From: a virus
Length of the DNA: 64,000 bases
Reading direction: 5' to 3' (one strand)
IMG/VR virus record: IMGVR_UViG_3300032240_001244
Location: 23,182-87,181 of that record
Shown here piece by piece: positions 1 through 64,000 of this stretch (position 1 is its first letter; each line of letters starts with the position of its first letter). The notes under the pieces are model-generated. The model was not told where the DNA came from, made no database searches, and worked only from the letters and a program-made list of their open reading frames with translations. The translations under genes were made by a program, and so were the position numbers.

Positions 1-1
1 T

Positions 2-553
2 AAAGATTTTAGTAGCGCTTATTTGAGGGCATTTCCACTTGCTGCGTACGATGCAAATAGAAAAATAGACTATAGAAGAGACAATATGAATAACCCAATA
101 GTATTAACTAAGGTTATATCTGAAATGTCTCTATATAAAGCCATGGGATCCGTCAATTCCGAAGTAGGTATGGCGTTTAATAATGAAGCCAATAAAGTTA
201 TAAGCGGAATACAAACCTATATAATAAATCCAGATCCTACTATATCTGTATCCAAAGCATCTACCTTAGATAAGCTTATATGGTATCCTGTGTTTACCAG
301 AGCTGGTGAGGCAGCTGCAACGACTGGGAATGTGATTGGATCTATTTGGGAGTGGGTAAAAGGAAATGGATTTAACTATGATAGTAACATATTAAATGAT
401 AGGAATTTTATATATAAGAGAAATGAAACAGTAAATACAACTATCTATAAAATAGATGTAGATCGTGCTATAGATGTAAATACTGGATTATTAAAAGGAC
501 CTATTACTAGTTTCTTTATTAGTGGGTATCAATATACAACACCTTCTTATTAA
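2..553 (+). CDS. Unknown protein, C-terminal part (cut by window edge)
   Basis: The frame is open from base 2 and ends at TAA 551-553, so the true start lies left of the window. A TTG at 23 is in frame but there is no reason to prefer it. About 183 residues are visible, rich in Asn, Thr, Ile and Tyr, with no cysteines, membrane segment or motif I recognise. The composition would suit a virion or baseplate protein, but that is only a guess. The next gene starts 8 bases downstream on the same strand, so the two probably share a transcript. Confidence 0.8.
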   Translation, partial: KDFSSAYLRAFPLAAYDANRKIDYRRDNMNNPIVLTKVISEMSLYKAMGSVNSEVGMAFNNEANKVISGIQTYIINPDPTISVSKASTLDKLIWYPVFTRAGEAAATTGNVIGSIWEWVKGNGFNYDSNILNDRNFIYKRNETVNTTIYKIDVDRAIDVNTGLLKGPITSFFISGYQYTTPSY

Positions 554-561
554 AATTAATA

Positions 562-1077
562 ATGTATTACCCTAAATCAGAAATAGCATTAGTATCAAGT
601 ACCACAGGTACACAACTTCTTGTAAAAAAGACTAAGAAACCATATACAGGGGATTACTATATAACTAATGATGGTAGATTTTTTTCTGGTAAAGAGTATA
701 CAGTTACTACTCAAGAATTAGTACCAATAATAAAAAACTCTATTAAAAACAATGATGTTAAATCTTACGACTTTCACTACGCAATGCCATCTGATGATGA
801 TTATAATAAAGGATTCTTTATTCGATATACAATAAAAAGAGTAAATAGTGGATTTGAAACTATACTAGAAGTAGACCAAACAGAGTATGAAAGAGCTGTT
901 AAAGATCCCTTATATTCAGCAGTAAAGTTTTCCTGGAAATTAACAGGACCATTGTACACAACCCAACAAGGAATTCCAGGAATTGTAAACACCAATCAAA
1001 AAACATTAGAAGGATTGGAAAAATCCATACCGGGCATAACAAATTATTTTACAAATTTGGCACAGTACGCAAAATAA
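562..1077 (+). CDS. Hypothetical protein, 171 aa
   Basis: The ATG follows the previous stop by 8 bases in an A/T-rich leader without Shine-Dalgarno. The protein is soluble and beta-rich by composition, with many Thr, Tyr and Lys. The last 40 residues are rich in Gly, Pro and Asn and may form a flexible tail. I recognise no family. Its pairing with the upstream gene, and the new promoter after it, suggest it closes a late (possibly structural) operon before the replication module. Confidence 0.8.
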   Translation: MYYPKSEIALVSSTTGTQLLVKKTKKPYTGDYYITNDGRFFSGKEYTVTTQELVPIIKNSIKNNDVKSYDFHYAMPSDDDYNKGFFIRYTIKRVNSGFETILEVDQTEYERAVKDPLYSAVKFSWKLTGPLYTTQQGIPGIVNTNQKTLEGLEKSIPGITNYFTNLAQYAK

Positions 1078-1088
1078 CCTTATCTTTG
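1056..1088 (+). promoter_or_regulatory. Bacteroidota-type promoter before the PolA-like gene
   Basis: TTTG at 1056-1059 and TATCTTTG at 1081-1088, 21 bases apart, match the -33 and -7 elements of Bacteroidota housekeeping promoters (TAnnTTTG). The -7 box ends 16 bases before the GTG start at 1105. It lies in the gap between operons, as expected for the promoter of the replication module. Confidence 0.7.
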
Positions 1089-1104
1089 TACAAAGGTTAT
1101 AAAA

Positions 1105-2442
1105 GTGTATTACATAATAGAGACTGAAGAACAACTTCAGAAGTTTTCTACATACGATTTTACTAATTGTTTCATTGATGTAATTCCATCAAACGACAAC
1201 TGCCACCCTAAACTGGCAGACATTTCCTTATTATACATAAAGCCTTTTAGATCCAGAATGGGATTTATTCTATCCCTAGATCACACAGAAGCGTTTTCAT
1301 TGTCTAAAGACTCTGTAGAGGCCTTTATAATCAATAAGCTTGGTAATATTTACGCTATTGATGGAAAGAGGATGAGATACTTCACCAAAAGAGATAACGC
1401 CTTATATTGTCTTAAAATGGCCAAGTATTTAGCTACTGGAGAAGTTATAGACGAGTCTAAATTCAATACAACAGCGCACAACTTCTTTTGTCAGAAGTAT
1501 GAATATCGTTCTGACATAAATAAGATTATCCCGATAGCTAAACATTTTGAAAAGTATGAAAAGCTAGTTGCTTCTATTAAGATAGATCAGGCTTGGTTAA
1601 AAACTAAGTACTATAAACTGTACGGAGATATAGCCCCTAGACTATTTAATTCCATCGAATCTAATGGAATTAGTATAAATAATGACGTATTTTTCATTCA
1701 CTATACTCCAAAAGAGGCCTTAATGTCGGTTAAATCAGACAAAACCTATACTCAATATAACCTATATACAGCTACAGGCAGACCATCAAATGCATTTAAT
1801 GGTATCAATTATGGAGCCATTAACAAGACTGATGGTAGCAGAAAGTCTTTTATAGCCGGCAAAGATAGATTGGTTGAGTTTGATTACAGTTCGTATCATA
1901 TTCGTATATTAGCGTATCATATCGGATATGCTTTTGACGACGAAGACATCCATACTCATTTAGCCAAATACTATTTTGACAGTAAAGATATTACTAGATC
2001 TCAGTATGAAGAGAGTAAAGGATTGACTTTCAAACTTTTGTACACGGATTCAATTACAGAAGAGGTAAAAGATATACCTTTCTTTGCAAAAGTAAAAGAG
2101 TTTAAAGATCATTTATGGAGTGTTTATAAAAAACAGGGATATATTGAAAGTTTTTTATCAAAAAGACCAATTAGGGGTATAACTTCTAAGACCCAGGTTC
2201 TTCCTTTTATTTTACAAAACTATGAAACTGAGAGAAATATTCTTGTTTTAAATGATATTTTTAAATATCTTTGCGATAAGAAGTCTAAATTGATCCTGTA
2301 TAACTACGACTCTTTTCTTTTTGATTATAGTAAAGAGGATGGAAAACAGGCACTTTGTGACATACAGATGATTCTGGAACAGGATGGGTACAAAACATCT
2401 TGTAAATATGGCCAGAACTATCAGGAAATGAAGAATTTATAA
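1105..2442 (+). CDS. Divergent family A DNA polymerase-like protein without exonuclease domain
   Basis: GTG start, chosen because it is the first start after the promoter at 1081. The 445 residues carry a weakened polymerase I core. A TATGRPS element (about 222-228) precedes motif A (EFDYSSYHIRILAYH), whose aspartate is D260. Motif B keeps a Lys and an FxLLY segment but lacks the usual Arg four residues before the Lys, and the O-helix YG is YT. Motif C is NYDS (D402) instead of HDE. Both metal-binding aspartates therefore survive, while the nucleotide-selecting helix is changed. The first 130 residues show no exonuclease motifs. A second, complete PolA lies at 10198. It could be a specialised polymerase or terminal transferase-like enzyme, or a non-catalytic partner. 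Confidence 0.8.
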   Translation: MYYIIETEEQLQKFSTYDFTNCFIDVIPSNDNCHPKLADISLLYIKPFRSRMGFILSLDHTEAFSLSKDSVEAFIINKLGNIYAIDGKRMRYFTKRDNALYCLKMAKYLATGEVIDESKFNTTAHNFFCQKYEYRSDINKIIPIAKHFEKYEKLVASIKIDQAWLKTKYYKLYGDIAPRLFNSIESNGISINNDVFFIHYTPKEALMSVKSDKTYTQYNLYTATGRPSNAFNGINYGAINKTDGSRKSFIAGKDRLVEFDYSSYHIRILAYHIGYAFDDEDIHTHLAKYYFDSKDITRSQYEESKGLTFKLLYTDSITEEVKDIPFFAKVKEFKDHLWSVYKKQGYIESFLSKRPIRGITSKTQVLPFILQNYETERNILVLNDIFKYLCDKKSKLILYNYDSFLFDYSKEDGKQALCDIQMILEQDGYKTSCKYGQNYQEMKNL

Positions 2443-2472
2443 AATTTTACCGTTTTTATTAGATATTTATAT

Positions 2473-2907
2473 ATGCACAATAATATTTTTGATTTAACTT
2501 ACGATTACTTGAACAAGCTTTTTTGCACGTTTACAAAAAAAGAAGACTTAAATGTCACCATATCTGATATAAAAACCAGATATGAAGTAATCTATTCTAA
2601 AATATTCATACTAGAAACGGACAATGACAATGAATATGTGTGCACATATAACATTGACAGCGACAATATCAATAAGAATAATGTCCTTCCTAACACAATC
2701 CTTATGCACCGCCGTAAAGAATGCAATGTTCTTTATACAATAAACTCTCTGAATAAGCTTATAGAATCTCTTAATGGCGGAGTTAGGGATAATAATTACA
2801 AGGTTAACTGGAAAGACTATGAAAATAGCATACTGCTTACCCAGAAAGACCAGTTCGTACAACTTAAGACTAAGATCCACGATATAGTTAATGTGGATAA
2901 AAAATAA
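2473..2907 (+). CDS. Hypothetical protein, 144 aa
   Basis: Begins 30 bases after the polymerase-like gene in an A/T-rich leader. Asn- and Asp-rich soluble protein with a possible long C-terminal helix; no motif recognised. Cysteines are scattered and do not form a zinc pattern. It sits between the PolA-like gene and the SSB gene, which has its own promoter starting at the end of this ORF, so a replication role is possible but not shown. Confidence 0.75.
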   Translation: MHNNIFDLTYDYLNKLFCTFTKKEDLNVTISDIKTRYEVIYSKIFILETDNDNEYVCTYNIDSDNINKNNVLPNTILMHRRKECNVLYTINSLNKLIESLNGGVRDNNYKVNWKDYENSILLTQKDQFVQLKTKIHDIVNVDKK

Positions 2908-2938
2908 TTTGGAATAGTAAATATATTCCTTACTTTTG
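2908..2938 (+). promoter_or_regulatory. Bacteroidota-type promoter for the SSB-recombinase operon
   Basis: TTTG at 2908-2911 and TACTTTTG at 2931-2938 with a 19-base spacer fit the -33/-7 consensus. It sits 26 bases before the SSB start. An extra promoter here is reasonable because single-strand binding protein is needed in large amounts. Confidence 0.65.
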
Positions 2939-2964
2939 TTCTTCACTTTTAAAAAAAACAAGTT

Positions 2965-3837
2965 ATGTCCAAGATTGATTTGATCAAAGAAAGACTGAAT
3001 AAGCTACAGTCTAAAAACTCAGGCTCTGCATTTGAAAAGATTGATTTCACAACAATTTTCTGGAAACCAAAGTTAGGTAAGCAAGTAGTTAGGATCTTAC
3101 CTAGAAAAACAAACAAAGACTTCCCATTTTCAGAAGTAAGCTTCCATCAGTACAACATTTTCAAAAAGAATGTTTACAGTCTTGAAAACTTCGGTGAGAA
3201 AGATCCGGTAGTTCAATTGATGCGTGAACTTTATGATGAGAACACAGAAGAAAGCAAAGACTTGGCTCGTAAGCTTAGGCCTCGTACTAAATTCTTTGCA
3301 CAAGTATTAGTTCGTGGTGAAGAAGGTTTGGGTGCTAGACTTTGGGAGTTTAACAAAACTACCTACGAGAAATTGCTTAGCATCATGGCTGATGATGATT
3401 TCGGTGATGTATCAGATGTAACAGAAGGTACTGATCTTACTGTAGAAGGTTACAATGATGTAATTAAGATTGGTAAGCGTGATGTAAACTATGTTGCCGT
3501 TAACGTAACTCCAAAGAGAAACATTTCTTCTATTTCTGAAGATGCTGCTCTGGTACAAAAAGTACTGGAAAATCAAAAAGAGATTACTGAAATTTACAAG
3601 AAGTACTCTTATGATGAAATTAAGAAGATGCTTCATGATTACATTAATCCACAAGAAGCACAATCTGAAGAAGTCTCAACTCCTACAGTAGAGGCAGCAG
3701 CCCCTGTTGCATCAAATGATGATGAGGATACTCCACCATTCGATGGTCCTTACAAATCAGTAACTCCTGAAGCAACAGCTCCAAAGCCTAGCTCAGTAGC
3801 GTCTAAGTTTGACGATTTATTTGGAGAAGAAAATTAA
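2965..3837 (+). CDS. Single-stranded DNA-binding protein, T4 gp32-like
   Basis: The 290-residue protein has the gp32 layout. A basic N-terminal stretch precedes an OB-type core with the (R/V)RILP...F.E.SFHQY segment near residues 42-66. A DPV...LRPR region (about 80-112) follows, then a strongly acidic flexible tail with DDEDTPPFD and a terminal FDDLFGEEN. Such tails recruit replication partners in gp32 and bacterial SSB. There are no cysteines, so the zinc site of T4 gp32 is missing. It is followed directly by uvsX, as in many T4-like replication modules. Confidence 0.88.
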   Translation: MSKIDLIKERLNKLQSKNSGSAFEKIDFTTIFWKPKLGKQVVRILPRKTNKDFPFSEVSFHQYNIFKKNVYSLENFGEKDPVVQLMRELYDENTEESKDLARKLRPRTKFFAQVLVRGEEGLGARLWEFNKTTYEKLLSIMADDDFGDVSDVTEGTDLTVEGYNDVIKIGKRDVNYVAVNVTPKRNISSISEDAALVQKVLENQKEITEIYKKYSYDEIKKMLHDYINPQEAQSEEVSTPTVEAAAPVASNDDEDTPPFDGPYKSVTPEATAPKPSSVASKFDDLFGEEN

Positions 3838-3849
3838 AAAAAATAACAT

Positions 3850-4968
3850 ATGGCAGATTCAAAGAACATTAAAGGTGCTGTAGCAAGCGCTTTAGGTAAA
3901 GGTGTATCCTTTAATTTAGAGAATTTTAAGAAATCAAAGAATTTAACTGAAAATATCGCCTATAAGAAACAAGAATGGATTCCATTATCAGAAGCTTTTC
4001 AACAGGCAATAAGTTTGCCAGGACTTCCTCATGGGCACGTTATTAATCTTAGAGGTCATAGTGATACCGGAAAAACTACAGCACTTATCGAAGCAGCTGT
4101 TAGCGTGCAGAAGATGGGCAAACTCCCAGTCTTTATCATCACTGAGATGAAATGGGATTGGAGTCATGCCAAGATCATGGGATTTGAAGTAGATACTAAA
4201 GTGAATCAAGTAGTAAATGAGGATACAGGAGAAGTTACTCAAACAATATCTTATGAAGGCAACTTTATTTACATAGATAAGGATAGTATAACTACCGTAG
4301 AAGATGTAGCTGCCTTTATCATGGATTTACTTGATGAACAAGCAAAAGGAAAGCTTCCCTATGATCTTGTATTTCTTTGGGATTCAGTAGGATCCTTACC
4401 ATGTAAGATGTCTATAGAATCTAACAAAAATAATAATGAGTGGAACGCAGGAGCTATGTCTCAACAGTTTGGAAATTTTATAAATCAAAGAATTGTTGGT
4501 TCTAGAAAAGAAAGCTCTAAGTATACAAACACGCTTATTGCTGTAAACAAAGTATGGGTAGAAAAACCAACTACATATGGTGAGATGCCTAAGCTAAAGA
4601 ACAAAGGAGGAAACACAATGTTCTTTGACTCTACAATAGTAGTAACTTTTGGTAATTCTACTGGAGCAGGTACCAACAAGATCAAAGCCACTAAAAATGG
4701 TAAAGATGTTGAGTTTGCAAAAAGGACTAAGATTGCAGTGGACAAAAATCATATCAATGGTGTAACTACCACTGGTAAAATTATTGCAACTCCCCATGGA
4801 TTTATCATAGATGATAAAAAATATATTGACGCTTATAAGAAAGAACATTCAGCAGAGTGGTTGAAAATTCTTGGAAGCGAAGACTTTGATATAATAGAAG
4901 AAATAGATAATGGTGATATGATAGATAATCATGGAGATGCTACCATTAATAATTTAGGAAATGAATAA
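3850..4968 (+). CDS. uvsX: UvsX/RecA-type recombinase
   Basis: A strand-exchange ATPase that would coat ssDNA during recombination-dependent replication. The Walker A motif GHSDTGKT lies near residues 68-76 and the Walker B strand ends VFLWDS with D178. The L2-like MSQQFGNFINQRI segment and a C-terminal KNHINGV...TPHGF region fit UvsX/RecA folds. At 372 residues it is close to T4 UvsX. It starts 12 bases after the SSB stop and its last codons overlap the 5' nuclease gene by 8 bases, so translation of the two is probably coupled. Confidence 0.9.
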   Translation: MADSKNIKGAVASALGKGVSFNLENFKKSKNLTENIAYKKQEWIPLSEAFQQAISLPGLPHGHVINLRGHSDTGKTTALIEAAVSVQKMGKLPVFIITEMKWDWSHAKIMGFEVDTKVNQVVNEDTGEVTQTISYEGNFIYIDKDSITTVEDVAAFIMDLLDEQAKGKLPYDLVFLWDSVGSLPCKMSIESNKNNNEWNAGAMSQQFGNFINQRIVGSRKESSKYTNTLIAVNKVWVEKPTTYGEMPKLKNKGGNTMFFDSTIVVTFGNSTGAGTNKIKATKNGKDVEFAKRTKIAVDKNHINGVTTTGKIIATPHGFIIDDKKYIDAYKKEHSAEWLKILGSEDFDIIEEIDNGDMIDNHGDATINNLGNE

Positions 4969-5998
4969 GGATAGACTCCTTGACATATTTTCTAAACTCA
5001 AAAACGATGAGAAGCCTACTAATCTACACTACAATAGTAAAGTGTTGATTATAGATGGGATGAATACATTCCTTAGAAGCTTCGCAGTTGTTAATAGGAT
5101 AAACCTAGCAGGTAATGATGTAGGTGGGTTGATTGGATTTTTGAAATCACTTGGACATGCAATAAAACTGTTATCCCCGACTCGTGTAGTAATCGTCTTT
5201 GACGGTGAAGGCGGGTCGGGAAACAGAAAATATCTTTACAGCCAATACAAAGGAAATAGAGATACCGGGAGAATTATGAACTATAAATCCTTCCAGACAA
5301 AAGATGCAGAAGATGATTCCAAATACAACCAGATAACCAGACTGGTAGACTATCTACATTTTTTACCTGTGTCTTTACTATCTTTTGATAAGCTTGAGGC
5401 AGATGATGTAATGGGATATTTAGCAGGAAGAATCTATAAAGATTATAAGGATTCTCAAGTATACCTCATGTCTTCAGACAATGACTTTATGCAGTTAGTA
5501 AACGATAGAGTTAAAGTATATAGTCCAACAAAGAAAAAGATATATGGGGTTGAGAATGTGTTAGAAGATTTTGGTATACATCCAGACAACTTCTTATTGT
5601 ACAAAGCTCTAGTAGGAGACACATCAGACAATATACCTGGAGTAAATGGATTAGGTGAAAAGAATGTAGTGAAGCTTTTTGAATTTATATCAAAGCCAGA
5701 AAGAAAAACATTACAGGACGTTTATCAGGTATGCGAAAATCCCCCTAAGAAGTCAGCACTATATGAAAGAATATTGAATGTTAGTAAGCAAGTAGAAATT
5801 TTCTATAAGATTATGAACATCATGGAACCTAATATATCTGAAGATACGATTGTAGAAATTATGGAAAAATACCATACTAAGGCTCCGGCTTTGAATAAGT
5901 ATGATTTCATGAAACTATATAATCATGATAAAATGGGAGATGCTATACCGCATTTAGATCTATGGATAAATTTATATTCCACATTGAACAATTATTAA
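4961..5998 (+). CDS. 5'-3' exonuclease / flap endonuclease (PIN and H3TH domains)
   Basis: Removes RNA primers and 5' flaps at replication forks, like T4 RNase H or the PolA N-terminal domain. Visible motifs: VLIIDGMN (about 28-35), FDGEGGSGNRK, EADDVM (146-151), SSDNDFMQL, and the helix-three-turn-helix GDTSDNIPG...LGEKN (219-235). These are the acidic metal ligands and DNA-binding loop of the family. The full-length PolA at 10198 lacks such a domain, so this gene supplies the missing activity. Confidence 0.9.
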   Translation: MNKDRLLDIFSKLKNDEKPTNLHYNSKVLIIDGMNTFLRSFAVVNRINLAGNDVGGLIGFLKSLGHAIKLLSPTRVVIVFDGEGGSGNRKYLYSQYKGNRDTGRIMNYKSFQTKDAEDDSKYNQITRLVDYLHFLPVSLLSFDKLEADDVMGYLAGRIYKDYKDSQVYLMSSDNDFMQLVNDRVKVYSPTKKKIYGVENVLEDFGIHPDNFLLYKALVGDTSDNIPGVNGLGEKNVVKLFEFISKPERKTLQDVYQVCENPPKKSALYERILNVSKQVEIFYKIMNIMEPNISEDTIVEIMEKYHTKAPALNKYDFMKLYNHDKMGDAIPHLDLWINLYSTLNNY

Positions 5999-6005
5999 AT
6001 AAGTT

Positions 6006-7358
6006 ATGACGCAGCAAAGATTGACAAGTTATGGACATCAATTTCAAATAAAAGTTCTATACTCCTTACTAAACGACAAACAGTTTCTTCAAAACATAGC
6101 AGATGTGATCACAGCTGAGTATTTTGAATCTCCTGCTCACAAGTGGATTATTGGGACTATTCTTGAGTATTATAGCAAATATCATACGTACCCTACTATG
6201 GAAGTTCTCAAGATAGAACTTAAGAAGGAGAAGAATGAAGTATTACAAATATCAATAAAGGAAGAACTTAAGCAAGCTTACACAGCAACTCAAGATGATA
6301 TTGATTATGTAAAAGAAGAGTTCTTCAACTTTTGTAAAAACCAAAAGCTTAAGGATGCACTATTATCATCCGTAGACCTTCTTACAAGCGGAGAGTTTGA
6401 AGGAATCAGAAAGATCATTGACGAAGCACTGAGAGCAGGTGCTACAAAAGAAATAGGACACGAGTACGATAAGGATATCGAGTCCAGATTTAGAGAAGAA
6501 GAAGATAGGAAGATCCCATTCCCATGGAAAGTATTTAACGATATTACAGATGGAGGAATAGGTGGAAGTAATCTAATGCTTCTGTTTGCACCTCCTGGTA
6601 TTGGTAAATCTACTGTGGTTTGTAATATTGCATCTCACTGTCTTAAGATGGGATACAACGTAGTGTACTACACATTAGAGCTGGATGAAAGATATGTAGG
6701 CAAAAAAATTGACTCTATTCTTACTGGAGTAGAAGTTAAGATGCTAAAGTTTCACCGTAAAGAAGTAGAAACTGCCGTTAAAAACCTTAAGGGAAAGATT
6801 GTGATTAAGGAATATTCACCTGGCAGGGCCTCCCTAAGCACTATAGAATCCCATATAAAGCAATTAGAAGCCAATAATGACTTCATCCCTGATTTGATTA
6901 TAATAGACTACCCAGATCTTTTAAAGCCTCGTAAATCGAGGAAAGAAAGCAAAGAAGAACTAGATGACATCTACACTGATCTAAAAGGAATGGCTAAAGA
7001 TCTTAAGATCCCATTTGTATGCCCCTCTCAGATTAATCGTATGGGAGCCAAGGATGAGATCATTGAAGGAGATAAAGTAGCCGGAAGTTTCCAAAAGATG
7101 ATGATTGCCGATCTAAGCGTATCATTGTCTAGGCGTAGAAAAGATAAAATAAATGGCACTGGAAGGTTCCACATCATGAAATCCAGACTAGGTCCAGATG
7201 GACAAACTTATGCCGCCAAAATAGACTTGAACAAAGGGTTTATTGATATATCAGAAGATCTTTATGAGGAAGAGTCTGATGGTGAGGACGTTGGGTCCAA
7301 AGGAGACTTTAGTTCAGATGATATGTCTTTGCTAAAGAAAAAGTTCCTTAAAGCATAA
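6006..7358 (+). CDS. Replicative DNA helicase, DnaB/T4 gp41 type
   Basis: A 450-residue hexameric helicase candidate. An N-terminal helical domain (about 1-150) resembles the DnaB primase-interacting region. It is followed by a RecA-like core with Walker A APPGIGKST (about 195-203), a TLELD segment and Walker B LIIIDYPDLL (D near 301). Next come a CPSQINR sensor-like motif and a SLSRRRKDKINGTG arginine-rich segment. The C-terminus is acidic. It closes the uvsX-nuclease-helicase operon, ahead of a terminator-like hairpin. No primase was found in the window. Confidence 0.88.
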   Translation: MTQQRLTSYGHQFQIKVLYSLLNDKQFLQNIADVITAEYFESPAHKWIIGTILEYYSKYHTYPTMEVLKIELKKEKNEVLQISIKEELKQAYTATQDDIDYVKEEFFNFCKNQKLKDALLSSVDLLTSGEFEGIRKIIDEALRAGATKEIGHEYDKDIESRFREEEDRKIPFPWKVFNDITDGGIGGSNLMLLFAPPGIGKSTVVCNIASHCLKMGYNVVYYTLELDERYVGKKIDSILTGVEVKMLKFHRKEVETAVKNLKGKIVIKEYSPGRASLSTIESHIKQLEANNDFIPDLIIIDYPDLLKPRKSRKESKEELDDIYTDLKGMAKDLKIPFVCPSQINRMGAKDEIIEGDKVAGSFQKMMIADLSVSLSRRRKDKINGTGRFHIMKSRLGPDGQTYAAKIDLNKGFIDISEDLYEEESDGEDVGSKGDFSSDDMSLLKKKFLKA

Positions 7359-7384
7359 TCTCATAAGCATCAAAAAAGTGGCAA

Positions 7385-7413
7385 AAAAAAAGCTGAGCAA
7401 GTCAACTTTTTTT
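7385..7413 (+). terminator. Possible bidirectional terminator after the helicase gene
   Basis: An A-run followed by G, and its complement C plus T-run, pair around a TGA/TCA stem with one internal mismatch and a GCAAG loop. The 3' side ends in seven T. The G/C content of the stem is low, so strength is uncertain, but the position at the operon end fits. Confidence 0.5.
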
Positions 7414-7466
7414 CCATTTTCAGTGGGTATTTATTTTTACCTTTACAAAAATTTAAAACAAAAAAC

Positions 7467-9320
7467 ATGGAATTAGGATCGGAGATACTAAGTCAAATTA
7501 CTATTTTTTCAAAGTACGCCAAGTACATCCCTGAAGTAAAAAGAAGAGAAACATGGGAAGAAATAGTAACTAGATATGAGGTTATGTTAATGCAAAAGTT
7601 CCCAACTTTAAAGAAAGAAATAATGGGGAACGCTAGTTATATAGTGGATAAAAAAGTACTCCCATCAATGAGAGCCTTACAGTTTTCAGGAACAGCAGCT
7701 GAAGTAAACAACGCACGTATATACAACTGCTGCTACCTTCCAATGGATAGCGTGCATTGTTTTTCAGAATCTATGTTTCTATTGCTTGGAGGTACCGGAG
7801 TAGGATATTCCGTACAGTTTCAACACGTAGAAAAGCTACCAGAAATTATAAAGCCAGTAAAACAAAAAAGATATTTAGTACAGGATAGTATTATTGGATG
7901 GGCTGATGCTGTAAAAGTATTGATGAAATCCTATTTTGGTAAAGGAGCTAAACCCACATTTGACTACAGAGATGTACGTCCTAAAGGAGCTAGGCTTATT
8001 ACTGCAGGCGGTAAAGCACCTGGACCAGAACCTCTTAAGATCTGTCTTACGCATATAGAAGCTATCTTAGATCGTAAACAAAACGGTGAGAAGCTGACTA
8101 CCTTAGAAGTACACGATATCATGTGCCATATTGCTAATAGTGTATTATCAGGAGGCATTAGAAGGGCTGCTATGATTGCATTGTTTAGCCACGATGATGA
8201 AGAAATGCTTACTTGTAAATACGGTAATTGGTGGGAGCTGAATGAACAAAGAGGAAGGTCAAATAACTCTGCAGTATTGGAAAGAGGTCAGATTACAGAA
8301 GAACAGTTTAAAGCTTTGTGGAAGAAGATAGAGTTGAGTAATTCTGGAGAGCCAGGATTCTATTGGACAAAGAATGCTGAGTGGGGAACTAACCCATGCT
8401 GCGAAATAGCTTTGCGTCCATATCAATTCTGTAACCTGTGTGAGGTTAATGTATCTGATATCAAAGATGAACAGGATCTATTTGATAGAGTGCGTGTAGC
8501 TGCGTTCTTTGGAACTCTACAAGCGTCATTCACTGATTTCCACTACCTCCGTCCTATATGGCAGAAAACTACTGAAAAAGATGCATTGCTTGGAATAGGC
8601 ATGACAGGTATAGGAAGTGGTGAGATCCTTAAATACGATCTTGAAAAAGCTGCTGAGATTGCAAAAGAAGTAAATGCAGAGTACGCAGATCTTATAGGTA
8701 TTAACAGAGCGGCTCGTGTAACTTGCATAAAGCCATCAGGAACAACATCTTGTGTATTGGGTACTGCTTCTGGAATACATGCATGGCATAATGACTATTA
8801 TCTCAGAACAGTAAGATTTAATAAGAGTGAAGATATTGCTAAGTATCTTATTGCAAACCATCCTGAGATGTGTGAAGACGATGTGTTGAGATCTCATGAT
8901 ACATTGTGTGCAAGAATCCCTATCAAAGCACCAGAAGGATCAATAATGAGAAGTGAAACTCCAATAGAGTTGTTGGAAAGAGTAAAGCACTTCTCAGTTA
9001 ATTGGATTAAGAGTGGCCATAGGAATGGATATAATACTCACAACGTATCAGCTACCGTATCTCTTAAAGAAGATGAATGGCTGCCAGTAGGAGAATGGAT
9101 GTGGAAAAACAGGGAACATTATAACGGTTTGTCAGTACTACCTTATTGGGGAGGTACTTATCAACAGGCTCCTTTTGAAGATATTACTAAAGAGGAGTAT
9201 GAAGAAAGAGTAAGCCGTCTTACTTCTATGGACTTGACTAGTATTGTAGAAGAAGATGATACTGTAAACTTTGGGGCGATCGCAGCTTGCAGTGGTGCCA
9301 ACTGTAGCGTAGAACAGTAA
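7467..9320 (+). CDS. nrdJ: Adenosylcobalamin-dependent (class II) ribonucleotide reductase
   Basis: Makes deoxynucleotides for phage DNA using B12. The 617 residues match the monomeric RTPR type. They include an N-terminal YNCCYLP region (substrate-site cysteine), GGTGVGYSVQ, SGGIRRAA, SNSGEPGF and the radical-site NPCCEIAL...CNLCEVN segment. KPSGTTS and a cysteine pair in the last residues (CSGANC), likely the redox tail, complete the pattern. It is shorter than the well-known Lactobacillus enzyme (about 740). The leader at 7425-7460 contains a weak TACCTTTA promoter-like box. Transcript order with dut and polA supports a DNA precursor role. Confidence 0.9.
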   Translation: MELGSEILSQITIFSKYAKYIPEVKRRETWEEIVTRYEVMLMQKFPTLKKEIMGNASYIVDKKVLPSMRALQFSGTAAEVNNARIYNCCYLPMDSVHCFSESMFLLLGGTGVGYSVQFQHVEKLPEIIKPVKQKRYLVQDSIIGWADAVKVLMKSYFGKGAKPTFDYRDVRPKGARLITAGGKAPGPEPLKICLTHIEAILDRKQNGEKLTTLEVHDIMCHIANSVLSGGIRRAAMIALFSHDDEEMLTCKYGNWWELNEQRGRSNNSAVLERGQITEEQFKALWKKIELSNSGEPGFYWTKNAEWGTNPCCEIALRPYQFCNLCEVNVSDIKDEQDLFDRVRVAAFFGTLQASFTDFHYLRPIWQKTTEKDALLGIGMTGIGSGEILKYDLEKAAEIAKEVNAEYADLIGINRAARVTCIKPSGTTSCVLGTASGIHAWHNDYYLRTVRFNKSEDIAKYLIANHPEMCEDDVLRSHDTLCARIPIKAPEGSIMRSETPIELLERVKHFSVNWIKSGHRNGYNTHNVSATVSLKEDEWLPVGEWMWKNREHYNGLSVLPYWGGTYQQAPFEDITKEEYEERVSRLTSMDLTSIVEEDDTVNFGAIAACSGANCSVEQ

Positions 9321-9345
9321 ATTTTTTAAATAATGCATTTTCAAA

Positions 9346-9525
9346 GTGTCGAACAGTAAATTACAAAAAGGGATTGATTATTATATAGATGAGCAGACTG
9401 GGTACATCGTACTCACTGCTCTCTATCTTTCCCAAAGAGGAGTATGCTGTGGTAACGGTTGTAAAGAATGCTGTTATGATCCAAAATGGACAAAAGGAAA
9501 TAAAAATTTGATACAACAAGAATAA
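9346..9525 (+). CDS. Small cysteine-rich DUF5522-like protein, 59 aa
   Basis: Translation from the GTG at 9346 (an in-frame stop lies 12 bases upstream, so no longer start exists) gives a protein with YYIDEQTGYIVLT then RGVCCGNGCKECCYDP. This matches the small Bacteroidota family DUF5522, whose signature is a tyrosine-rich strand, T..Y/L..RG and CCGNGCRHCPY. Here the usual HCPY is ECCY. Function is unknown; the cysteines could bind metal. It lies 25 bases after nrdJ. Confidence 0.72.
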   Translation: MSNSKLQKGIDYYIDEQTGYIVLTALYLSQRGVCCGNGCKECCYDPKWTKGNKNLIQQE

Positions 9526-9537
9526 TATCTATATTTG
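9507..9537 (+). promoter_or_regulatory. Bacteroidota-type promoter before 9552
   Basis: TTTG at 9507-9510 and TATATTTG at 9530-9537, 19 bases apart, fit the -33/-7 pattern. The -33 element lies in the end of the DUF5522-like gene, and the ATG of the next gene follows the -7 box by 14 bases. It would drive the small membrane gene, dut and polA. Confidence 0.65.
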
Positions 9538-9551
9538 TTAAAATTAATGTT

Positions 9552-9749
9552 ATGACTATATACATTGTCTTTCTTGTTTTAAATCTTCTCGGAATGGGTT
9601 TTCTTTTTTTTGTATATGAAAAACAGAAACAAATAAACACAGAGTTTTTAAAAAATGCAATTATTCATAATGCTGTTTTAGAAATGCTAAAAGAAAAAAC
9701 AGATGAGTTAGAAAAGCTTATAGCTGATACAAATAAAGATAAAAAATAA
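9552..9749 (+). CDS. Small membrane protein with coiled coil, 65 aa
   Basis: One N-terminal hydrophobic helix (about residues 3-23) is followed by a charged helix rich in Lys, Glu and Leu that could form a coiled coil. A cytoplasmic tail after an N-out anchor is likely. Starts with the GTTATG context common in this genome. No family recognised. Confidence 0.75.
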   Translation: MTIYIVFLVLNLLGMGFLFFVYEKQKQINTEFLKNAIIHNAVLEMLKEKTDELEKLIADTNKDKK

Positions 9750-9756
9750 AAAGGTT

Positions 9757-10182
9757 ATGCTAGTAAAAATAAAAAAATTACATCCAGAAGCTGTAATTCC
9801 TTCCTATGCAAAAGATGGAGATGCTGGAATGGATCTGGTAGCTGTAAGAAAAGAAGATCTATCTCCTACTCAAGTAAAGTATTACACAGGTCTTGCAATT
9901 GAAATCCCTTATGGATTTGTAGGATTGATATTCCCAAGATCTTCCATCTTTAAAGCAGGATTATCATTGAGCAATGCAGTTGGAGTTATTGATAGTGGGT
10001 ACAGAGGAGAGATTATGGCGGTGTTCAATAAAAAGTTTGGTATGAACTTAACTAACTATGAAGTCGGAGATAGAGTAGCACAGATAATGATACTGCCATA
10101 TCCAGTGGTAACTTTTGTTGAATCAGAAGAATTGACAGATACAGATAGAGGATCCGGTGGTTTTGGCAGTACAGGAAAATAA
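9757..10182 (+). CDS. dut: dUTPase
   Basis: Hydrolyses dUTP to dUMP, lowering uracil in DNA and feeding thymidylate synthase (ThyA at 40600). The five trimeric dUTPase motifs are present in order: DGDAGMDL, PRSSIFKAGL, GVIDSGYRGEI, GDRVAQI and the C-terminal DRGSGGFGSTGK arm that closes over the nucleotide. Length (141) is normal. It starts 7 bases after the small membrane gene, and polA follows by 15 bases. Confidence 0.95.
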   Translation: MLVKIKKLHPEAVIPSYAKDGDAGMDLVAVRKEDLSPTQVKYYTGLAIEIPYGFVGLIFPRSSIFKAGLSLSNAVGVIDSGYRGEIMAVFNKKFGMNLTNYEVGDRVAQIMILPYPVVTFVESEELTDTDRGSGGFGSTGK

Positions 10183-10197
10183 AATAAAATAAAGGTT

Positions 10198-12504
10198 ATG
10201 AATGAAAAGAAGTATGTCACGGTAGACACACCGCAGACACTAAGAGATATGGTTAAACATATCAAAGCATTTGATATAATAGCTTTTGATACAGAGACTA
10301 CAAGTTTAAATCCAAGAAAAGGAAAGATAATAGGATTGTCAGTATCAGGAGAAGTAGGAGTAGGATACTATATGCCAACAATGGTATTCAAAGATGGCGA
10401 ATTAAAGGATGATGCTATATACGGAGAGAGTTGTCATGAGTTAGCTAAAAAAGTGCTTACTATTTTATGCAGTAAGAAATTGATAGGGCACAATCTTTCT
10501 TTTGATTCTAGGTTTGTAAAGGAGTTTTATGGTATAGATATTGTTCCTTCTATATATGCAGATACAATGTTACTAGTCCATACAGTAGCAGAAGAAGGTG
10601 CAGGAGATGGATTTGGCAGTTCTTTTGGTCTTAAAGACATTGCTAAGGCTATACAAGAACATATTGGGTTAGACATGGAGAAAGAGGCCAACGAAGAACA
10701 AGTAGAGCTTAAAGAGTCTATAAAATCCAATGGAGGCACTACCACTAAAGAAAACTATGAGATCTGGAAGGCAGACCTGCCTATACTGTCCAAGTACGCT
10801 TGCGCAGACACAGACCTTACACTCAGAGTATATAACTACTATATAGAGAAACTAAAATCAGAAAATTTAGAGAAATTCTTTTTTGAAGATGAAGTAATGC
10901 CTTTGTATAAAGAAGTTACTATTCCAATGGAAAGTAACGGTATGATGCTTGATATGGATCTTATAGTACAGTCTAGAGAAGAAATTATAAAAGACTTAGA
11001 AGAATATAAAAGCCTTGTTATTAAAACTCTACTTAAAGATCCTAGAGTAAAAGAGTGGGTAATTGATAAAGCTTTAGAAAAGTTTCCTCCTACACATAAA
11101 GGTAGCTACGCACAGCAACTAATAACTGAATCAGGATATACTTTACCAAAGTCTGAAAAGACTGGTAAGTATACAATGAATGCTGCAACTCTTAAGACTT
11201 TACAAGAAGGTTCTATTAAAGAATTTTTAACAACTGGCAACATGGATGTTCTTGATGCTGATCTAGCTGTTAAAGTTAGCATGAAGCTATGGAAAGAAAG
11301 CCAGGATGGAGATTTTTTTAATATACAGTCTAAAGATCACTTAGGCAGTATTGCTTTTACAGCTTTGGGAATGGAACCTATATCTGCTACAGATAAAGGA
11401 AAAGATAAGTTTGATGATGACTTCATTCAGTCTATTGCGGAAAAACATGAGTGGGCTAAGAATCTTCGCATTTATAATAAATTGCTAAAGATAAAGTCTA
11501 CTTACATGGATAGGTTCCTGGATAAACAGGAAGACGGCATGTATTATTTCTACTACAAACAACACGCAACAGTATCAGGAAGGTACGGATCAGATGCACA
11601 ACAACTTCCCAGACCTAAAGAAGAAGGAGAAGAGGATCCTATAGTATTGAAATATAATAATATGATTCGTGCGTTCTTTGTTTGCAAACCGGGAACAGTG
11701 TTTATAGATTGCGATTATGAAAGCTTGGAACCAAAAGTATTCTCTCACGTGGCTGATGATGAAGGATTAAAAGACATCTTTAGAAATGGATGGGATTTTT
11801 ATTCTACAATCGCTATAAAAACAGAGAAACTGGATCAGTACTCTCCTGACAAGAAAGCCCCTAACTATTTAAAAAAGATGGCTAATAACATAAGACAGAA
11901 AGCTAAGGCTTACTCTCTTGGAATTCCTTACGGAATGGGCTCATATGCATTAGGTAAGAATATAGATGTATCAACTAAAGAAGCTCAAAAGCTTATTGAT
12001 GGATATCTTAATGGGTTTCCTAATTTAAAAAAATGGATGGAAGATTCTAAAGCTTTTGTAAAAGAGCATGGATATATAAAAACACAGGTAGGGAGAATTC
12101 GCCATTTACCAAAAGTTTCATATCTTTACAAAAAGTTTGGAGATTCTTTATTACAATGGGATTTTCAAAATAAATTGGAAGATCAGCTTGGAAAAGAGTT
12201 AGTATCCAATATGTCTAAAGATTATAAGAATGGACTTAACAATTCACTTAACGTACAGATACAGGGACTAGCTGCATCTATTGTAAACAGGGCTGCTATA
12301 TCCATAAACAGAGAATTTAAAAAAGCTGGTATAAAAGGACAAGTAGTAGCTCAAATTCATGACCAATTGGTTATGGAAGTAGAGGAGGAAAGGTCAGAGG
12401 AAGCAGCAGCTATTGTTAAAGATAGGATGGAGAATACTACAAGATTGTCTCTTGATCTAGTAGCACCACCATCTTTGGCACACAATTTGAGAGACGGACA
12501 CTAA
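10198..12504 (+). CDS. polA: DNA polymerase I family, with 3'-5' exonuclease
   Basis: The likely replicative polymerase. Residues about 20-215 form a DnaQ-like proofreading domain: DTETTSL (ExoI), IGHNLSFD (ExoII) and YACADTDLT (ExoIII). The polymerase core has TVSGRYGS, motif A FIDCDYESLEPKV, motif B RQKAKAYSLGIPYGMG and motif C QIHDQLVMEV, all with intact catalytic residues. The family consensus in motif A is DYSQIELR; here it is DYESLEPK, a common variation in phage enzymes. There is no 5' nuclease domain; the separate gene at 4961 supplies that. 768 residues. Confidence 0.94.
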   Translation: MNEKKYVTVDTPQTLRDMVKHIKAFDIIAFDTETTSLNPRKGKIIGLSVSGEVGVGYYMPTMVFKDGELKDDAIYGESCHELAKKVLTILCSKKLIGHNLSFDSRFVKEFYGIDIVPSIYADTMLLVHTVAEEGAGDGFGSSFGLKDIAKAIQEHIGLDMEKEANEEQVELKESIKSNGGTTTKENYEIWKADLPILSKYACADTDLTLRVYNYYIEKLKSENLEKFFFEDEVMPLYKEVTIPMESNGMMLDMDLIVQSREEIIKDLEEYKSLVIKTLLKDPRVKEWVIDKALEKFPPTHKGSYAQQLITESGYTLPKSEKTGKYTMNAATLKTLQEGSIKEFLTTGNMDVLDADLAVKVSMKLWKESQDGDFFNIQSKDHLGSIAFTALGMEPISATDKGKDKFDDDFIQSIAEKHEWAKNLRIYNKLLKIKSTYMDRFLDKQEDGMYYFYYKQHATVSGRYGSDAQQLPRPKEEGEEDPIVLKYNNMIRAFFVCKPGTVFIDCDYESLEPKVFSHVADDEGLKDIFRNGWDFYSTIAIKTEKLDQYSPDKKAPNYLKKMANNIRQKAKAYSLGIPYGMGSYALGKNIDVSTKEAQKLIDGYLNGFPNLKKWMEDSKAFVKEHGYIKTQVGRIRHLPKVSYLYKKFGDSLLQWDFQNKLEDQLGKELVSNMSKDYKNGLNNSLNVQIQGLAASIVNRAAISINREFKKAGIKGQVVAQIHDQLVMEVEEERSEEAAAIVKDRMENTTRLSLDLVAPPSLAHNLRDGH

Positions 12505-12519
12505 ATAAAATAAAAAAAA

Positions 12520-12816
12520 ATGAGTACATTAGTTGCATTACACGACAAAGTCATTCTTAAAAAGATTGACACAGAAGACAAAATGGTAGGTGGCATTATT
12601 GTGCCGGATATGGGGGCTGAAAAATCTAACTACTTTGAAGTAGTAAGCGCAGGTCCTGGCATGTATGATACGCAAAATGGTAAGTACTTTCCTATGCATG
12701 TAGAAGTGGGAGACACAGTAGTTGTCCCAAAAGCAGTAGTAACACAGATCTTAGTAGACAGGGACGAGTACTACGTATGCCGTGAAGTAGAAATCCTTTC
12801 AATTATTAAAGATTAA
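12520..12816 (+). CDS. groES: GroES-like co-chaperonin
   Basis: 98 residues, the normal GroES length. LHDKVILKK at the N-terminus, the mobile loop DKMVGGIIVPD and the VEVGDTVVVPK...VDRDEYYVCREVEIL strands are typical. It would cap the GroEL ring encoded 250 bases downstream. Starts 15 bases after polA; its stop overlaps the next ATG by one base, so translation is likely coupled. Confidence 0.92.
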   Translation: MSTLVALHDKVILKKIDTEDKMVGGIIVPDMGAEKSNYFEVVSAGPGMYDTQNGKYFPMHVEVGDTVVVPKAVVTQILVDRDEYYVCREVEILSIIKD

Positions 12817-13067
12817 TGGATATAACATATTCTATAACAGAATTTGTATGGGTTAAAAAAGATAATTCTTTTTATGCCGATGCGGATAGATTACATCCCG
12901 AAGGAGATTACAAGTGTACTTTCCCAAATGGTAGGAAGAAGTTTTATATTAAAAATAATAATACAAAAGGATTTAGAAGATTTATATTAAATAAGGAATG
13001 CGGTACCGTTTTACAGTTTATAAGTGAAGATGGTATATTATGTAACATACAAACAAAAACAAAATGA
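12816..13067 (+). CDS. Unknown 83-aa protein between groES and groEL
   Basis: ATG overlaps the groES stop by one base and its own end overlaps the groEL ATG by four, a tight coupling that implies co-production with the chaperonin. The protein is basic and aromatic-rich, with a KCTFPNGRKKFYIKNN segment and no motif I know. It could be a chaperonin regulator or a substrate, but only position supports that. Confidence 0.8.
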   Translation: MDITYSITEFVWVKKDNSFYADADRLHPEGDYKCTFPNGRKKFYIKNNNTKGFRRFILNKECGTVLQFISEDGILCNIQTKTK

Positions 13068-14716
13068 TAAAGACAGAATTTGGAACAGATCTTAAAAAAA
13101 GACTCTTAGACGGAGTAAACAAGATTAATGCCAGTGTTTCATCAACACTAGGTCCAGCAGGTAGGAATGTGATCATTAGAGGTTCTGATGGTGCTATTAA
13201 GATTACTAAGGATGGTGTTACTGTAGCACAATCTTTTACTAAACTTGAAGATCCTATTGAAGATATCGGAGCACAAATGATTAAAAGCGTATCAGTTCGT
13301 TCAGCAGATAAAGCTGGTGATGGTACAACTACATCAACACTTTTGGCATCTGTAATGGTTAATGAAGGTATTAAAGCTATCACGCAAGGATCAAATGCAG
13401 TAGAAGTTAAGAAAGGTATTGATAAAGCAGTATCAGTTGTAGTAACTGCGCTAAAAGGAATATCTAAAGATATATCCTCAGAAGATCAGATCAAACAAGT
13501 AGCTACAATTTCAGCCAATAATGATACTGAGATTGGAACATTAATCGCCACTGCTTTGGATAAAGTAGGTACTGATGGTGTAGTGGCTATTGAAGAATCA
13601 AAGTCTGGTGAGACTTCTTTGGAAGTTGTAGAAGGTATGATGTTTGATAGAGGATTTAAATCTCCATACTTTGTTACAGACAATTCAACAATGCAAGCTG
13701 TGTTTGATAAACCATTAATTTTCTTGTATGATGGTAGACTTACAAGTACTGCACAAGTGCTCCCTCTTCTTCAAGCAGCTCATGCTGAAAGTCTTCCTTT
13801 GCTTATCATTGCTGAAGACATTGAACACGAGGCTTTGGCTATCTTAGTAGTAAATAAAGCAAATGCTACAATCAAAGTATGTGCTGTAAAGGCTCCTGAC
13901 TTTGGTGATCGTAGAACAGCAATTCTAGAAGACATTGCAATCCTTACTGGCGGTACTGTTGTATCTCCTACCAAGGGTAATAAGATTGATAAGATGAAGC
14001 CTGATGAGTTTAAGCCATTGTTTGGTAAGGCTCGAATGGTGAATGTATCATCTAAAGATACTACTATCATTGATGGTAAAGGATCAGTAGAAGGAATTGA
14101 GCAAAGACTGAACGATATTAAAACTCAGATTGATATAGCCAAGTCTAACTTTGAAGTTGAAAAGCTTCAAGAAAGATTATCAAAGCTTACTGGCGGTGTT
14201 GCTATTATCAATGTTGGTGGTATGAGTGAGATTGAAATGAAAGAAAAGAAGGATCGTGTAGATGACGCACTACACGCTACTAAAGCTGCCTTAGATCAAG
14301 GTATTGTTCCTGGTGGTGGTATGGCTTTGATTAACTGTATAGAGTTGCTTAAAGAGGCTGTATTGGATTGTGACAACGATGATCAAGAGCTTGGTGTACG
14401 AATTGTCACTAAAGCTTTATACGCACCGTTTAAAACTATTCTTACCAACGCTGGTATTGAGAATGCTTATGAGATTTTAAGCAGTGTTAAGAGCTATTCT
14501 CAAGATGAAGATAACTCAGATTGGTACGGATATAATGCTAAGACGGGAGAGATCCAAGATTTTCTACAAGCAGGTATTCTAGATCCAACCAAAGTAACTA
14601 GAACAGCTATTGAGAATGCTGCTAGCGTAGCCGGTACTATTCTAACTACAGAGTCAGTAGTATACTTTACTGGAGATGATAAGAAAGAAGATATAGATTA
14701 TAGTCAATTCATGTAA
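13064..14716 (+). CDS. groEL: GroEL-type chaperonin
   Basis: Complete 60-kDa chaperonin of 550 residues. ATP-site elements are present: [18 protein letters not shown] (catalytic Asp), AGDGTTT and [10 protein letters not shown]. The apical domain with PYFVTD and the KAPDFGDRR segment are intact. The C-terminus ends [13 protein letters not shown] and lacks the Gly-Gly-Met repeats of bacterial GroEL, which normally line the chamber floor. With the adjacent GroES it forms a phage-encoded folding machine, probably for capsid or other phage proteins. Confidence 0.95.
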
Positions 14717-14729
14717 TAAAAAAATTAAT

Positions 14730-14996
14730 ATGCAACAACAAAATCCGTTAGCAAATGTAAGGTTTGATCAAACTACAGGAGTAGTTTGTGAAAAATGTGG
14801 CAATAATGTATTTACTGAAGGTTTGTACCTTCGTAAGGTTTCTAAATTTCTTGTAGCCGCTAGTAGCGATAAAGATCAAGTGATACCAGTACCAACATTT
14901 TACTGTGTTAAATGTCAACATGTAAATAAAGAGTTCTCTCCTATAGGTATGGAAGAGGAACAAGAGACTGATAAAGGAGTTGATCGTATCTATTAA
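14730..14996 (+). CDS. Zinc-ribbon protein, 88 aa
   Basis: Two CxxC pairs, CEKCGN (about 20-25) and CVKCQH (about 54-59), make a four-cysteine zinc ribbon separated by a hydrophobic linker. The tail is acidic. Similar small ribbons are common in phage replication regions and may bind nucleic acid, but no specific family was identified. Starts 13 bases after groEL. Confidence 0.78.
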   Translation: MQQQNPLANVRFDQTTGVVCEKCGNNVFTEGLYLRKVSKFLVAASSDKDQVIPVPTFYCVKCQHVNKEFSPIGMEEEQETDKGVDRIY

Positions 14997-15008
14997 AAAA
15001 TAAATGTT

Positions 15009-15203
15009 ATGACCCTTGATGAAATCAATGAAGGCATAGAAAACTGTAATAAGAAATTAGACGATTACAATATTCAAATAGAAGCTTTATCTAGTAAAGA
15101 AGATTTAATGTCTGAAGAAGTACAATCACAGTTTGATTACTTGATTAGAGAGATTGAAAAAACAGCAGAAGAGCTAGAAGATTTGATAAAAAAAATAGAA
15201 TGA
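15009..15203 (+). CDS. Small acidic coiled-coil protein, 64 aa
   Basis: Almost entirely helical by composition, with heptad-like Leu and Ile among Glu, Lys and Asp. ATG sits in the GTTATG context. Its last four bases overlap the next gene's ATG. No family recognised; it may help the downstream nuclease fold or assemble. Confidence 0.72.
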   Translation: MTLDEINEGIENCNKKLDDYNIQIEALSSKEDLMSEEVQSQFDYLIREIEKTAEELEDLIKKIE

Positions 15204-16144
15204 AAGAAGCAATAGCTTTATCAGAAAGTATAGCTCCTAAGATTAGAACAGAGAAGAGAGAAGGACAAAAACAAATATCCTTCTCTCAATACTCTGTTTA
15301 TGAGTCATGTCCCCATCGTTGGTATCTTACCTACGCCAAGGGGCATTACTTGTTTACAGCAAGTATTAATACTGTTTTTGGAACCGCTATACATGAAGCA
15401 ATACAAAAGTATTTGGCTATATTATTTAATGAGTCTGTTAAAGCATCCGATGCTTTTGATATGATAGAACACTTTGAGAAGGTATTCAAAGAAGAGTACA
15501 TCAAAGAAGTTACTAACAATGGTGGAGCTCACTTCTCTACAAAACAAGAGATGGCAGAGTTTTACCAGGATGGAGTAGAGATATTGAATTATTTCAGAAA
15601 GAAGAGAGTAGCATACTTCTCAACTAGAGATATGGAGATGTTGGGCATGGAAATACCCATCCTTACAGAGATCAGAGATGTAGCTGATAATTTTTTATTT
15701 CACGGCTATATAGATTTAGTTCTTAGAGATAAGACTGATGGTACTATATACATTGAAGATTTTAAAACATCTACTAAAGGCTGGAAGGATTATGAAAAGA
15801 AAGATGAGACTAAACAAGCTCAAATTCTTTTATACAAGAAGTATTTTGCAAAGCAGTTTGGAGTAGAAGAAGCTAAGATAGTTCCTAGATTTAGAATACT
15901 TAAAAGAAAGCTGTATGAAAATGCAGACTTTCCACAATCAAGAGTGCAGGTACACGAACCAGCTAATGGAAAATCTAAGGTACATCAAGCTGGTCAGCGT
16001 CTTATAAACTTTATAAATGAGTGTTTTAATGAAGACGGGACTGCAAAAGATAAAGCGCATACTAAATTATTTTCTGGAAATAACTGTAGATTCTGCCCAT
16101 TTAAAGACAGGCCGGATCTTTGTGATAAAAAAAATATAAGATAA
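15200..16144 (+). CDS. PD-(D/E)XK nuclease, Cas4/RecB-like, with probable Fe-S cluster
   Basis: An N-terminal FSQYSVYESCPHRW segment with C37 is followed by GTAIHEAI (metal-ligand His). The catalytic core is GYIDLV and IYIEDFKTS, the D...(D/E)xK triad, followed by QAQILLYKKYF. C296, C299 and C308 near the end join C37 in the one-plus-three cysteine arrangement of 4Fe-4S nucleases such as Cas4 and AddB. It would trim DNA ends during recombination or replication. It overlaps the coiled-coil gene by four bases. 314 residues. Confidence 0.88.
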   Translation: MKEAIALSESIAPKIRTEKREGQKQISFSQYSVYESCPHRWYLTYAKGHYLFTASINTVFGTAIHEAIQKYLAILFNESVKASDAFDMIEHFEKVFKEEYIKEVTNNGGAHFSTKQEMAEFYQDGVEILNYFRKKRVAYFSTRDMEMLGMEIPILTEIRDVADNFLFHGYIDLVLRDKTDGTIYIEDFKTSTKGWKDYEKKDETKQAQILLYKKYFAKQFGVEEAKIVPRFRILKRKLYENADFPQSRVQVHEPANGKSKVHQAGQRLINFINECFNEDGTAKDKAHTKLFSGNNCRFCPFKDRPDLCDKKNIR

Positions 16145-16192
16145 TTTTAATTTTAATGTAATTTTTATATATTTATTATATATAACTATATT

Positions 16193-16387
16193 ATGAAAGA
16201 TAAATTAAAATTAACAAGTGTTAAAATACACAAAGATCTATCTGAAAATTTCAAGATAGAAAGTGCAAGGACAGGCTTATCTCTACAGAAATTTGTAAAC
16301 AGGACCATTCATTTGTACTTAACTGATCCCGAATTTCAAGTTAAAATGTTGACTTATAACAATTTAGCAACTAGTGGAAGTTTATAA
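16193..16387 (+). CDS. Probable ribbon-helix-helix DNA-binding protein, 64 aa
   Basis: The pattern LTSVKIHKDLSENFKIES...GLSLQKFVNRTI is typical of a short beta strand followed by two helices, as in Arc/CopG repressors and antitoxin DNA-binding domains. No toxin-like gene is adjacent. It may autoregulate or control the following operon. The leader is extremely A/T-rich. Confidence 0.65.
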   Translation: MKDKLKLTSVKIHKDLSENFKIESARTGLSLQKFVNRTIHLYLTDPEFQVKMLTYNNLATSGSL

Positions 16388-16397
16388 ATTACTCAAT

Positions 16398-16730
16398 ATG
16401 AAAAAAATAATAGAAAAATTTGCATTTTGGATATTAAGAAAAAAGTACATTTACAAAGGAACAAATTGTATTATATTGACAGATGCACCTTTATCTGAAC
16501 GTTGCCAAAAGATAGTATCTGTTAACATAAGCGATGACTTTAAAAAAGAAAAAATTAAATTTAACATAAATAAAACTATGTTAGATATGATAGAAAAGCA
16601 TAAAGGTACAGTAGAAGACGGTAAATGCTTTTTGGCTTCTGAGGATTTTGTTCTTGGTATAGATGAAGAAGGAAAAGTAAAAACATTAGTAGATTGCAAC
16701 GGAGATAAAACAAAAGTTTCGGTAGTATAA
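16398..16730 (+). CDS. Hypothetical protein, 110 aa
   Basis: I place the start at ATG 16398; a GTG at 16374 would extend it but would overlap the upstream gene and has no support. The basic amphipathic N-terminus (FAFWILRKKYIYK) could touch a membrane. The remainder is soluble with no recognised motif. It precedes the glycosyltransferase operon by 14 bases. Confidence 0.68.
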   Translation: MKKIIEKFAFWILRKKYIYKGTNCIILTDAPLSERCQKIVSVNISDDFKKEKIKFNINKTMLDMIEKHKGTVEDGKCFLASEDFVLGIDEEGKVKTLVDCNGDKTKVSVV

Positions 16731-16744
16731 AATAAAAATAAAGA

Positions 16745-18184
16745 ATGAAAGCAGGTTACATTAAAAAAGAAGACAGGAAAAAAATCCTATTCATAGGGGA
16801 TGATATTAGGTTTTTCTCAGGGATTGCAACCATATCTAGAGAATTGGTGTTAGGAACATCTCATGCATTTAACTACGCTTGTATAGGTGGTGCCATAGAT
16901 CATCCGGATAAAAACAAAAGAATGGATCTATCACAGTCTACAAGTGATATAGCAGGCATACCAGATGCTTCTGTTATACTATACCCTACTAATGGATATG
17001 GAACTCAAGATTTAATAAGGCAATTAATTAATATAGAAAAGCCTGACTTGTTAGTGTTCATTACGGATCCTAGGTACTATGAATGGTTGTTTAGATTAGA
17101 ACAAGAGATCAGAAAGACCATTCCTATGGTATATATAAACATTTGGGATTGTGAACCAGCTCCTCTGTATAATAAAAACTACTACAGATCTTGTGACACT
17201 CTACTGTCAATATCTAAACAAACAAAGATATTAAATGAGGTAGTATTGGGAGAGTATGCTAAGGATAAGACTATTAAATATTTTCCACACGGTATTAACG
17301 AAAACAACTTCTACCCAATAAGAAAAGGACATGATCTGTATCCAAAACTACAAGCATTTAAAAACAATCTTCTTAAAGATAAGGATTTTGATTTTGTAGT
17401 TTTATTCAATAGCAGAAACATTAGAAGAAAGTCTATACCAGATACTATACTAGCGTTTAGACACTTCTTAGAACAATTACCTTCAGAAAAAGCGGATAAG
17501 TGTTGTTTAGTATTACATACTCACAGAGTAGATGATAACGGCACAGATCTACCAGCAGTAATTGATTTATTTATGGGAGATAAAAAAGATCAAATAATAT
17601 TTTCAAATCCTGGGGAAGGAATTGAGTATATGAATTTGTTGTACAATTCTTCTGATGCTACTATACTTCTATCTTCTAATGAGGGATGGGGATTATCTCT
17701 TACGGAGTCTATGATGTGCGGTAAAATGATTATTGCAAATGTAACTGGTGGTATGCAAGATCAAATGAGATTTGAGGATGAAAATGGTAACTGGATTGAG
17801 TTTGATGAGTCGTTCTGCACTAATCATTTGGGAAAATATAAAAAATGTGGAGAGTGGGCTATTCCAGTATTCCCCTGTGGAATTAGCATACAAGGATCAC
17901 CACCCACTCCATACATCTCAGATGATAGAGTAGATTTTAGAGATGCATCTAAAGCTATAATGGATCTGTACAATATGGGTGTAGAGGAAAGAGATAGAAA
18001 AGGATTAGCAGCTAGAAATTGGGTAACCTCTTCAGAATCTATGATGAGTGCAAGAGCTATGTCAGAAAATTTTATTGCAGCTATAAATCACACTCTGGAT
18101 AATTGGAAGCCTAGAGAAAGGTTTCACATTAAAAAAATAGAAGAAAGACCATTGAAAACTATTAAACATTATATATCTTTGTAA
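16745..18184 (+). CDS. Glycosyltransferase, GT4-like
   Basis: 479 residues with a GT-B layout. The N-terminal half starts KKILFIGDDIRFFSGIATISREL (acceptor domain, Gly-containing loop). The C-terminal half carries SSNEGWGLSLTESMMCG, the E-x7-E-type donor site of GT4 enzymes, then GGMQDQM. It would move a sugar from a nucleotide donor to a glycan. First gene of a long transferase operon (16745-28306), probably cytoplasmic. Confidence 0.85.
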   Translation: MKAGYIKKEDRKKILFIGDDIRFFSGIATISRELVLGTSHAFNYACIGGAIDHPDKNKRMDLSQSTSDIAGIPDASVILYPTNGYGTQDLIRQLINIEKPDLLVFITDPRYYEWLFRLEQEIRKTIPMVYINIWDCEPAPLYNKNYYRSCDTLLSISKQTKILNEVVLGEYAKDKTIKYFPHGINENNFYPIRKGHDLYPKLQAFKNNLLKDKDFDFVVLFNSRNIRRKSIPDTILAFRHFLEQLPSEKADKCCLVLHTHRVDDNGTDLPAVIDLFMGDKKDQIIFSNPGEGIEYMNLLYNSSDATILLSSNEGWGLSLTESMMCGKMIIANVTGGMQDQMRFEDENGNWIEFDESFCTNHLGKYKKCGEWAIPVFPCGISIQGSPPTPYISDDRVDFRDASKAIMDLYNMGVEERDRKGLAARNWVTSSESMMSARAMSENFIAAINHTLDNWKPRERFHIKKIEERPLKTIKHYISL

Positions 18185-18193
18185 TCAATTGTT

Positions 18194-19459
18194 ATGAATA
18201 AACTTACTTGCGTTGTTTCTTGTCCAATAGATATTATATCAGGTTATGGATCCCGTAGTCGTGATTTTGTAAAAGCTTTGATAAAAGCTAAAGGTGAAGA
18301 GTGGGATATTAAAATACTATCTCAAAGATGGGGAGAGTGTCCATATGGAGCTTTAAGTAGTGATATACCGGAAGAGTTAGACCTCATTAATAGAGTTATA
18401 CCTCAGATGCAAAGTCAACCTGATATTTGGTTTCAAATAACAGTAGCTAATGAATTTGAGCCTGTAGGAAAGGTTAGCATAGGAGTATCCGCTTTAGTAG
18501 AAACTACAATACTCCCAGCTGAACTATTGGAAGGTTTGAATAGAATGAATTTTAATATAGTGTCTTCTAACTTTGTAAAAGATGTAGCAGAGAAGACTAG
18601 CTTTGATAGGATAGATCAGAATACAAACCAAAAGCAAGGTACTGTAAGGTTGAGTAAACCTATTGAAGTTTTGTTTGAAGGCGTTGATACAAACAAGTAT
18701 AAAAGATTAGAAAAGTCTAATTTTGATTTATCCGAAATAAAAGAAGAGTTTTGTTTTTTATCTGTAGGACATTGGTTAACTGGTGAGATCGGGGAAGATA
18801 GAAAACAATTAACAACTTTAATCAAAGCGTTCCTCACTGCATTTAAAGATAAAAAGAAACGTCCTGCTCTTATACTTAAAACAAGTTTAGCAGGTTTTAG
18901 TATTATAGAAGAAGAAAAGATTTTAGATAATATAGATGCTATTAGAAAAACTGTTGGAGGAGATATGCCAAACATTTATCTTTTATACGGTGAATTAACT
19001 GAGGAAGAGATGAACAACCTTTACAACCATGAAAAAGTAAAAGCCTTTGCTTTGGTAGGTAATGAAGGGTTTGGAAGACCCTACTTAGAGTTCTCCGCAG
19101 CTTCTAGCAAACCTGTTATAACATCTCCTTTCAGTGGACATATTGATTTTTTAAACGAAGAGTTTAATATCTTTGTACAAGGAAAAGTAGAACAGCTGCA
19201 CCCATCAGCCGCTAATCAGTTCTTGATAAAAGAATCAAGTTGGTTTAAAGCAGATCCTAAGTCAGTTGAAGATAGTTTAAAAGCTGTGTATGAAAACTAT
19301 AACAAGTACGTAGACAATGCAAAGAGACAAGGACATCAATCAAGGACTCAATTTAGTTATGATAAAATGGTAGAGAGGTTATCTGAAATACTAGAAAAGA
19401 ATGTTCCTAAGTTGAGTGTACCTCAAATGATAAATTTGCCAAAGCTTAAAACTTTGTAA
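18194..19459 (+). CDS. Glycosyltransferase, GT4-like
   Basis: 421 residues. The N-terminal region has DIISGYGSRSRDF, a GT-B acceptor-domain loop. The C-terminal half has SVGHWLTGE...RKQLTTLIKAF and the donor-site GNEGFGRPYLEFSAAS followed by PVITSPFSGHIDFL. Starts nine bases after the previous transferase in a GTTATG context. Substrate cannot be predicted. Confidence 0.82.
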   Translation: MNKLTCVVSCPIDIISGYGSRSRDFVKALIKAKGEEWDIKILSQRWGECPYGALSSDIPEELDLINRVIPQMQSQPDIWFQITVANEFEPVGKVSIGVSALVETTILPAELLEGLNRMNFNIVSSNFVKDVAEKTSFDRIDQNTNQKQGTVRLSKPIEVLFEGVDTNKYKRLEKSNFDLSEIKEEFCFLSVGHWLTGEIGEDRKQLTTLIKAFLTAFKDKKKRPALILKTSLAGFSIIEEEKILDNIDAIRKTVGGDMPNIYLLYGELTEEEMNNLYNHEKVKAFALVGNEGFGRPYLEFSAASSKPVITSPFSGHIDFLNEEFNIFVQGKVEQLHPSAANQFLIKESSWFKADPKSVEDSLKAVYENYNKYVDNAKRQGHQSRTQFSYDKMVERLSEILEKNVPKLSVPQMINLPKLKTL

Positions 19460-19480
19460 TATGACAAGTAAAGAATTCCG

Positions 19481-19597
19481 CCTAATAAAGGCATACCTCA
19501 ATCGGAAGAGGTTAAACAAAAAATAAGTGATAGCAAGAAAGGAAAGCCGTGAACAGAGGCAAGAAGATTAGCTCAAAAAAATAAAAAACAAAAATAG
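19481..19597 (+). pseudogene. NUMOD3 homing-endonuclease remnant
   Basis: In frame 2 the segment reads PNKGIPQSEEVKQKISDSKK then GKP, a stop (TGA 19550-19552) and TEARRLAQKNKKQK up to TAG 19595. This is the repeated basic pattern of NUMOD3, the DNA-binding module of GIY-YIG and HNH homing endonucleases. No catalytic domain remains. It lies in a 139-base gap between two genes, so it looks like the scar of a lost homing nuclease. Confidence 0.6.
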
Positions 19598-19598
19598 C

Positions 19599-19904
19599 AT
19601 GGATAGCAAAAGTTTTATAAGTTGGCTAAAGGGTTTTACAGAAGCCTGTCCAGAATTTCATCCAACTCCTAAACAGTGGGATAGATTAAAAGAAGTGCTG
19701 AACGAAGTAGAAGACCATGAAGAAGATAATGGATTAGTTTGGGAAATAGATGATTTTGAACCTGAGAACCCTGAGCCTTCTCCTCAATCTCAGTATCCTT
19801 TTGATCCACAACTATATCGTAATCCTAAAGGATTTGGATACTATACAAATAGCACACTGGATAAAACAACTCCAGAAGAAACAAAAAAACAATTATTAGA
19901 TTAA
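19599..19904 (+). CDS. Conserved phage hypothetical protein, 101 aa
   Basis: The FISWLKGFTEACPEFHPTPKQ...WDRLKEVLNEV start resembles a small protein family that recurs in phages (FxxWLKGFxEA...TPKQW). The C-terminal half is acidic and Pro-rich with an NPKGFGYY segment. Function unknown. It interrupts the transferase operon together with the next gene, both without glycan-related features. Confidence 0.75.
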   Translation: MDSKSFISWLKGFTEACPEFHPTPKQWDRLKEVLNEVEDHEEDNGLVWEIDDFEPENPEPSPQSQYPFDPQLYRNPKGFGYYTNSTLDKTTPEETKKQLLD

Positions 19905-19905
19905 T

Positions 19906-20349
19906 ATGCAAGATCAATTAACAACCTGCAGAAAATGTGGAAGTCCTCTTTGTTACGAAAGACATATAGACGGTACTATTAGCTGGGACTGTTTGCAATG
20001 TGGATTCACTACAAACACACTCCTCTTAGAAAACACAGAGGCTGTAATGTCTTACGAATCTATGATACCTAATTTATTTAGAGATATAAAATACATAGAC
20101 AAAGATGGTTTCGTATGGTACCCAACAACTATCACTAAAGATGGAGTAGGTATTGTATTTGCTGATGGTACTTCTAAAGATAATTGGAAGTGGGCGTTTG
20201 CTCCACACATACCAGTAGCTGAGGAAGAAAAAGAGAGATTTAAGAAGACGGACGGCACTTACCACCAATATAAAACAGATATGAAGCATGTCCTTCATTT
20301 CGATCAAGAATATTTTTCAAGGGCTTTAGAAGCCGCAGGACTAATTTAA
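19906..20349 (+). CDS. Zinc-finger hypothetical protein, 147 aa
   Basis: CRKCGSPLCYE and CLQCGF near the N-terminus give a four-cysteine zinc ribbon. The rest holds a YIDKDGFVWYP beta segment and a C-terminal helix with no recognised family. It follows the previous gene by one base, indicating a transcriptional pair. Confidence 0.72.
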   Translation: MQDQLTTCRKCGSPLCYERHIDGTISWDCLQCGFTTNTLLLENTEAVMSYESMIPNLFRDIKYIDKDGFVWYPTTITKDGVGIVFADGTSKDNWKWAFAPHIPVAEEEKERFKKTDGTYHQYKTDMKHVLHFDQEYFSRALEAAGLI

Positions 20350-20354
20350 ATGTT

Positions 20355-20978
20355 ATGGTACCTATATCATATTGTATAACAACTCATGACGAAGGAGCAG
20401 CTTATATAAAACCCCTTCTAGATAGATTGTTGAAGCATCTTCAACCAGAAGATGAAATAGTAGTAGTAGATGATTTTTCCACGGAAGAGTCTACAGTAAA
20501 CGTATTGAACGAGTATAGAGATAGAGTTAACCTATACTTTAATTCTTTGAATAATGATTTTGCTGCACACAAAAACTTTGCTAAATCAAAATGTACAAAA
20601 GACTACATCTTTTTTATAGACGCAGATGAAAATGTACATGAGAATCTTTTGCTGACAATTAAAGAAATACTGCTTAATAATTCATCAGTAGAGATGTTTT
20701 TAGTGCCAAGAATCAATGTTGTACCTGGACTGACTCAAGAGCATATTAATAAGTGGGGGTGGCAGGTTAATGACAAAGGGTATATAAATTATCCAGATCC
20801 ACAGACTAGGATTGTTGTAAATAATCCTAATATACTATGGGAGAATAAAGTACATGAAAGGTTAATAGGGCATAGCACACATGCTATTTTACCTTTTGAA
20901 ACAGAAGACTATTGCTTATTACATATCAAAGATATTAAAAGGCAAGAGGCCCAAAACAACTTCTACAATACATTATAA
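20355..20978 (+). CDS. Glycosyltransferase family 2
   Basis: GT-A fold signature: VPISYCITTHDEGA at the start, EIVVVDDFSTEES (donor nucleotide-binding acidic cluster) and FFIDADENVHE as the DxD metal motif. At 207 residues it is a single-domain enzyme. Its TAATG junction overlaps the next gene by one base. Would transfer an activated sugar with inversion. Confidence 0.9.
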   Translation: MVPISYCITTHDEGAAYIKPLLDRLLKHLQPEDEIVVVDDFSTEESTVNVLNEYRDRVNLYFNSLNNDFAAHKNFAKSKCTKDYIFFIDADENVHENLLLTIKEILLNNSSVEMFLVPRINVVPGLTQEHINKWGWQVNDKGYINYPDPQTRIVVNNPNILWENKVHERLIGHSTHAILPFETEDYCLLHIKDIKRQEAQNNFYNTL

Positions 20979-21892
20979 TGAACATACTATTTCACTCCAA
21001 TCAGTTAGGAGTAAGAGGGACTGAAGTGGCTCTATATGACTATGCTCACTATAATGAAACTATTTTAGGAAACGTATCTTATGTAGCAGCTCCTGCTAAT
21101 TCAGACATGACCGCTTTAGGAAAGTTTAAGACTAGATTTGGAGATAGGATTATACTATATAATTCTTTTGAGGAACTATACTCTTTACCTATAGAAGCAG
21201 CCTATTTTATAAAAGCTGGGTTTAATGATGGCCTTTTAATTCCAGGAGTAAGAAACATAGTACATGCAGTATTTAATGCATCAGATAAACATGGGGAAGT
21301 TTATGTAGCAGTTAGTGAGTGGTTAGGTAAAATACATAATGTAGATCATCTTCCTCATATAGTATCTCTTCCAGATATAGCAGCGGACTTTAGGGAGTTT
21401 ATTCGAGCTTCTAACAATGACATAGTATTTGGAAGGTATGGTGGGTTTGATCAATTTGATGTACCTTATTTAGGAGACGCTATAAAAGCTGCTGCTGATA
21501 AGGGAATAAAGTTCTTATTCATGAATACTAAACAACTGAACTTCCAACACCCTAATGTAATGTATTCTGAAGCTAATACAGATATTGCTACTAAAACAGC
21601 ATTTATTAATACTTGTGATGCTATGATCCACGGTAGAAATGAAGGAGAGTCTTTTGGTTTATCTATAGCAGAGTTCCTGCATCAGAATAAACCTGTGCTA
21701 ACTAATATTCAATGTAGGGATAGGAATCATATTCATGTATTAGGGGATAAAGGCTTTTATTATAGCAACGGTAATGAGTTGTATGCTATGTTGACTTCTT
21801 TTGAAAAGAAAGAATACAATGTTAAATCTTTAGTAGATAAATTTAGACCAGAGATAGTAATGGAAAATTTTAAAGGTTTAATATATGAGTAA
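20978..21892 (+). CDS. Glycosyltransferase, GT-B type
   Basis: MNILFHSNQLGVRGTEVALYDY at the N-terminus is a GT4-type acceptor loop. The donor-site region HGRNEGESFGLSIAEFLHQN lies near 215-234. At 304 residues it is shorter than most GT4 enzymes but both halves seem present. Overlaps both neighbours by a few bases, so it is translationally coupled in the operon. Confidence 0.82.
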   Translation: MNILFHSNQLGVRGTEVALYDYAHYNETILGNVSYVAAPANSDMTALGKFKTRFGDRIILYNSFEELYSLPIEAAYFIKAGFNDGLLIPGVRNIVHAVFNASDKHGEVYVAVSEWLGKIHNVDHLPHIVSLPDIAADFREFIRASNNDIVFGRYGGFDQFDVPYLGDAIKAAADKGIKFLFMNTKQLNFQHPNVMYSEANTDIATKTAFINTCDAMIHGRNEGESFGLSIAEFLHQNKPVLTNIQCRDRNHIHVLGDKGFYYSNGNELYAMLTSFEKKEYNVKSLVDKFRPEIVMENFKGLIYE

Positions 21893-22802
21893 TTTTAAGA
21901 TAGCTTTTATATTCGCACATCGATCCACAGACGTTTGGAATACACCATTAAGTGTAGTCAAAGAGTTTGAATCAAGGGGATGGGAAACTAGAATATATTC
22001 TTTGTTTGATATCTACGATAATTATGTAGATACAAATATACAAAAGCTTATAGATGATAGTAAGTCAAAAGAATTTAATCCTGATATTGTAATGTATATG
22101 GACTGGGGTAGATTTGATTCTCCTTTGTTAGATATGAAAAATATACCAGGAGCTTTTTGGGTAATGGAGTCTGGAGACGATCCACAAAACTTTGAAAGAA
22201 ACTCTAGCAAGGCCTCCAAGTTTAATCTCGTATTAACCCCGGCATATGATTCTTATTTAGAGTATAAAAAAAGATATATAAACGCAGAGTGGTGGACTCA
22301 CTTTGCAGATAGCAATATACATAAACCATATTCAGGGTTTACTCCTTTTGATGAGTTGCCAAAGGTAAGATCAACTAGAGGGCCTGGAGGATCTAATCTT
22401 ATGGACTACTTAAGTCAGATAATGCCTGATAAGTTTATAAATAGGAATGGGCTATCTGGTATGGAATACGGTGACTTTCTTAACAGTGGAGTTATAGTAT
22501 TTCAACAGAGTAGATGGAGAGAGATAACTAGAAGATTGTTTGAAGGAATGGCTTGTGGAAAGTTAATTATAACAGATAGGCTTCCTATTCAAAGTAATAT
22601 AGATGAATTGTTTATAGAAAATGAAGATATAATTTATTACGATAGTTTAGGAGATTGTATTTCCAAAATAAACTACTACCTTAGCGAAGAAGCAAAATCA
22701 GAAAGAGAAAGAATTGCTTTGAATGGTTACAATAAAGTTATCAAAGATCACACACAAGTAGAAAGAGTAAATACTATTATAAAAAAGTTTAAAGAGTATT
22801 GA
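21885..22802 (+). CDS. CgeB-like glycosyltransferase
   Basis: KIAFIFAHRSTDVWNTPLSV opens a GT-B fold; PDIVMYMDWG and GAFWVMESGDDPQNF follow. The C-terminal part has FQQSRWREITRRLFEGMACG and the LIITDRL strand, as seen in CgeB/YkvP proteins of spore-coat and phage glycan clusters. 305 residues; overlaps the previous gene by 8 bases and the next by 4. Confidence 0.8.
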   Translation: MSNFKIAFIFAHRSTDVWNTPLSVVKEFESRGWETRIYSLFDIYDNYVDTNIQKLIDDSKSKEFNPDIVMYMDWGRFDSPLLDMKNIPGAFWVMESGDDPQNFERNSSKASKFNLVLTPAYDSYLEYKKRYINAEWWTHFADSNIHKPYSGFTPFDELPKVRSTRGPGGSNLMDYLSQIMPDKFINRNGLSGMEYGDFLNSGVIVFQQSRWREITRRLFEGMACGKLIITDRLPIQSNIDELFIENEDIIYYDSLGDCISKINYYLSEEAKSERERIALNGYNKVIKDHTQVERVNTIIKKFKEY

Positions 22803-23464
22803 TAATGTCTAGAAAATTTTCTATTATAATACCTACAATGTTCAAATGTCCGGACATTACAAATGAACTTTTGGCTAATTTGTATGAAGATCCTGCTGTA
22901 TCTGAAGTAATACTAATAAATAATACAGAAGAGCATAATAACGTTACTAAAATAAATGTTAACGGAAAACTTCAAATACATTCAAAAAATAAAAATTTAT
23001 ACGTAAATCCTTCTTGGAATTTAGGAGTGTCTGTTGCTAAAGAATCTTATCTGGGCATCCTTAATGATGATATTATTATTGCAGAGGGGTTATTTTCTGG
23101 GCTATCTAAGGTAGCTATTGAAAATTTAGGCGTAATAGGGGCGTCACATGGATCAATTATGGGATTAGATAAACCGGAAAGATTTTTGGCAACAGAGTTC
23201 CATATTGTAGGTATGCCAGAAAGAACGTGGGGATTTGGTGTTTTTATGGTTATTTATAAAAATCACTACTCGCAAATACCCGAAGACATGAAAATATGGT
23301 GCGGAGATGATTACATATACCACCAGAATAGAATAGCAGGTAGACAAAATTGCGTGCTAATGTGTCCAATAAAAACAAAAATGAGTATGACTTCTAATAA
23401 TTCCGTATTTGAAGAGATAAAAAATAATGATATAGAAGTGTACAATTCAAAATATAAAGTATGA
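22799..23464 (+). CDS. Glycosyltransferase family 2-like
   Basis: FSIIIPTMFKCPDITNELL and EVILINNTEEHN match the start of GT2 domains; the segment LNDDIII supplies the acidic metal motif (N-D-D instead of DxD). The later WCGDDYIYHQNR could hold the catalytic base. 221 residues. Overlaps the next gene by four bases. Confidence 0.75.
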   Translation: MIMSRKFSIIIPTMFKCPDITNELLANLYEDPAVSEVILINNTEEHNNVTKINVNGKLQIHSKNKNLYVNPSWNLGVSVAKESYLGILNDDIIIAEGLFSGLSKVAIENLGVIGASHGSIMGLDKPERFLATEFHIVGMPERTWGFGVFMVIYKNHYSQIPEDMKIWCGDDYIYHQNRIAGRQNCVLMCPIKTKMSMTSNNSVFEEIKNNDIEVYNSKYKV

Positions 23465-24102
23465 ATATAACAGAAAAGTATGGGTTTAAGATGTTTGTGA
23501 ACCAATTTGGAGCCGTTATACCAGAAAACTTCTACGATGAAAGTGAAATAATATTGATAGAAGCTTTTGAAAAATGTATTTTAGATTTAAAAAATAAAAA
23601 TAAAAATCTTTATACTATGATAGAATTGGGAAGCAATCAAGCTTACTATTCTATGTTATTTAAAGCCATTCTAAAAGGACAAGACACTCTTAATTTAATG
23701 ATAGAACCTACAGATGAATATATGGCAAGAGGTAAACATCATTTTAGTATAAATAACTATGATGGTATTTTCATAAATAAGTGCATAGGAAAAAGATGGA
23801 TAGCACATAGTTACGACTTTGAAAAAAAAGAAACATCCGTAGATAAATTAATAGAAGATTACAAAATAGAAAAACTAGACGTACTACACTCTGATATAGA
23901 CGGTGCTGAGTTTACAATGCTAGAAGGGGCTACAGAATCTTTAAAAAATAAAAAAATAGAGTATGCCTTTATACTCACTCATTATTTAGGAATGCATGAA
24001 GAGTGTTTAAAATTTATAACACAATTTGATTACGACATACTACTCGATCATAGAGAAGAGACCGTAGGAGGTGATAGACTTATAATAATTAAAAGTAAAT
24101 AA
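23461..24102 (+). CDS. FkbM-family methyltransferase
   Basis: A class I SAM methyltransferase. MIELGSNQAYYSMLF is the SAM-binding strand-loop (E-x-GSN instead of E-x-GxG). LMIEPTDEYMARGKHHF is the ribose-binding acidic strand. VLHSDIDGAEFTMLEGA is the FkbM hallmark (D-I-D/E-G). Likely O-methylates a sugar hydroxyl on the phage-encoded glycan, judged by its position among transferases. Confidence 0.85.
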   Translation: MNITEKYGFKMFVNQFGAVIPENFYDESEIILIEAFEKCILDLKNKNKNLYTMIELGSNQAYYSMLFKAILKGQDTLNLMIEPTDEYMARGKHHFSINNYDGIFINKCIGKRWIAHSYDFEKKETSVDKLIEDYKIEKLDVLHSDIDGAEFTMLEGATESLKNKKIEYAFILTHYLGMHEECLKFITQFDYDILLDHREETVGGDRLIIIKSK

Positions 24103-24103
24103 T

Positions 24104-24733
24104 ATGCAAAGGTACGATATTATAAACAGATTTATAAAAGAAAGAGGGTATAAAGATTATTTAGAGATAGGAGTTTATACCGGACAATGTATGAGAGAGA
24201 TAGTAGCAGACAATAAGACTGGGGTAGATCCTGGATCTGAAGGTCACGTAGCTACCGAAGTCACTCATGTAATGACATCAGACGCTTTCTTTGATAGTAT
24301 TAAAGAATCTAATAAAGTATATGATATTATATTCATAGACGGGTTACATCATTCTTATCAGGTAGATGTGGACATAGAGAACGCTTTAAAATATCTTAAA
24401 GATGGAGGGGTTATAGTAATGCACGATTGCAATCCTGAACAAGAAGTTTACACACTTATTCCTAGGGTAAGTGGTATATGGCATGGGGATGTTTATAAAT
24501 CAGTACTAAGGTTTAGGTCTAAGAACTTACACAGTTTTTTCACAGTAGATACAGACTGTGGATGTGGAGTTATATTTAAGGATTACAAAGGAGACTCACA
24601 AAATAATATAGAAGATTATAAAAAAGCACTATCTTCGTGGAATTATTTCTTTGATAACAAACAAAGACTTTTAAATTTAATCACCGTAGATGAATTTTTA
24701 AATACAAGTTATAATGAGGTGGGACATAATTAA
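24104..24733 (+). CDS. Class I SAM methyltransferase (Methyltransf_24 type), copy 1
   Basis: YLEIGVYTGQCM is the SAM-binding motif; DIIFIDGLHHSYQVDVDIENAL and GGVIVMHDCNP follow as in small sugar and cephalosporin-hydroxylase-like methyltransferases. Its end, VDEFLNTSYNEV, is nearly repeated in the next gene, so the two are tandem duplicates. It overlaps that gene by 20 bases. A methyl donor for sugars is likely, but substrate is unknown. Confidence 0.85.
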   Translation: MQRYDIINRFIKERGYKDYLEIGVYTGQCMREIVADNKTGVDPGSEGHVATEVTHVMTSDAFFDSIKESNKVYDIIFIDGLHHSYQVDVDIENALKYLKDGGVIVMHDCNPEQEVYTLIPRVSGIWHGDVYKSVLRFRSKNLHSFFTVDTDCGCGVIFKDYKGDSQNNIEDYKKALSSWNYFFDNKQRLLNLITVDEFLNTSYNEVGHN

Positions 24734-25310
24734 TTACTTAGTAGATCAAAATAAATACAGTAGATATCTAGAGATAGGAGTTCAAGAGTATTATTCTAAT
24801 TGTGATAAAATAAAAGCAGAGTATAAAGTAGCAGTTGATCCAGCTCCCAAAAGCAAGTGCGACTTTATAGGAACTTCAGATGCTTATTTTAAATCTATAG
24901 ATAAAGATGTTTTGTTTGACATAGTCTTTATAGATGGACTACATCAAAGTGATCAAGTGTTAATAGATATAGAAAATTCTTTAAATCATTTATCTGAAGG
25001 CGGCACAATTGTAGTACATGATTGTTTACCAGAAGCCGAGTATCAGCAAGTTAGAGAAGATAATCACAGAGAGTGGACTGGAGATGTATGGAAAGCTATT
25101 GCATTCCTAAAAGGAACTAGAAGTGATTTAGATATAAAAGTTGTAGATCATGATTGGGGATGTGGGATTGTACAAAAAGGTAGACAAGAGCTAGGCAAAT
25201 ATAAGACAGTAGAAGAGCTTAACTGGACAATATTTGAGTCTAATAGGAACTCATTGATGGGAGTTATATCAGTAGATGAATTTTTAAATACATACAAAAA
25301 TGAAGCTTAA
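24714..25310 (+). CDS. Class I SAM methyltransferase (Methyltransf_24 type), copy 2
   Basis: A paralogue of the upstream gene. RYLEIGVQEYYSNCDKI replaces the glycine-rich loop, so SAM binding may be altered. DIVFIDGLHQSDQVLIDIENSL and GGTIVVHDCLPEAEY are well kept, and the C-terminus VDEFLNTYKNEA matches copy 1. The changed loop (E-I-G-V-Q-E instead of E-I-G-V-Y-T-G) suggests divergence after duplication. Overlaps the next transferase gene by 11 bases. Confidence 0.82.
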   Translation: MRWDIINYLVDQNKYSRYLEIGVQEYYSNCDKIKAEYKVAVDPAPKSKCDFIGTSDAYFKSIDKDVLFDIVFIDGLHQSDQVLIDIENSLNHLSEGGTIVVHDCLPEAEYQQVREDNHREWTGDVWKAIAFLKGTRSDLDIKVVDHDWGCGIVQKGRQELGKYKTVEELNWTIFESNRNSLMGVISVDEFLNTYKNEA

Positions 25311-26019
25311 TCTGTCAGTAGGCATACTAACTTGGAATTCTTATAACACCTTACAAAATACTTTAGAAAGTTATAAACAATCTGGATTACTGGATATGGT
25401 AAATGACGTTTGTATTTTTGCACAAGAGGGTAAAGATATAGATTATAAAATAGCTGCCAAGTATAACACAGACGTAATACTAAGCCCAGATAATGTGGGT
25501 ATAGGTAAAGGTTTAAGTACATTAGCCCACGCAGCAGAGACTGATACTATACTACTACTAGAAAATGATTGGGTAATATTAACTGATTTTTTTTCTATAG
25601 TATATGAGGAACTTAAGAAAGGAATGGATATGTTAGAGTCAAATAAGGCAGACGTGATTAAATATAGAAGTAGAAGGGTTCCTGGAGATCCTTTATATAC
25701 TTTGCAATTTTCAAATCGTGAAATGGATAGCCCTAAACATTTATTTGAATGCGTACATTGGAGAGAAAACCCAGACGTAGATTTCCCAGAATATATAAGT
25801 AAGGACAAGGACACAGGATTGTATTATGCTAAATCAAAATATGCTAATCAAACTAACAATCCATGTTTATATAAAAAAGAATTTTACACTAAAAACATAT
25901 CTCCCTTTTCTGGAGAAGGTAACGAGTTAGAAGGAAAGATAGATGGTTGGTGGCAAGAACAAGACTTTACAGTTGCACATGGGGAAGGATTATTTACACA
26001 TTATAGATTAGACCGATGA
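25300..26019 (+). CDS. Glycosyltransferase family 2-like
   Basis: LSVGILTWNSYNTLQNTLES is a GT2 start. NVGIGKGLSTLAHAAETD and LLLENDWVIL hold the donor and metal-binding region, with E-N-D in place of DxD. The C-terminal WWQEQDFTVAHGEGLFTH includes an acidic-aromatic segment that may be the catalytic base region. 239 residues, four-base overlap with the nuclease gene. Confidence 0.8.
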   Translation: MKLNLSVGILTWNSYNTLQNTLESYKQSGLLDMVNDVCIFAQEGKDIDYKIAAKYNTDVILSPDNVGIGKGLSTLAHAAETDTILLLENDWVILTDFFSIVYEELKKGMDMLESNKADVIKYRSRRVPGDPLYTLQFSNREMDSPKHLFECVHWRENPDVDFPEYISKDKDTGLYYAKSKYANQTNNPCLYKKEFYTKNISPFSGEGNELEGKIDGWWQEQDFTVAHGEGLFTHYRLDR

Positions 26020-26648
26020 AAAAATTATTATTTATTACATTAGGATTATTAGTAAGTTTTTATGTTTCTGCACAACATACGGTGGCACTAAAGCACAAAC
26101 AGTATCAAACGGTATTTGACACAGTACTTAAATATCCAATAGAAGTAAGTTGGGTATTGACAAAGGAATCTGTAGATTGTAAAAACAAATATACCAGAAC
26201 AAATAAATTTGTTGCAGACCCTCTATTACACAAACAAACAGATTTAGAAGATTCTTATGCTGGGTCTGGCTATGACAGAGGTCATAACTTTCCAGCTGCT
26301 GATGCTGCTTGTGATTCTACATCTATGATAGAATGTTTTTATTTTTCTAATATGACTCCACAAGATCCTACTGTTAATAGAGGTGATTGGAAACAACTAG
26401 AAGAATTAGAAAGAAATCTTTCTATAAAATACGACTCGGTAAAAGTATGGTGCGGATCTTGGGGATCAAAAAAGAAAATAGGACAAGTAACAGTCCCTAC
26501 AGATTGTTGGAAAGTTATTTATATAGTAAAGACAAAAGAGTGGACGGCATATCATTTTTATAATAAGAAATCAAATTCAGCAGGGACAAAGTCACATGAA
26601 GTACCTTTGTCTTTTATAGAAAAACAAACACACATAAAGTTTAAATAA
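26016..26648 (+). CDS. Exported DNA/RNA non-specific endonuclease (NUC1 family)
   Basis: A cleavable signal peptide (MKKLLF...FYVSA, cut near residue 19) leads into a beta-beta-alpha-metal nuclease. YDRGHNFPAAD (D87-R-G-H90) is the active site with the general-base His, and FSNMTPQDPTVNRGDWKQLE supplies the metal Asn and substrate residues. It would degrade DNA and RNA outside the cytoplasm. It lies inside the glycan operon, four bases overlapping the upstream transferase, an unexpected place for a secreted nuclease. Confidence 0.92.
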   Translation: MKKLLFITLGLLVSFYVSAQHTVALKHKQYQTVFDTVLKYPIEVSWVLTKESVDCKNKYTRTNKFVADPLLHKQTDLEDSYAGSGYDRGHNFPAADAACDSTSMIECFYFSNMTPQDPTVNRGDWKQLEELERNLSIKYDSVKVWCGSWGSKKKIGQVTVPTDCWKVIYIVKTKEWTAYHFYNKKSNSAGTKSHEVPLSFIEKQTHIKFK

Positions 26649-26655
26649 AAAAAAT

Positions 26656-27498
26656 ATGGTTTTTGATTGCTTTACATTCTTTAATGAATTAGATCTACTG
26701 GAATTCAGATTAAAACTGTTATCAGATGTAGTTGATAAGTTTGTCATTTGTGAGTCTAATTACACTCATAGCGGTAAGTTAAAGCCTTATTATTTTGAAG
26801 AAAACAAAGATAGGTATAGTAAATGGCTAGATAAAATAGTATACCTTCCAATAGAACAGTCTATAGAAGGTTTGAATTTTGATACAGTAAATAGCTACAC
26901 TCCAACAAATGGATCTTGGATATTAGAAAATGAACAGAGGATGGCTCTTCTATACGCAGGAGAGATCATGAGAGATGACGATCTTGTACTTGTAGGAGAC
27001 CTAGACGAGATACCAAATCCGGGAGCTCTGGTAGCTATATTGCAAAATGATATGCTACATAAAAACAACGTAGCAATATCTTTATCTCTTTTGTTTCATT
27101 ACTATTATTTTAACTGTCAAATGGAAGGGTTTGATAGAATATGGAATGGTACAGTGGTTTGTTTAGCCGATTACTTTAGGTCTAATAACCCTCAGTATCT
27201 TAGAGATAATAGAAATAACTTTACCAGATTGCCTAATGCTGGGTGGCATTTTTCATATCTTGGAGGAATAGATAAAATCAAAAAAAAGATAGAATCTTTT
27301 GCACATACAGAATTTAATAGACCGGATATAACATCTGATGAGAATATTAAAGATGCTATAGAAAATGGTAAGGACATATTTAAAAGACAGGGTGTATCAT
27401 ATAAAGTAGTGCCTGTAGCATACTACCCAGAACCTATAAGATCATTAATGCTTGAGTATCCACAATTTATTAAAAATGAAGTTACGTTCCATAGTTGA
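26656..27498 (+). CDS. Glycosyltransferase family 17-like
   Basis: MVFDCFTFFNELDLLEFRL is the hallmark start of GT17 (N-acetylglucosaminyltransferase III-like) proteins, followed by FVICESNYTHSGKLKP and DDLVLVGDLDEIPNP, which carries the acidic DxDE motif. NAGWHFSYLGG is also typical. In bacteria and phages such enzymes act on surface or virion glycans. Starts after a short A-rich leader; overlaps the next gene by 23 bases. Confidence 0.88.
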   Translation: MVFDCFTFFNELDLLEFRLKLLSDVVDKFVICESNYTHSGKLKPYYFEENKDRYSKWLDKIVYLPIEQSIEGLNFDTVNSYTPTNGSWILENEQRMALLYAGEIMRDDDLVLVGDLDEIPNPGALVAILQNDMLHKNNVAISLSLLFHYYYFNCQMEGFDRIWNGTVVCLADYFRSNNPQYLRDNRNNFTRLPNAGWHFSYLGGIDKIKKKIESFAHTEFNRPDITSDENIKDAIENGKDIFKRQGVSYKVVPVAYYPEPIRSLMLEYPQFIKNEVTFHS

Positions 27499-28306
27499 TA
27501 AGTCTTGTTACGCAACCATAGCCACCATTACTGAAGATAGCTTTGATAAGTTAAATTTTTTCTTACAGTATAACGGAGAGTTTATAAAACAGTTCCCACA
27601 CGTCATTATCTCCACAAATAGCTTAGAAGATACTCCTATACGTAAAATTAATCAATACCATAATACATGGCGTAGATTAGCCCCTAATTGCGTTATACTG
27701 CATTCTGATAAAAATAGAGGTCATATGTTTGGAACCATAGACTTGGAAGAGAGTATATTAAAGCACATTAAAAGTCATTTGCCTGAAATTAAATATTTAT
27801 GGAAGGCAATGGATGATATTATTAGTACAACAGATCTTCTAGATTTAGAAGTAGAGGAGGCAGAGTTTTACTATCTTCCAGGGTTTAGTTACGAATCTAT
27901 ACAGAAAGCAGGAGGAAAAGAAAAACTATATGAGATATACGAAAATTTTGAGAGCAATTTTTGGACTCCTCAAACTCCTTTTTTTATTCTCGATATCACT
28001 AATATTGATAATCTTTACGGGACTGATGTCGATACTAAGATTAGTATTTATGAGGAAGTTAAGGCACGGAATCCGTCTGTAAAGCCATGGGAAGTGCCAT
28101 TCAATCTTAAGTTTGATTGTGAAACTCATCTAGGAAGAACTACTAAGGATCTAAAAAAATACTGTCTACTTAAGGATCAATTCAAAGATCTCCTCGATAT
28201 GGTAGAGATAAATAAGATAGGGGATCCATCCCACAAGAATATATATTTTGAAAAATTGGGAGTCTGCCATTATCATTTCTATAAAGATTTGATATATAAC
28301 GTATAA
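27476..28306 (+). CDS. Putative glycosyltransferase, last gene of the glycan operon
   Basis: I place the start at ATG 27476; the in-frame TTG at 27452 would give a longer overlap. 276 residues with a fold compatible with GT-A: an early strand ATIATITEDSF, PHVIISTNS, then YLWKAMDDIISTTDLL, where the acidic pair could be the metal site. No family is certain. The next gene has its own promoter, so this ends the operon. Confidence 0.65.
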   Translation: MKLRSIVDKSCYATIATITEDSFDKLNFFLQYNGEFIKQFPHVIISTNSLEDTPIRKINQYHNTWRRLAPNCVILHSDKNRGHMFGTIDLEESILKHIKSHLPEIKYLWKAMDDIISTTDLLDLEVEEAEFYYLPGFSYESIQKAGGKEKLYEIYENFESNFWTPQTPFFILDITNIDNLYGTDVDTKISIYEEVKARNPSVKPWEVPFNLKFDCETHLGRTTKDLKKYCLLKDQFKDLLDMVEINKIGDPSHKNIYFEKLGVCHYHFYKDLIYNV

Positions 28307-28318
28307 TGATTATCTTTG
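28288..28318 (+). promoter_or_regulatory. Bacteroidota-type promoter before 28337
   Basis: TTTG at 28288-28291 and TATCTTTG at 28311-28318 with a 19-base spacer. It begins inside the end of the last transferase gene and marks the start of a new operon (28337-31281). Confidence 0.7.
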
Positions 28319-28336
28319 CTATAGATATTTATATGC

Positions 28337-29128
28337 GTGAGAAACTTACTTAATTTACTACTAGAAGCACCTATAGATGCAGCCACTATCCAGAAAATGA
28401 TTAATTCTGGTAAGCAGGTATCTATATACTATCAAGGAGACGATAATAGCAAGAAAGGTTGGAAAAAAGTAGAACCTGTTAAGGTTGAAACTGTTGATGG
28501 TAAGGAGACTCTTATTGCATATGAGATAGAAGGTTTAGGAAAAAAACCTATTAAAAAACAGTTCACTCAAGAAAAGATTACCAACTGGAACGTCCTAAGC
28601 ACTGTCACAGCTACCACTGCAGCTAAGGAAAAGGAGAAAGAAAAGAAATTACCAAAAAAACCTGGAGCTAAGCCTCCTACCCCAAAGCAAAGAAGTTTGG
28701 GGTCTCAAGGAGATGACTTCTGTGATGCTATAACTAATAAGAGAATAGTTAAAATGTACTATAAGGGAGACGAAGAAGAGGCTCCTGGATGGCGTACAGA
28801 TGTACAGGCGGTGTGCTACGGATCTCGTAAAGGAGTTAAGTATGTAAGAGCTTGGGTAGGGTCAGGCAAATCAGTTAGCGCAGATAAAAATCCACAAAAG
28901 AAAGCATTACCAGGTTGGAGATTCTTTCGTCAAGATAGAATACAAAAGTGGGAAGTAGACGCTACAAAAACTTTCAAAGCACCGCCTAAGGCAGACTTTA
29001 ATCCTAAAGGAGACAAGTTAATGGATACCATATTATGTATATCAGATTTTGCACCAGATGCACCGCCAGCAGCATTACAAGAAGGATCAATACTTTCAGC
29101 TATAAAGGAGGCAATCAAAATCTTTTAA
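28337..29128 (+). CDS. Protein with two WYL/SH3-like repeats
   Basis: GTG start directly after the promoter; no ATG is in frame nearby. 263 residues. Two similar units are visible, IQKMINSGKQVSIYYQGDD...KGWKKVEPV (about 19-50) and ITNKRIVKMYYKGDEEEAPGW...GWRFFRQDRIQKWEV (about 135-210). They are separated by a Lys/Pro-rich linker. The I(x)NKKxVxIYY...GWR...FRxDRI pattern resembles WYL domains, which bind ligands or nucleic acid in regulators. No DNA-binding domain is attached. Similar free-standing units occur in phages; role unknown. Confidence 0.65.
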   Translation: MRNLLNLLLEAPIDAATIQKMINSGKQVSIYYQGDDNSKKGWKKVEPVKVETVDGKETLIAYEIEGLGKKPIKKQFTQEKITNWNVLSTVTATTAAKEKEKEKKLPKKPGAKPPTPKQRSLGSQGDDFCDAITNKRIVKMYYKGDEEEAPGWRTDVQAVCYGSRKGVKYVRAWVGSGKSVSADKNPQKKALPGWRFFRQDRIQKWEVDATKTFKAPPKADFNPKGDKLMDTILCISDFAPDAPPAALQEGSILSAIKEAIKIF

Positions 29129-29138
29129 AACTAGGAAG

Positions 29139-29477
29139 ATGAATCAGAAAGGAAAGAAGCAGTCGGTTAAAAAAAGAGTTGTGCCTTTTCTGAACTACAC
29201 AGTGAGAAACTTCTCAGACTATAATGAAATATCGGATATGGCAGAGACTCAAAAAATTATATTCGATAATCTTGTAGAAGCTATAAACTTTAGTGTAAGT
29301 AAAAATAAAAACCAAGCAGACATTTTTAAATTAAATGAAGATGTTTGTGTAACTTTGGAAAAAGAAAAGTGGGCAACATCTCTTAAAAAAGCTATAGAGT
29401 TTTACTCTTCAACTGAGGTGGAAGACTACGAAAAATGTAAACAGTGTAGAGATATTATTGAAAAAATAACGTTATGA
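29139..29477 (+). CDS. Hypothetical protein, 112 aa
   Basis: Basic N-terminus (KKQSVKKRVV) then an acidic, helix-rich body ending with a C-x-x-C (KQCRD) pair fragment. No motif recognised. Four-base overlap with the following gene indicates coupled translation. Position ahead of two genes that resemble packaging or DNA-binding proteins makes a DNA-related role possible. Confidence 0.72.
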   Translation: MNQKGKKQSVKKRVVPFLNYTVRNFSDYNEISDMAETQKIIFDNLVEAINFSVSKNKNQADIFKLNEDVCVTLEKEKWATSLKKAIEFYSSTEVEDYEKCKQCRDIIEKITL

Positions 29478-29887
29478 AAAAAGACTTCGACCCAGATAAT
29501 AGCCACGATCAAAATGTAAAGATTGCAATAGATAAGATCATTGGACAGGAAACTTCATTTAGGAAGCTAAAGAAAACACAAGAAGACCACAAAAGGATTC
29601 TATTTGTTAGAATAATAGAGTCCATAATAAATGCAGAAGAAAGAGCAATAGGGTTGGATGAAGGATTTCAAATGGATATGACCAAATATAATCAACTGTT
29701 CTTTGATATTATTACAGACTTCTTTTCATTTACTTTCAATAAACAACAGGTCAATCTTATTAACTTCTACTTGTACGACAGATACGCTGCGGATGGATCT
29801 GTACTTGATTTAATAAACGATGATGAGACTGTAGTACCATTACACACACCAAATGATCTTTGGTATCTATTGAACAAAAATGAATAG
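29474..29887 (+). CDS. Hypothetical protein, 137 aa
   Basis: Helical protein with mixed charge, a GQETSFRKLKKTQEDHKRIL segment and a hydrophobic IITDFFSFTFNKQQVNLINFYLYD middle. No family recognised. Overlaps the upstream gene by four bases and ends two bases before the HTH/HNH-like gene. Confidence 0.72.
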   Translation: MKKDFDPDNSHDQNVKIAIDKIIGQETSFRKLKKTQEDHKRILFVRIIESIINAEERAIGLDEGFQMDMTKYNQLFFDIITDFFSFTFNKQQVNLINFYLYDRYAADGSVLDLINDDETVVPLHTPNDLWYLLNKNE

Positions 29888-29889
29888 TT

Positions 29890-30591
29890 ATGCAAATCAA
29901 ATCTTTCAAAAAAGAGAAATCTAATAGAGGGCAAGACCTTAATATAGAAAGGCAAGCTATTGAAAGAGCTATGAGAGATACTATGTCAAACAAAGCTGCG
30001 GCAAGGTTCTTAGGAGTATCTTTTAAAACATATAAGAAATACGCCCAGATGTACCGTAATGAAGATGGTATAACCTTATATGAGCTACATAAGAACCAAG
30101 CTGCTAAAGGTATTCCTAAGTTTGGCAAGAGGAGGCATGACAAGGCTTCCATCATGGATATCATGGAAGGGAGAGTCCCTAAAACATTTGTATCAATTAA
30201 AATATTAAAACATCAAATAATACAGCATGGAATCTTAAAAGAAGAATGTTGTAGGTGTGGATTCAAAGAGCAGCGTGTATTAGATTACAAGACCCCTCTT
30301 ATAATGAATTTTAGGGATGGAGATAAAAAAAATTGGGCTTTAGAAAACATAGAATTTCTATGCTATAATTGTTTTTTTCTTTGTGTAGGAGAAGTTTTTA
30401 CAAATAAACAACTGTCTGTAATGGAAGATTTTACAGATTTAAGATCTGTTAAAATAGATCTAGACTTGCCAGTAAAACATGAGGAAGCCATAAAAGAATC
30501 AATTAACCTGGAAAATAAACATATTTATAGTAGTGAAGAAAGGCCAGAGGATTACGGAGATGATTTAATATCAACATTCAGAAGACGATGA
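29890..30591 (+). CDS. HTH protein with a degenerate HNH-type zinc domain
   Basis: Residues about 20-50 (IERAMRDTMSNKAAARFLGV then SFKTYKKYA) form a Fis/resolvase-like helix-turn-helix. A zinc domain follows: CCRCGF, then LIMNFRDGDKKNWALENIEFLCYNCF. Spacing equals HNH nucleases of the type CxxC...LDHxDGxxxNNxxxNLxxLCPNCH, but both catalytic histidines are replaced (MNF for LDH, NCF for NCH). It probably binds DNA through the fold without cutting. 233 residues; operon partner of the two hypothetical genes before it. Confidence 0.75.
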   Translation: MQIKSFKKEKSNRGQDLNIERQAIERAMRDTMSNKAAARFLGVSFKTYKKYAQMYRNEDGITLYELHKNQAAKGIPKFGKRRHDKASIMDIMEGRVPKTFVSIKILKHQIIQHGILKEECCRCGFKEQRVLDYKTPLIMNFRDGDKKNWALENIEFLCYNCFFLCVGEVFTNKQLSVMEDFTDLRSVKIDLDLPVKHEEAIKESINLENKHIYSSEERPEDYGDDLISTFRRR

Positions 30592-30953
30592 AAAGAAAAG
30601 ATTACGTTGATAAAACTGCTGATGATCTTATAAAAAAGAAAGATGCTTCAGATAAGTTATTAGCGTTTGCTGGAAGAGCATCTAGTCTAACAGCGTTTTT
30701 AGTAAACAAGTCTAAGGAAGAGGTATTGATGAAGGAGGCTCATAAGAAACTACCAGCACTTAAAGAAAAGCTTGTAGAACATAAGGTATTTTTTGAAAGG
30801 AAGACAATAAAAAGTGATAATATAAGGAACTTAAACAATGAGATCACCAAGTGTGAAAAGTTTATTGAAGGGTTGGGAGAAAAAACTACTATTGAGGATC
30901 TCAAAATTATTTTGGACTGGTACTATAAAACCTCGGAGAAATATGGATTTTGA
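30588..30953 (+). CDS. Hypothetical helical protein, 121 aa
   Basis: Lys- and Glu-rich, almost wholly helical, with several Leu heptads; likely forms a coiled coil. Four-base overlap with the HTH/HNH-like gene. No family recognised. Confidence 0.72.
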   Translation: MKRKDYVDKTADDLIKKKDASDKLLAFAGRASSLTAFLVNKSKEEVLMKEAHKKLPALKEKLVEHKVFFERKTIKSDNIRNLNNEITKCEKFIEGLGEKTTIEDLKIILDWYYKTSEKYGF

Positions 30954-31281
30954 TGCTGAAGACTTGTATATAATAGAAGTCAGTGATAAGGATATGACAA
31001 TTAAGCAAGTTCTAGTGGAACACGAAAGAGCTTTGTCTTTAGCCATAGTAGAAAAAATTTGCTACGCTATGGACAATAACTTGAAAAAAATAAACATTGC
31101 TAGAATATACACAGACTCAATTGCAATAACACTTCATACTTCTTTACCAAGTTTCCAAGAGACTTTGGAGACAAACATTGAAAATCTCATAAAGCATGAG
31201 GAGTATGAGATGTGTGCTATAGGTAAAAAACACCTTGATATCCTAAAAGAAAAACCCGATAGAAAATATTTGAATATATAA
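30943..31281 (+). CDS. Hypothetical protein, 112 aa
   Basis: Start set at ATG 30943; an upstream in-frame ATG at 30838 would overlap the previous gene by 116 bases and encode a basic stretch unlike the rest. Mixed alpha/beta protein with IYIIEVSDKDM-like strands and an EHERALSLAIVEKICYAMD helix. No motif recognised. Ends the operon just before the promoter at 31269. Confidence 0.65.
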   Translation: MDFDAEDLYIIEVSDKDMTIKQVLVEHERALSLAIVEKICYAMDNNLKKINIARIYTDSIAITLHTSLPSFQETLETNIENLIKHEEYEMCAIGKKHLDILKEKPDRKYLNI

Positions 31282-31300
31282 ATATTTATATATATCTTTG
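31269..31300 (+). promoter_or_regulatory. Bacteroidota-type promoter for lipoprotein and tmRNA
   Basis: TTTG at 31269-31272 and TATCTTTG at 31293-31300 with a 20-base spacer. It is the only clear promoter upstream of both the lipoprotein gene at 31321 and the tmRNA at 31522, so the tmRNA may be cut from a shared transcript. Confidence 0.7.
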
Positions 31301-31320
31301 TAAATATAATATAATATAAA

Positions 31321-31515
31321 ATGAAAAAAGCATTTATTATTTTTTTGTTATCTTTGTTTGTAGTATCCTGTGGAGGATCTAATGAAAGTAAACCTGTAGA
31401 AGCTACATATGCACCAGTAGGAGTTGATAGTTCAAATATACTACCTCCACTTACGGATAGTGCTAAGATTGAATTGAATGGAGAAAAACCAAAGCCACAG
31501 TTGAACGAGAATTAA
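31321..31515 (+). CDS. Small lipoprotein, 64 aa
   Basis: MKKAFIIFLLSLFVVSC is a lipoprotein signal with lipobox VVSC (lipidated C17), followed by GGS, as in Bacteroidota lipoproteins, then a Pro-rich 47-residue mature part. Possible roles are an o-spanin-like lysis factor or superinfection exclusion; no spanin partner is evident. It ends six bases before the tmRNA 5' end. Confidence 0.78.
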   Translation: MKKAFIIFLLSLFVVSCGGSNESKPVEATYAPVGVDSSNILPPLTDSAKIELNGEKPKPQLNEN

Positions 31516-31606
31516 AAATAAGGGCCTAACCGGTATCGATTCGTAATCGGAGGGTAGTACCACACGCAGAGATAAGTACTAGATCTCTTTAAACTCTGTA
31601 CAAAAT

Positions 31607-31684
31607 ATAAACGACGAAATGTCTACTATGACCTTCGATGACCTTATGGCCTTCGTTGGTGCCGATGAAGCAACATTTGCTTAG
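31607..31684 (+). other. tmRNA proteolysis-tag reading frame
   Basis: ATA then AAC GAC GAA matches the resume region of other tmRNAs (GCA AAC GAC GAA in E. coli). Reading on gives NDEMSTMTFDDLMAFVGADE then ATFA and TAG 31682-31684. That is 25 codons if ATA is the resume codon. The tag is more than twice the usual 10-15 and ends TFA instead of the usual LAA/ALAA, although still small and hydrophobic. Confidence 0.7.
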
Positions 31685-31911
31685 TCCGCCGAGGTGTCTA
31701 CAACCTCGCTTCAAACAAAGTGGAACACAGAGTTTCCCCGATCGACTCTTTAAATAAGGACTGGGGTGGTGGAAAGCTGTCTCCGGACAACCCCTTACTG
31801 ATCAGCTTGCAGATCAAAACTACGGTGCAGATGACGGGGGATCTCCCTCTTGATTGTCAGTACTAAGCGTGTGATATGCTGGTATTATTGTTCATTACGA
31901 AGACGTGGGTT

Positions 31912-32189
31912 TGTGGAATCGGACCCATCTAGTAGGAATACTAGATTAAAAACTGGATGAATTGCTGGAACTCCTATGACATAGGACAATCAGCAGCCAA
32001 GCCTAAAGTACACTTTAGGAAGGTTCAACGACTAGCGGAGAGATAAAGTTCTCTTAATAACCGCACTAGCGTCCAGCACCCAGATCGGGTGATGATATAG
32101 TCTGATCCTCTTGGTAACAAGAGTTGTAGTTCTTTACGAGGCTGTCTATGAAATCTAAAGTTTCTGGATCTAACAAAAGAATACCAGTG
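31912..32189 (+). ncRNA. Group I intron in the tmRNA T-loop
   Basis: Exon TGGGTT (31906-31911) pairs with the guide GACCCA and its preceding G (31922-31927), giving the required U-G pair at the 5' splice site (U31911, G31922). G31921 and two bases before it can pair with the 3' exon CGA (P10). The core is visible: P2 hairpin CTAGTA/TACTAG (31929-31944), P6-like CCTAAAGT/ACTTTAGG (about 32002-32019), P7 GACTA (32030-32034) with TAGTC (32098-32102), and P9 CTCTTG/CAAGAG (about 32108-32123). The intron ends in G32189. It is 278 nt and carries no homing-endonuclease frame. Confidence 0.87.
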
Positions 32190-32241
32190 CGAATCCCACT
32201 AGGTCCACTTAAAGGTTTAGGTTAGGATTATGGTTAAAACG

Positions 32242-32271
32242 AAGGGGGGTTTCTACCCCCTTTCTCTTTTT
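32242..32271 (+). terminator. Rho-independent terminator after tmRNA
   Basis: AAGGGGG (32242-32248) pairs with CCCCCTT (32256-32262) around a short loop, followed by a T-rich run TTCTCTTTTT. Strong G/C stem; ends the lipoprotein-tmRNA transcript. Confidence 0.82.
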
Positions 32272-32302
32272 GTATATATTTATATTAAACAAAATAATTT
32301 AT

Positions 32303-32824
32303 ATGAAAAGTTTAATGTTAGCAGTTATTGTTTTAATTGGGATGGTTTCATGTTCTAAAGTCCCAGACAATAAAGTACACGAATCCAAAGTAGAATTAGG
32401 CGGATTTCAGTACGATCCAATAGTAAAAAAACCGGTTCAAGTTCAAGAAGAGTATTATCAAATAGCACCTACATGGGGACAGGCTTTTGATTACGCTTCT
32501 AAGAGAAGTGATCACATTATTTATACTGTACTAGGGGTGATATTCTTAATAGCTTTCGTTGCTTTATTCTATGGAAAAGCCTCAGATGCTAGCTGGCTAC
32601 CTAAGTTCCTTGATAATGAAATTATATTTGTAGCTGCTTTATTTCTTCTAGTAGCATCTACAGTTACATTTTTTACTACCCATGCTTCTGAAGTTAGATG
32701 GCAAAATGACAAGTGGGTTAAAAAAGAAGTGTACGATAAGGCAATAAAAGAAGCAGGATCTACTCAGCCAATTTGGGATAGCCTTGAGGCCAATCATTTG
32801 ATCATAGGTGGACCATGGAAGTAG
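32303..32824 (+). CDS. Lipoprotein with two membrane helices, 173 aa
   Basis: Start at ATG 32303 because it places a lipoprotein signal at the N-terminus: MKSLMLAVIVLIGMVSC, C17 as the lipid cysteine. Two hydrophobic helices follow (about 73-92 and 106-128). A lipoprotein signal plus internal helices is uncommon; the protein may be anchored in the inner membrane. Overlaps the next gene by 10 bases. Confidence 0.7.
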   Translation: MKSLMLAVIVLIGMVSCSKVPDNKVHESKVELGGFQYDPIVKKPVQVQEEYYQIAPTWGQAFDYASKRSDHIIYTVLGVIFLIAFVALFYGKASDASWLPKFLDNEIIFVAALFLLVASTVTFFTTHASEVRWQNDKWVKKEVYDKAIKEAGSTQPIWDSLEANHLIIGGPWK

Positions 32825-33186
32825 TAGAAAGTCTTATACTGTCTTTATTATTCACAGGCATCAATATCGGGTTAGCCCGGTATGATGCTTGGAGAATAAA
32901 ACATAACATTAGAATAAGACATGCAATTAATGCTTTATTGTATTGTATTTTATTAATACCTTTCTATAGATGCCTATCAATTTATAATTTGATAGGTCTT
33001 TTATTAATTAGAATACCTGTGTTTAATACCTGTTTAAATGTGTTTAGGGGGCTATCTGCTACATACATAAGCCACACTACTACCAGTATAGTAGATAAAA
33101 TAATGAATGGTGTAGTAGAAAAGCTAGGGTATTGGGTATATCATATTATAATATACATCATAGCTATAGTATTAATATTTATGTAA
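32815..33186 (+). CDS. Membrane protein, 123 aa
   Basis: Three or four hydrophobic helices (about 3-20, 38-65 and 104-123) with a short polar middle. No family recognised. Forms a pair with the upstream lipoprotein gene. It could be part of lysis or an envelope-remodelling system. Confidence 0.72.
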   Translation: MEVVESLILSLLFTGINIGLARYDAWRIKHNIRIRHAINALLYCILLIPFYRCLSIYNLIGLLLIRIPVFNTCLNVFRGLSATYISHTTTSIVDKIMNGVVEKLGYWVYHIIIYIIAIVLIFM

Positions 33187-33226
33187 AATAAAATAGAGAA
33201 TGTTCTTCTGAATAAATTTTAATAGT

Positions 33227-33472
33227 ATGAAGAAGTTTTTTCAAGATCTATTTAATGATAATAACAGTATTAATGAGAAAGCTGTTATAGGATTCATGTC
33301 ATTTGTAATGATGTGTGTATTTGCAATTACTGATATTGTTTTAGGTACTAAAAATAAAACACTAGTTATAAATGAATATATATTTGATGCGTTTAAATGG
33401 TTAACAGCTATTTGCTTTGGAATAGCCAGTGTGGATAAGTTTATAAACAAGAGATCTGAAAAGGGAGACTAG
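33227..33472 (+). CDS. Holin-like membrane protein, 81 aa
   Basis: Two hydrophobic helices (about 19-40 and 55-70) between a charged N-terminus (KKFFQDLFNDNNS) and a basic/acidic C-terminal tail. Size and topology fit small phage holins or anti-holins, but no family signature is certain. Leader is A/T-rich without Shine-Dalgarno. Confidence 0.68.
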   Translation: MKKFFQDLFNDNNSINEKAVIGFMSFVMMCVFAITDIVLGTKNKTLVINEYIFDAFKWLTAICFGIASVDKFINKRSEKGD

Positions 33473-33488
33473 TATTTTTTAAAATAAA

Positions 33489-33520
33489 TTTGTTTTATAT
33501 ATACATTATATTTATCTTTG
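33489..33520 (+). promoter_or_regulatory. Bacteroidota-type promoter before 33537
   Basis: TTTG at 33489-33492 and TATCTTTG at 33513-33520 with a 20-base spacer; the ATG at 33537 follows 16 bases later. Confidence 0.7.
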
Positions 33521-33536
33521 ATAAAAATTAAAAGTT

Positions 33537-33707
33537 ATGAGTAACGCAAACATCACCCCAGAACAGCAATTGATTATAGAAAAAGTTGAATATCAACTAT
33601 CTGAAATCAAAGATCAGGATCTCCTCTACTCATCTATTAGAGAAATACTTTATAGTATCCCAAACAATTACGATTTAGGAGTAGTAATCAGACAATTATT
33701 TAGTTAA
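33537..33707 (+). CDS. Small hypothetical protein, 56 aa
   Basis: An ORF from ATG 33537 (GTTATG context) to TAA 33705-33707 encodes an acidic, helical protein beginning MSNANITPEQQLIIEKVEYQ and ending with a VVIRQLF helix. It sits immediately behind a good promoter and fills the gap between two genes, which supports it being real. No family recognised. Confidence 0.7.
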   Translation: MSNANITPEQQLIIEKVEYQLSEIKDQDLLYSSIREILYSIPNNYDLGVVIRQLFS

Positions 33708-33722
33708 AAAACGCATAATGAT

Positions 33723-34013
33723 ATGGCAGAGTTTTCAAAACAATGGTGTGAAATTTGGGACCCTTCTATGCCTCATGACTTTGATATTGAGGATATTATA
33801 AAAGATATGAATAGAGATAGGTATTATCCTATAGTATGCGAAGGCTTTGGTTTTAATTGTATACATAAAGATGCGCATGGGAATATATGGCTATCTTATG
33901 GGTATGATAAAGATGGCAACAGTACTAGTTGGAGAAGATATAAGACTGTCTTGCTAGAAGAAAAGAAAAAAACACCAAATAATGAAAATTGCAGTATTCA
34001 GCGACACTCATAA
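33723..34013 (+). CDS. Hypothetical protein, 96 aa
   Basis: Acidic N-terminus, then a Tyr- and Trp-rich beta segment (GNIWLSYGYDKDGN). The last 32 bases overlap the metallophosphoesterase start, so the two are translated in coupling. No motif recognised. Confidence 0.68.
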   Translation: MAEFSKQWCEIWDPSMPHDFDIEDIIKDMNRDRYYPIVCEGFGFNCIHKDAHGNIWLSYGYDKDGNSTSWRRYKTVLLEEKKKTPNNENCSIQRHS

Positions 34014-34719
34014 TAAACACAAACAAGTAACTCTTCCAGAGTGTGATATTGCTATATTTGCCGGAGATGCCACTTCGGTTGGACAAAAGCACGAAGTAGA
34101 GAGCTTCCTTAATTGGTACGGTAAGCAATATCAGTGTAAGCACAAAGTCTTTATTGCTGGTAATCATGATAAGTCTTTTGATAAAAAATTCTATAGAAAT
34201 TTTGAAGACCATGATTTATTTAAAGAGAACGAGCATCTAGGAAAGCCTGGGTGGTTAGTAGATATGTTAGAGAGAGCCAGAGTTGTATTAAATGTACAGT
34301 ATCTTGAAAATCAATCTAGTATTATAGAAGGTATAAAAATATGGGGTAGTCCTATTACTCCAAGTTTCTATAAACAATACTGGGCTTTCAATGCTGATAG
34401 AAATGAAGAGGTCCGATCTTATTGGGATAAAATTCCCCAAGATACCAACATAGTTGTTACTCACGGACCTGTTCATGGTAAACTAGATTATATACCAGAG
34501 AGTGGTGAATATGTAGGATGCGTGGATTTAAAATCCAAGATAGAAGAAATAAAACCTATGATGTTTATTTGTGGTCATATACATTCTGGAAGAGGGGTAT
34601 ATAACACAGATAAAACATTGTATGTCAATTCCTCTATAATGGATAATGCGTATAATAAACAAGGAGAGCCAATGGTATTTAAAATAAATGTGGATAAGAT
34701 GTATGTAGATTTTTATTAA
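33982..34719 (+). CDS. Metallophosphoesterase (calcineurin-like)
   Basis: All five metal-binding blocks are present: FSDTHNK (D8, H10), IFAGDAT, IAGNHDKSF, VVTHGPVHG and GHIHSGRG. 245 residues, single domain. Such enzymes hydrolyse phosphodiesters or 2',3'-cyclic phosphates; targets could be nucleotides, RNA ends or signalling molecules. It precedes a convergent holin-like gene; no other hint to substrate. Confidence 0.88.
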   Translation: MKIAVFSDTHNKHKQVTLPECDIAIFAGDATSVGQKHEVESFLNWYGKQYQCKHKVFIAGNHDKSFDKKFYRNFEDHDLFKENEHLGKPGWLVDMLERARVVLNVQYLENQSSIIEGIKIWGSPITPSFYKQYWAFNADRNEEVRSYWDKIPQDTNIVVTHGPVHGKLDYIPESGEYVGCVDLKSKIEEIKPMMFICGHIHSGRGVYNTDKTLYVNSSIMDNAYNKQGEPMVFKINVDKMYVDFY

Positions 34720-34751
34720 CTTTTTGTATCTTTACATTAGTTCTTTGAAAT

Positions 34752-34778
34752 AAAAAAGGTCGGCATGAACCGACCTAT
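34752..34778 (-). terminator. Rho-independent terminator for the holin-like gene
   Basis: Read on the - strand, AGGTCGG pairs with CCGACCT around a short loop, followed by a T-run. It lies about 20 bases past the stop of the - strand gene at 34799. On the + strand the same hairpin is preceded, not followed, by a run of A. Confidence 0.8.
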
Positions 34779-34798
34779 TAAAAGTAAAAGCAATAAAA

Positions 34799-34960
34799 TT
34801 AAGCTTTCTTAGATACTACAGACCATATTGAACCAACGATAGTCATAATGCCACCAATTACTTCAATAGAAACTCCTTCGCTAACAATACCTTTTGTTAC
34901 AAGGATACCACCAGCAAAAGTAAGAATGTGTCTTACAAGGCCTAAAATTTGATCTTTCAT
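34799..34960 (-). CDS. Pam3-gp28-like small holin, 53 aa
   Basis: Translating the - strand from ATG 34960 gives a protein beginning MKDQILGLVRHILTFAGGIL and ending SIWSVVSKKA, with two hydrophobic helices around a VSEGVSIEVIGG turn. This is the pattern of the Pam3-gp28 holin family (VRxxLTxxGGxLVxKGxVxxxxxxxxxGxxxxxxxxxWS). It would form membrane lesions that release the endolysin. It is the only - strand gene in the first 46 kb and has its own terminator, so timing of its expression is separate. Confidence 0.8.
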   Translation of the reverse strand: MKDQILGLVRHILTFAGGILVTKGIVSEGVSIEVIGGIMTIVGSIWSVVSKKA

Positions 34961-35030
34961 GTTTGTTTGTTTTAATTAAAAATGCGTACCTTGTGGTACA
35001 CATATAAATATCTAAAAAATTAAAAATAAT

Positions 35031-35345
35031 TAGCCCGAAGGCCACGGGATCGAAAATTCAGGAATGCCTCTCTAATTGCCTTGAGATAGTATCGACTAGG
35101 ATTACGAAGCACACTGCTCCTCTAGATCGTTAGCTAGCGGTGTAAAGCAATCCCACTGGAAAATAGGATTGCAAATAAGGTTGATTGGGATGAATGCAAG
35201 TGCATCATCGGTTAGAAATGCCAATCGTAAAAGCAGGTGTCCACGCACCCATCTCCTGCTTTCCTAAAATTATTGAGAGAAGAAGACGAAAGTGATTTTA
35301 TGGTCAGTGTACATATTCCATAGATAGCTCCTGACTACTAAACTA
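35031..35345 (+). ncRNA. Structured RNA of unknown family, 5' flank of signalling cassette
   Basis: No ORF covers this stretch, yet it is full of long helices. They are CCCG/CGGG (35034-35048), GCAATCC/GGATTGC (35147-35172), GATTGG/CCAATC (35183-35226) enclosing a 9-bp bulged hairpin (35189-35209), AGCAGG/CCTGCT (35232-35260) and a final TGGTCAG/CTGACTA 7-bp stem (35301-35337). I tested RNase P, 6S, tmRNA and group I patterns and found no match. The strand is inferred from the downstream gene direction. Local G/C is higher than in neighbouring spacers, as expected for an RNA gene in an A/T-rich genome. Confidence 0.68.
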
Positions 35346-35369
35346 TTTAATAATTAAAACAAAACAAAA

Positions 35370-35906
35370 ATGAAAAAATTTATTATTGATCCACTGCACT
35401 CAGAAATTGGGTTTAAAATTAAACACTTAATGATTTCGACTGTGACAGGTAATTTTGGAAAATTTAACGCAACTATGGAATCGGAATCGAGCGATTTTAC
35501 AGATGCAAAAATTAATTTTACAGCAGACGTTAATGCTCTGTCTACTAATATTTCCGATAGAGATCATCACTTAAAGTCACCTGATTTTTTTGATACAGAT
35601 AATTTTCCGAATATTACATTTGAGTCAACTAAAGTTGAAAAATTAGGAGAAGAATACGAAGTTTCTGGCAATCTAACTATTAAAAGCGTAACCCTACCAG
35701 TAAAGCTTAAAGGTACATACAATGGTAATGACGTTGATGCTTACGGACAAACAAAGTACGGTTTTGAGTTAGAGGGTAAAATTAACCGTAAGGATTGGGG
35801 ATTGACTTTTAATTTAGAAGGCGGCAAGGGCAGTTTACTTATTGGCGACGAAGTTAGACTTATAGTTAGTATTCAAATGACTGAACTCCAAAAAATAGAA
35901 GAGTAG
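35370..35906 (+). CDS. YceI-like lipid-binding protein without signal peptide
   Basis: 178 residues. FIIDPLHSEIGFKIKHL and TGNFGKFNATM at the start, SPDFFDTDNFPNITFES, and the late GKINRKDWGLTFN match the YceI lipocalin-like barrel that binds isoprenoids. Usual YceI proteins are exported; this one starts directly at the domain, so it should be cytoplasmic. It heads the operon with histidine kinase and receiver genes (2-7 base gaps), so it may act as a ligand-sensing or carrier partner. Confidence 0.85.
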   Translation: MKKFIIDPLHSEIGFKIKHLMISTVTGNFGKFNATMESESSDFTDAKINFTADVNALSTNISDRDHHLKSPDFFDTDNFPNITFESTKVEKLGEEYEVSGNLTIKSVTLPVKLKGTYNGNDVDAYGQTKYGFELEGKINRKDWGLTFNLEGGKGSLLIGDEVRLIVSIQMTELQKIEE

Positions 35907-35908
35907 TA

Positions 35909-36793
35909 ATGGATAATAAAAATAAAATACTACTGGTAGTATCGGCATTAATCATGATTACATTCTTTGTAATAAAATCATTGTCTGTATTTGAATTAAT
36001 AGAATACACTAAACGCGTACAAGTATTCGAGTACCTTTGTTTTATTTTATTCTGCCCGCCGTCATTTATTTTTGTTAAGAATTTTTTAAGAAAAAAAGAC
36101 GGAGAACATCAACGGACGGTTGACCAATTAAGTTATAAAAATACATACTTAGAACACGCTGCTAAGATACTCAGGCACGATATGCACTCAGGAATCAATG
36201 TTTATATGCCAAAGGGTATCTCAGCGATAGAAAGAAAGTTACCCGGGGAAATAATAGAACGCTATAAATTAGAAAATTCTTTAAAATTATTAAAAGAGGG
36301 TTTATTGCATACTCAAAAAGTTTATAGAGGAGTTTATGAGTTTACTAATTTGGTTAAAGAAGGTAGTGGTATTGAATTAAAACCACATAAACTTTCTAAT
36401 ATTTTAATTTCGTATTTGGATTCAACATCATACAAAGAACAAGTTATATTCGATAGTTTTAGTTTACCGACTATTAATGTAAATGAACCTTTGTTTTGTA
36501 CCGCTATAGATAACTTGATTAGAAATGGTTTAAAGTATAATGATAGTGAAACTAAAGTTGTTGCTGTATATATGTTAGATGATAATACTTTAGTTGTTCA
36601 AGATAATGGCCGAGGAATGACAAATGAAGAATTTACCTATATGTCAAAGACAAATACTCGTAAAGAAAATCAAAAAGAAACTGGTTCCGGTTTAGGATTG
36701 GGTATTTGTGTTGCAATTTTGAATGAACATGGATTTAGTGCTAGTTGTGATAAAATTGAAGAAGGAACTCAAATTAAAATTAAAATTAAATAA
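35909..36793 (+). CDS. Membrane histidine kinase
   Basis: Two membrane helices (about 3-24 and 39-60) with almost no periplasmic loop suggest sensing in the membrane or from inside. The phospho-acceptor region LRHDMHSGIN has H90 followed by D. The GHKL ATP domain shows the N-box AIDNLIRNGLKYND (N202, N206), G1 VVQDNGRGMT and G2 GSGLGLGI. All catalytic elements are intact. 294 residues. The gene starts two bases after the YceI-like stop, and the receiver gene follows by six bases, forming a complete two-component pair in a phage. Confidence 0.9.
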   Translation: MDNKNKILLVVSALIMITFFVIKSLSVFELIEYTKRVQVFEYLCFILFCPPSFIFVKNFLRKKDGEHQRTVDQLSYKNTYLEHAAKILRHDMHSGINVYMPKGISAIERKLPGEIIERYKLENSLKLLKEGLLHTQKVYRGVYEFTNLVKEGSGIELKPHKLSNILISYLDSTSYKEQVIFDSFSLPTINVNEPLFCTAIDNLIRNGLKYNDSETKVVAVYMLDDNTLVVQDNGRGMTNEEFTYMSKTNTRKENQKETGSGLGLGICVAILNEHGFSASCDKIEEGTQIKIKIK

Positions 36794-36799
36794 AAAAAA

Positions 36800-37231
36800 A
36801 TGATAAAATCAATTTTATTAGTAGACGATGAAAGTTTATTTCATCTTGTTTTTGAAGATGCGTGTAGCCTATTAGACATTGCATTACATCTCCATAGTAT
36901 AGACAGCTCGGATAAAGCTGAAAAATTATTTAAAGACTGGAATAAAAATCCAAATACTCGACCAGAGTGTGTTTTTGTTGATTTAAACATAGTCGGCAGC
37001 TCTTATGATGGTATTGAGCTTATTCGTAAGATTAATTTTGAATACGGTAATGGCGTTGTTATAGGAATAATTTCATCAAGTTCGGATAAAATGGAACAGG
37101 CTAAAGCAATACAAGCAGGAGCACAATTTTGGATTGTTAAATCAGATGAAATTGAACCTAGGCTCGAGGAATTTAAAAAAGACTATAGTGCATATCTAAA
37201 TAAAACCGCTTCTTTTAAAGTTTATCAGTAA
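36800..37231 (+). CDS. Stand-alone response-regulator receiver
   Basis: 143 residues, a single REC domain: LVDDES (D9, D10), phospho-acceptor VFVDLN (D61), ISSSSD switch residues and the conserved Lys in IVKSDE (near 114). No output domain follows, so it would act by binding a partner, as CheY or Spo0F do. The adjacent kinase is its likely phospho-donor. Confidence 0.92.
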   Translation: MIKSILLVDDESLFHLVFEDACSLLDIALHLHSIDSSDKAEKLFKDWNKNPNTRPECVFVDLNIVGSSYDGIELIRKINFEYGNGVVIGIISSSSDKMEQAKAIQAGAQFWIVKSDEIEPRLEEFKKDYSAYLNKTASFKVYQ

Positions 37232-37244
37232 TAACTTCTAGCTT

Positions 37245-37805
37245 ATGATCAAATTTAATGCCGAATTAAAAAAACAAATAATCGACATTTACAATAAAAA
37301 TGGTATTTTTTTAGAGGGTAATATTCTTAAACTCATAGATGCTGAAAACGATAATCAATTTAAAGATTATCTTGAGAGGGCGATTAATAACGACAAAGAA
37401 ACCAGAAAAAAAAGATTAGATGTTACAAAACAAATTCAATCTCAAAATAAAGAATTGGTTGCAGCGCAGGAAAATAATTCTAAATTAATGGCAGAGCTCA
37501 CTGAAGCTCTACAAAAGGCTGAACGTGCAAAAAAAGACGCAGAAGATGATTTAGACTTATTACAAAAGAAGACCCAAACTGAGTTAATTGGAACAATCGT
37601 TAAAGTTGCTCTTGCTATTGTTATAGGCATAGGCGTTATGACCACTCTGTTATTTGCTACTGCATTTTTTTTAAATAAAGACACTACCTTATTAGGTAAT
37701 GCCTGGTCAAACATGTTTGGAATACTATTAACAAATTCTTTTAGTATTATTGGTACTATTATGGGAGTTAAGTATGCGACTGAAAATGGAAAAACTAAGA
37801 CTTAA
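37245..37805 (+). CDS. Coiled-coil membrane protein of the signalling cassette
   Basis: 186 residues. An acidic and basic N-terminal region leads into a long helix (about 45-110) rich in Gln, Glu, Lys and Ala that should form a coiled coil. Two hydrophobic helices follow (about 115-143 and 155-180). It starts 13 bases after the receiver, so it is probably the output or effector of the two-component pair. No family recognised. Confidence 0.75.
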   Translation: MIKFNAELKKQIIDIYNKNGIFLEGNILKLIDAENDNQFKDYLERAINNDKETRKKRLDVTKQIQSQNKELVAAQENNSKLMAELTEALQKAERAKKDAEDDLDLLQKKTQTELIGTIVKVALAIVIGIGVMTTLLFATAFFLNKDTTLLGNAWSNMFGILLTNSFSIIGTIMGVKYATENGKTKT

Positions 37806-37937
37806 TAAATTTTGACACGCACGGCAACCGAAAGCATACTAGACACTGCTTAGGCAATGCGAGCAATCACGAAGAATACCTCACAGTGCGTAGGTAAGCT
37901 CTAAGTTCTTCTGACCGTGGGGAAAGGCCCATCATAT

Positions 37938-38028
37938 AGTCAGGTGGCGGAATGGTATTCGTTACAATGTGGGAAGACCCCTGCAACGTTCTAAAACCAC
38001 ACTACAGGTTCGAATCCTGTCCTGGCTA
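37938..38028 (+). tRNA. tRNA-like element 1, 91 nt, no clear anticodon arm
   Basis: AGTCAGG pairs with CCTGGCT (38021-38027, one G-U), A38028 as discriminator. A perfect T-arm ACAGG-TTCGAAT-CCTGT (38004-38020) abuts the acceptor as in real tRNAs. The TGGCGGAATGGTA stretch resembles tRNA-Leu-type D arms. I scanned the middle for a 5-bp stem with a 7-base loop and found none; TGTGG/CCACA pair but enclose 24 bases. It may be a class II tRNA with an unusual fold, a tRNA carrying an insertion, or a tRNA mimic. CCA not encoded. Confidence 0.5.
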
Positions 38029-38149
38029 CGAGGGGAAAGTAACTTAAAGGGAGCCCCAAATGGAGAATCTGTAAAATCTTTCTAGGTTATATACAGTGCG
38101 ACCGCCGGTAAAGATCTCAGCAAGTGACACACGGGGAGAGACCCGACCA

Positions 38150-38228
38150 AGTCAGGTGGGCGTAATGCGGGATGGTTCCCAAGTCCAATAGAATGGTTGC
38201 TTATCCGGTTCGAGTCCGGCCCTGACTA
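38150..38228 (+). tRNA. tRNA-like element 2, 79 nt, weak anticodon arm
   Basis: AGTCAGG pairs perfectly with CCTGACT (38221-38227); A38228 is the discriminator. T-arm TCCGG-TTCGAGT-CCGGC (38204-38220) has one end mismatch. A possible anticodon arm GGATG-GTTCCCA-AGTCC (4 bp plus G-A) would read UCC (Gly codon GGA), but the D arm is very short and the variable region long. The first ten bases equal those of element 1, so the two are relatives. CCA not encoded. Confidence 0.5.
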
Positions 38229-38264
38229 CGCTGTTGTTCTTTGACATATAAGGAGAATCAAATT

Positions 38265-38540
38265 ATGGATACATTATCATTCGCTTTAGGGATTGCGACT
38301 GTGGTGGTTATTGCTATTGCAATAGTTGCTGTTTATGCTTTCTTTAAGGTAAGAGAAGTAAAACAAGACAATAGTCTTTTTATTATGGATTTAGATAAAA
38401 GATTTGAAGATTTATATAACCTTCTAGGTAGAAATGAAGAAGCAATAAATCGGAAAATATATGAAGTAGAGCGAGATGTATACTCTGCATTAGACTCAAG
38501 ATTAGATAAACTAGAAAGTAAATTAACAATTAAAAAATAA
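38265..38540 (+). CDS. Small membrane protein with coiled coil, 91 aa
   Basis: Start set at ATG 38265 because AAGGAG lies nine bases upstream; an in-frame ATG at 38241 precedes that site. One membrane helix (about 5-27) is followed by a charged coiled-coil tail rich in Glu, Asp, Lys and Leu. Resembles the N-anchored small proteins elsewhere in the genome (9552). No family recognised. Confidence 0.72.
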   Translation: MDTLSFALGIATVVVIAIAIVAVYAFFKVREVKQDNSLFIMDLDKRFEDLYNLLGRNEEAINRKIYEVERDVYSALDSRLDKLESKLTIKK

Positions 38541-38567
38541 AAAATAAGTTAAAGAACAACAGCGCCC

Positions 38568-38641
38568 GGACTTATAGCTCAGTCGGTTAGAGCATCTGAC
38601 TCATAATCAGAGGGTCCCTGGTTCAAGCCCAGGTGAGTCCA
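38568..38641 (+). tRNA. tRNA with CAU anticodon (Met or modified Ile)
   Basis: Clean cloverleaf: acceptor GGACTTA/TGAGTCC, D arm AGCTCAGTCGGTTAGAGC, anticodon stem TCTGA-CTCATAA-TCAGA with CAU, and T-arm CCTGG-TTCAAGC-CCAGG. Discriminator A; CCA is not encoded. CAU may decode AUG, or AUA if the cytidine is modified to lysidine; the genome uses many AUA codons. I cannot decide from sequence alone. Confidence 0.93.
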
Positions 38642-38671
38642 CTAAAATTTATTAAACATAAAATAAAAACT

Positions 38672-38878
38672 ATGAAAAAACCAATCACCATTCTATTTTT
38701 TTTATTATTGACATTAATTTCCAGTTGTTCAGTATATGTAAAGCCTGCTGTATGGAAACTAAGGCATGGAAATAGGACTACTTATGGATACTGGAGATGC
38801 CCATCTGTAAACCCTTATAGACATCAGTTTAAAATGGTGAGAAAGAAAGCTTTTAAAATAAGACTAATTAAACATTAA
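38672..38878 (+). CDS. Small basic lipoprotein, 68 aa
   Basis: Start placed at ATG 38672, giving the signal MKKPITILFFLLLTLISSC with C19 as lipid cysteine; a longer frame would run into the tRNA. The mature part is strongly basic and Tyr/Trp-rich (KLRHGNRTTYGYWRCP). A positively charged lipoprotein may bind surface polymers or nucleic acids. No family recognised. Confidence 0.7.
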   Translation: MKKPITILFFLLLTLISSCSVYVKPAVWKLRHGNRTTYGYWRCPSVNPYRHQFKMVRKKAFKIRLIKH

Positions 38879-38882
38879 TAGC

Positions 38883-39107
38883 ATGAAAGCAACACTAGAA
38901 TTCGATCTGCCAGATGATCAAATAGATTTTGATTTTGCAACTAAAGGGCAAAAGTATTACAGCACTCTTTGGGAAATGGATCAATGGTTGAGAAGTCAGA
39001 TAAAATATAACGAGAAGCTAACTGATGAACAACATGATACATACGAAGCGTGTAGAGATCAGCTTAGAGAAATAATGAATGATAATAGTGTATCCTTTGA
39101 TGATTAA
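38883..39107 (+). CDS. Conserved small phage protein, 74 aa
   Basis: MKATLEFDLPDDQIDF...AIKGQ-like KGQKYYSTLWEMDQWLRSQIKY belongs to a widespread small family in tailed phages (M+A.LEF.LPe...F..A.KG..+...LW++DQ+LR..+K). The function is unknown. Lies four bases after the lipoprotein gene. Confidence 0.8.
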   Translation: MKATLEFDLPDDQIDFDFATKGQKYYSTLWEMDQWLRSQIKYNEKLTDEQHDTYEACRDQLREIMNDNSVSFDD

Positions 39108-39117
39108 TAAATAGTTT

Positions 39118-39744
39118 ATGGAAAACAGTAAGTTTTATGTAAAGACTCCTTTCAAAGAAAGGTTTATAGATTTTATGAAAGGTCTATTGTTTTGGAAAGG
39201 AAGGAAGAAAGGTATGATTCATACTAGAGATATTAAGTGGGATGACATCCGTGCTGTGTTCTTTCCTAAAAACTTCTACGAGAAATACAAATACTTAGGA
39301 TCTGTGCCATGGAAGGAAGAAGGGGATATCTTTAAAGCTATGGAGCCATTAGTTATATTCATGGACTACAAGGCAAAACCATGGTGGTGTCCGAGATGGT
39401 TCTTAAGATTCTTACATTTGTTTGGTTCTGATAATTCTATTGTAAGAGTTCGGAACAGGACTCTATCTACTCTGGGACATAGGATCACAGGAGGTTACCT
39501 GATATTTGATTTTAAAACAAAATGGCAGAGTTACGATCTTAGAATCAGTGTATACGGTACTAGTCAAATGCAGGACCTATCTGACGCAATAGAGCGTAAG
39601 TTCTACGATGATGGAGTTAGGGTAGATTTGTATGAACAAATACTAGAACTAGACCCGAATACAAAATTCAGTCCAGGACATCTACCATCAGATCTAAGAA
39701 TTGAACTTGATAGATTAGAAAATTTAATTGAAAAAAATAAATAA
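39118..39744 (+). CDS. Hypothetical protein, 208 aa
   Basis: Basic, Trp- and Phe-rich; PWWCPRWFLRFLHLF looks amphipathic and may lie at a membrane. The C-terminal half has an IFDFKTKWQSYDLRISVYG beta segment and a polar helix. No known family. Same operon as its neighbours. Confidence 0.72.
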   Translation: MENSKFYVKTPFKERFIDFMKGLLFWKGRKKGMIHTRDIKWDDIRAVFFPKNFYEKYKYLGSVPWKEEGDIFKAMEPLVIFMDYKAKPWWCPRWFLRFLHLFGSDNSIVRVRNRTLSTLGHRITGGYLIFDFKTKWQSYDLRISVYGTSQMQDLSDAIERKFYDDGVRVDLYEQILELDPNTKFSPGHLPSDLRIELDRLENLIEKNK

Positions 39745-39747
39745 GTT

Positions 39748-39909
39748 ATGAAAACATTTGGATTATTTATGCTAATATGGTTAGCATCTGTTTTGGCATC
39801 ATTTAATATATGGAAGGGTACATCCGAAAACGAAATGCTTGAAATGATATTCGCAACGCAATTTGCTTATATTATGTATAGATTAGTTAAGGAAGAAAAT
39901 AAAGACTAA
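39748..39909 (+). CDS. Small membrane protein, 53 aa
   Basis: ATG 39748 (GTTATG context) to TAA 39907-39909. One or two hydrophobic helices (about 3-20 and 34-47) and a charged C-terminus (RLVKEENKD). It fills the gap exactly between two genes on the same strand. No family recognised. Confidence 0.72.
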   Translation: MKTFGLFMLIWLASVLASFNIWKGTSENEMLEMIFATQFAYIMYRLVKEENKD

Positions 39910-39912
39910 ATT

Positions 39913-40182
39913 ATGGAGAATAATCGTAGATCATTTTTTAAAGGACTGGCAGCATTCGCAGCAGGAGTAGTATCAGCTAAGGTAGCATCTTACACTCCAA
40001 AGAAAGAAGAACCGAAAGAGTTAATGATGGTATCTAGTACAATTACTATTAAACATGGAAATGAAGAATATCATCCACTTGTAGTAAAGAAAACAGACGC
40101 AGATGGATTGGTATATGAAGAACCGAAAAGTCCATTTAGCATAAATTCAGGAACACCTAAAATTAGAGAAGCAAACGTATGA
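39913..40182 (+). CDS. Small protein with twin-arginine-like signal, 89 aa
   Basis: NNRRSFFKGLAAFAAGVVSA at the N-terminus has the RRxFFK core and hydrophobic stretch of Tat export signals (residues 3-22). The rest is a polar, Lys/Glu/Pro-rich segment without a motif. If exported it would be folded in the cytoplasm first. It ends in a four-base overlap with the next gene. Confidence 0.65.
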   Translation: MENNRRSFFKGLAAFAAGVVSAKVASYTPKKEEPKELMMVSSTITIKHGNEEYHPLVVKKTDADGLVYEEPKSPFSINSGTPKIREANV

Positions 40183-40607
40183 GCCTAAAACCTATCCATA
40201 AGTTTAACGGAGGTATAGGGGCAACCTTATGCAATTCCTGTAGAGTTATCATATCAGAAGGTCATACAGATTTTCTATACTGCAAAGAGTGCGATCCTAT
40301 ATACTACAAAGCAAAGCAGGAAGAAGAGATAGAGATTGATTATAAAGATGAATCAAAGTATAGATTGTATAGATCGGATGGACTACAGAAGAGAGGAGAA
40401 AGTGCTATGTGGGTAGAATGGAATGAAAATGGTACATTTAAAGTCAGTCATAAAGAACCGGCTGTAGGCAGGAGTCTTATTATAGATGGGAATAAATTTA
40501 CTTATACATGGTTGACAACTCCTGTAAAAGAAATTTTGGAGCAGAAAGAAAATTTCATTAGCTTTACAACTAATAACAGCCAGTATAAACTATATACGTA
40601 TGAATAA
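40179..40607 (+). CDS. Zinc-finger-like hypothetical protein, 142 aa
   Basis: CNSCRVIISEGHTDFLYCKEC gives a four-cysteine metal site (about 17-37). The remaining part is a basic, beta-rich domain with a WVEWNENGTFKV strand. Overlaps both neighbours (four bases with the Tat-like gene, eight with thyA), a tight operon. No family recognised. Confidence 0.72.
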   Translation: MSLKPIHKFNGGIGATLCNSCRVIISEGHTDFLYCKECDPIYYKAKQEEEIEIDYKDESKYRLYRSDGLQKRGESAMWVEWNENGTFKVSHKEPAVGRSLIIDGNKFTYTWLTTPVKEILEQKENFISFTTNNSQYKLYTYE

Positions 40608-41715
40608 CTTGGACCGCCAATACAAAGAGCTACTACTTCAGATTATACATTTTGGAGTAGATAAAAAAGATAGAACAGGTACAGGAACCAAATCAATTTT
40701 CGGTTGGCAGATCAGACACAACATGAAAGAAGGGTTTCCATTATTAACTACAAAGAAGATGGCTTGGAAAACTATAGTGACCGAACTGCTGTGGTTTTTA
40801 AGAGGTGATACAAACATCAAATACCTTGTTGATAATGGTTGCCATATTTGGGATGGTGATGCTTATAAAAATTATTGTAAAAAGGTAATTCGTGATAAGG
40901 ATATTCTAAATTATTTAAAATCATATTCGCAGGACACAGACGGTGTTCCCACTATTGAACTTTATTCTAAAGAAGAGTTTATCAATAAGATAAAAACAGA
41001 CGAGAGATGGGCAAATAGTTGGGGTGATTTAGGACCAATCTATGGTAAGCAATGGAGAGAATGGGAAATATACAATAATGATGACGGGCCACCATGGCGA
41101 GATGTAGACCAAATTGCAAACTTAATATCGGAACTCAAAACAAATCCCGATAGCAGACGTTTAATGGTTAATGCTTGGAATGTGGCAAAGTTGGACCATA
41201 TGGTTTTACCACCTTGTCATTATGGATTTCAAGTTTATACGAGAGAGTTGAGTATAAAAGAACGAATTGAATTATGGGAGAAAATACCTACTAGAAATGT
41301 TATGGATTTTCCAATTGGAGAACTCACAGAAGAACAATATCATGAGGTATTAGATAAAATTGGAGTACAAAGAAGAGCAATCTCACTAATGTGGAATCAA
41401 CGTTCAGTAGATACATTCCTTGGTTTACCATTCAACATAGCATCTTATGGATTGCTACTTGAAATCATAGCCAAAGAAGTAAACATGATCCCAGAAGAAT
41501 TGATTGGTAATTTAGGTGATGTTCATTTATACAATAATCATTTAGAACAAGCAGCAGAACAATGTTCAAGACATCCTTATGAATTACCTAAATTAAAAAT
41601 TAATTTTGATGTTGTTCATAAAGATTGGGAATGTTTACCTCCTTATAATGTTTCTGATTTCACAATAGAAAACTATCAATCACACACAGCGATCAAAGCA
41701 CCGCTGTCAAATTAA
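40600..41715 (+). CDS. thyA: Thymidylate synthase ThyA
   Basis: Methylates dUMP with methylene-tetrahydrofolate. Motifs: DRTGTGTKSIFG, TTKKMAWKTI, ELLWFLRGDTN, GPIYGKQWR, SRRLMVNAWN, the catalytic LPPCHYGFQVY, then ISLMWNQRSVDTFLGLPFN, GDVHLYNNHLEQA and a late IKAPLSN end. 371 residues; about 100 more than E. coli ThyA because of an insertion after WDGDAY (about 90-140, as in some Gram-positive enzymes) and one after the active site (about 215-250). Works with the dUTPase at 9757. Confidence 0.95.
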   Translation: MNNLDRQYKELLLQIIHFGVDKKDRTGTGTKSIFGWQIRHNMKEGFPLLTTKKMAWKTIVTELLWFLRGDTNIKYLVDNGCHIWDGDAYKNYCKKVIRDKDILNYLKSYSQDTDGVPTIELYSKEEFINKIKTDERWANSWGDLGPIYGKQWREWEIYNNDDGPPWRDVDQIANLISELKTNPDSRRLMVNAWNVAKLDHMVLPPCHYGFQVYTRELSIKERIELWEKIPTRNVMDFPIGELTEEQYHEVLDKIGVQRRAISLMWNQRSVDTFLGLPFNIASYGLLLEIIAKEVNMIPEELIGNLGDVHLYNNHLEQAAEQCSRHPYELPKLKINFDVVHKDWECLPPYNVSDFTIENYQSHTAIKAPLSN

Positions 41716-41720
41716 AATAA

Positions 41721-42872
41721 ATGAGGTATAAAATAAGACCGTCGGGAGTAGGGACAAGGGTTATAGAAGAGGGAACAAGATATTATGATACTGAATATCC
41801 ACATGAGTTTCCTATAGGTAATTATTTTGTAGATAAGTTTAAGTGTCTCCCATCTTTCTTTGATAGCGGAAAGAATAAATATAAGATGGATGTGCATAAG
41901 TGTTTCCTCCTAAACAAAGACTTTGATCTAATATGGACATATACCAAACCAACAAAAGACGGTATAGATACCATAGTGCAAGTATTTGAAGGGGAAAACA
42001 TGTTAGTAGTAATTAAGTACAAAGGAACTCCTAAAAACTTATTAGGGAGCTTAAATCATTTTGAGAGCCCAGAAGAAGAGGAGTCATCACCAGACTATGC
42101 AATGGTATCAATATATCATAGCAATACAGATTTACTGAACAGTATAAATAAAAAGATAAGTAAATATGTACAAGACTCAAAAGTAAAATCTAAGATATCT
42201 TTATTGACAAGCACTCGTGCTGGATTAAGTACAGTGGAACAAAACATAAAGCAAACCGATATAGACATACCTCTAAACTACGGTGAAGGTTTTGTAAAGG
42301 TACACGAGAAGATTATAGAAAAACTGAATGAAGACAGAGGTAAGGGGTTAGTACTTCTTCATGGAGTACCTGGAACGGGGAAGACCAATTACATTAGACA
42401 CCTATGCGGAAAACTTAAAAAAGAAGTTATATTTTTGCCTCCATTCATGGCAGACAATATAGCTAGCCCGGACTTCATAACATTTCTTCTGGATCATACT
42501 AACTCTATATTGGTAATAGAAGATGCAGAGAAAGTAGTATTAGATAGGGAAGGAGATGGTAGTAGTAGACAAGGGGTATCTAACCTATTGAATATTACAG
42601 ATGGATTACTTAGCGACTGCCTATCTATACAGATACTAGCCACGTTTAATACCAGCAGAGATAGAATAGATAAAGCATTATTGAGAAAAGGAAGATTGAT
42701 TGCAGAATGGAAGTTTGATGCACTTAATGTAGAAGACACTAACAAACTATTGAAGAGCATAGGAAGGGGGGATGTATCAAACAAGCCTATGACACTGACA
42801 GAGATCTATAACATTGATGAAGAGGTTAACGTAGTGCAGGAAGAGAGAAGGGCTATAGGTTTTGGAAGATAG
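41721..42872 (+). CDS. AAA+ ATPase
   Basis: 383 residues. The N-terminal 190 residues are unique to this protein type. The C-terminal AAA module has Walker A HGVPGTGKT (about 215-223), Walker B ILVIEDAE, sensor 1 LATFNTSRD and the arginine region LRKGRLIAEW. The single AAA domain after a unique N-terminal part resembles BCS1/Vps4-like phage ATPases. Could remodel proteins or DNA during replication. Starts five bases after thyA. Confidence 0.85.
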   Translation: MRYKIRPSGVGTRVIEEGTRYYDTEYPHEFPIGNYFVDKFKCLPSFFDSGKNKYKMDVHKCFLLNKDFDLIWTYTKPTKDGIDTIVQVFEGENMLVVIKYKGTPKNLLGSLNHFESPEEEESSPDYAMVSIYHSNTDLLNSINKKISKYVQDSKVKSKISLLTSTRAGLSTVEQNIKQTDIDIPLNYGEGFVKVHEKIIEKLNEDRGKGLVLLHGVPGTGKTNYIRHLCGKLKKEVIFLPPFMADNIASPDFITFLLDHTNSILVIEDAEKVVLDREGDGSSRQGVSNLLNITDGLLSDCLSIQILATFNTSRDRIDKALLRKGRLIAEWKFDALNVEDTNKLLKSIGRGDVSNKPMTLTEIYNIDEEVNVVQEERRAIGFGR

Positions 42873-42900
42873 TATTTAATAACAATCAAAATAGACAGTT

Positions 42901-43110
42901 ATGGCAAACACAAAGAGTCAACAACAGAAGCTGTTCAATTACCTTCGCAGGACAGGTAAAATTACAGCTAAACAAGCAGAGAAGATGTTCGGTACAAAAA
43001 ACCTTCGTGCTAGGATCACTAACTTGCGTGAGCAAGGATGGGAAATTGAATCAGTCCGCAATCCTAAGAATCCTCGTACTGTTACCTATATGGTAAGGGC
43101 TACTGCTTAA
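42901..43110 (+). CDS. Winged-helix DNA-binding protein, 69 aa
   Basis: QQKLFNYLRRTGKITAKQAE...LRARITNLREQGWEIE is a small winged helix (helix-turn-helix plus hairpin PRTVTYMVR). Common in phages as a transcription regulator. It is followed by a strong terminator, so it may be expressed at high level from an operon end. Confidence 0.78.
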   Translation: MANTKSQQQKLFNYLRRTGKITAKQAEKMFGTKNLRARITNLREQGWEIESVRNPKNPRTVTYMVRATA

Positions 43111-43115
43111 TTTAA

Positions 43116-43146
43116 AAAGCCGGAGGGAGAAATCTCTCCGGTTTTA
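43116..43146 (+). terminator. Rho-independent terminator after the winged-helix gene
   Basis: CCGGAG(G)GAGA and TCTCTCCGG form a stem of nine pairs with a short AA(A) loop, then TTTTAATT. Located within 7 bases after the stop of 42901-43110. The A-rich left side might allow weaker use in the other direction. Confidence 0.85.
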
Positions 43147-43161
43147 ATTAAAAAAATCAAC

Positions 43162-43884
43162 ATGGCAATAATTGGAATTTTTGGTTATGCAGGATCCGGA
43201 AAAGATACTGTAGGTAAAATAATACAACATAAATTATCTCATACAGAAGTAAATATTAAGGATATACTTGAAGAACCTCTTATGCATGGATGGTGGTTAG
43301 AGGAAAAATCTGGTTGGGAAATAAAGAAGTGGGCTGGTAAGTTAAAGACTGTTGCATCTCTGATAACTGGTATAGACGTAGAAAAGTTTGAAGATCAAGA
43401 GTTTAAGAAGACTGAACTGGGTCCGGAGTGGAACACCATTAAGAAGTATGAAAGCGACGCACCTTGGATAAGCGAAGGTGGTGAAGCATATGAAGAGCGT
43501 ATGACTGTTCGTGACCTATTACAGAAATTAGGGACTGAAGCTATGAGGGAAGGGCTTCATACAAACGTATGGGTGAATGCTTTGATGGCTGATTATAAAC
43601 CAGGACCATTTTATCCTGAAGTATCTACAGAAGATCATGCTAAACTACCTAATTGGATCATTACAGACACACGTTTCCCCAATGAAGCCCAGGCTATCAA
43701 AGATAAGGGAGGGGTAGTCATAAAGGTAGACCGACCAGGAGTTAGTGCAATAAATACACACACTTCAGAGACTGCTCTTGATGATTGGAACTTTGACTAT
43801 ATTATACATAACAATGGGGATATTAACCAGTTAGAGGAGATAGTTAAGGAGTTTATCAACAGTCCTATTTTTGCTAAACTTTAA
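43162..43884 (+). CDS. Deoxynucleoside monophosphate kinase
   Basis: P-loop GYAGSGKDT (residues 7-15) at the very N-terminus, then WAGKLK..A, RDLLQKLGTEAMREG (as in phage dNMP kinases and T4 gp1-like enzymes), WVNAL, and ITDTRFPNEAQAI, a motif typical of this family. It would phosphorylate dNMPs to dNDPs, feeding dNTP supply with RNR and ThyA. 240 residues. Confidence 0.87.
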   Translation: MAIIGIFGYAGSGKDTVGKIIQHKLSHTEVNIKDILEEPLMHGWWLEEKSGWEIKKWAGKLKTVASLITGIDVEKFEDQEFKKTELGPEWNTIKKYESDAPWISEGGEAYEERMTVRDLLQKLGTEAMREGLHTNVWVNALMADYKPGPFYPEVSTEDHAKLPNWIITDTRFPNEAQAIKDKGGVVIKVDRPGVSAINTHTSETALDDWNFDYIIHNNGDINQLEEIVKEFINSPIFAKL

Positions 43885-43898
43885 TATATTTATTACAT

Positions 43899-44099
43899 AT
43901 GGCATTACCAAAGAACATAACATTATTTGGCTTTGAGATATTCAAAGAAATGGAAATAGAGCTTGAAAATGTGAAGAATATATTTCCTTACTCTAACAAT
44001 AACGACTCCTATAATGCTGTAGTAAATCTTTGTATAGAGAAAATAAAAGAGTTATCAGAAAAAAAAAGAAAAGAAATAGAAGATAAGAATTGGGATTAA
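43899..44099 (+). CDS. Hypothetical protein, 66 aa
   Basis: Helical protein with a Lys/Glu-rich C-terminus; starts 14 bases after the kinase gene, preceded by a TATATTTATTACAT leader. No family recognised. Confidence 0.7.
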   Translation: MALPKNITLFGFEIFKEMEIELENVKNIFPYSNNNDSYNAVVNLCIEKIKELSEKKRKEIEDKNWD

Positions 44100-44120
44100 C
44101 CCGCTTACTAAAATCCATTT

Positions 44121-45308
44121 ATGTCAAATAAACCAGTTACAAAAAAAGCAAAGGCTAAAAAGCCTGTTCCGTCAAAGACAGTTAAGAGCCTAGCAGAGAA
44201 AAAAAGAATACAGAAAGAAGCTGGGAGAAAGGCCGCTGAAACCAAAAGAAGAAACAAAGAACTCCTAGAAGGAGCAAAGTTCAGCACAGAAGAGCCATTT
44301 AAGATCACTGATCAGATCGTACTAAGGAGAGAGAATGCGGAAATAAAATCCTTAAAGAAACAATTAGAAGAAGCCGTAAAGGATTATGAACAACTGTCAG
44401 ATCTTTACGACATTGCCCTAGCTCTAAAAACTCAGGATATATCTAAGATAAAGTCTCCTGAGGTAAAGCCAAACAATTCTATAAAGAATGAGGCTACTGC
44501 CATAGTACAATTATCTGACACACACTTTGGTAAAATTATTCTACCTGCAACAGTAAACGGGTTAAACGAGCATAACCCAGATATCGCTAAGAAGCGTATG
44601 GATAAGTTGGCTGAGAATTTACTATCCCTAGTAAACAAGGAGAGGGCTGAAGTAAAGATCGAAAACCTGGTACTTGGATTGGGTGGAGATTTCATGGAGA
44701 ACTCCATGTTGCATGACCATAGCCAGATGGCTACAGCGTTCTCACAGATGGAAGAACTGCTATTCAGCAGGGAACTTTTGCATAAGTTCATAAAGACTAT
44801 TGCTGAGAATGGTAAGTTTAAAAAGATTATACTTCCTTGTGTTAGGGGTAATCACAGTAGGACTACTAAGAAGATGAACTCTACTATAGATTACAGAACT
44901 AACTTTGAAGCACTGTTGTACAATCTATTGAAGCAGGACTTTAATGACAGTATGTTTGAATGGTATGCACCAGACAGTGACATCTGTGAGTTTCAAGTGT
45001 TTAACAAAAGGATACGCAGCTTACATGGATGGCAAGTAAAGAGTGGAGGAGGTATAGGAGGATTGACGATTCCATTGAACAAGTACATTCTAAGGATGGA
45101 CCAAATCAGCAAGTGTGATTATAATCTAATGCACCATTACCATAGTCTATCATATCCTACAGCTAACTGTACATTAAATGGAAGCTTATGTGGCTATGAT
45201 ACATTTGCAATGCAAATAGGAGCAAGCTTCCAGAAACCAATGCAATCATTTCAATTATTAGATAAGAATAGAGGGTTTACAATTAAGGCACCAATTTTCT
45301 GCGATTAA
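44121..45308 (+). CDS. Metallophosphoesterase with basic coiled-coil N-terminus
   Basis: Residues 1-50 are Lys/Ala/Pro-rich and 55-105 form a coiled coil. The calcineurin-like core follows: QLSDTHFGK, LGLGGDFMEN, VRGNHSR, LHGWQ and NLMHHYHSL. This phage-type nuclease/phosphatase resembles SbcD-like DNA repair or DNA-processing enzymes. The basic tail might bind DNA. 395 residues; a second metallophosphoesterase is at 33982. Confidence 0.82.
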   Translation: MSNKPVTKKAKAKKPVPSKTVKSLAEKKRIQKEAGRKAAETKRRNKELLEGAKFSTEEPFKITDQIVLRRENAEIKSLKKQLEEAVKDYEQLSDLYDIALALKTQDISKIKSPEVKPNNSIKNEATAIVQLSDTHFGKIILPATVNGLNEHNPDIAKKRMDKLAENLLSLVNKERAEVKIENLVLGLGGDFMENSMLHDHSQMATAFSQMEELLFSRELLHKFIKTIAENGKFKKIILPCVRGNHSRTTKKMNSTIDYRTNFEALLYNLLKQDFNDSMFEWYAPDSDICEFQVFNKRIRSLHGWQVKSGGGIGGLTIPLNKYILRMDQISKCDYNLMHHYHSLSYPTANCTLNGSLCGYDTFAMQIGASFQKPMQSFQLLDKNRGFTIKAPIFCD

Positions 45309-45318
45309 AATAAAGTAT

Positions 45319-45585
45319 ATGACAATGTTAGAAGCTTTGATAGAAGCACACCCAGACACAGAATTTCTTATAGCAGACGGATTTGATGAAGCTATCATAG
45401 GGTACCACCCAGGATCTGAAAGGCTTATTTACTCCACAGCAAAGGCTATACAAATATTAATCAGTGAAGGTATGGATGAAGAGGATGCCTTAGAACATTT
45501 CTACTATAATGTAGAAGGATCTTATGTAGGAGATAAAACTCCTATATGGTCTGATGACTTAAACTTATCAGTATGGTTGGAATAA
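45319..45585 (+). CDS. Hypothetical protein, 88 aa
   Basis: Acidic, begins MTMLEALIEAHPDTEFLIAD, with GYHPGSERLIYS and DALEHFYYNVEGSYVGD segments typical of a small phage protein family (often written as a 'transcriptional or hypothetical' short protein). No function known. Overlaps the next small gene by 13 bases. Confidence 0.75.
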   Translation: MTMLEALIEAHPDTEFLIADGFDEAIIGYHPGSERLIYSTAKAIQILISEGMDEEDALEHFYYNVEGSYVGDKTPIWSDDLNLSVWLE

Positions 45586-45707
45586 TAATACTTGCAATAT
45601 CTATGCTATGTAGCCTAGTGTGGCTATGGGCTGGGGGTATAGATTATATGAAAGAGAATCATCCGGATTACAAAGGAGAAGATTTATTTGGGGAGGGGGA
45701 TGAATAG
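45573..45707 (+). CDS. Small membrane protein, 44 aa
   Basis: ATG 45573 to TAG 45705-45707 gives one hydrophobic helix (MVGIIILAISMLCSLVWLWAG) and an acidic tail (GEDLFGEGDE). It overlaps the previous gene by 13 bases, and the terminator covers its stop, so it is likely the last gene of the transcript. Short, so confidence is modest. Confidence 0.6.
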   Translation: MVGIIILAISMLCSLVWLWAGGIDYMKENHPDYKGEDLFGEGDE

Positions 45708-45722
45708 TCCCTCTTTTCCTTT
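45695..45722 (+). terminator. Rho-independent terminator overlapping a stop codon
   Basis: GAGGG (45694-45698) can pair with CCCTC (45709-45713) around a loop containing the TAG stop, followed by TTTTCCTTTT. Stem is short but G/C-rich; it separates the 45573 gene from the 45839 gene. Confidence 0.65.
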
Positions 45723-45788
45723 TGTACTTTTTGACAAACAAATCAAAAAATCGTCATTACAAATGCGGATATGTTTTTACAGCAACTT

Positions 45789-45813
45789 TGATTTTTTGGG
45801 AAACACAGAGGAC
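45789..45813 (+). repeat. Dispersed 25-base repeat, copy 1
   Basis: TTGATTTTTT, G, GGAAACACA, G, AGGA at this place matches the copy near 62290 with two differences in about 25 bases. Lies in the leader of the membrane gene at 45839. Confidence 0.6.
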
Positions 45814-45838
45814 TTTTACAACTAATAAATTAAAATAC

Positions 45839-46201
45839 ATGTTTAAGAAATTTAACGATTACATTGCAGATAGACTATCTTATATACTATCTATGATGAT
45901 TACTTTCTATGTCATAGTATTATTAGTATCTATACCCTTATTTTATTCACAGCCATCATCAATAGTAGCATGGGCTTCTTATCTATGTTCTGTGGTATTT
46001 CAGGGCATAGCCTTACCGGTATTAGGATACACTGCCAGAAAAACTAGCGATAAAAGTGAAGATCTCATGGCTCAGATGTATTTAATGACAAAGAAGATAG
46101 AACGTATGGTTAGTATTATAGAGTCTCAACAAGAACATTTAAGTCAAGACATAGATGCTATACTAGACATAGAAGAGAGGGAAAACAATGCCAATAAACA
46201 A
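45839..46201 (+). CDS. Membrane protein with coiled coil, 121 aa
   Basis: Start at ATG 45839; longer in-frame starts up to 45722 read through the promoter-like leader and are less likely. Two hydrophobic helices (about 15-37 and 48-66), then a charged helix with DLMAQMYLMTKKIERM and an acidic end. The stop TAA is at 46202-46204 and overlaps the next gene by 17 bases. Could be holin-like, but no signature is visible. Confidence 0.7.
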
Positions 46202-46595
46202 TAAGAGATATCAAATAGGAAACTATATACAGGATTGGCAAAAGAAGATCGCCATGGTCAAAGAAATAGACCAGAGAGGTATCCTTGCCCAATATGCAGA
46301 AGAGGCTACCTATAAACTAGAGTGGCATGATATCACTCCGTTAAATATTAAGGTAGACCTCCTCCACGAAATGGGATTTGAAACAATAAAACAAAAAGAA
46401 AATCCCTATCATAGGGATCTCTCTTTAGCTACTAGAGTAAACGGAAAATTCTACAACATCAGAGGCATAGTGTACGATGATAAAGCTATCTGGGTTTTTC
46501 AAGGAATAACTGTGTTGTATGTGCATCAAGTGCAGAATATATTATCTATTATAGAACCTACCATAGATCTTGATATTCATCTAATGAACCTATGA
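46188..46595 (+). CDS. Hypothetical protein, 135 aa
   Basis: Mixed alpha/beta protein with a WHDITPLNIKVDLLHEMGFE segment found in a small family of phage proteins (Tyr/Trp strand followed by Lx(4)GFE). Overlaps the upstream gene by 17 bases. Last + strand gene of the window; its 3' end overlaps a - strand gene by 38 bases. Confidence 0.75.
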   Translation: MPINNKRYQIGNYIQDWQKKIAMVKEIDQRGILAQYAEEATYKLEWHDITPLNIKVDLLHEMGFETIKQKENPYHRDLSLATRVNGKFYNIRGIVYDDKAIWVFQGITVLYVHQVQNILSIIEPTIDLDIHLMNL

Positions 46596-46725
46596 TATTA
46601 TTCCTCCACCATTTTCTGAACTTGGAAGATGGTTTAGTCTTAGGTATAATGTACTCTTCTATTAAAGCCAATAACGTAAATAAACTAAATACTGTAGCAA
46701 TAAAGATAAATAAAATAAAAAGCAT
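46558..46725 (-). CDS. Small membrane protein, 55 aa
   Basis: On the - strand ATG 46725 to TAG 46558-46560 encodes one hydrophobic helix (MLFILFIFIATVFSLFTLLA) and a basic-aromatic tail (SSKFRKWWRNNIIGSLDEY). It is the last gene of the - strand block and overlaps the + strand gene at 46188-46595 tail to tail. The start lies 10 bases after the 46736 gene's stop on that strand. Confidence 0.68.
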   Translation of the reverse strand: MLFILFIFIATVFSLFTLLALIEEYIIPKTKPSSKFRKWWRNNIIGSLDEYQDLW

Positions 46726-46735
46726 ATTGTTTTTT

Positions 46736-47377
46736 TTAAATGTTATGCCAATAATCTATATCAAATAAATTTGACGTGTATTCTGTAGGATCGTCTTCTC
46801 CTATTATCTTAAACTTATTGTTTGATATTATACCTATCCTTGATAAAAAAGGTATGATCTTTTCGTAGTAAATTCTATGTGCAAAGTTTCCATGATTCTT
46901 ACTTATGATCCAAGCCCATTCATTTATAGGATGGTTTCCATCTTTTATAATAGCCATGCAAGTAATACATTTTATCTCATATAAAGAACTAGGAACATGT
47001 AGTTTAGTTCTAGGAGTGAACATAGTAGCTAGTACACTAAAGCAGTATGTAAACATAGACTTGTTTGAAAACACTCCCCTGGGAACTTTTCTGTTATGCC
47101 CAAACCTTTTAGTATCAAGATCAAAAAAAGTATTATATGGCCAAACATAATTAACTCCACTATCCACAAGGTAGACATGAATCCTAATTAGTATATCTGT
47201 ACCAAACTTTCTATCCTTAACAACTTCAATCCTGTATCTACCAAAGTAACCATTGTCATCTAACAGTTTACTTACAGATACTACATTAGGTTTGTAAGGT
47301 CTTCCAAACAATAACTCATTTAACGATACTGAATACTTGTCACTTTTAAACTCATCATCTATCAGTATATTACTCAT
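46736..47377 (-). CDS. Hypothetical protein, 213 aa
   Basis: Beta-rich with VWPYNTFFDLDTKRFGHNRK and a C-terminal segment holding WAWIISKNHGNFAHRIYYE. No family recognised; cysteines (SYCFS, KCITCM) do not form a clear metal site. Overlaps nothing; spaced two bases from the next gene, in a tight - strand operon. Confidence 0.72.
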   Translation of the reverse strand: MSNILIDDEFKSDKYSVSLNELLFGRPYKPNVVSVSKLLDDNGYFGRYRIEVVKDRKFGTDILIRIHVYLVDSGVNYVWPYNTFFDLDTKRFGHNRKVPRGVFSNKSMFTYCFSVLATMFTPRTKLHVPSSLYEIKCITCMAIIKDGNHPINEWAWIISKNHGNFAHRIYYEKIIPFLSRIGIISNNKFKIIGEDDPTEYTSNLFDIDYWHNI

Positions 47378-47379
47378 AG

Positions 47380-47712
47380 TTAGTTAAGGTTTATACATAT
47401 CTCATCAATGATAGCGCTGTCAACTACTTTGTTAGCCTTAGCTTCTAGTTCAATAACTAGTGATACAATCTTAGCTATTTTACGGTAGTCCTCTACCGCT
47501 ATGTAATATGTGTAACACAATCTAATGTTGAATATAGCTACATCTAAAAGCTCAGGCTTGTCTTTGATATTTCTACCTAAGAATAGAAGAGACTGTAGGG
47601 ATAGAGCCATGTACTCTTCTATAGTCTGCTGTGACTCCTCTTGCTCCAGATTCTTCTTGCCTATCTCTATAGCTTCTTCAAACTCTGCTCTGTCAAATTC
47701 TAAAATCCTCAT
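47380..47712 (-). CDS. Hypothetical helical protein, 110 aa
   Basis: Almost all helical, acidic N-terminal half, with LSLQSLLFLGRNIKDKPELLD. Similar all-alpha small proteins occur in phage early regions. No family recognised. Confidence 0.72.
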   Translation of the reverse strand: MRILEFDRAEFEEAIEIGKKNLEQEESQQTIEEYMALSLQSLLFLGRNIKDKPELLDVAIFNIRLCYTYYIAVEDYRKIAKIVSLVIELEAKANKVVDSAIIDEICINLN

Positions 47713-47727
47713 ATGGTTGGTTTTTGT

Positions 47728-48105
47728 TTACGTAAAGATAATTAAAGGTTTGTTGTCATTGTCAATTATTTCTCCAATTGTTTTAAGGATTTTACTATAC
47801 CATTGGAACTTGTCTAACTGTTTCTGTGACATTATCCAGTTGTTATCCACTACCTCTTTAAGAATCTCAGTCAGTTTAAATAAAAGAAAGTCTTTGAACT
47901 CCTCAATAGATTTAGCACCCTTTAAACTATTACATTTCCTACAGGCGAAGACTTTGTTGTTAACCAGAGTATTCCCTTCCGATACCGGAAGGAAATGATC
48001 TCTAGTTATTTCTTCGTAAGGAGTGTTGTTCTTACAATAGTAACAACACCCTCCCTGCTTCATGTACTGATCATTAAGTTGTTTACTAAATTTTCTTTGG
48101 TTCAT
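47728..48105 (-). CDS. HNH endonuclease
   Basis: CCYYCKNNTPYEEITRDHFL then PVSEGNTLVNNKVFACRKCN and SLKGAK match HNH nucleases with two CxxC zinc pairs. The RDH catalytic His, the NN of the HNH loop and the CNSLKG end are intact. 125 residues. Could be a homing-type nuclease or a DNA-packaging nicking enzyme; no intron is next to it. Spaced three bases from the next gene. Confidence 0.85.
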   Translation of the reverse strand: MNQRKFSKQLNDQYMKQGGCCYYCKNNTPYEEITRDHFLPVSEGNTLVNNKVFACRKCNSLKGAKSIEEFKDFLLFKLTEILKEVVDNNWIMSQKQLDKFQWYSKILKTIGEIIDNDNKPLIIFT

Positions 48106-48107
48106 AT

Positions 48108-49232
48108 TTAAAATGGTAAAAATACAGTATTATCTACTGTCTTATTTGTTGACAAAGATACATCCATTCGGTATAAATCATCGTTAATCCTCTCTAATAA
48201 TTCAATAACTTCAACACGTAGTTCTTTAGATACTAAAGAGTTTCTTTTACCAAAGAGCTGACTAAACTGTAATTTACTCTTTGGTTTATTATCATCTATA
48301 TACAAACCTAGAGTTGCTTCTTGACCCTTCCAACTAATGTGGTATGCCAAGTAGCTACCATTATTTATACTACTCCAGTAGTTAGTATACACACAATGTT
48401 GCATTTGACTTCCTTCAGTGAACACCCTCTTCTGAGTAGTCAAAGGTTCAAATAACTCTGGGGTATAAGGTGCCAGTCTTTCATATAGATTAATATCTAC
48501 TTCCTTATCCGGTATGCTTGTAACCTCTACTGCCATGATCTCTTTAGTCCAGTTAGTATGCTCTTCATCCATTCTTTTAGATGACCACTTAAAATCAATC
48601 TTCCTATCTAATATCTTAGACTGGTTTATTAAGTCATCTAAATGATTAGAAATTATAGCACCGTCCAATAGAAACTCCAGGTAATGATTAACATCCTTAG
48701 CAGAATAAGCACCACGAAGAAATGTAACTTTAGTTAGTCTTTGTTTTTTACACACAGAGTAGAGTAGTTTAGGTGAAGCATTTATACGAGATAGTTTAAG
48801 ATACCCACTCAAGTAATCTATAGGATTAGTTATTTTACCTGTAATAACTTTTTCAAATAGAGTCTTGGTCATAAAAGGCCACAGCCTCTCCTCCTCATTT
48901 GTAAACCAATCTATATTCAATGCTCTCAAAGCAGTAGAGAAATGTGGATTAGATGCTATATCTGATCCGTACCATACTCTAAGTTTGCCTTTCTCATCTA
49001 CAGTAAAACCCTTTTTACTCTTGAGTTTTACATAATATTTCTTACCCTTCTTAATCTTGTAGCAACTGAGGCCATAATGTATCTTACCATCATCAGTCTT
49101 TATAAGATCAGATTCTACAAACTCTCTGTTGTTAATATTTCTGTTGTATATAATATTTTTATATACACCATCTTCCATTGCCAGGAAGTCATCTATATCA
49201 GTAGGCTTAGTGTTTATTATTATCCTCTCCAT
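48108..49232 (-). CDS. PcfJ-like protein
   Basis: 374 residues. The C-terminal third has PLTTQKRVFTEGSQMQHCVY then TNYWSSINNGSYLAYHI, the hallmark of PcfJ-like proteins (L.....EG..M.HCV..Y...I..G), found in conjugative elements and phages. The first 200 residues form a basic, mostly helical domain. Function unknown; the Cys-His pair might be catalytic or metal-binding. It overlaps the previous gene by 26 bases. Confidence 0.72.
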   Translation of the reverse strand: MERIIINTKPTDIDDFLAMEDGVYKNIIYNRNINNREFVESDLIKTDDGKIHYGLSCYKIKKGKKYYVKLKSKKGFTVDEKGKLRVWYGSDIASNPHFSTALRALNIDWFTNEEERLWPFMTKTLFEKVITGKITNPIDYLSGYLKLSRINASPKLLYSVCKKQRLTKVTFLRGAYSAKDVNHYLEFLLDGAIISNHLDDLINQSKILDRKIDFKWSSKRMDEEHTNWTKEIMAVEVTSIPDKEVDINLYERLAPYTPELFEPLTTQKRVFTEGSQMQHCVYTNYWSSINNGSYLAYHISWKGQEATLGLYIDDNKPKSKLQFSQLFGKRNSLVSKELRVEVIELLERINDDLYRMDVSLSTNKTVDNTVFLPF

Positions 49233-49380
49233 TATATTTTTCTTGATGAATGAATATTTTCATAGTCCTTCCCTCATCTTGTATTGAGATGTTGACTATG
49301 TTATCTTTATTCCAATTAACATATGATCTTCCATTCTCATCTATAACTTCTACTCTTACTACTCCTTCTTGGTATTCCAT
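49207..49380 (-). CDS. Hypothetical protein, 57 aa
   Basis: Start at ATG 49380, because longer in-frame starts run antisense to nothing but overlap the well-supported gene at 49391-49603. Beta-rich small protein (VVRVEVIDENGRSYVNW). Its end overlaps the PcfJ-like start by 26 bases. Confidence 0.65.
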   Translation of the reverse strand: MEYQEGVVRVEVIDENGRSYVNWNKDNIVNISIQDEGRTMKIFIHQEKYNGEDNNKH

Positions 49381-49390
49381 TGTTATTGTT

Positions 49391-49603
49391 TTATAATACA
49401 ATACCTTTAAAGTCTTCTGGTGTGCCATCAATGATCTCCGCATGAGGTCCGTAGTACCACTCATCATTCCTATCTTTTTGAAACTTGAGTACGTAGTTAC
49501 TAAACGCAACTTCCCGGTAACCTCCTTCGTATCCAGGAACAAGTACAACTAAGTCTGGATCTACTGTCTGTAATTTTTCTATTAGTTCTTTTACTGTTAT
49601 CAT
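49391..49603 (-). CDS. Hypothetical protein, 70 aa
   Basis: Start at the ATG 49603 of MITVKELIEKLQTVDPDLVV, a phage pattern (V.eLi..L...dpd..V.V.GyEGGY) that recurs in small phage proteins of unknown function. No longer start is needed. Sits 10 bases upstream of the next gene. Confidence 0.78.
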   Translation of the reverse strand: MITVKELIEKLQTVDPDLVVLVPGYEGGYREVAFSNYVLKFQKDRNDEWYYGPHAEIIDGTPEDFKGIVL

Positions 49604-49607
49604 GTTA

Positions 49608-49895
49608 TTAATTTTCAAATTGTTTTAAATCGTTCAAACAATAGAGTAAAGTTTCTAGCTCCTCTATGTGCAGATCAATCCGCTTACTGATCTTACCTGT
49701 CTCAAAGCTAATGTCAAACCCTTCGCCATTAGACCATGCAGTTACTTTACAGAACACATCACACAATCCTTTAAATTCGTACTCAACTGATTTGGATTCA
49801 CCAAACTTTTTAGGTAGATAGTCTGAACCATTATCTATAACATCTGCTTCTGTGATCTTTAGCCATTTAGCAATCTTCTTTTTAATGTTCATCAT
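49608..49895 (-). CDS. Hypothetical protein, 95 aa
   Basis: Starts MMNIKKKIAKWLKI; the second ATG (49892) is equally possible. Mixed alpha/beta with two cysteines (GLCDVFCKV) that could form a pair but no clear zinc site. Five bases separate it from the next gene. No family recognised. Confidence 0.7.
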   Translation of the reverse strand: MMNIKKKIAKWLKITEADVIDNGSDYLPKKFGESKSVEYEFKGLCDVFCKVTAWSNGEGFDISFETGKISKRIDLHIEELETLLYCLNDLKQFEN

Positions 49896-49954
49896 GTTGT
49901 TCTTTATTATACTTTTCTCCGTCCTAATCTATCCGATGTGGCATAGTTATTATT

Positions 49955-50932
49955 TTAAAGCATTACCACAGCCTGATCGAATGCCTTAGCAATCTTATCA
50001 TTAGCATATCCATAGTTCATATCCTTCATCTTCTGATCAGCGTTCTTATAATCCTTAAGGAAGTTATAGTAACCGGAGACACCATTGTACGCTCCCCACA
50101 ATGTTCTGTAAGCAGCTTCAGTAGTCTGAGTAGGATGAGTGATAGCAAAAGAGTATACCTGATCTACTAAGTTCTTCATCCTAGTAGAAGCATCTTTATC
50201 TGATTTATCTTCTTTCATTGTAGTCTTCATTACAGTCTCAATGAAATACTTCATCTCCAAGTCAGACAGCTTTCTGGTAGTCATACTCTCGAATGTCATG
50301 TTCACTTCATCCATGTACTTAGAAGCTATTCCCATGACCCTAGAAGCCTCTTTTAATCTACTCTCTGCTGATGCAGTGTGTGAGATGCTGACCTTATTGT
50401 CAAGGTTCTTAAGAGCTGCTGTGAGAGTATTATTACACACTACTCTGATAGGAGTAAAGCCTGCAATGATAGTGCTGGTACCATCATGAGAGTTAGTAAG
50501 CATGATATACTTCTCTACCTTCTCACCCCTAACCAACATATCTTCTGGAAGCTTAGCTGTTACAAAGATCCTCTCACCTTTACCCAAAGCTCCTGCTGTC
50601 TCAAAGATAGCCTCACCCTTGTCAATGATAGTGTCAAAGAATCCAAAGGCATCCTTGTTCTGTACAATACGATACCTACCTTTTACAATACCCAAGATCT
50701 CATTTGTGTCTGTCCTTACATTACCGTAATGGCCTTCTGCTTCTACCATTGTACCAGCCCAACCCGGTGCATAGAGAGGACGCTTCTCTACTGTGTAGTT
50801 CAATCCACCAAGTTCAATAGCTTGTTCTGAAGTCATTGCTTCCGATACATACTGTCCAAGACCATGCCATGCTTTCTCTCCACGAGCTGCAAAAGATACC
50901 TTACCGTTTGTTTCGTTTAAATTGTGTGCCAT
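49955..50932 (-). CDS. DUF932 phage/plasmid-like protein
   Basis: 325 residues beginning MAHNLNETNGKVSFAARGEKAWHGLG, then VKGRYRIVQN, TNSHDGTSTIIAGFTPIRVVCNNTL and a helical C-terminus. This is the well-known DUF932 family (TIGR03299) carried by many phages and plasmids; its role is unknown, often close to recombination genes. Starts in the GTTATG context. Confidence 0.9.
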   Translation of the reverse strand: MAHNLNETNGKVSFAARGEKAWHGLGQYVSEAMTSEQAIELGGLNYTVEKRPLYAPGWAGTMVEAEGHYGNVRTDTNEILGIVKGRYRIVQNKDAFGFFDTIIDKGEAIFETAGALGKGERIFVTAKLPEDMLVRGEKVEKYIMLTNSHDGTSTIIAGFTPIRVVCNNTLTAALKNLDNKVSISHTASAESRLKEASRVMGIASKYMDEVNMTFESMTTRKLSDLEMKYFIETVMKTTMKEDKSDKDASTRMKNLVDQVYSFAITHPTQTTEAAYRTLWGAYNGVSGYYNFLKDYKNADQKMKDMNYGYANDKIAKAFDQAVVML

Positions 50933-50944
50933 AACTGTTTGTGT

Positions 50945-51181
50945 TTATTGTTTGTTTTGTTTTAAATTGTTGATATAATCATTAGCAAATTTAATTTTCC
51001 AATCCCCCGTATGACCGTCTTCATCTAGTGCATACATGATAGCATCTTTGATTTGTTGTTCTTCCATTGCTTTGGCTTGTTCAATAACTTCTTTTGGAAT
51101 ATCAATTCTAATGTTTTCATTATATGGTAATGGATAAGAATATCCATTAATTTGTTGAATCAACCATTGTACTGCTGTCAT
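50945..51181 (-). CDS. Hypothetical protein, 78 aa
   Basis: Helical with a TAVQWLIQQI...MEEQQIKDAIMYALDEDG segment, a pattern of a small phage protein family (WL..Q.....QA..ME..qI..A...). Ends with a Lys/Asn-rich tail. Twelve bases after the next gene. Confidence 0.75.
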   Translation of the reverse strand: MTAVQWLIQQINGYSYPLPYNENIRIDIPKEVIEQAKAMEEQQIKDAIMYALDEDGHTGDWKIKFANDYINNLKQNKQ

Positions 51182-51192
51182 AGTAATTGTTT

Positions 51193-51570
51193 TTATTTAA
51201 TCATACAATATAATCCATAGTCAATACTGATAATAGTATTGAAGGCTTCTCCATCAGCTACATCACCTTTGTACACCCAGTTAGGAGTCTCTCTAGGATT
51301 ATACTTAACTCTCTCATACCCTTCATCCTTAAGGAAGTCATTCTGTTTTACAAACAAATTCTCACACAATACCCAAGCACACACAGACTTATTAGCACCC
51401 TTATAGATCTTCTCAGCCACACTACGATAGTTCTTTAGTTTGCAATTACTCATTATTAACTGCACTTCTGTAATGTCGTAATACGCCACAGTTTTATCAG
51501 GGTACTCTACCTTCCACTTCATGTAGTTCTTACCTCTAGCTAGATTGAATCTTACTCTTATGCTTTTCAT
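51193..51570 (-). CDS. Hypothetical protein, 125 aa
   Basis: Basic N-terminus (SIRVRFNLARGKNYMKW) then VKYNPRETPNWVY and a C-terminal IISIDYGLYCM segment. The FNLARGxxYxxWKV and NPRxxPxW pattern recurs in small phage proteins. Overlaps the next gene by four bases. Role unknown. Confidence 0.72.
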   Translation of the reverse strand: MKSIRVRFNLARGKNYMKWKVEYPDKTVAYYDITEVQLIMSNCKLKNYRSVAEKIYKGANKSVCAWVLCENLFVKQNDFLKDEGYERVKYNPRETPNWVYKGDVADGEAFNTIISIDYGLYCMIK

Positions 51571-52046
51571 TCTGCAAATTTTATTTCAGTATACTTGTCA
51601 GTATCTACCTCATCATTCTCATCTAGGTATACCTCCTTCTGGAAATCAGATACTACTGAGGCTGGGAGATATCCTACTGCATCTAATAAGGCTTTTGCTG
51701 TTATAGAAAATTTACCCTCAGTTGCTAATTCCCCTGCAACATCATAGTCATAAACAAAAGTCTCTTTCATGTCCTGATCAAAGAACCAGTCTATAAAAGA
51801 TCCACGATCAATTAACAATACCTTGCCTTCTTCTTTAGCAGGCTTGATTATGATATCTTTGTATGAATTTATAAAGTCTACCATACATTCATATTCCCCC
51901 TTGTCTGGATCATTATACAAAGAATCTTCAAAATCTGAATGCAACTTTTGTAAGTCTCCAAACAACATATCGTAAGGAGTTGGGTCGTTAGGATTAGCAA
52001 CAGTGTAAAGCTGACTGAATAGAAAAAAAGAATAATTCTCTGTCAT
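51567..52046 (-). CDS. Hypothetical acidic protein, 159 aa
   Basis: Acidic, helical and beta mixed, no cysteines. Segments EYECMVDFINSYKDII and SFIDWFFDQDMKETFVYDYD are unusual but match nothing I know. Overlaps both neighbours by four bases, so the three are translated together. Confidence 0.7.
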   Translation of the reverse strand: MTENYSFFLFSQLYTVANPNDPTPYDMLFGDLQKLHSDFEDSLYNDPDKGEYECMVDFINSYKDIIIKPAKEEGKVLLIDRGSFIDWFFDQDMKETFVYDYDVAGELATEGKFSITAKALLDAVGYLPASVVSDFQKEVYLDENDEVDTDKYTEIKFAE

Positions 52047-52252
52047 GTTGTTTGTATTTGTTTGATTAATAATTCTTTATGGTGTTCTGGAAGGTCTGTA
52101 CATTTAACTGCTTCTTCTCCTTCATATTTACAATCCTCTAGTGCCGCATCTAGATCCCCGTAAATTACTATGTCTCCTGATTCGCTATACTTTGCCACCC
52201 AGTCTGTTGACTTGTTGTAAATAACATAATCTGTTTCAAATAAATTTTTCAT
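52043..52252 (-). CDS. Hypothetical acidic protein, 69 aa
   Basis: Start at ATG 52252, just 14 bases behind a -7 promoter box; longer starts would cross the promoter and terminator. Acidic, with YSESGDIVIYGDLDAALEDC and a helical C-terminal LPEHHKELLIKQI. No family recognised. Confidence 0.68.
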   Translation of the reverse strand: MKNLFETDYVIYNKSTDWVAKYSESGDIVIYGDLDAALEDCKYEGEEAVKCTDLPEHHKELLIKQIQTT

Positions 52253-52265
52253 ACTTTTTATTTTA

Positions 52266-52273
52266 CAAATATA
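52266..52273 (-). promoter_or_regulatory. Possible -7 promoter box on the - strand
   Basis: On the - strand TATATTTG fits TAnnTTTG and ends 13 bases before the ATG at 52252. No TTTG -33 element is present at the right distance, so I rate it lower than others. It directly follows a terminator, which supports a new transcript. Confidence 0.5.
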
Positions 52274-52290
52274 ATAAACTCTTTTTAAAT

Positions 52291-52321
52291 AAAAAAACCC
52301 AGAGCATAGAAATACTCCGGG
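52291..52321 (-). terminator. Rho-independent terminator (- strand)
   Basis: On the - strand CCCGGAG pairs with CTCTGGG (one G-U) around TATTTCTATG-like loop bases and is followed by seven T. It lies about 27 bases after the stop of the gene at 52348. Confidence 0.85.
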
Positions 52322-52347
52322 ATCATTAACCACAATTAAACAGAATC

Positions 52348-52578
52348 TTACATGCCAGCTCTCTGGAAGTACAGCTTCTCCAATACTCTTTGATAGAAAG
52401 CATTGGGAATGAATACGTCATCATCCTCTAGCATGACTAGCTTATCTGGGATAACGAAGTCTAACTTCTCTGTTTTGATCCTGTAAATGCCTGGCATCAT
52501 ATCATTCTTAAATACGTTCTTTCTCTTGAACTTAATACGAGCTGTGCTGTCGTATTTAAAATAAAGATCTTGTACCAT
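52348..52578 (-). CDS. Hypothetical protein, 76 aa
   Basis: Basic, with RIKFKRKNVFKNDMMPGIYR and a VIPDKLVMLEDDDVFIP segment; a helical end YQRVLEKLYFQ. It is the last gene of its transcript, before a strong terminator. Two bases follow the upstream gene. No family recognised. Confidence 0.75.
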   Translation of the reverse strand: MVQDLYFKYDSTARIKFKRKNVFKNDMMPGIYRIKTEKLDFVIPDKLVMLEDDDVFIPNAFYQRVLEKLYFQRAGM

Positions 52579-52580
52579 AG

Positions 52581-52793
52581 TTATTTGTTTTGTTCTTCAT
52601 TATAAATTTTTAAACAATCAGGACATCCTATCTCCTGAACCTCTTCTATCTTAGCCCAGTTCCTACTTAACATAGGAGTATCACATAGTGTTGTACCGTG
52701 GAATCCTGACTTAAATATGTGAGCTGTATTGTTCCATACATTACCTTTGTTTCCAAACATATAGTAATTTTCTTTTAATTCTGATACTTTCAT
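52581..52793 (-). CDS. Hypothetical zinc-binding-like protein, 70 aa
   Basis: Aromatic N-terminal half, then LCDTP and IGCPDCLKI; three cysteines and an AHIFKSGFHG segment may form a metal site. The pattern (W..AH....G...TLCg....nW....ev..iGC..C) recurs in small phage proteins. Function unknown. Confidence 0.72.
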   Translation of the reverse strand: MKVSELKENYYMFGNKGNVWNNTAHIFKSGFHGTTLCDTPMLSRNWAKIEEVQEIGCPDCLKIYNEEQNK

Positions 52794-52805
52794 GATATTT
52801 GTTTT

Positions 52806-53528
52806 TTATTTTGAATAACCTTTGATACCTTTCTTTCTTAGATTGCCTAGAGCTACAGATGCTTTTGATCCTTTCTTCTGAGATCCATGGATCAGTAGAC
52901 CAAAGCTTTTCTTCCCATTGTATGCATGACTGTCATCGTGATCTAACTCCAGTTTAAGTTCCATAGCCTGCTCCTCTGTGAATAAGACCTCTGCATACTT
53001 AAGATTGTTAAGCTCAATCAACTCATCTGATCTACCTCCCTTAGAACTCGTAAGGTTAAAGTTCTCAGGAATAGAATCTTTCCTAGCTAACCAATAAGGA
53101 ATACTCTTGGTGTAAGCATAGAACTTCTTAGTGTCAAACAACCTAGCCACAGCCATCCAAGCATCAAAGTAGATCTGTGAAAAGAAGTCTCCTGATACGT
53201 GAACTCTAACCGTAGTAGCTTTGGGGGGAAGACTGTCTACAATAAGATCAGTCATCTTGCCGACTGTCTTAAGGCTCTTGAGTAGATCATAGTTGTGCCA
53301 CCTAGCAGATCTAGTGTTAGTGTACAATGCTTCTTGTGAAGCAGCAAAGCATCGGAACACTTGGTCTTTACCGTCCTTGATCTTTCCTGTAGATCGATCC
53401 GCGGAAGCCTTACATTCAAATGCAAATGGACAACTGTGCCCTGCTGGAAGTGAGAACGTGTAAATGTCTTTTGAAAGCTTGGCATTTCCCCTGCCAAACT
53501 TTAGCTTGTCATTCTTTTGTTTGTTCAT
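52806..53528 (-). CDS. GP88-family phage protein
   Basis: GNAKLSKDIYTFSLPAGHSC and PFAFECKASAD, then VFRCFAASQEALY and VRVHVSGDFFSQIYFDAWM match the GP88 family of phage proteins first named in mycobacteriophages. Cysteines in GHSCPFAFEC and FRCF could hold a metal or Fe-S cluster. Function is unknown. Its end is Lys/Gly rich. 240 residues; overlaps the upstream gene by 20 bases. Confidence 0.85.
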   Translation of the reverse strand: MNKQKNDKLKFGRGNAKLSKDIYTFSLPAGHSCPFAFECKASADRSTGKIKDGKDQVFRCFAASQEALYTNTRSARWHNYDLLKSLKTVGKMTDLIVDSLPPKATTVRVHVSGDFFSQIYFDAWMAVARLFDTKKFYAYTKSIPYWLARKDSIPENFNLTSSKGGRSDELIELNNLKYAEVLFTEEQAMELKLELDHDDSHAYNGKKSFGLLIHGSQKKGSKASVALGNLRKKGIKGYSK

Positions 53529-53820
53529 ATATGTAGTGGTTTATTCTATCTTCTGCTTTCTTAGCACGGTACCTAAAGTTATCATCGGTATCATATAAGT
53601 TTCTATACACCTTGAGTCCATTCATAACTGTGGTATGATCCTTACCAAGAGCTCTACCTGTTGCTACTTTGTTTAATCCTAATCTATTTAAAGTCTTATA
53701 AAGAGTATGCCTAGCTCTTACGATATCTTCCGTCCTCTTTATCGACAATAACATTTCAGTAGTTATGTCAAACTCTTCTGATATTATCTCAATGATCCTT
53801 TCGAACTGTTCTTGTTTCAT
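53509..53820 (-). CDS. Orphan DnaA domain IV-like DNA-binding protein, 103 aa
   Basis: The segment SIKRTEDIVRARHTLYKTLN is followed by GRALGKDHTTVMNGLK. It matches DnaA domain IV: the basic helix K..R..div.aR...y and the DnaA signature (a/g)r.lGkdHtTV...k, which contacts the DnaA box. No AAA domain is attached. It could bind DnaA boxes in host or phage DNA and act on replication initiation or transcription. Confidence 0.85.
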   Translation of the reverse strand: MKQEQFERIIEIISEEFDITTEMLLSIKRTEDIVRARHTLYKTLNRLGLNKVATGRALGKDHTTVMNGLKVYRNLYDTDDNFRYRAKKAEDRINHYIYEQTKE

Positions 53821-53830
53821 GTTGTTTATT

Positions 53831-54379
53831 TTAATCTATCACAAAGAATGCTGTGAATTTCTCCATGTCTACAGGAGATTCAAACTCACAAGAGATAACA
53901 TCACCAGCCCAAGATCCTACATTAATATCATCATCATCTCTATAATCTCCACCACCTCTGCCATTGCCTGATGACGTTAGGATAGACAAGGGATGGATCT
54001 TCCACCCCTCCTTCCAATCCTGTTCATGTTTATCCCCACAATCAGGAACTTCTAATAAATCTAAGTACATGTTTTTAGTATGGTTTACTATGTACCTAGT
54101 CTGAGGTCCGTCTACAGTAGGATGATCTGAAATATTTTCAAACTCATCCGAAGCCAAGTCGTACAAATTACGGCTATCATCATCAGTAAATAAACCTTGG
54201 TCTGAATAGTCTCCTGTCCATACAATCCTTGTTTTGTGCCAAGAATTTCCAGGAGATAGTAACTGTTGTACTTGTAGCATCTGACCATTGTTGACCCAGG
54301 AATGTTCCATTAGTTTTGCACCGAAAGGATGTACACACTGTTTCTTATCTATTGATGCTGCTATATAATATTGTCCCAT
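53831..54379 (-). CDS. Acidic hypothetical protein with GSWAGD motif, 182 aa
   Basis: Starts MGQYYIAASIDKKQCVHPFG, a pattern of small phage proteins. An acidic DYRDDDDINVGSWAGDVIS segment lies near the C-terminus; the same GSWAGD occurs in the protein at 59121, and GSFAGD in the one at 58459. Cys and His are present (CVHP, PDCGD) but no known domain. 182 residues. Confidence 0.72.
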   Translation of the reverse strand: MGQYYIAASIDKKQCVHPFGAKLMEHSWVNNGQMLQVQQLLSPGNSWHKTRIVWTGDYSDQGLFTDDDSRNLYDLASDEFENISDHPTVDGPQTRYIVNHTKNMYLDLLEVPDCGDKHEQDWKEGWKIHPLSILTSSGNGRGGGDYRDDDDINVGSWAGDVISCEFESPVDMEKFTAFFVID

Positions 54380-54381
54380 AG

Positions 54382-54732
54382 TTATTGATTATTTGATTCT
54401 TCTGTATTCTTATTGATAAATTTAGTTACAGCATTGTCAACTATAGTTTCTATTTCATAGCTGTCAAAAGATACATCTGATATAGAAATCTCTACGTTAT
54501 TTCCGCTGACATCAGCGTCTATTTCAAAATCACTAATAACGTCTCTTCCGTTTCGATCAAGTTCTGATACTATCTCATGTACAATATCACTAATCACATT
54601 GTCTGATATAGTAGATGATTCTACTTCATCTATCTCTTCGATCATAGTAATCACCTCAGATACATTGATGAATACATTACTTGCTACTGTTCCTGCTGAT
54701 TTAAGTTTCTCAATTAATTCTTGCTTTTTCAT
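54382..54732 (-). CDS. Very acidic hypothetical protein, 116 aa
   Basis: Repeated Asp/Glu/Ser/Ile/Val residues in amphipathic patterns (VITMIEEIDEVESSTISDNVI, EISISDVSFDSYEIETIVDN). Extremely acidic proteins in phage early regions can mimic DNA. That is a speculation from composition only. Overlaps its upstream neighbour by 23 bases. Confidence 0.7.
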   Translation of the reverse strand: MKKQELIEKLKSAGTVASNVFINVSEVITMIEEIDEVESSTISDNVISDIVHEIVSELDRNGRDVISDFEIDADVSGNNVEISISDVSFDSYEIETIVDNAVTKFINKNTEESNNQ

Positions 54733-54913
54733 TTTCTATTTGTTTTATTGTTTGATAATTGTTTCTTACAAAGTCTACTAACTCTTTTAAAGTATTGGCA
54801 TTGGATAGTTTATACACTCCTTCCCTCCATGGGAACTCCTGTTCAAATATCCAATTCAGTAAGTCGTAGTCATCTAAATGACTTATGCTTGATCTCTTTG
54901 ACATGTTACCCAA
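54710..54913 (-). CDS. Hypothetical protein, 67 aa
   Basis: Helical, with a LLNWIFEQEFPWREG segment. The first in-frame ATG is used; a second at residue 4 is possible. Overlaps both neighbours by a few bases. No family recognised. Confidence 0.68.
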   Translation of the reverse strand: MGNMSKRSSISHLDDYDLLNWIFEQEFPWREGVYKLSNANTLKELVDFVRNNYQTIKQIENEKARIN

Positions 54914-55301
54914 ATATTATTTCGTTATAAAATACTTGCTGAATAATTACGTCTGCTGTGTCTGCATCATCATTCTCATTTATCATATCCATAAGATGTT
55001 TGACTGGAGCCTTGCACACTTTCTCATGTACATCTTTGATACTTATTGTGGAGTTCATATCTCCCTCACCTTCCTCATCTACTAGAGTAAGAGTCTTACC
55101 CATTCTTAACATCTCCATTAAAACATCCTCAAAGCATATAAACATTCCTGGGCTTTCTTTACCTAGTTTTGTCTTAGCATCACTGTAATCGTCATCTGAG
55201 AAGTCCAGACTAAGACCATAGCTTGACATATAATCTAGCCCATTACATAGTGCATTGTGAAAATACTCTTCTGATTCTTGTGGTGTTAAATTGATTTCCA
55301 T
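54906..55301 (-). CDS. Acidic hypothetical protein, 131 aa
   Basis: Acidic, helical, with LDFSDDDYSDAKTKL and TLVDEEGEGDMNSTIS. No cysteine motif or family. Overlaps the next gene by eight bases. Confidence 0.7.
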   Translation of the reverse strand: MEINLTPQESEEYFHNALCNGLDYMSSYGLSLDFSDDDYSDAKTKLGKESPGMFICFEDVLMEMLRMGKTLTLVDEEGEGDMNSTISIKDVHEKVCKAPVKHLMDMINENDDADTADVIIQQVFYNEIIFG

Positions 55302-55312
55302 AAATGTTTGTT

Positions 55313-55519
55313 TTATATTTTATTATTTCCAAATGTATCCCAATCCTGAGCCTCTTCATCAGCAGACATTTTATTATCAGCACCATCTGAATTGTTGATC
55401 TCAGTAAATATAGAATCTATTCTTTTTAAATCATCCTCGGAAGCATATCCAGAATCTTCATAAATAGTAAGCAGTTCACAGGCTTCATTTAATAATCTTT
55501 CAAGTTGATCTTTTTTCAT
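55313..55519 (-). CDS. Acidic hypothetical protein, 68 aa
   Basis: Helical N-terminal half (DQLERLLNEACELLTIYEDS) and an acidic end. GTTATG start context. No family recognised. Confidence 0.7.
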   Translation of the reverse strand: MKKDQLERLLNEACELLTIYEDSGYASEDDLKRIDSIFTEINNSDGADNKMSADEEAQDWDTFGNNKI

Positions 55520-55536
55520 AACATTTTTTTTGTTTA

Positions 55537-55737
55537 TTAATAGTCATCTTCTAAACGTTCTCCTGCGTAGGATTCATCAAAGTATCTATCCTTTCTATAT
55601 GGATAGTTGTTCTCGTAACAATCATCGCAGTAATATCCTGTTGGATATCCGTATGCATCTTTTCTTAATTCTACATACGCTTCTTCCTTGGTTGTCTCAC
55701 AACCTCTACATGGGATTTCATTCTTCTGGTGGTTCAT
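55537..55737 (-). CDS. Small zinc-finger protein, 66 aa
   Basis: CRGC near the N-terminus and CDDCYE (about 36-41) make a four-cysteine zinc site, followed by a Tyr/Arg-rich, acidic tail (YRKDRYFDESY). Overlaps the upstream gene by 20 bases. May bind nucleic acid or protein. Confidence 0.74.
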   Translation of the reverse strand: MNHQKNEIPCRGCETTKEEAYVELRKDAYGYPTGYYCDDCYENNYPYRKDRYFDESYAGERLEDDY

Positions 55738-55990
55738 TGTAGTTTTGTTTTAATAACATATTTTTTCTACCTTGCCTAAGGTGGTATGTTACTGCTTTTA
55801 AATCTTTAGGCATCATCTCTGAATTTATATGGTCGGGACATTCTATCACCATATTATTCCTACAGAAGGATGCAAGGTCATCTTCTGTTACAACAATTAG
55901 ATCGGACTCTCTTAGCGAGGTTACTTCACTCTCTACCTGTTTTGTAATGATGAAGTATCTATTGTTCAGTACTTTTCTTAGAGTTATCAT
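55718..55990 (-). CDS. Hypothetical protein, 90 aa
   Basis: Alpha/beta, with MITLRKVLNNRYFIITKQV and a VIECPDHI segment. Overlaps both neighbours by a few bases. No family recognised. Confidence 0.7.
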   Translation of the reverse strand: MITLRKVLNNRYFIITKQVESEVTSLRESDLIVVTEDDLASFCRNNMVIECPDHINSEMMPKDLKAVTYHLRQGRKNMLLKQNYNEPPEE

Positions 55991-56253
55991 TCGTAATCGT
56001 TTATGTCATAATAGTGAATGGAGTGGTACGCTACTAAAGAAACAACTGTTTCATCTAATATCCATCTGCTTATTGATTTTAAAAACTCCTCTTTAGAATG
56101 ACAAGGGTAGTCTACTGATGATCCGTCTTTATGTTTAATGCAAATTCTAGCCATATTGTAATCCGGAATGTACCCAGTAAGTCTAGCGGTTCTATACTCA
56201 TCTTCCGTATCAAAGTCAAATATTGGATCAGGAATTAATAGTTTGTTTAGCAT
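55987..56253 (-). CDS. Hypothetical protein, 88 aa
   Basis: FDFDTEDEYRTARLTGYIPD and a HSKEEFLKSISRWILDE segment; no family. The start overlaps the end of the gene at 56228 by 26 bases. Confidence 0.7.
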   Translation of the reverse strand: MLNKLLIPDPIFDFDTEDEYRTARLTGYIPDYNMARICIKHKDGSSVDYPCHSKEEFLKSISRWILDETVVSLVAYHSIHYYDINDYE

Positions 56254-56830
56254 CTTTATTTATTTTATAGTTAACAATAGACTCTGCTTCTTTCATACAA
56301 TCTCCTCCATAATAGCCCCAACAAGAATCTATCTCTTCTCTATGTTCATGACCATGATCACAAGTACATACTTCATATATCCTGTATCCATACACATCTC
56401 CTGTAAGATATTGATCATAAGTTTCCACTTCTCCTTTCAAATAACCTTCAACGCGTTCCTTTAATTTCTGTGTAACAATTTTACCACCGTACTCTTTTAA
56501 CATTTTATCTTTTGAAATAAAGATAAAACCAATTTGTCCACTATCCCAACTACAAGCAAAAGGTGCAGTACTCATTGTTATTCCACCGTGGTCGTAAAGA
56601 TACAGAGGTAGGATAACACCTGCGTTTTCATTCTTAATGATTGCTTTTTCCATTTCTTCCCACCCATCGTAATCGCTGTGTCTGTAATCATGCTTGTCTC
56701 CTAGATTATATCTACGATGAAAGCAAACCATTGTACCAAGATTATCCCATTCTCTTGGAGATTCTGGATCGCTGTCTGGGACGATTTCTATTTCGTACTT
56801 TCCTATACGTTTTGTTTCTATGGCTTCCAT
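56228..56830 (-). CDS. Conserved phage/plasmid protein, 200 aa
   Basis: The SPREWDNLGTMVCFHRRYNLGD segment and the ILPLYLYDHGGITMSTAPFAC region are typical of a hypothetical family that recurs in phages and mobile elements. CSWDSGQIGFIF and a late CGYRIY...SCWGYYG segment complete the pattern. Function is unknown. GTTATG start context; it begins about 25 bases after the terminator at 56853. Confidence 0.85.
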   Translation of the reverse strand: MEAIETKRIGKYEIEIVPDSDPESPREWDNLGTMVCFHRRYNLGDKHDYRHSDYDGWEEMEKAIIKNENAGVILPLYLYDHGGITMSTAPFACSWDSGQIGFIFISKDKMLKEYGGKIVTQKLKERVEGYLKGEVETYDQYLTGDVYGYRIYEVCTCDHGHEHREEIDSCWGYYGGDCMKEAESIVNYKINKDAKQTINS

Positions 56831-56852
56831 AACTAATTTTTAAATGTGATAA

Positions 56853-56885
56853 TAAAAAAGGGGACAAGATTACTCCTGCCCCCTT
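56853..56885 (-). terminator. Rho-independent terminator (- strand)
   Basis: On the - strand AAGGGG...CA pairs with TG...CCCCTT around an A/T-containing loop, then six T follow. It lies about 20 bases after the stop of the gene at 56907. Confidence 0.8.
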
Positions 56886-56906
56886 ACAAACAACCAACCA
56901 ACTAAA

Positions 56907-57200
56907 CTAGTCAAACACTCTTGAGATAGTTTGGTCCAAAGGATTGTACTCTACCTGATTGTAGGAATGATAGGTTCCTTTCTCAAACACCATCCTATCA
57001 TGTTCGTCGTGGGTAAGAACACCCATCTCGCTCAACATGAAGGTGATACTGTCTGCTGTTGCTTCATACTCGATCTCTTTCTTTGAGTCAAGGATGTGCT
57101 TGATCATCTGTCCTGTTACTGCTGAAACGTGTTCACCTTCACCAAGGCATAAACGTTTTGCTGTCTTAGCTGTCTTCTTGCTTGCATTTTTCTTTGCCAT
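56907..57200 (-). CDS. Hypothetical protein with basic N-terminus, 97 aa
   Basis: The first 18 residues are basic (KKNASKKTAKTAKRL), possibly DNA- or RNA-binding. Then GEHVSAVTGQMIKHIL and an acidic beta C-terminus. It has its own promoter (57227-57258) and terminator, so it is a single-gene transcript, perhaps made in quantity. No family recognised. Confidence 0.75.
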   Translation of the reverse strand: MAKKNASKKTAKTAKRLCLGEGEHVSAVTGQMIKHILDSKKEIEYEATADSITFMLSEMGVLTHDEHDRMVFEKGTYHSYNQVEYNPLDQTISRVFD

Positions 57201-57226
57201 TTTTGTTTGATTTTGATTGTTAAAAA

Positions 57227-57258
57227 CAAAGTTAATAAATAAATTTTAATCTTTCAAA
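57227..57258 (-). promoter_or_regulatory. Bacteroidota-type promoter for 57200 (- strand)
   Basis: On the - strand TTTG (57255-57258) and TAACTTTG (57227-57234) with a 20-base spacer match the -33/-7 pattern; ATG 57200 follows 27 bases later. Confidence 0.7.
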
Positions 57259-57689
57259 TTATTAAATTCTAATTCTGAATCTAAGTCCCACTCTTTCATT
57301 GGTCTCAAAAGGGATAGATCAAATTCAGCCTCAGCTATATCCCAGTTATCATTCTCGTCACACATCTTAAAAAATAAATATTCACCACATATATAAATAC
57401 CTTCTGAATAAGGATTGAATGTACAGTCCTCATCAAACATGGATTCTTCTGAATCAGTATACACGACTAACTCTGCTTCTACAGGATACTTTACCTTGAT
57501 ACCGATACCTTCCGAGTTCCTACTGTCTTCACTTGTGGTGAATTCTATGTACTTTTTAATCTGAGATACGTCATAGTCACTTAGAACTATCACTACGCCT
57601 TTAGGTCTGTAACTCCATGAGTCTTCCTTAGATAGATACGGAGTTTCAAGTATAGCGTAGAAATACTTAGGTTCCTTTCTTCTTCCCAT
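57246..57689 (-). CDS. Acidic hypothetical protein, 147 aa
   Basis: Start placed at ATG 57689; a longer ORF would overlap the upstream gene by about 100 bases. Beta-rich and acidic (FMDEDCTFNPYSEGIYICGE). Begins GRRKEPKYFYAILETPYLS. No family recognised. Its C-terminal coding end overlaps the promoter -33 element of the next gene. Confidence 0.7.
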   Translation of the reverse strand: MGRRKEPKYFYAILETPYLSKEDSWSYRPKGVVIVLSDYDVSQIKKYIEFTTSEDSRNSEGIGIKVKYPVEAELVVYTDSEESMFDEDCTFNPYSEGIYICGEYLFFKMCDENDNWDIAEAEFDLSLLRPMKEWDLDSELEFNNLKD

Positions 57690-57693
57690 ATTA

Positions 57694-58440
57694 CTAGGTT
57701 TCAGAATACATAAGAGATAGATACTGTTCCTTACTGAGATGATACGGAGTAGTCTTAGTAGAGTCAGGACCTTCCTTAGCAATGATGATATCACCTTGGC
57801 GATAGATCTTCTCTGGATTCTTTATGTCAATCCGGATAGTCCAAGCTATACCTTTGACAGCATCATACTCTTTATTATCATCCCACTGCCTGAACCCTGA
57901 TTTAAGAGCCTGCTCCTCAGGTACATAGATCCAATACTCACGCTGAGTAGAAGTACACCAACATCTTACTGCAATGTAATTAGTCCGAGCCCTCCACCTA
58001 GATACGTTCTGATCATCTGTATCTTTGTACAACTCATTAGGATCAATAGAGTACAACTCATACACATCCTCGAACTCATACTCATAAGGATCATTCTTCT
58101 CATCCCATCTCATCCTCTTCTTCTTGATAACCTGCTTGTCAAGTAGCTTAGGATTAGCAGCCTTGAACAATTCAATAACTCCTATACAATCGAAGTACAA
58201 CCTACGCATCTCTGCGTTCTTCTGTTCGAAGGCTTCCTTTGTGGTGATGGGAGTAATCTCATCCCACATCTCTTGCATGAACTCACCAAAGTCTTTCAAT
58301 GCTTCTGACTTGATGACTGCCCTACGAAAATGTTCATAGGATGGGAACTTTGTTTTCCATAGACGCATTGCGTGATCCAGCGTCATGTTAGGCATACCTG
58401 ATACGGTATAGCTTGCTGTCTTAAAATCGAACTGTTTCAT
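57694..58440 (-). CDS. Conserved hypothetical protein, 248 aa
   Basis: No known motif, but a typical layout: basic helical N-terminus (MRLWKTKFPSYEHFRRAVIK), central KKKRMRWDEKNDPYEYEFED, then a beta C-terminal part with YIAVRCWCTSTQREYWIYVP. The final part RQGDIIIAKEGPDS is a barrel-like strand pair. Probably a phage early protein conserved in related phages. Confidence 0.72.
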   Translation of the reverse strand: MKQFDFKTASYTVSGMPNMTLDHAMRLWKTKFPSYEHFRRAVIKSEALKDFGEFMQEMWDEITPITTKEAFEQKNAEMRRLYFDCIGVIELFKAANPKLLDKQVIKKKRMRWDEKNDPYEYEFEDVYELYSIDPNELYKDTDDQNVSRWRARTNYIAVRCWCTSTQREYWIYVPEEQALKSGFRQWDDNKEYDAVKGIAWTIRIDIKNPEKIYRQGDIIIAKEGPDSTKTTPYHLSKEQYLSLMYSET

Positions 58441-58458
58441 TTGCTTTTGTTTTGTGGT

Positions 58459-59124
58459 TTATAATTGAATGTTAATTTCTTTATCGTCTTCTACGTACTT
58501 GCTGTATATAAGCTCTGTTATTACATGATATGGATTACCGTCTTCATCAACACTGAGGTCTTCTCTTCTGACAGGAGCTTCATTTATCCACAAGTCCCTT
58601 ACCTCATCTAGATCATCAAACAGTTGATTAGCAATCTCTCTCAAAGCTTTAGCAGACTTACTTTCAAAATTTATATGTTCTTTCACAACAGGTCCGTTTG
58701 TTATAGACAGTCTTACTGATGCATCGATATCGTCATCATATCCTGACATATCTACCTCTATTGTATCAAACCATAGATCCTTTGGTATTGTAAGTATTAA
58801 AGGTTTCCTGAACTTGTAAGTGAATTCCTGCTGGTCTTCATATGAGTCATTACCTATGAATGCTTTTTTCTCTACATCATATACAACTTCACCGTTAGTA
58901 TTGAAGTCTCCTGCAAAAGATCCATACCCTATCTGGTCTCCTATATAATCTATAAGGTCGTAAGTCCCATCTTTTTTATTCCAATCTATATCAGTATCTT
59001 TCTCATCAACATATAGAGAGAAAGATCCCTCATCATTACCTCCTTCCCATGTGATCCTGATTTCCTTTGCTCCTTCGGATAACAGCTTAGTTAAATACTT
59101 TTTTGCTTTTTGTTTCTGTGTCAT
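58459..59124 (-). CDS. Acidic protein, tandem paralogue 2, 221 aa
   Basis: REIRITWEGGND-type motif (EIRITWEGGNDEGSFSLYVD) near 18-37, GYGSFAGD near 66 and acidic beta strands, all shared with the gene at 59121. The first ten residues are basic. The repetition of fold in two neighbouring genes shows a tandem duplication. Function unknown; the acidic beta surface may bind partners. Four-base overlap with its paralogue. Confidence 0.75.
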   Translation of the reverse strand: MTQKQKAKKYLTKLLSEGAKEIRITWEGGNDEGSFSLYVDEKDTDIDWNKKDGTYDLIDYIGDQIGYGSFAGDFNTNGEVVYDVEKKAFIGNDSYEDQQEFTYKFRKPLILTIPKDLWFDTIEVDMSGYDDDIDASVRLSITNGPVVKEHINFESKSAKALREIANQLFDDLDEVRDLWINEAPVRREDLSVDEDGNPYHVITELIYSKYVEDDKEINIQL

Positions 59125-59801
59125 TGTTCTTCATTTATTGTTATGTGATATGGTTGATATTCTGTATTGTTGTAAGTAAAATCTATGCTGTCAATAATAA
59201 ACACTAGACTATCTCCATCTTCTTCAAAATCATCTCTAGCTATCATCCAATCATTATACACCCATCCTATCTCTTCATTTTTACAAGCCTCGTCTGTTTC
59301 TAGAAGGTGGGATACTGACTCTCTGATATAATTCTCCATATCCTCTTCAACCTTACTATGCTCTGGAAATACTGGTCCATTGTCTATTACGAATCTGGCG
59401 CTAGCCGTGAACTCTCCCCAACAAAAAGTTCCTTCAGTAGTTATATTAAAAAAGTCAAAATTTAAAAGCTTGGGAACTTTTACCTCAATAGATATGTCCA
59501 CCAAACATCCGCCATCTGACGTGGTGTCTTTGCCCTCACCAATGAATGCTCCCTCATCTTTATTATAATATACAGCTCCATCGGCAAAGTAATCACCAGC
59601 CCAAGATCCATAGTCAATAGTATTAGCTATAATATCTATAACGTTATCAGCCAATAGATCTCCATGGTTACCCTGTTCACCATCTACATAAAGATCATAA
59701 CCTCCTGAATCATTACCTCCTTCCCAAGTTACTTTAATCTCTCTACCTTCTGCTGCTATGGCATCAAGCCTCTGTCGCAGACTTAATTGTTTGTCCTTCA
59801 T
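59121..59801 (-). CDS. Acidic protein, tandem paralogue 1, 226 aa
   Basis: EIKVTWEGGNDSGGYDLYVD and YGSWAGDYFADG match the gene at 58459 with the same spacing; the central cysteines (GGCLVD, TFCWGE) are specific to this copy. All-beta, acidic. Overlaps the DUF6915 gene by 38 bases. A family with this EGGND plus GS(W/F)AGD pattern is not known to me. Confidence 0.75.
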   Translation of the reverse strand: MKDKQLSLRQRLDAIAAEGREIKVTWEGGNDSGGYDLYVDGEQGNHGDLLADNVIDIIANTIDYGSWAGDYFADGAVYYNKDEGAFIGEGKDTTSDGGCLVDISIEVKVPKLLNFDFFNITTEGTFCWGEFTASARFVIDNGPVFPEHSKVEEDMENYIRESVSHLLETDEACKNEEIGWVYNDWMIARDDFEEDGDSLVFIIDSIDFTYNNTEYQPYHITINEEQ

Positions 59802-60177
59802 TTTCTTTTTGTTTTAATTCTTCTAAATCTAATTCCTTTCTTACCTTCCTAGATTCATCTGCCTTCATCATCCATGGTTGGACTTGAAGATGTTTGAGCC
59901 AGTCTTCTATGGTAGGGACAAAGCCACAGTCCTCATAGATATGATCGTAGGCAATCTGTCTTACCTCTACCATCTTACCTTCTGAGTTAGTAACATAATC
60001 TCCGAAGACTTGCTCAGCTAAGAGCATCCCGAAAGAGTTATGCAAGATAGCACGATGCTTGAACATAGGCATGTTACCTTTAGTTGAATCGAACCATCTA
60101 TGAATAGCAATGTAATCTTTAATCTCGCCGCCATACTTCCTCACTGAGGATCGGGCATGCAGTAGTGGTGTACCCAT
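59764..60177 (-). CDS. DUF6915-like protein
   Basis: HARSSVRKYGGEIKDYIAIH and RWFDSTKGNMPMFKHRAILHN then HIYEDCGFVPTIEDWLKHLQ match DUF6915, a family seen in phages and bacteria with conserved His residues (H-x-R-x-x...H...D..K...HR...H). These could form a metal site. Function unknown. Ends with a charged coil. Confidence 0.82.
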   Translation of the reverse strand: MGTPLLHARSSVRKYGGEIKDYIAIHRWFDSTKGNMPMFKHRAILHNSFGMLLAEQVFGDYVTNSEGKMVEVRQIAYDHIYEDCGFVPTIEDWLKHLQVQPWMMKADESRKVRKELDLEELKQKENEGQTIKSATEA

Positions 60178-60189
60178 TGTGATTTGTTT

Positions 60190-60474
60190 TTAATCTACAA
60201 GTTCTTTTACTTTTTCAAACCAGGCAGTTATATCTTCAACAAACTTCTTTGCCCTATCTAAAGTCTTAGAGTAAGCAAAGAACTGACAGTACTCAGAGTC
60301 AAAGTCCATACCCTCACAGTCTACATGTTTCCGAATATACTCTTCGATGTCATAGGCACTGTCAAAATCTCTGAATCTATACTGCTCAGATATAGTTCCT
60401 GTAACAGTATACTGTTCTATGTCTTCATCTAATTTAAAGATAGTAAGCCCGATTGGATAGTTAATGTCTTTCAT
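60190..60474 (-). CDS. Hypothetical acidic protein, 94 aa
   Basis: Alpha/beta, EEYIRKHVDCEGMDFDSEYC and a helical C-terminus. No recognised family. Separated from neighbours by 12 bases each. Confidence 0.7.
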   Translation of the reverse strand: MKDINYPIGLTIFKLDEDIEQYTVTGTISEQYRFRDFDSAYDIEEYIRKHVDCEGMDFDSEYCQFFAYSKTLDRAKKFVEDITAWFEKVKELVD

Positions 60475-60486
60475 AATTTTTGTTTT

Positions 60487-60723
60487 TTATTTATTGTGTT
60501 CGTAAAATTCGAATAAGAATTTATATACATCAGTTATTTTGTAAGTGTCTATAATCCTCTTTGCTACATAGACAGGTACTTTTCTTCTACGATTTTCATA
60601 GCCTTGATATTGAGTTCTCTTTATTTCTATAGAGTCTGCAAACTGATGTTGAGTTAACCCAAGTTGGTTTCTTAGATTTATAAGATTTATAGCTAATCTA
60701 TTATTTACATTATTTTTTTCCAT
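60487..60723 (-). CDS. Cro/CI-type HTH protein, 78 aa
   Basis: The segment LRNQLGLTQHQFADSIEIKR then TQYQGYENRRRKVP is a classic XRE helix-turn-helix (residues about 18-52). The remaining part is a small helical domain. It could regulate the - strand early operons. Overlaps the next gene by 14 bases. Confidence 0.85.
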   Translation of the reverse strand: MEKNNVNNRLAINLINLRNQLGLTQHQFADSIEIKRTQYQGYENRRRKVPVYVAKRIIDTYKITDVYKFLFEFYEHNK

Positions 60724-60946
60724 CTTCTAAATTTGATAAGTTATCATAGCACATGTCAATAATATCTTCTTCATCAAACTCATCAGGACATTCCGATACC
60801 CATGTAATTATATTAGTCAAATCCCCAGTATCATTATTATAGATTTCTTCTAATGTAAACTCAAATTCTTTACCATTAGAATCTTCTATTGTACATGCAT
60901 AGTAAGTAGTTACTGCGTACTCTTCAGTTCTTGTTACTTTAAACAT
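60710..60946 (-). CDS. Acidic hypothetical protein, 78 aa
   Basis: Begins MFKVTRTEEYAVTTYYACTI, acidic beta structure with DEFDEEDIIDMC. No family. Overlaps the HTH gene. Confidence 0.7.
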   Translation of the reverse strand: MFKVTRTEEYAVTTYYACTIEDSNGKEFEFTLEEIYNNDTGDLTNIITWVSECPDEFDEEDIIDMCYDNLSNLEDGKK

Positions 60947-60964
60947 AGCTTTTGTTTTTAATTG

Positions 60965-62257
60965 TTATAGAAAATATCCGAACCTCTCTTCCTTCTCTGT
61001 AAGGAATAGATTGAACAGATGGTTTTGAAATGCTCTTGAACAATCTTTAAATCCTGTCTTAAGATGTTCATTTTCTTCTATCAATGTTCTTACTATCTCT
61101 TTCCTACCTTCTTCAAACAGTCTACTTGCTAGAAGTATCTTACCTTGGAAAGCTCTACCGAGAGTAGCCATCTCTTCAAACTCTACTATCTCAATAGGAT
61201 AGTCAACATTATACTGTGTATCCTCACAGAATTTAAGACACTCCTTCAATAAGAACTCTTGCTTAGAAGTGGCATCTACCTTCTCGAATCCAACCGCATC
61301 ACCAGAGTCATCCATACCATATATCTTAATATCTGAAAAGGACCTCTTGATCTGTTGTGCCATCTCTATTGAGACAATGTAGCAAGGTCTACTATGTTGT
61401 ATATCCATAAAGTATCCTGCTACATTATCTACAATAATAACATGGTTATCAATAGCTTCTCTCCATGCAGCACTAAGCCCTGAACATCCCCATCTCCATG
61501 GAAGTCTGGCTTCCCAATGGTTATGCACCCAAGCTTCTTTCAGTATCTTTCTAGCTACGGATACATTGTTTATGTTACCAAGATACCTAGCAGTTCTATA
61601 CTCGGCAGTATGAATGCTGTCTATCAGTCTACTTTCATTGATATCATATATGCTAAGGTCATACTGATAAAGAGATGTAACACCTTTATCAAAGTACACT
61701 CTGATACCTTTACGATACAGGACAAGAGAGTTATTCTGATCTATCTGAGGAAATATCTTACCATCTGTAGCAGAGGTAACTGTGTCTTCTCTATCAAAGG
61801 TAAAATAGCTATTCCAATTATCTAACATCTCTTTTATTGATAGATCATGCTCCACATAGAATCTTGTGTATCCATTACGACCCGAAACATTATCTGTATC
61901 TGTGATAACATTATAAGCTCCTTCATCTATACTATTAGAGACCCATTCTCTGATAGCCATCCATGGTTCCCATAGTGGTCCCATGTCTGTGGTGAGTGAA
62001 GTAGGCTGACCATCTATATGAATCCTCTTGAAAGTCATATCTCTGAACCCAACATCTTCAGTTGATATGTCTATCTTCTTATCTCCTGAAAAGATATAGA
62101 ACTTGATCCCATGACGAATCAAAGTAGCTATTGCATACTTGTTACCAGAACCAAAGAATCCAATCTTACCGGAGTCATTTCTTTTAGTAGAAGCCCCCAG
62201 CAATACGAGAGATGAAATATCTAATTCACCTTTGTTCTCAATTAATAAATGTTTCAT
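60965..62257 (-). CDS. GHKL ATPase-like protein with possible C-terminal zincin-like segment
   Basis: 430 residues. IGFFGSGNKYAIATLIRHG (about 32-50) and MAIREWVSNSIDEGA (about 98-112) resemble the G- and N-boxes of Hsp90/GHKL ATPases, with the N-box Asn and Glu kept. Basic and beta middle. The C-terminal LIEENEHLKTGFKDCSRAFQ and NHLFNLFLTE hold an EExxH segment reminiscent of zincins, though not HExxH. Possibly an ATP-driven chaperone or a nuclease cofactor, as known from T4-like and jumbo phages. Confidence 0.75.
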   Translation of the reverse strand: MKHLLIENKGELDISSLVLLGASTKRNDSGKIGFFGSGNKYAIATLIRHGIKFYIFSGDKKIDISTEDVGFRDMTFKRIHIDGQPTSLTTDMGPLWEPWMAIREWVSNSIDEGAYNVITDTDNVSGRNGYTRFYVEHDLSIKEMLDNWNSYFTFDREDTVTSATDGKIFPQIDQNNSLVLYRKGIRVYFDKGVTSLYQYDLSIYDINESRLIDSIHTAEYRTARYLGNINNVSVARKILKEAWVHNHWEARLPWRWGCSGLSAAWREAIDNHVIIVDNVAGYFMDIQHSRPCYIVSIEMAQQIKRSFSDIKIYGMDDSGDAVGFEKVDATSKQEFLLKECLKFCEDTQYNVDYPIEIVEFEEMATLGRAFQGKILLASRLFEEGRKEIVRTLIEENEHLKTGFKDCSRAFQNHLFNLFLTEKEERFGYFL

Positions 62258-62287
62258 ATTTTGTTTTTGAAGTAATTTTTATGAGGC

Positions 62288-62312
62288 GATTGATTTTTTA
62301 GGAAACACACAG
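62288..62312 (+). repeat. Dispersed 25-base repeat, copy 2
   Basis: TTGATTTTTT, A, GGAAACACA, C, AGGA. Same strand as copy 1, although the local genes run on the - strand; its end reaches within a few bases of the SANT-like gene stop at 62315. Confidence 0.6.
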
Positions 62313-62314
62313 GA

Positions 62315-62659
62315 TTATCCTTTGAAGTAGATAATGATGTGGTTCTCTTTTAATACGCATCTACTAGCTTCAAACTCTAATGCAATGTTCTTAGGAAGAA
62401 CTACACTACGCAAGTCTTCTACCTTAGACATCTTAGAAGTACGTGATGTACTACGAAGCAATCCCATTTCCTTTTTAAATTTAATAACTCTTTGAGACAT
62501 AGAAGACAAAGGACGTTTGAGTTTCTTTGCAAGCCACTCAGCATTTTCTTTGTTTGTCTTCCCATTTGTTATTACTGACCTAACTAAGTCATCCTCTGCT
62601 TTTGTGTAAAAGGATACTGATGCTCCAGGTTTACGTCCTGGTTTCTTTTTGTTTGCCAT
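62315..62659 (-). CDS. SANT/Myb-like DNA-binding protein, 114 aa
   Basis: Basic N-terminus (KKKPGRKPG, AT-hook-like), then YTKAEDDLVRSVITNGKTNK and ENAEWLAKKLKRPLSSMSQR, which has the SANT/Myb three-helix pattern with acidic-aromatic cap. It should bind DNA. Starts in the GTTATG context, and the stop overlaps a repeat also found at 45789. Confidence 0.75.
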   Translation of the reverse strand: MANKKKPGRKPGASVSFYTKAEDDLVRSVITNGKTNKENAEWLAKKLKRPLSSMSQRVIKFKKEMGLLRSTSRTSKMSKVEDLRSVVLPKNIALEFEASRCVLKENHIIIYFKG

Positions 62660-62675
62660 AACATTTGTTTTGTGG

Positions 62676-63221
62676 TTAAGAAATACGTGCTATAGTTAGC
62701 ATAGGGGTGGTGTCAAAATAAGGCACGACAATATATTTACCTTGATTTGTTTTGATGCTGATATGTCTAATAGGCTTATCTTTATTAATACGAGTCTGTA
62801 TTGTCTCCTTTCTCTTACTAAAAAAACTAGAGATAGTCTTCTCAGCACCTACACCTCTTAAGGCAAAGGTCATAACTATATTCTGTTTAAACTTAATAAC
62901 AGAGTCATACAAAGTCTCTACACACCCACAGTAATCTAAATCATACACAGCATCTTTTCTATCAGGCATCGTGTTGTTGATATCACCAAAACGATACTTA
63001 GATATACTTACATCTTTAATATCTGTAAGTTGCTTCATCATAACTCTAGGATCTTTCTCCCATATCTCATCTACTTGAAACCCATTGTCCTTACACCATG
63101 ATACATATTCATTGATGTCTGGTCCGGCTAGCCCAACTATCTTAGGCTGATTGTAATGAGAGAACACAAAGTCTCTTGCGGCTTTTTTATTCTTAGCCTC
63201 TTTGTAAGATGGTTTTGTCAT
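62676..63221 (-). CDS. Putative methyltransferase-like protein, 181 aa
   Basis: KIVGLAGPDINEYVSWCKDN resembles a Rossmann-like SAM loop, and DAVYDLDYCGCVETLYD could supply the catalytic acidic strand (D-x-D-x-x-G). The glycine-rich signature is incomplete, so this is a low-level similarity. GTTATG start context. Basic C-terminal half. Confidence 0.62.
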   Translation of the reverse strand: MTKPSYKEAKNKKAARDFVFSHYNQPKIVGLAGPDINEYVSWCKDNGFQVDEIWEKDPRVMMKQLTDIKDVSISKYRFGDINNTMPDRKDAVYDLDYCGCVETLYDSVIKFKQNIVMTFALRGVGAEKTISSFFSKRKETIQTRINKDKPIRHISIKTNQGKYIVVPYFDTTPMLTIARIS

Positions 63222-63394
63222 AACGCTATTTGTTTAATTATTAAATCGCATAGGTACCATAAGCCCAGTATTATTAAAAACAATACTATCAGTACTCTGA
63301 TACTTTTTAAAACTAGGATCAGTAATGATATTAAAATAAAGATTCCTAGTATTGTAACCGTTATTACTAGCACAGCAATTATAAAGTGTACCAT
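63218..63394 (-). CDS. Small hydrophobic membrane protein, 58 aa
   Basis: Start at ATG 63394; an extended form would share sequence with the neighbouring gene in a different frame. Nearly all hydrophobic (two helices about 3-28 and 33-50). Overlaps the methyltransferase-like gene by four bases. Might be a small membrane anchor or lysis-related protein. Confidence 0.68.
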   Translation of the reverse strand: MVHFIIAVLVITVTILGIFILISLLILVLKSIRVLIVLFLIILGLWYLCDLIIKQIAL

Positions 63395-63396
63395 GA

Positions 63397-63747
63397 TTAA
63401 TCTATTATAGGAGGCGTGTTTTGATATACTGCTACAGCAGGAGGCATATCTATAATCTCTACCCATTTACCATCCCACGGTACACCGTTGATAGATTGAC
63501 TCCTACCACCTCTAACTCTAATACTAAATCCTCCTACCTCTCTTAGTCTACTGTATGTAGTTTGAGTAGACCATCCACAGGTAGTTATGAATGTCCTACC
63601 ATCTGTAGTTCTAAATGCAATCCTGTTACCAAACAAAAACATTGATGCATTACCGTTAGCATCTATTGTAACTTTAGTGTTACCTATAGAACACTTCTTT
63701 AACTGCCTGAAATTCTCTGCGGCAGACACAGCTGTTTTTCTTGCCAT
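63397..63747 (-). CDS. Hypothetical protein, 116 aa
   Basis: Beta-rich, beginning MARKTAVSAAENFRQLKKCS, with TIDANGNASMFLFGNRIA...FITTCGWSTQTTYSRL. The pattern (N...L...L.G..IA......l.iT..GW.T.TT..RL) recurs in small phage proteins of unknown function. Three bases precede the hydrophobic gene. Confidence 0.78.
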   Translation of the reverse strand: MARKTAVSAAENFRQLKKCSIGNTKVTIDANGNASMFLFGNRIAFRTTDGRTFITTCGWSTQTTYSRLREVGGFSIRVRGGRSQSINGVPWDGKWVEIIDMPPAVAVYQNTPPIID

Positions 63748-63759
63748 TGTTTATTTGAT

Positions 63760-63855
63760 TTAAAATTTAAGAATCCTTAAGTAACTCTCATAGGCTTCCT
63801 CATATGTAAAAGCCCATATACGATATCCATCTATAACAAATAATTGTTTTTCCAT
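63760..63855 (-). CDS. Small hypothetical protein, 31 aa
   Basis: ATG 63855 to TAA 63760-63762 gives MEKQLFVIDGYRIWAFTYEE then AYESYLRILKF. It fits exactly in a gap between two - strand genes, with 12-base spacers on both sides, and the tyrosine-rich, well-formed helix supports a real gene. Short, so modest confidence. Confidence 0.6.
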   Translation of the reverse strand: MEKQLFVIDGYRIWAFTYEEAYESYLRILKF

Positions 63856-63866
63856 TACTGTTTGTT

Positions 63867-64000
63867 TTAGCTTCTGAAATAAAGTTCACCGTTATTTTTG
63901 TAGACATACTCCTGACCATTCTCTACGATAGTCACTAGCTGTCCGTTCCTAATACCATCAGAGTAGAACTTAGCATACGGATCATCAGATGCATCTAATA
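63867..64000 (-). CDS. Hypothetical protein, cut by the right edge
   Basis: The - strand frame ends at TAA 63867-63869 and is open to the window's right edge. Visible: DASDDPYAKFYSDGIRNGQL then VTIVENGQEYVYKNNGELYF, a beta-rich end. No family recognised. Confidence 0.72.
   Translation of the reverse strand, partial: LDASDDPYAKFYSDGIRNGQLVTIVENGQEYVYKNNGELYFRS

Follow-up and report, generated by a model that had tools for sequence, protein, structure and literature searches.

Does a phage carry a two-component system of its own, and if so, what does it control? The question is raised by four adjacent genes in a 64,000-nucleotide stretch of viral DNA (the window; positions 23,182 to 87,181 of IMG/VR record IMGVR_UViG_3300032240_001244), a fragment of an incomplete 87-kb tailed-phage contig. 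The window phage is distantly related to the cultured Flavobacterium phage immuto, and PolA, GroES, GroEL and glycosyltransferases are common to both at 38–57% identity.

The cassette and its flanks

The four genes encode a YceI-like protein, a histidine kinase (HK), a receiver (response regulator, RR) and a coiled-coil membrane protein (CC) (Table 1). Their open reading frames lie on one strand (+) with successive gaps of 2, 6 and 13 bp, in agreement with the short-gap operon described in the first-pass annotation. A sigma-70 promoter scan gave no usable excess. The cassette was an outlier in codon usage, scoring 0.115 against a maximum of 0.100 for any size-matched run of window genes, and its GC content was 30.7%.

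Table 1 Features of the cassette and its surroundings in the window.
Feature	Position	Strand	Evidence
81-aa protein with two transmembrane segments (TMs), family tied to lysis cassettes	33227..33472	+	40% identity to immuto gp192
53-aa holin, Phage_holin_10, Pam3 gp28 family	34799..34960	−	PF23987 1e-16
Non-coding sequence 5′ of the cassette, a spacer resembling a tRNA array, ending in CTCCTGACTAC	35031..35369	+	no ORF; folding z 0.08
YceI-like lipocalin barrel, 178 aa, optional accessory	35370..35906	+	PF04264 4.5e-46, 157 bits
HK, 294 aa, H90 in RHDMHSGIN, HATPase_c	35909..36793	+	PF02518 2.7e-12
RR, stand-alone receiver, 143 aa, D61 phospho-acceptor	36800..37231	+	PF00072 (Response_reg) 3.6e-9
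CC, 186 aa, coiled coil and two TMs; proposed output of RR	37245..37805	+	AlphaFold2 pLDDT 88.8
Degenerate tRNA with a Leu-like D arm, a T arm and an unusual anticodon region	37938..38028	+	Rfam tRNA 32.1 bits, E 5e-4
Second tRNA-like element: full acceptor pairing AGTCAGG/CCTGACT, T arm	38150..38231	+	sequence; folding z −1.2
92-aa one-TM coiled-coil protein	38262..38540	+	weak holin match only: phrog_1296, E 0.0044
Intact tRNA-Met(CAT)	38568..38642	+	ARAGORN; Rfam 71.2 bits

The cassette had been described as framed by structured RNAs. Indeed neither flank contains an ORF and both have a raised GC content (40% and 49% against 34%), but shuffled versions folded at least as well (z 0.08 and 1.14). 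No Rfam family except tRNA matched them, and a structured-RNA frame was rejected. ARAGORN did not call the degenerate tRNA, and the second tRNA-like element was called by neither Rfam nor ARAGORN. T-arm/acceptor sequence of the 3′ flank recurs in the tRNA arrays of two relatives (L002 and L005). Because the flanks fold like shuffled sequence and the 3′ one shares tRNA remnants with these arrays, they are better read as a decayed tRNA array.

The YceI-like protein had been regarded as a cytoplasmic barrel, and the Pfam match supports a YceI-like lipocalin domain. By inspection its N-terminus, MKKFIIDPLHSEIGF, shows no signal peptide, unlike typical exported bacterial members, so the protein is probably cytoplasmic. 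YceI homologues were present in only 12 of 110 non-redundant loci and in differing positions, either before HK or between HK and RR. This weakens the idea that membrane lipids are sensed through YceI, and we ruled against YceI as the core sensor. A fusion of YceI to HK seemed to occur once, in L085, where half of the barrel has apparently been lost through an in-frame deletion.

Conservation and distribution of HK, RR and CC

In HK, H90, N202/N206, D232-x-G234-x-G236 and G261-x-G263 were invariant among 58 diverse relatives. By these motifs the protein is a kinase with a phospho-acceptor histidine and N, G1 and G2 boxes, as first annotated, and HisKA models did not match it. Two N-terminal TMs were estimated, with a loop of only some 11 residues between them, and 25 of the 58 representatives likewise had two TMs joined by a very short loop. 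Sensor domains varied (PAS in 29/58, GAF in 16/58) with RR and CC constant. The HK matches found in INPHARED (MW462191 and others) were unrelated kinases, and MW462191 looks bacterial (ccm genes, HtrA).

The full set of receiver catalytic residues held up equally well: D9, D10, D61, S92 and K114 were invariant in 29 relatives, as were 58 of the 143 RR columns. A LytTR DNA-binding output is absent, the protein being a 143-aa receiver only. Wherever a locus extends far enough, RR adjoins HK, and on this arrangement it is the cognate receiver. It was single copy in 50/50 phage records.

We examined the HK-RR-CC genes (the triad) in 110 non-redundant IMG/VR loci. They were intact wherever the contig reached far enough, YceI being the optional member. 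HK lay upstream of RR in 107 loci, the other three being at or near a contig start, and CC lay downstream of RR in 105, the other five ending at a contig edge; the median gaps were 5 and −1 bp. A complete phage two-component system that is selectively maintained is thus well supported by sequence.

The carriers are hundreds of large uncultured tailed phages, whose hosts are probably Bacteroidota. The triad was not detected in the 50,697 phage records of INPHARED, immuto included, and no cultured phage bearing it was found there. A pattern scan of 84,980 bacterial and archaeal species gave two matches only (L162 and L163), and L163 was set aside as a phage contig binned as a bacterium, with TerL- and PhoH-like genes by inspection. 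Besides L162, no bacterial copy was found in 396 phylum and 242 order genomes or with an RR profile in 297 genomes. As a family the module was therefore not found in bacterial chromosomes, apart from the one copy among the 84,980 species; no bacterial origin was found, and the module is essentially virus-specific. RR identity was 65–83% between phages whose terminases were just 25–53% identical. Because RR is far more conserved than terminase and the cassette is a codon-usage outlier, transfer of the module from phage to phage is probable.

The AlphaFold2 model of CC consists of a small N-terminal domain (residues 1–36), a long helix with the coiled coil and TM1 (37–142) and TM2 (148–185). Among 50 relatives, 23 residues were invariant, mostly in TM2 and an RL/Q/L coil. 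Pfam gave no convincing family, a PDB fold search gave no match (best E 2.9), and a structure search gave one viral match, which is uncharacterised. The PHROG family phrog_1544 matched 13 of 50 CC members (best 5.8e-7), which indicates distant CC relatives, of function not known, in PHROG genomes; such relatives were sought in INPHARED and not located. No holin family fits CC well (1 of 50 members matches Phage_holin_9, E 0.005), and we propose to call it only a membrane coiled-coil output protein. In the bacterial contig L162, an RR with 77% identity is followed by a gene that joins the CC N-terminal region to a second kinase. This output swap suggests that CC is probably the output of RR, and that its N-terminal region looks like a transferable input domain for RR. 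The earlier suggestion that the system acts through the membrane coiled-coil protein is probably right, as every adequately long relative retains the triad.

Linkage to lysis genes

The triad shares an operon with endolysin and holin in eleven relatives (L010, L092, L113, L115, L120, L121, L124, L125 and L140–L142). In L141 and L142 the order is endolysin, holin, small TM protein, HK, RR and CC, with overlaps of −4/−1 bp; L120, L124 and L125 are close variants. In other loci an endolysin or a holin lies upstream or downstream of the triad. One of five lysis families was present within the fetched flank in 59/110 loci. A search of whole records for holin PF05105 was insensitive (1/50), divergent members being recognisable as immuto gp190-like.

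A GH19 endolysin lay within 6 kb of RR in 24 of 34 records and farther away in the other 10. When GH19 was placed at random in 20,000 trials, a mean of 5.3 and a maximum of 15 records fell within 6 kb, although the 34 records are related and this null is not fully independent. Terminase was within 6 kb of RR in 0/13 records.

In L125 and L139–L142 the lysis operon begins with a member of the family of the 81-aa protein at 33227, and the immuto homologue of that protein, gp192, directly precedes the GH19 endolysin and holin. The 53-aa holin gene is divergent from the cassette and is followed by a terminator-like hairpin (34776–34757); its homologues adjoin CC in L009, L040, L053 and L057. No endolysin was recognised in the 87-kb contig. 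The contig is also incomplete and the window has holin-like neighbours only, so the case for a lysis link in this phage draws on two small holin-like genes together with the relatives. Placement of the module, often within the operon that bursts the host, suggests that the carriers may sense cell state to choose the moment of lysis. The literature searched did not report any lysis cassette that contains a phage two-component system.

Proposed role and comparison with known systems

Lysis timing is a central decision of lytic phages, and the known controls are holin clocks, antiholins and T4 superinfection sensing. We consider it somewhat probable that a virus-specific two-component phosphorelay sets the timing of host lysis via CC at the inner membrane. 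We infer the signal, the phosphotransfer, the receiver-CC contact, the lysis control and its sign from the gene sequences, as follows. The membrane HK, or tandem HKs, would read membrane or physiological state through two close TMs and through PAS or GAF domains; YceI, where present, would be a cytoplasmic accessory that possibly binds isoprenoids. Phosphate would pass from H90 of HK to D61 of RR, and phosphorylated RR would bind CC at its small N-terminal domain in the cytoplasm. The coiled coil would relay this binding to the inner membrane and alter the TM hairpin of CC there. The altered CC may either gate the holin, as antiholin or trigger, or itself depolarise the membrane, and endolysin would thereby be released at the right time.

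An alternative is superinfection exclusion, in which HK would detect another phage arriving at the envelope and CC would block entry of competitor DNA. Genes with that role would not be expected to be coupled translationally to endolysin and holin, or to become linked to endolysin again and again. The short-loop HKs do resemble envelope-stress kinases, CC shares its small size and inner-membrane location with known exclusion proteins, and exclusion genes can sit near late genes; half of the HKs, however, have a cytoplasmic PAS and are not envelope sensors, and we judge exclusion unlikely. RR might instead act freely on a conserved host protein or drain phosphate from host kinases, CC being a mere anchor. 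The extreme conservation of RR relative to terminase could reflect a conserved host target, but the phage always brings its own HK and CC, and the bacterial RR retains the CC N-terminal partner despite the swapped output, which makes such hijacking of a host pathway quite unlikely.

The first annotation also raised mobile cargo. The codon usage, the RR conservation and the probable transfers between phages fit that idea, and strict retention of the three genes does not. As a full explanation, the cassette would move from phage to phage and serve fitness in some way other than lysis, its place near tRNA arrays and lysis genes reflecting only an insertion hotspot in the late region. The low GC content and the tRNA arrays that adjoin the cassette in the window and in L002/L005 agree with this, whereas start/stop overlaps with holin and small TM genes, together with that retention, point to co-function; we regard non-lysis cargo as improbable.

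If lysis timing is the role, and a phosphorelay of the phage's own is coupled to endolysin and holin, many uncultured phages would be computing when to lyse from the signals they sense, and the triad offers H90, D61, the CC N-terminal domain and TM2 as targets. More tentatively, the triad may represent a virus-exclusive phosphorelay class with a fixed receiver-effector core and interchangeable sensors. CC would then be a dedicated post-translational membrane effector timing lysis, without known structural relative, and phage decisions would be made by phosphotransfer rather than transcription.

In bacterial LytSR/LytST systems, the LrgAB/CidAB holin-like proteins and autolysis are governed by a membrane HK with its response regulator. 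The proposed phage system is alike in pairing a membrane HK with a response regulator that would control holin-like membrane proteins. LytR-type regulators, however, are transcription factors acting via a LytTR domain, whereas the virus-encoded RR lacks an output domain and probably partners CC, the membrane protein of the adjacent gene. In Streptococcus mutans, LytST is tied to holin-like proteins and autolysis (PMC3507848). The two TMs and very short loop of the window HK resemble intramembrane-sensing kinases of the LiaS/BceS type, but the phage HK has the RHDMHSGIN dimerisation motif without a HisKA match, pairs with a stand-alone RR and CC rather than a DNA-binding regulator, and in many relatives adds PAS/GAF.

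In T4, the antiholins RI and RIII act on holin T, so that sensing of infection state alters holin triggering at the inner membrane. There a periplasmic antiholin binds directly with no phosphorelay, unlike the phage triad, and no sequence relation was found between the triad and T4 lysis-inhibition proteins. Lysis inhibition is described in PMC13389391. The immuto lysis cassette has the 33227 family beside its GH19 endolysin and holin but differs in that the triad is undetected there. Receivers are also known from jumbo phages: a survey of 224 such phages mentions them only as kinase-free cREC domains, reportedly never paired with histidine kinases and linked to NAD/ADPr enzymes (PMC7824862). 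The receiver fold in large phages is common to both, whereas RR always adjoins HK.

Gene content of the cassette and its phage

All four ORFs that the first-pass annotation had assigned to one cassette were found in place, encoding a YceI-like lipocalin barrel (YceI), a histidine kinase (HK), a stand-alone receiver (RR), and a coiled-coil protein (CC), separated in this order by 2, 6, and 13 bp.

Features of the cassette and its surroundings (window coordinates)
Feature	Position	Strand	Remarks
GroES and GroEL	12520-14716		phage-encoded; order beside PolA as in immuto
Glycosyltransferase and methyltransferase-like genes	16745-28306		long series; some common to immuto
HNH-like ORF	29890-30591		noted alongside the intron
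Group I intron	31901-32124	+	RF00028 (Rfam), 96 bits; ORF-poor stretch between 31515 and 32270
Gene 33227	33227-33472	+	81-aa two-TM protein
Calcineurin-like phosphoesterase	33982-34719		near the triad also in nine non-redundant relatives
Phage_holin_10 gene	34799-34960	-	adjoins cassette
YceI	35370-35906		YceI confirmed by Pfam
HK	35909-36793		HATPase_c confirmed by Pfam
RR	36800-37231		Response_reg confirmed by Pfam
CC	37245-37805		no convincing family in Pfam search

The source record is a linear IMG/VR virus sequence of 87,181 bp (window, bases 23182-87181). Its other genes are those of a tailed phage, encoding a tail sheath, tail tube, UvsX, DnaB-like helicase, DNA polymerase, ribonucleotide reductase, and GroEL. 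Identities to the cultured Flavobacterium phage immuto (PolA, 54%; GroEL, 55%; two glycosyltransferases, 50-57%) mark it as a distant relative. The promoter element TANNTTTG, of Bacteroidota type, occurs 107 times vs 80 expected. This excess and the kinship to immuto indicate that the host is probably a Flavobacteriia-like bacterium. The codon usage of the cassette, which the annotation had proposed to compare with the flanks, was atypical for its genome, and its GC content was low.

The cassette had also been described as framed by structured RNAs. Both GC-rich flanks indeed lack ORFs, but they fold no better than shuffled sequence. Next to an intact tRNA-Met, the 3' flank contains a weak tRNA and a single tRNA-like element. 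The T-arm/acceptor sequence of this flank is also present in two relative loci, L002 and L005, within tRNA arrays that precede HK. The flanks are ordinary phage tRNA-array debris. The arrays of L002 (2446-3561) and L005 (310-3123) show an unusual tRNA organisation: their spacers are long and GC-rich, and they include tRNA-like elements missed by ARAGORN or called oddly (e.g. tRNA-SeC).

Conservation and virus specificity of the triad

Pattern scans of IMG/VR identified at least 555 receiver and at least 586 kinase relatives, on contigs of up to 430 kb. RR and CC had no tblastn match in 50,697 INPHARED phage records, and the RR consensus had none in plasmids. Exactly one RR was present in each of 50 long records. 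Many RR-bearing records are clearly phages, as 19 of these 50 matched the phrog_2 terminase family (six verified as terminase large subunit).

Of 110 loci that all differ in RR sequence, 107 had HK upstream of RR and 105 had CC downstream of it, with median gaps of 5 bp (HK-RR) and -1 bp (RR-CC). All five loci without CC stop at a contig edge. In the three HK exceptions, a contig start is no more than 0.9 kb away; in one (L050), HK overlaps an extended RR start. Tandem HKs occurred in 28 loci. The proposed four-gene order thus held in other phages for HK-RR-CC, a conserved triad with intact catalytic residues, but YceI, located ahead of HK or between it and RR, was present in only 12 loci. Pairwise identity in six records was 65-83% for RR vs 25-53% for terminase (CC, 40-64%; HK cores, 46-63%). 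Such conservation, above that of a hallmark gene, points to strong constraint, to exchange among phage lineages, or to a combination of the two.

PAS was found in half of 58 HK representatives and GAF in about a quarter; 25, including the window HK (loop of 11 residues), have two TMs joined by a loop of at most 25 residues. As these layouts differ, variable sensors appear to signal into an RR-CC core that stays fixed. In solved structures from bacteria, YceI homologues bind isoprenoids. The cassette YceI lacks a signal peptide and would therefore work in the cytoplasm, perhaps, we speculate, on quinones or polyprenyl carriers.

The triad is essentially virus-specific. Pattern scanning across 84,980 species of bacteria and archaea yielded two loci only, L162 and L163. 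L163 carries TerL-like and PhoH-like genes by inspection and is thus a binned phage contig. The contig of L162 is bacterial, with CreD and a Por secretion tail; besides this locus, no CC homologue was found in 396 genomes at phylum level and 242 at order level, and no RR homologue in 297 genomes. L162 encodes a PAS-PAS-HK and an RR that shares 77% identity with that of the window. A third protein, of 349 aa, matches the CC profile over its N-terminal ~105 residues (E 2e-23), and a HATPase kinase makes up its C-terminal half. The output is swapped in this bacterial copy. The fusion suggests that the CC N-terminal part travels with RR, the output behind it being a kinase or a TM hairpin, and gives the strongest sequence-based indication that the receiver may signal into CC. 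The chromosomal PAS-HK, phage-type receiver, and fused second kinase (L162, 5709-9090) apparently form a domesticated three-step relay.

Lysis-gene linkage

In relatives, the triad is embedded in a lysis operon. Its commonest neighbours are endolysins (amidase, GH19-like, and M15), a holin of the PF05105 type, and small TM proteins. L141 and L142 have a gene 33227 homologue followed by endolysin, holin, small TM protein, HK, RR, and CC, with genes overlapping by -4 and -1 bp. Variants of this order occur in L120, L124, and L125; L092, L094, L115, and L121 have two lysis enzymes each, and L010, L113, and L105 have a holin or endolysin downstream. In 24 of 34 whole records, a GH19 endolysin was located no more than 6 kb from RR, on either strand and to either side; random placement (20,000 trials) gave a mean of 5.3 and a maximum of 15. 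Terminase, the control gene, was this close in 0 of 13. One of five lysis families was present in the fetched flanks of only 59 of the 110 loci. In immuto, where no triad was detected, a homologue of gene 33227 directly precedes the GH19 endolysin and holin; in the window this gene precedes the cassette by 2 kb. The main gap in the lysis reading is that the source contig, which is incomplete, yielded no recognisable endolysin.

A TM protein of 62-80 aa ending in FCPSKWxFEKLGFxK lies just upstream of HK in L120, L125, L137, L139, L142, and others, in many loci coupled to the HK start (-1 bp). It is a possible sensor partner or pinholin.

Predicted CC structure and role of the triad

CC was modelled using AlphaFold2 with 50 aligned sequences (pLDDT 88.8, pTM 0.44). 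In the model, a small domain at the N-terminus is followed by one helix of 106 residues, which starts as a cytoplasmic coiled coil and continues as TM1; TM2 completes the protein. Invariant residues cluster in a putative receiver-binding/coil part (G25, Y42, D50, R54, R57, L58, Q65, and L71) and in TM2 (W154, L161, T163, N164, F166, S167, I168, G170, T171, I172, G174, and K176). The fold had no match in the PDB, and the sole good viral match was an uncharacterised protein of an uncultured phage.

We modestly favour lysis timing as the role of the triad. Superinfection exclusion, host hijacking, and carriage as hotspot cargo jointly take up most of the remaining probability. A literature search, thin on subscription papers and preprints so that an earlier mention is possible, found no such system. 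In the lysis-timing scheme, HK would transfer phosphate to RR, the receiver would bind CC, and the triad would thereby control lysis, with the sign of that control likewise inferred.
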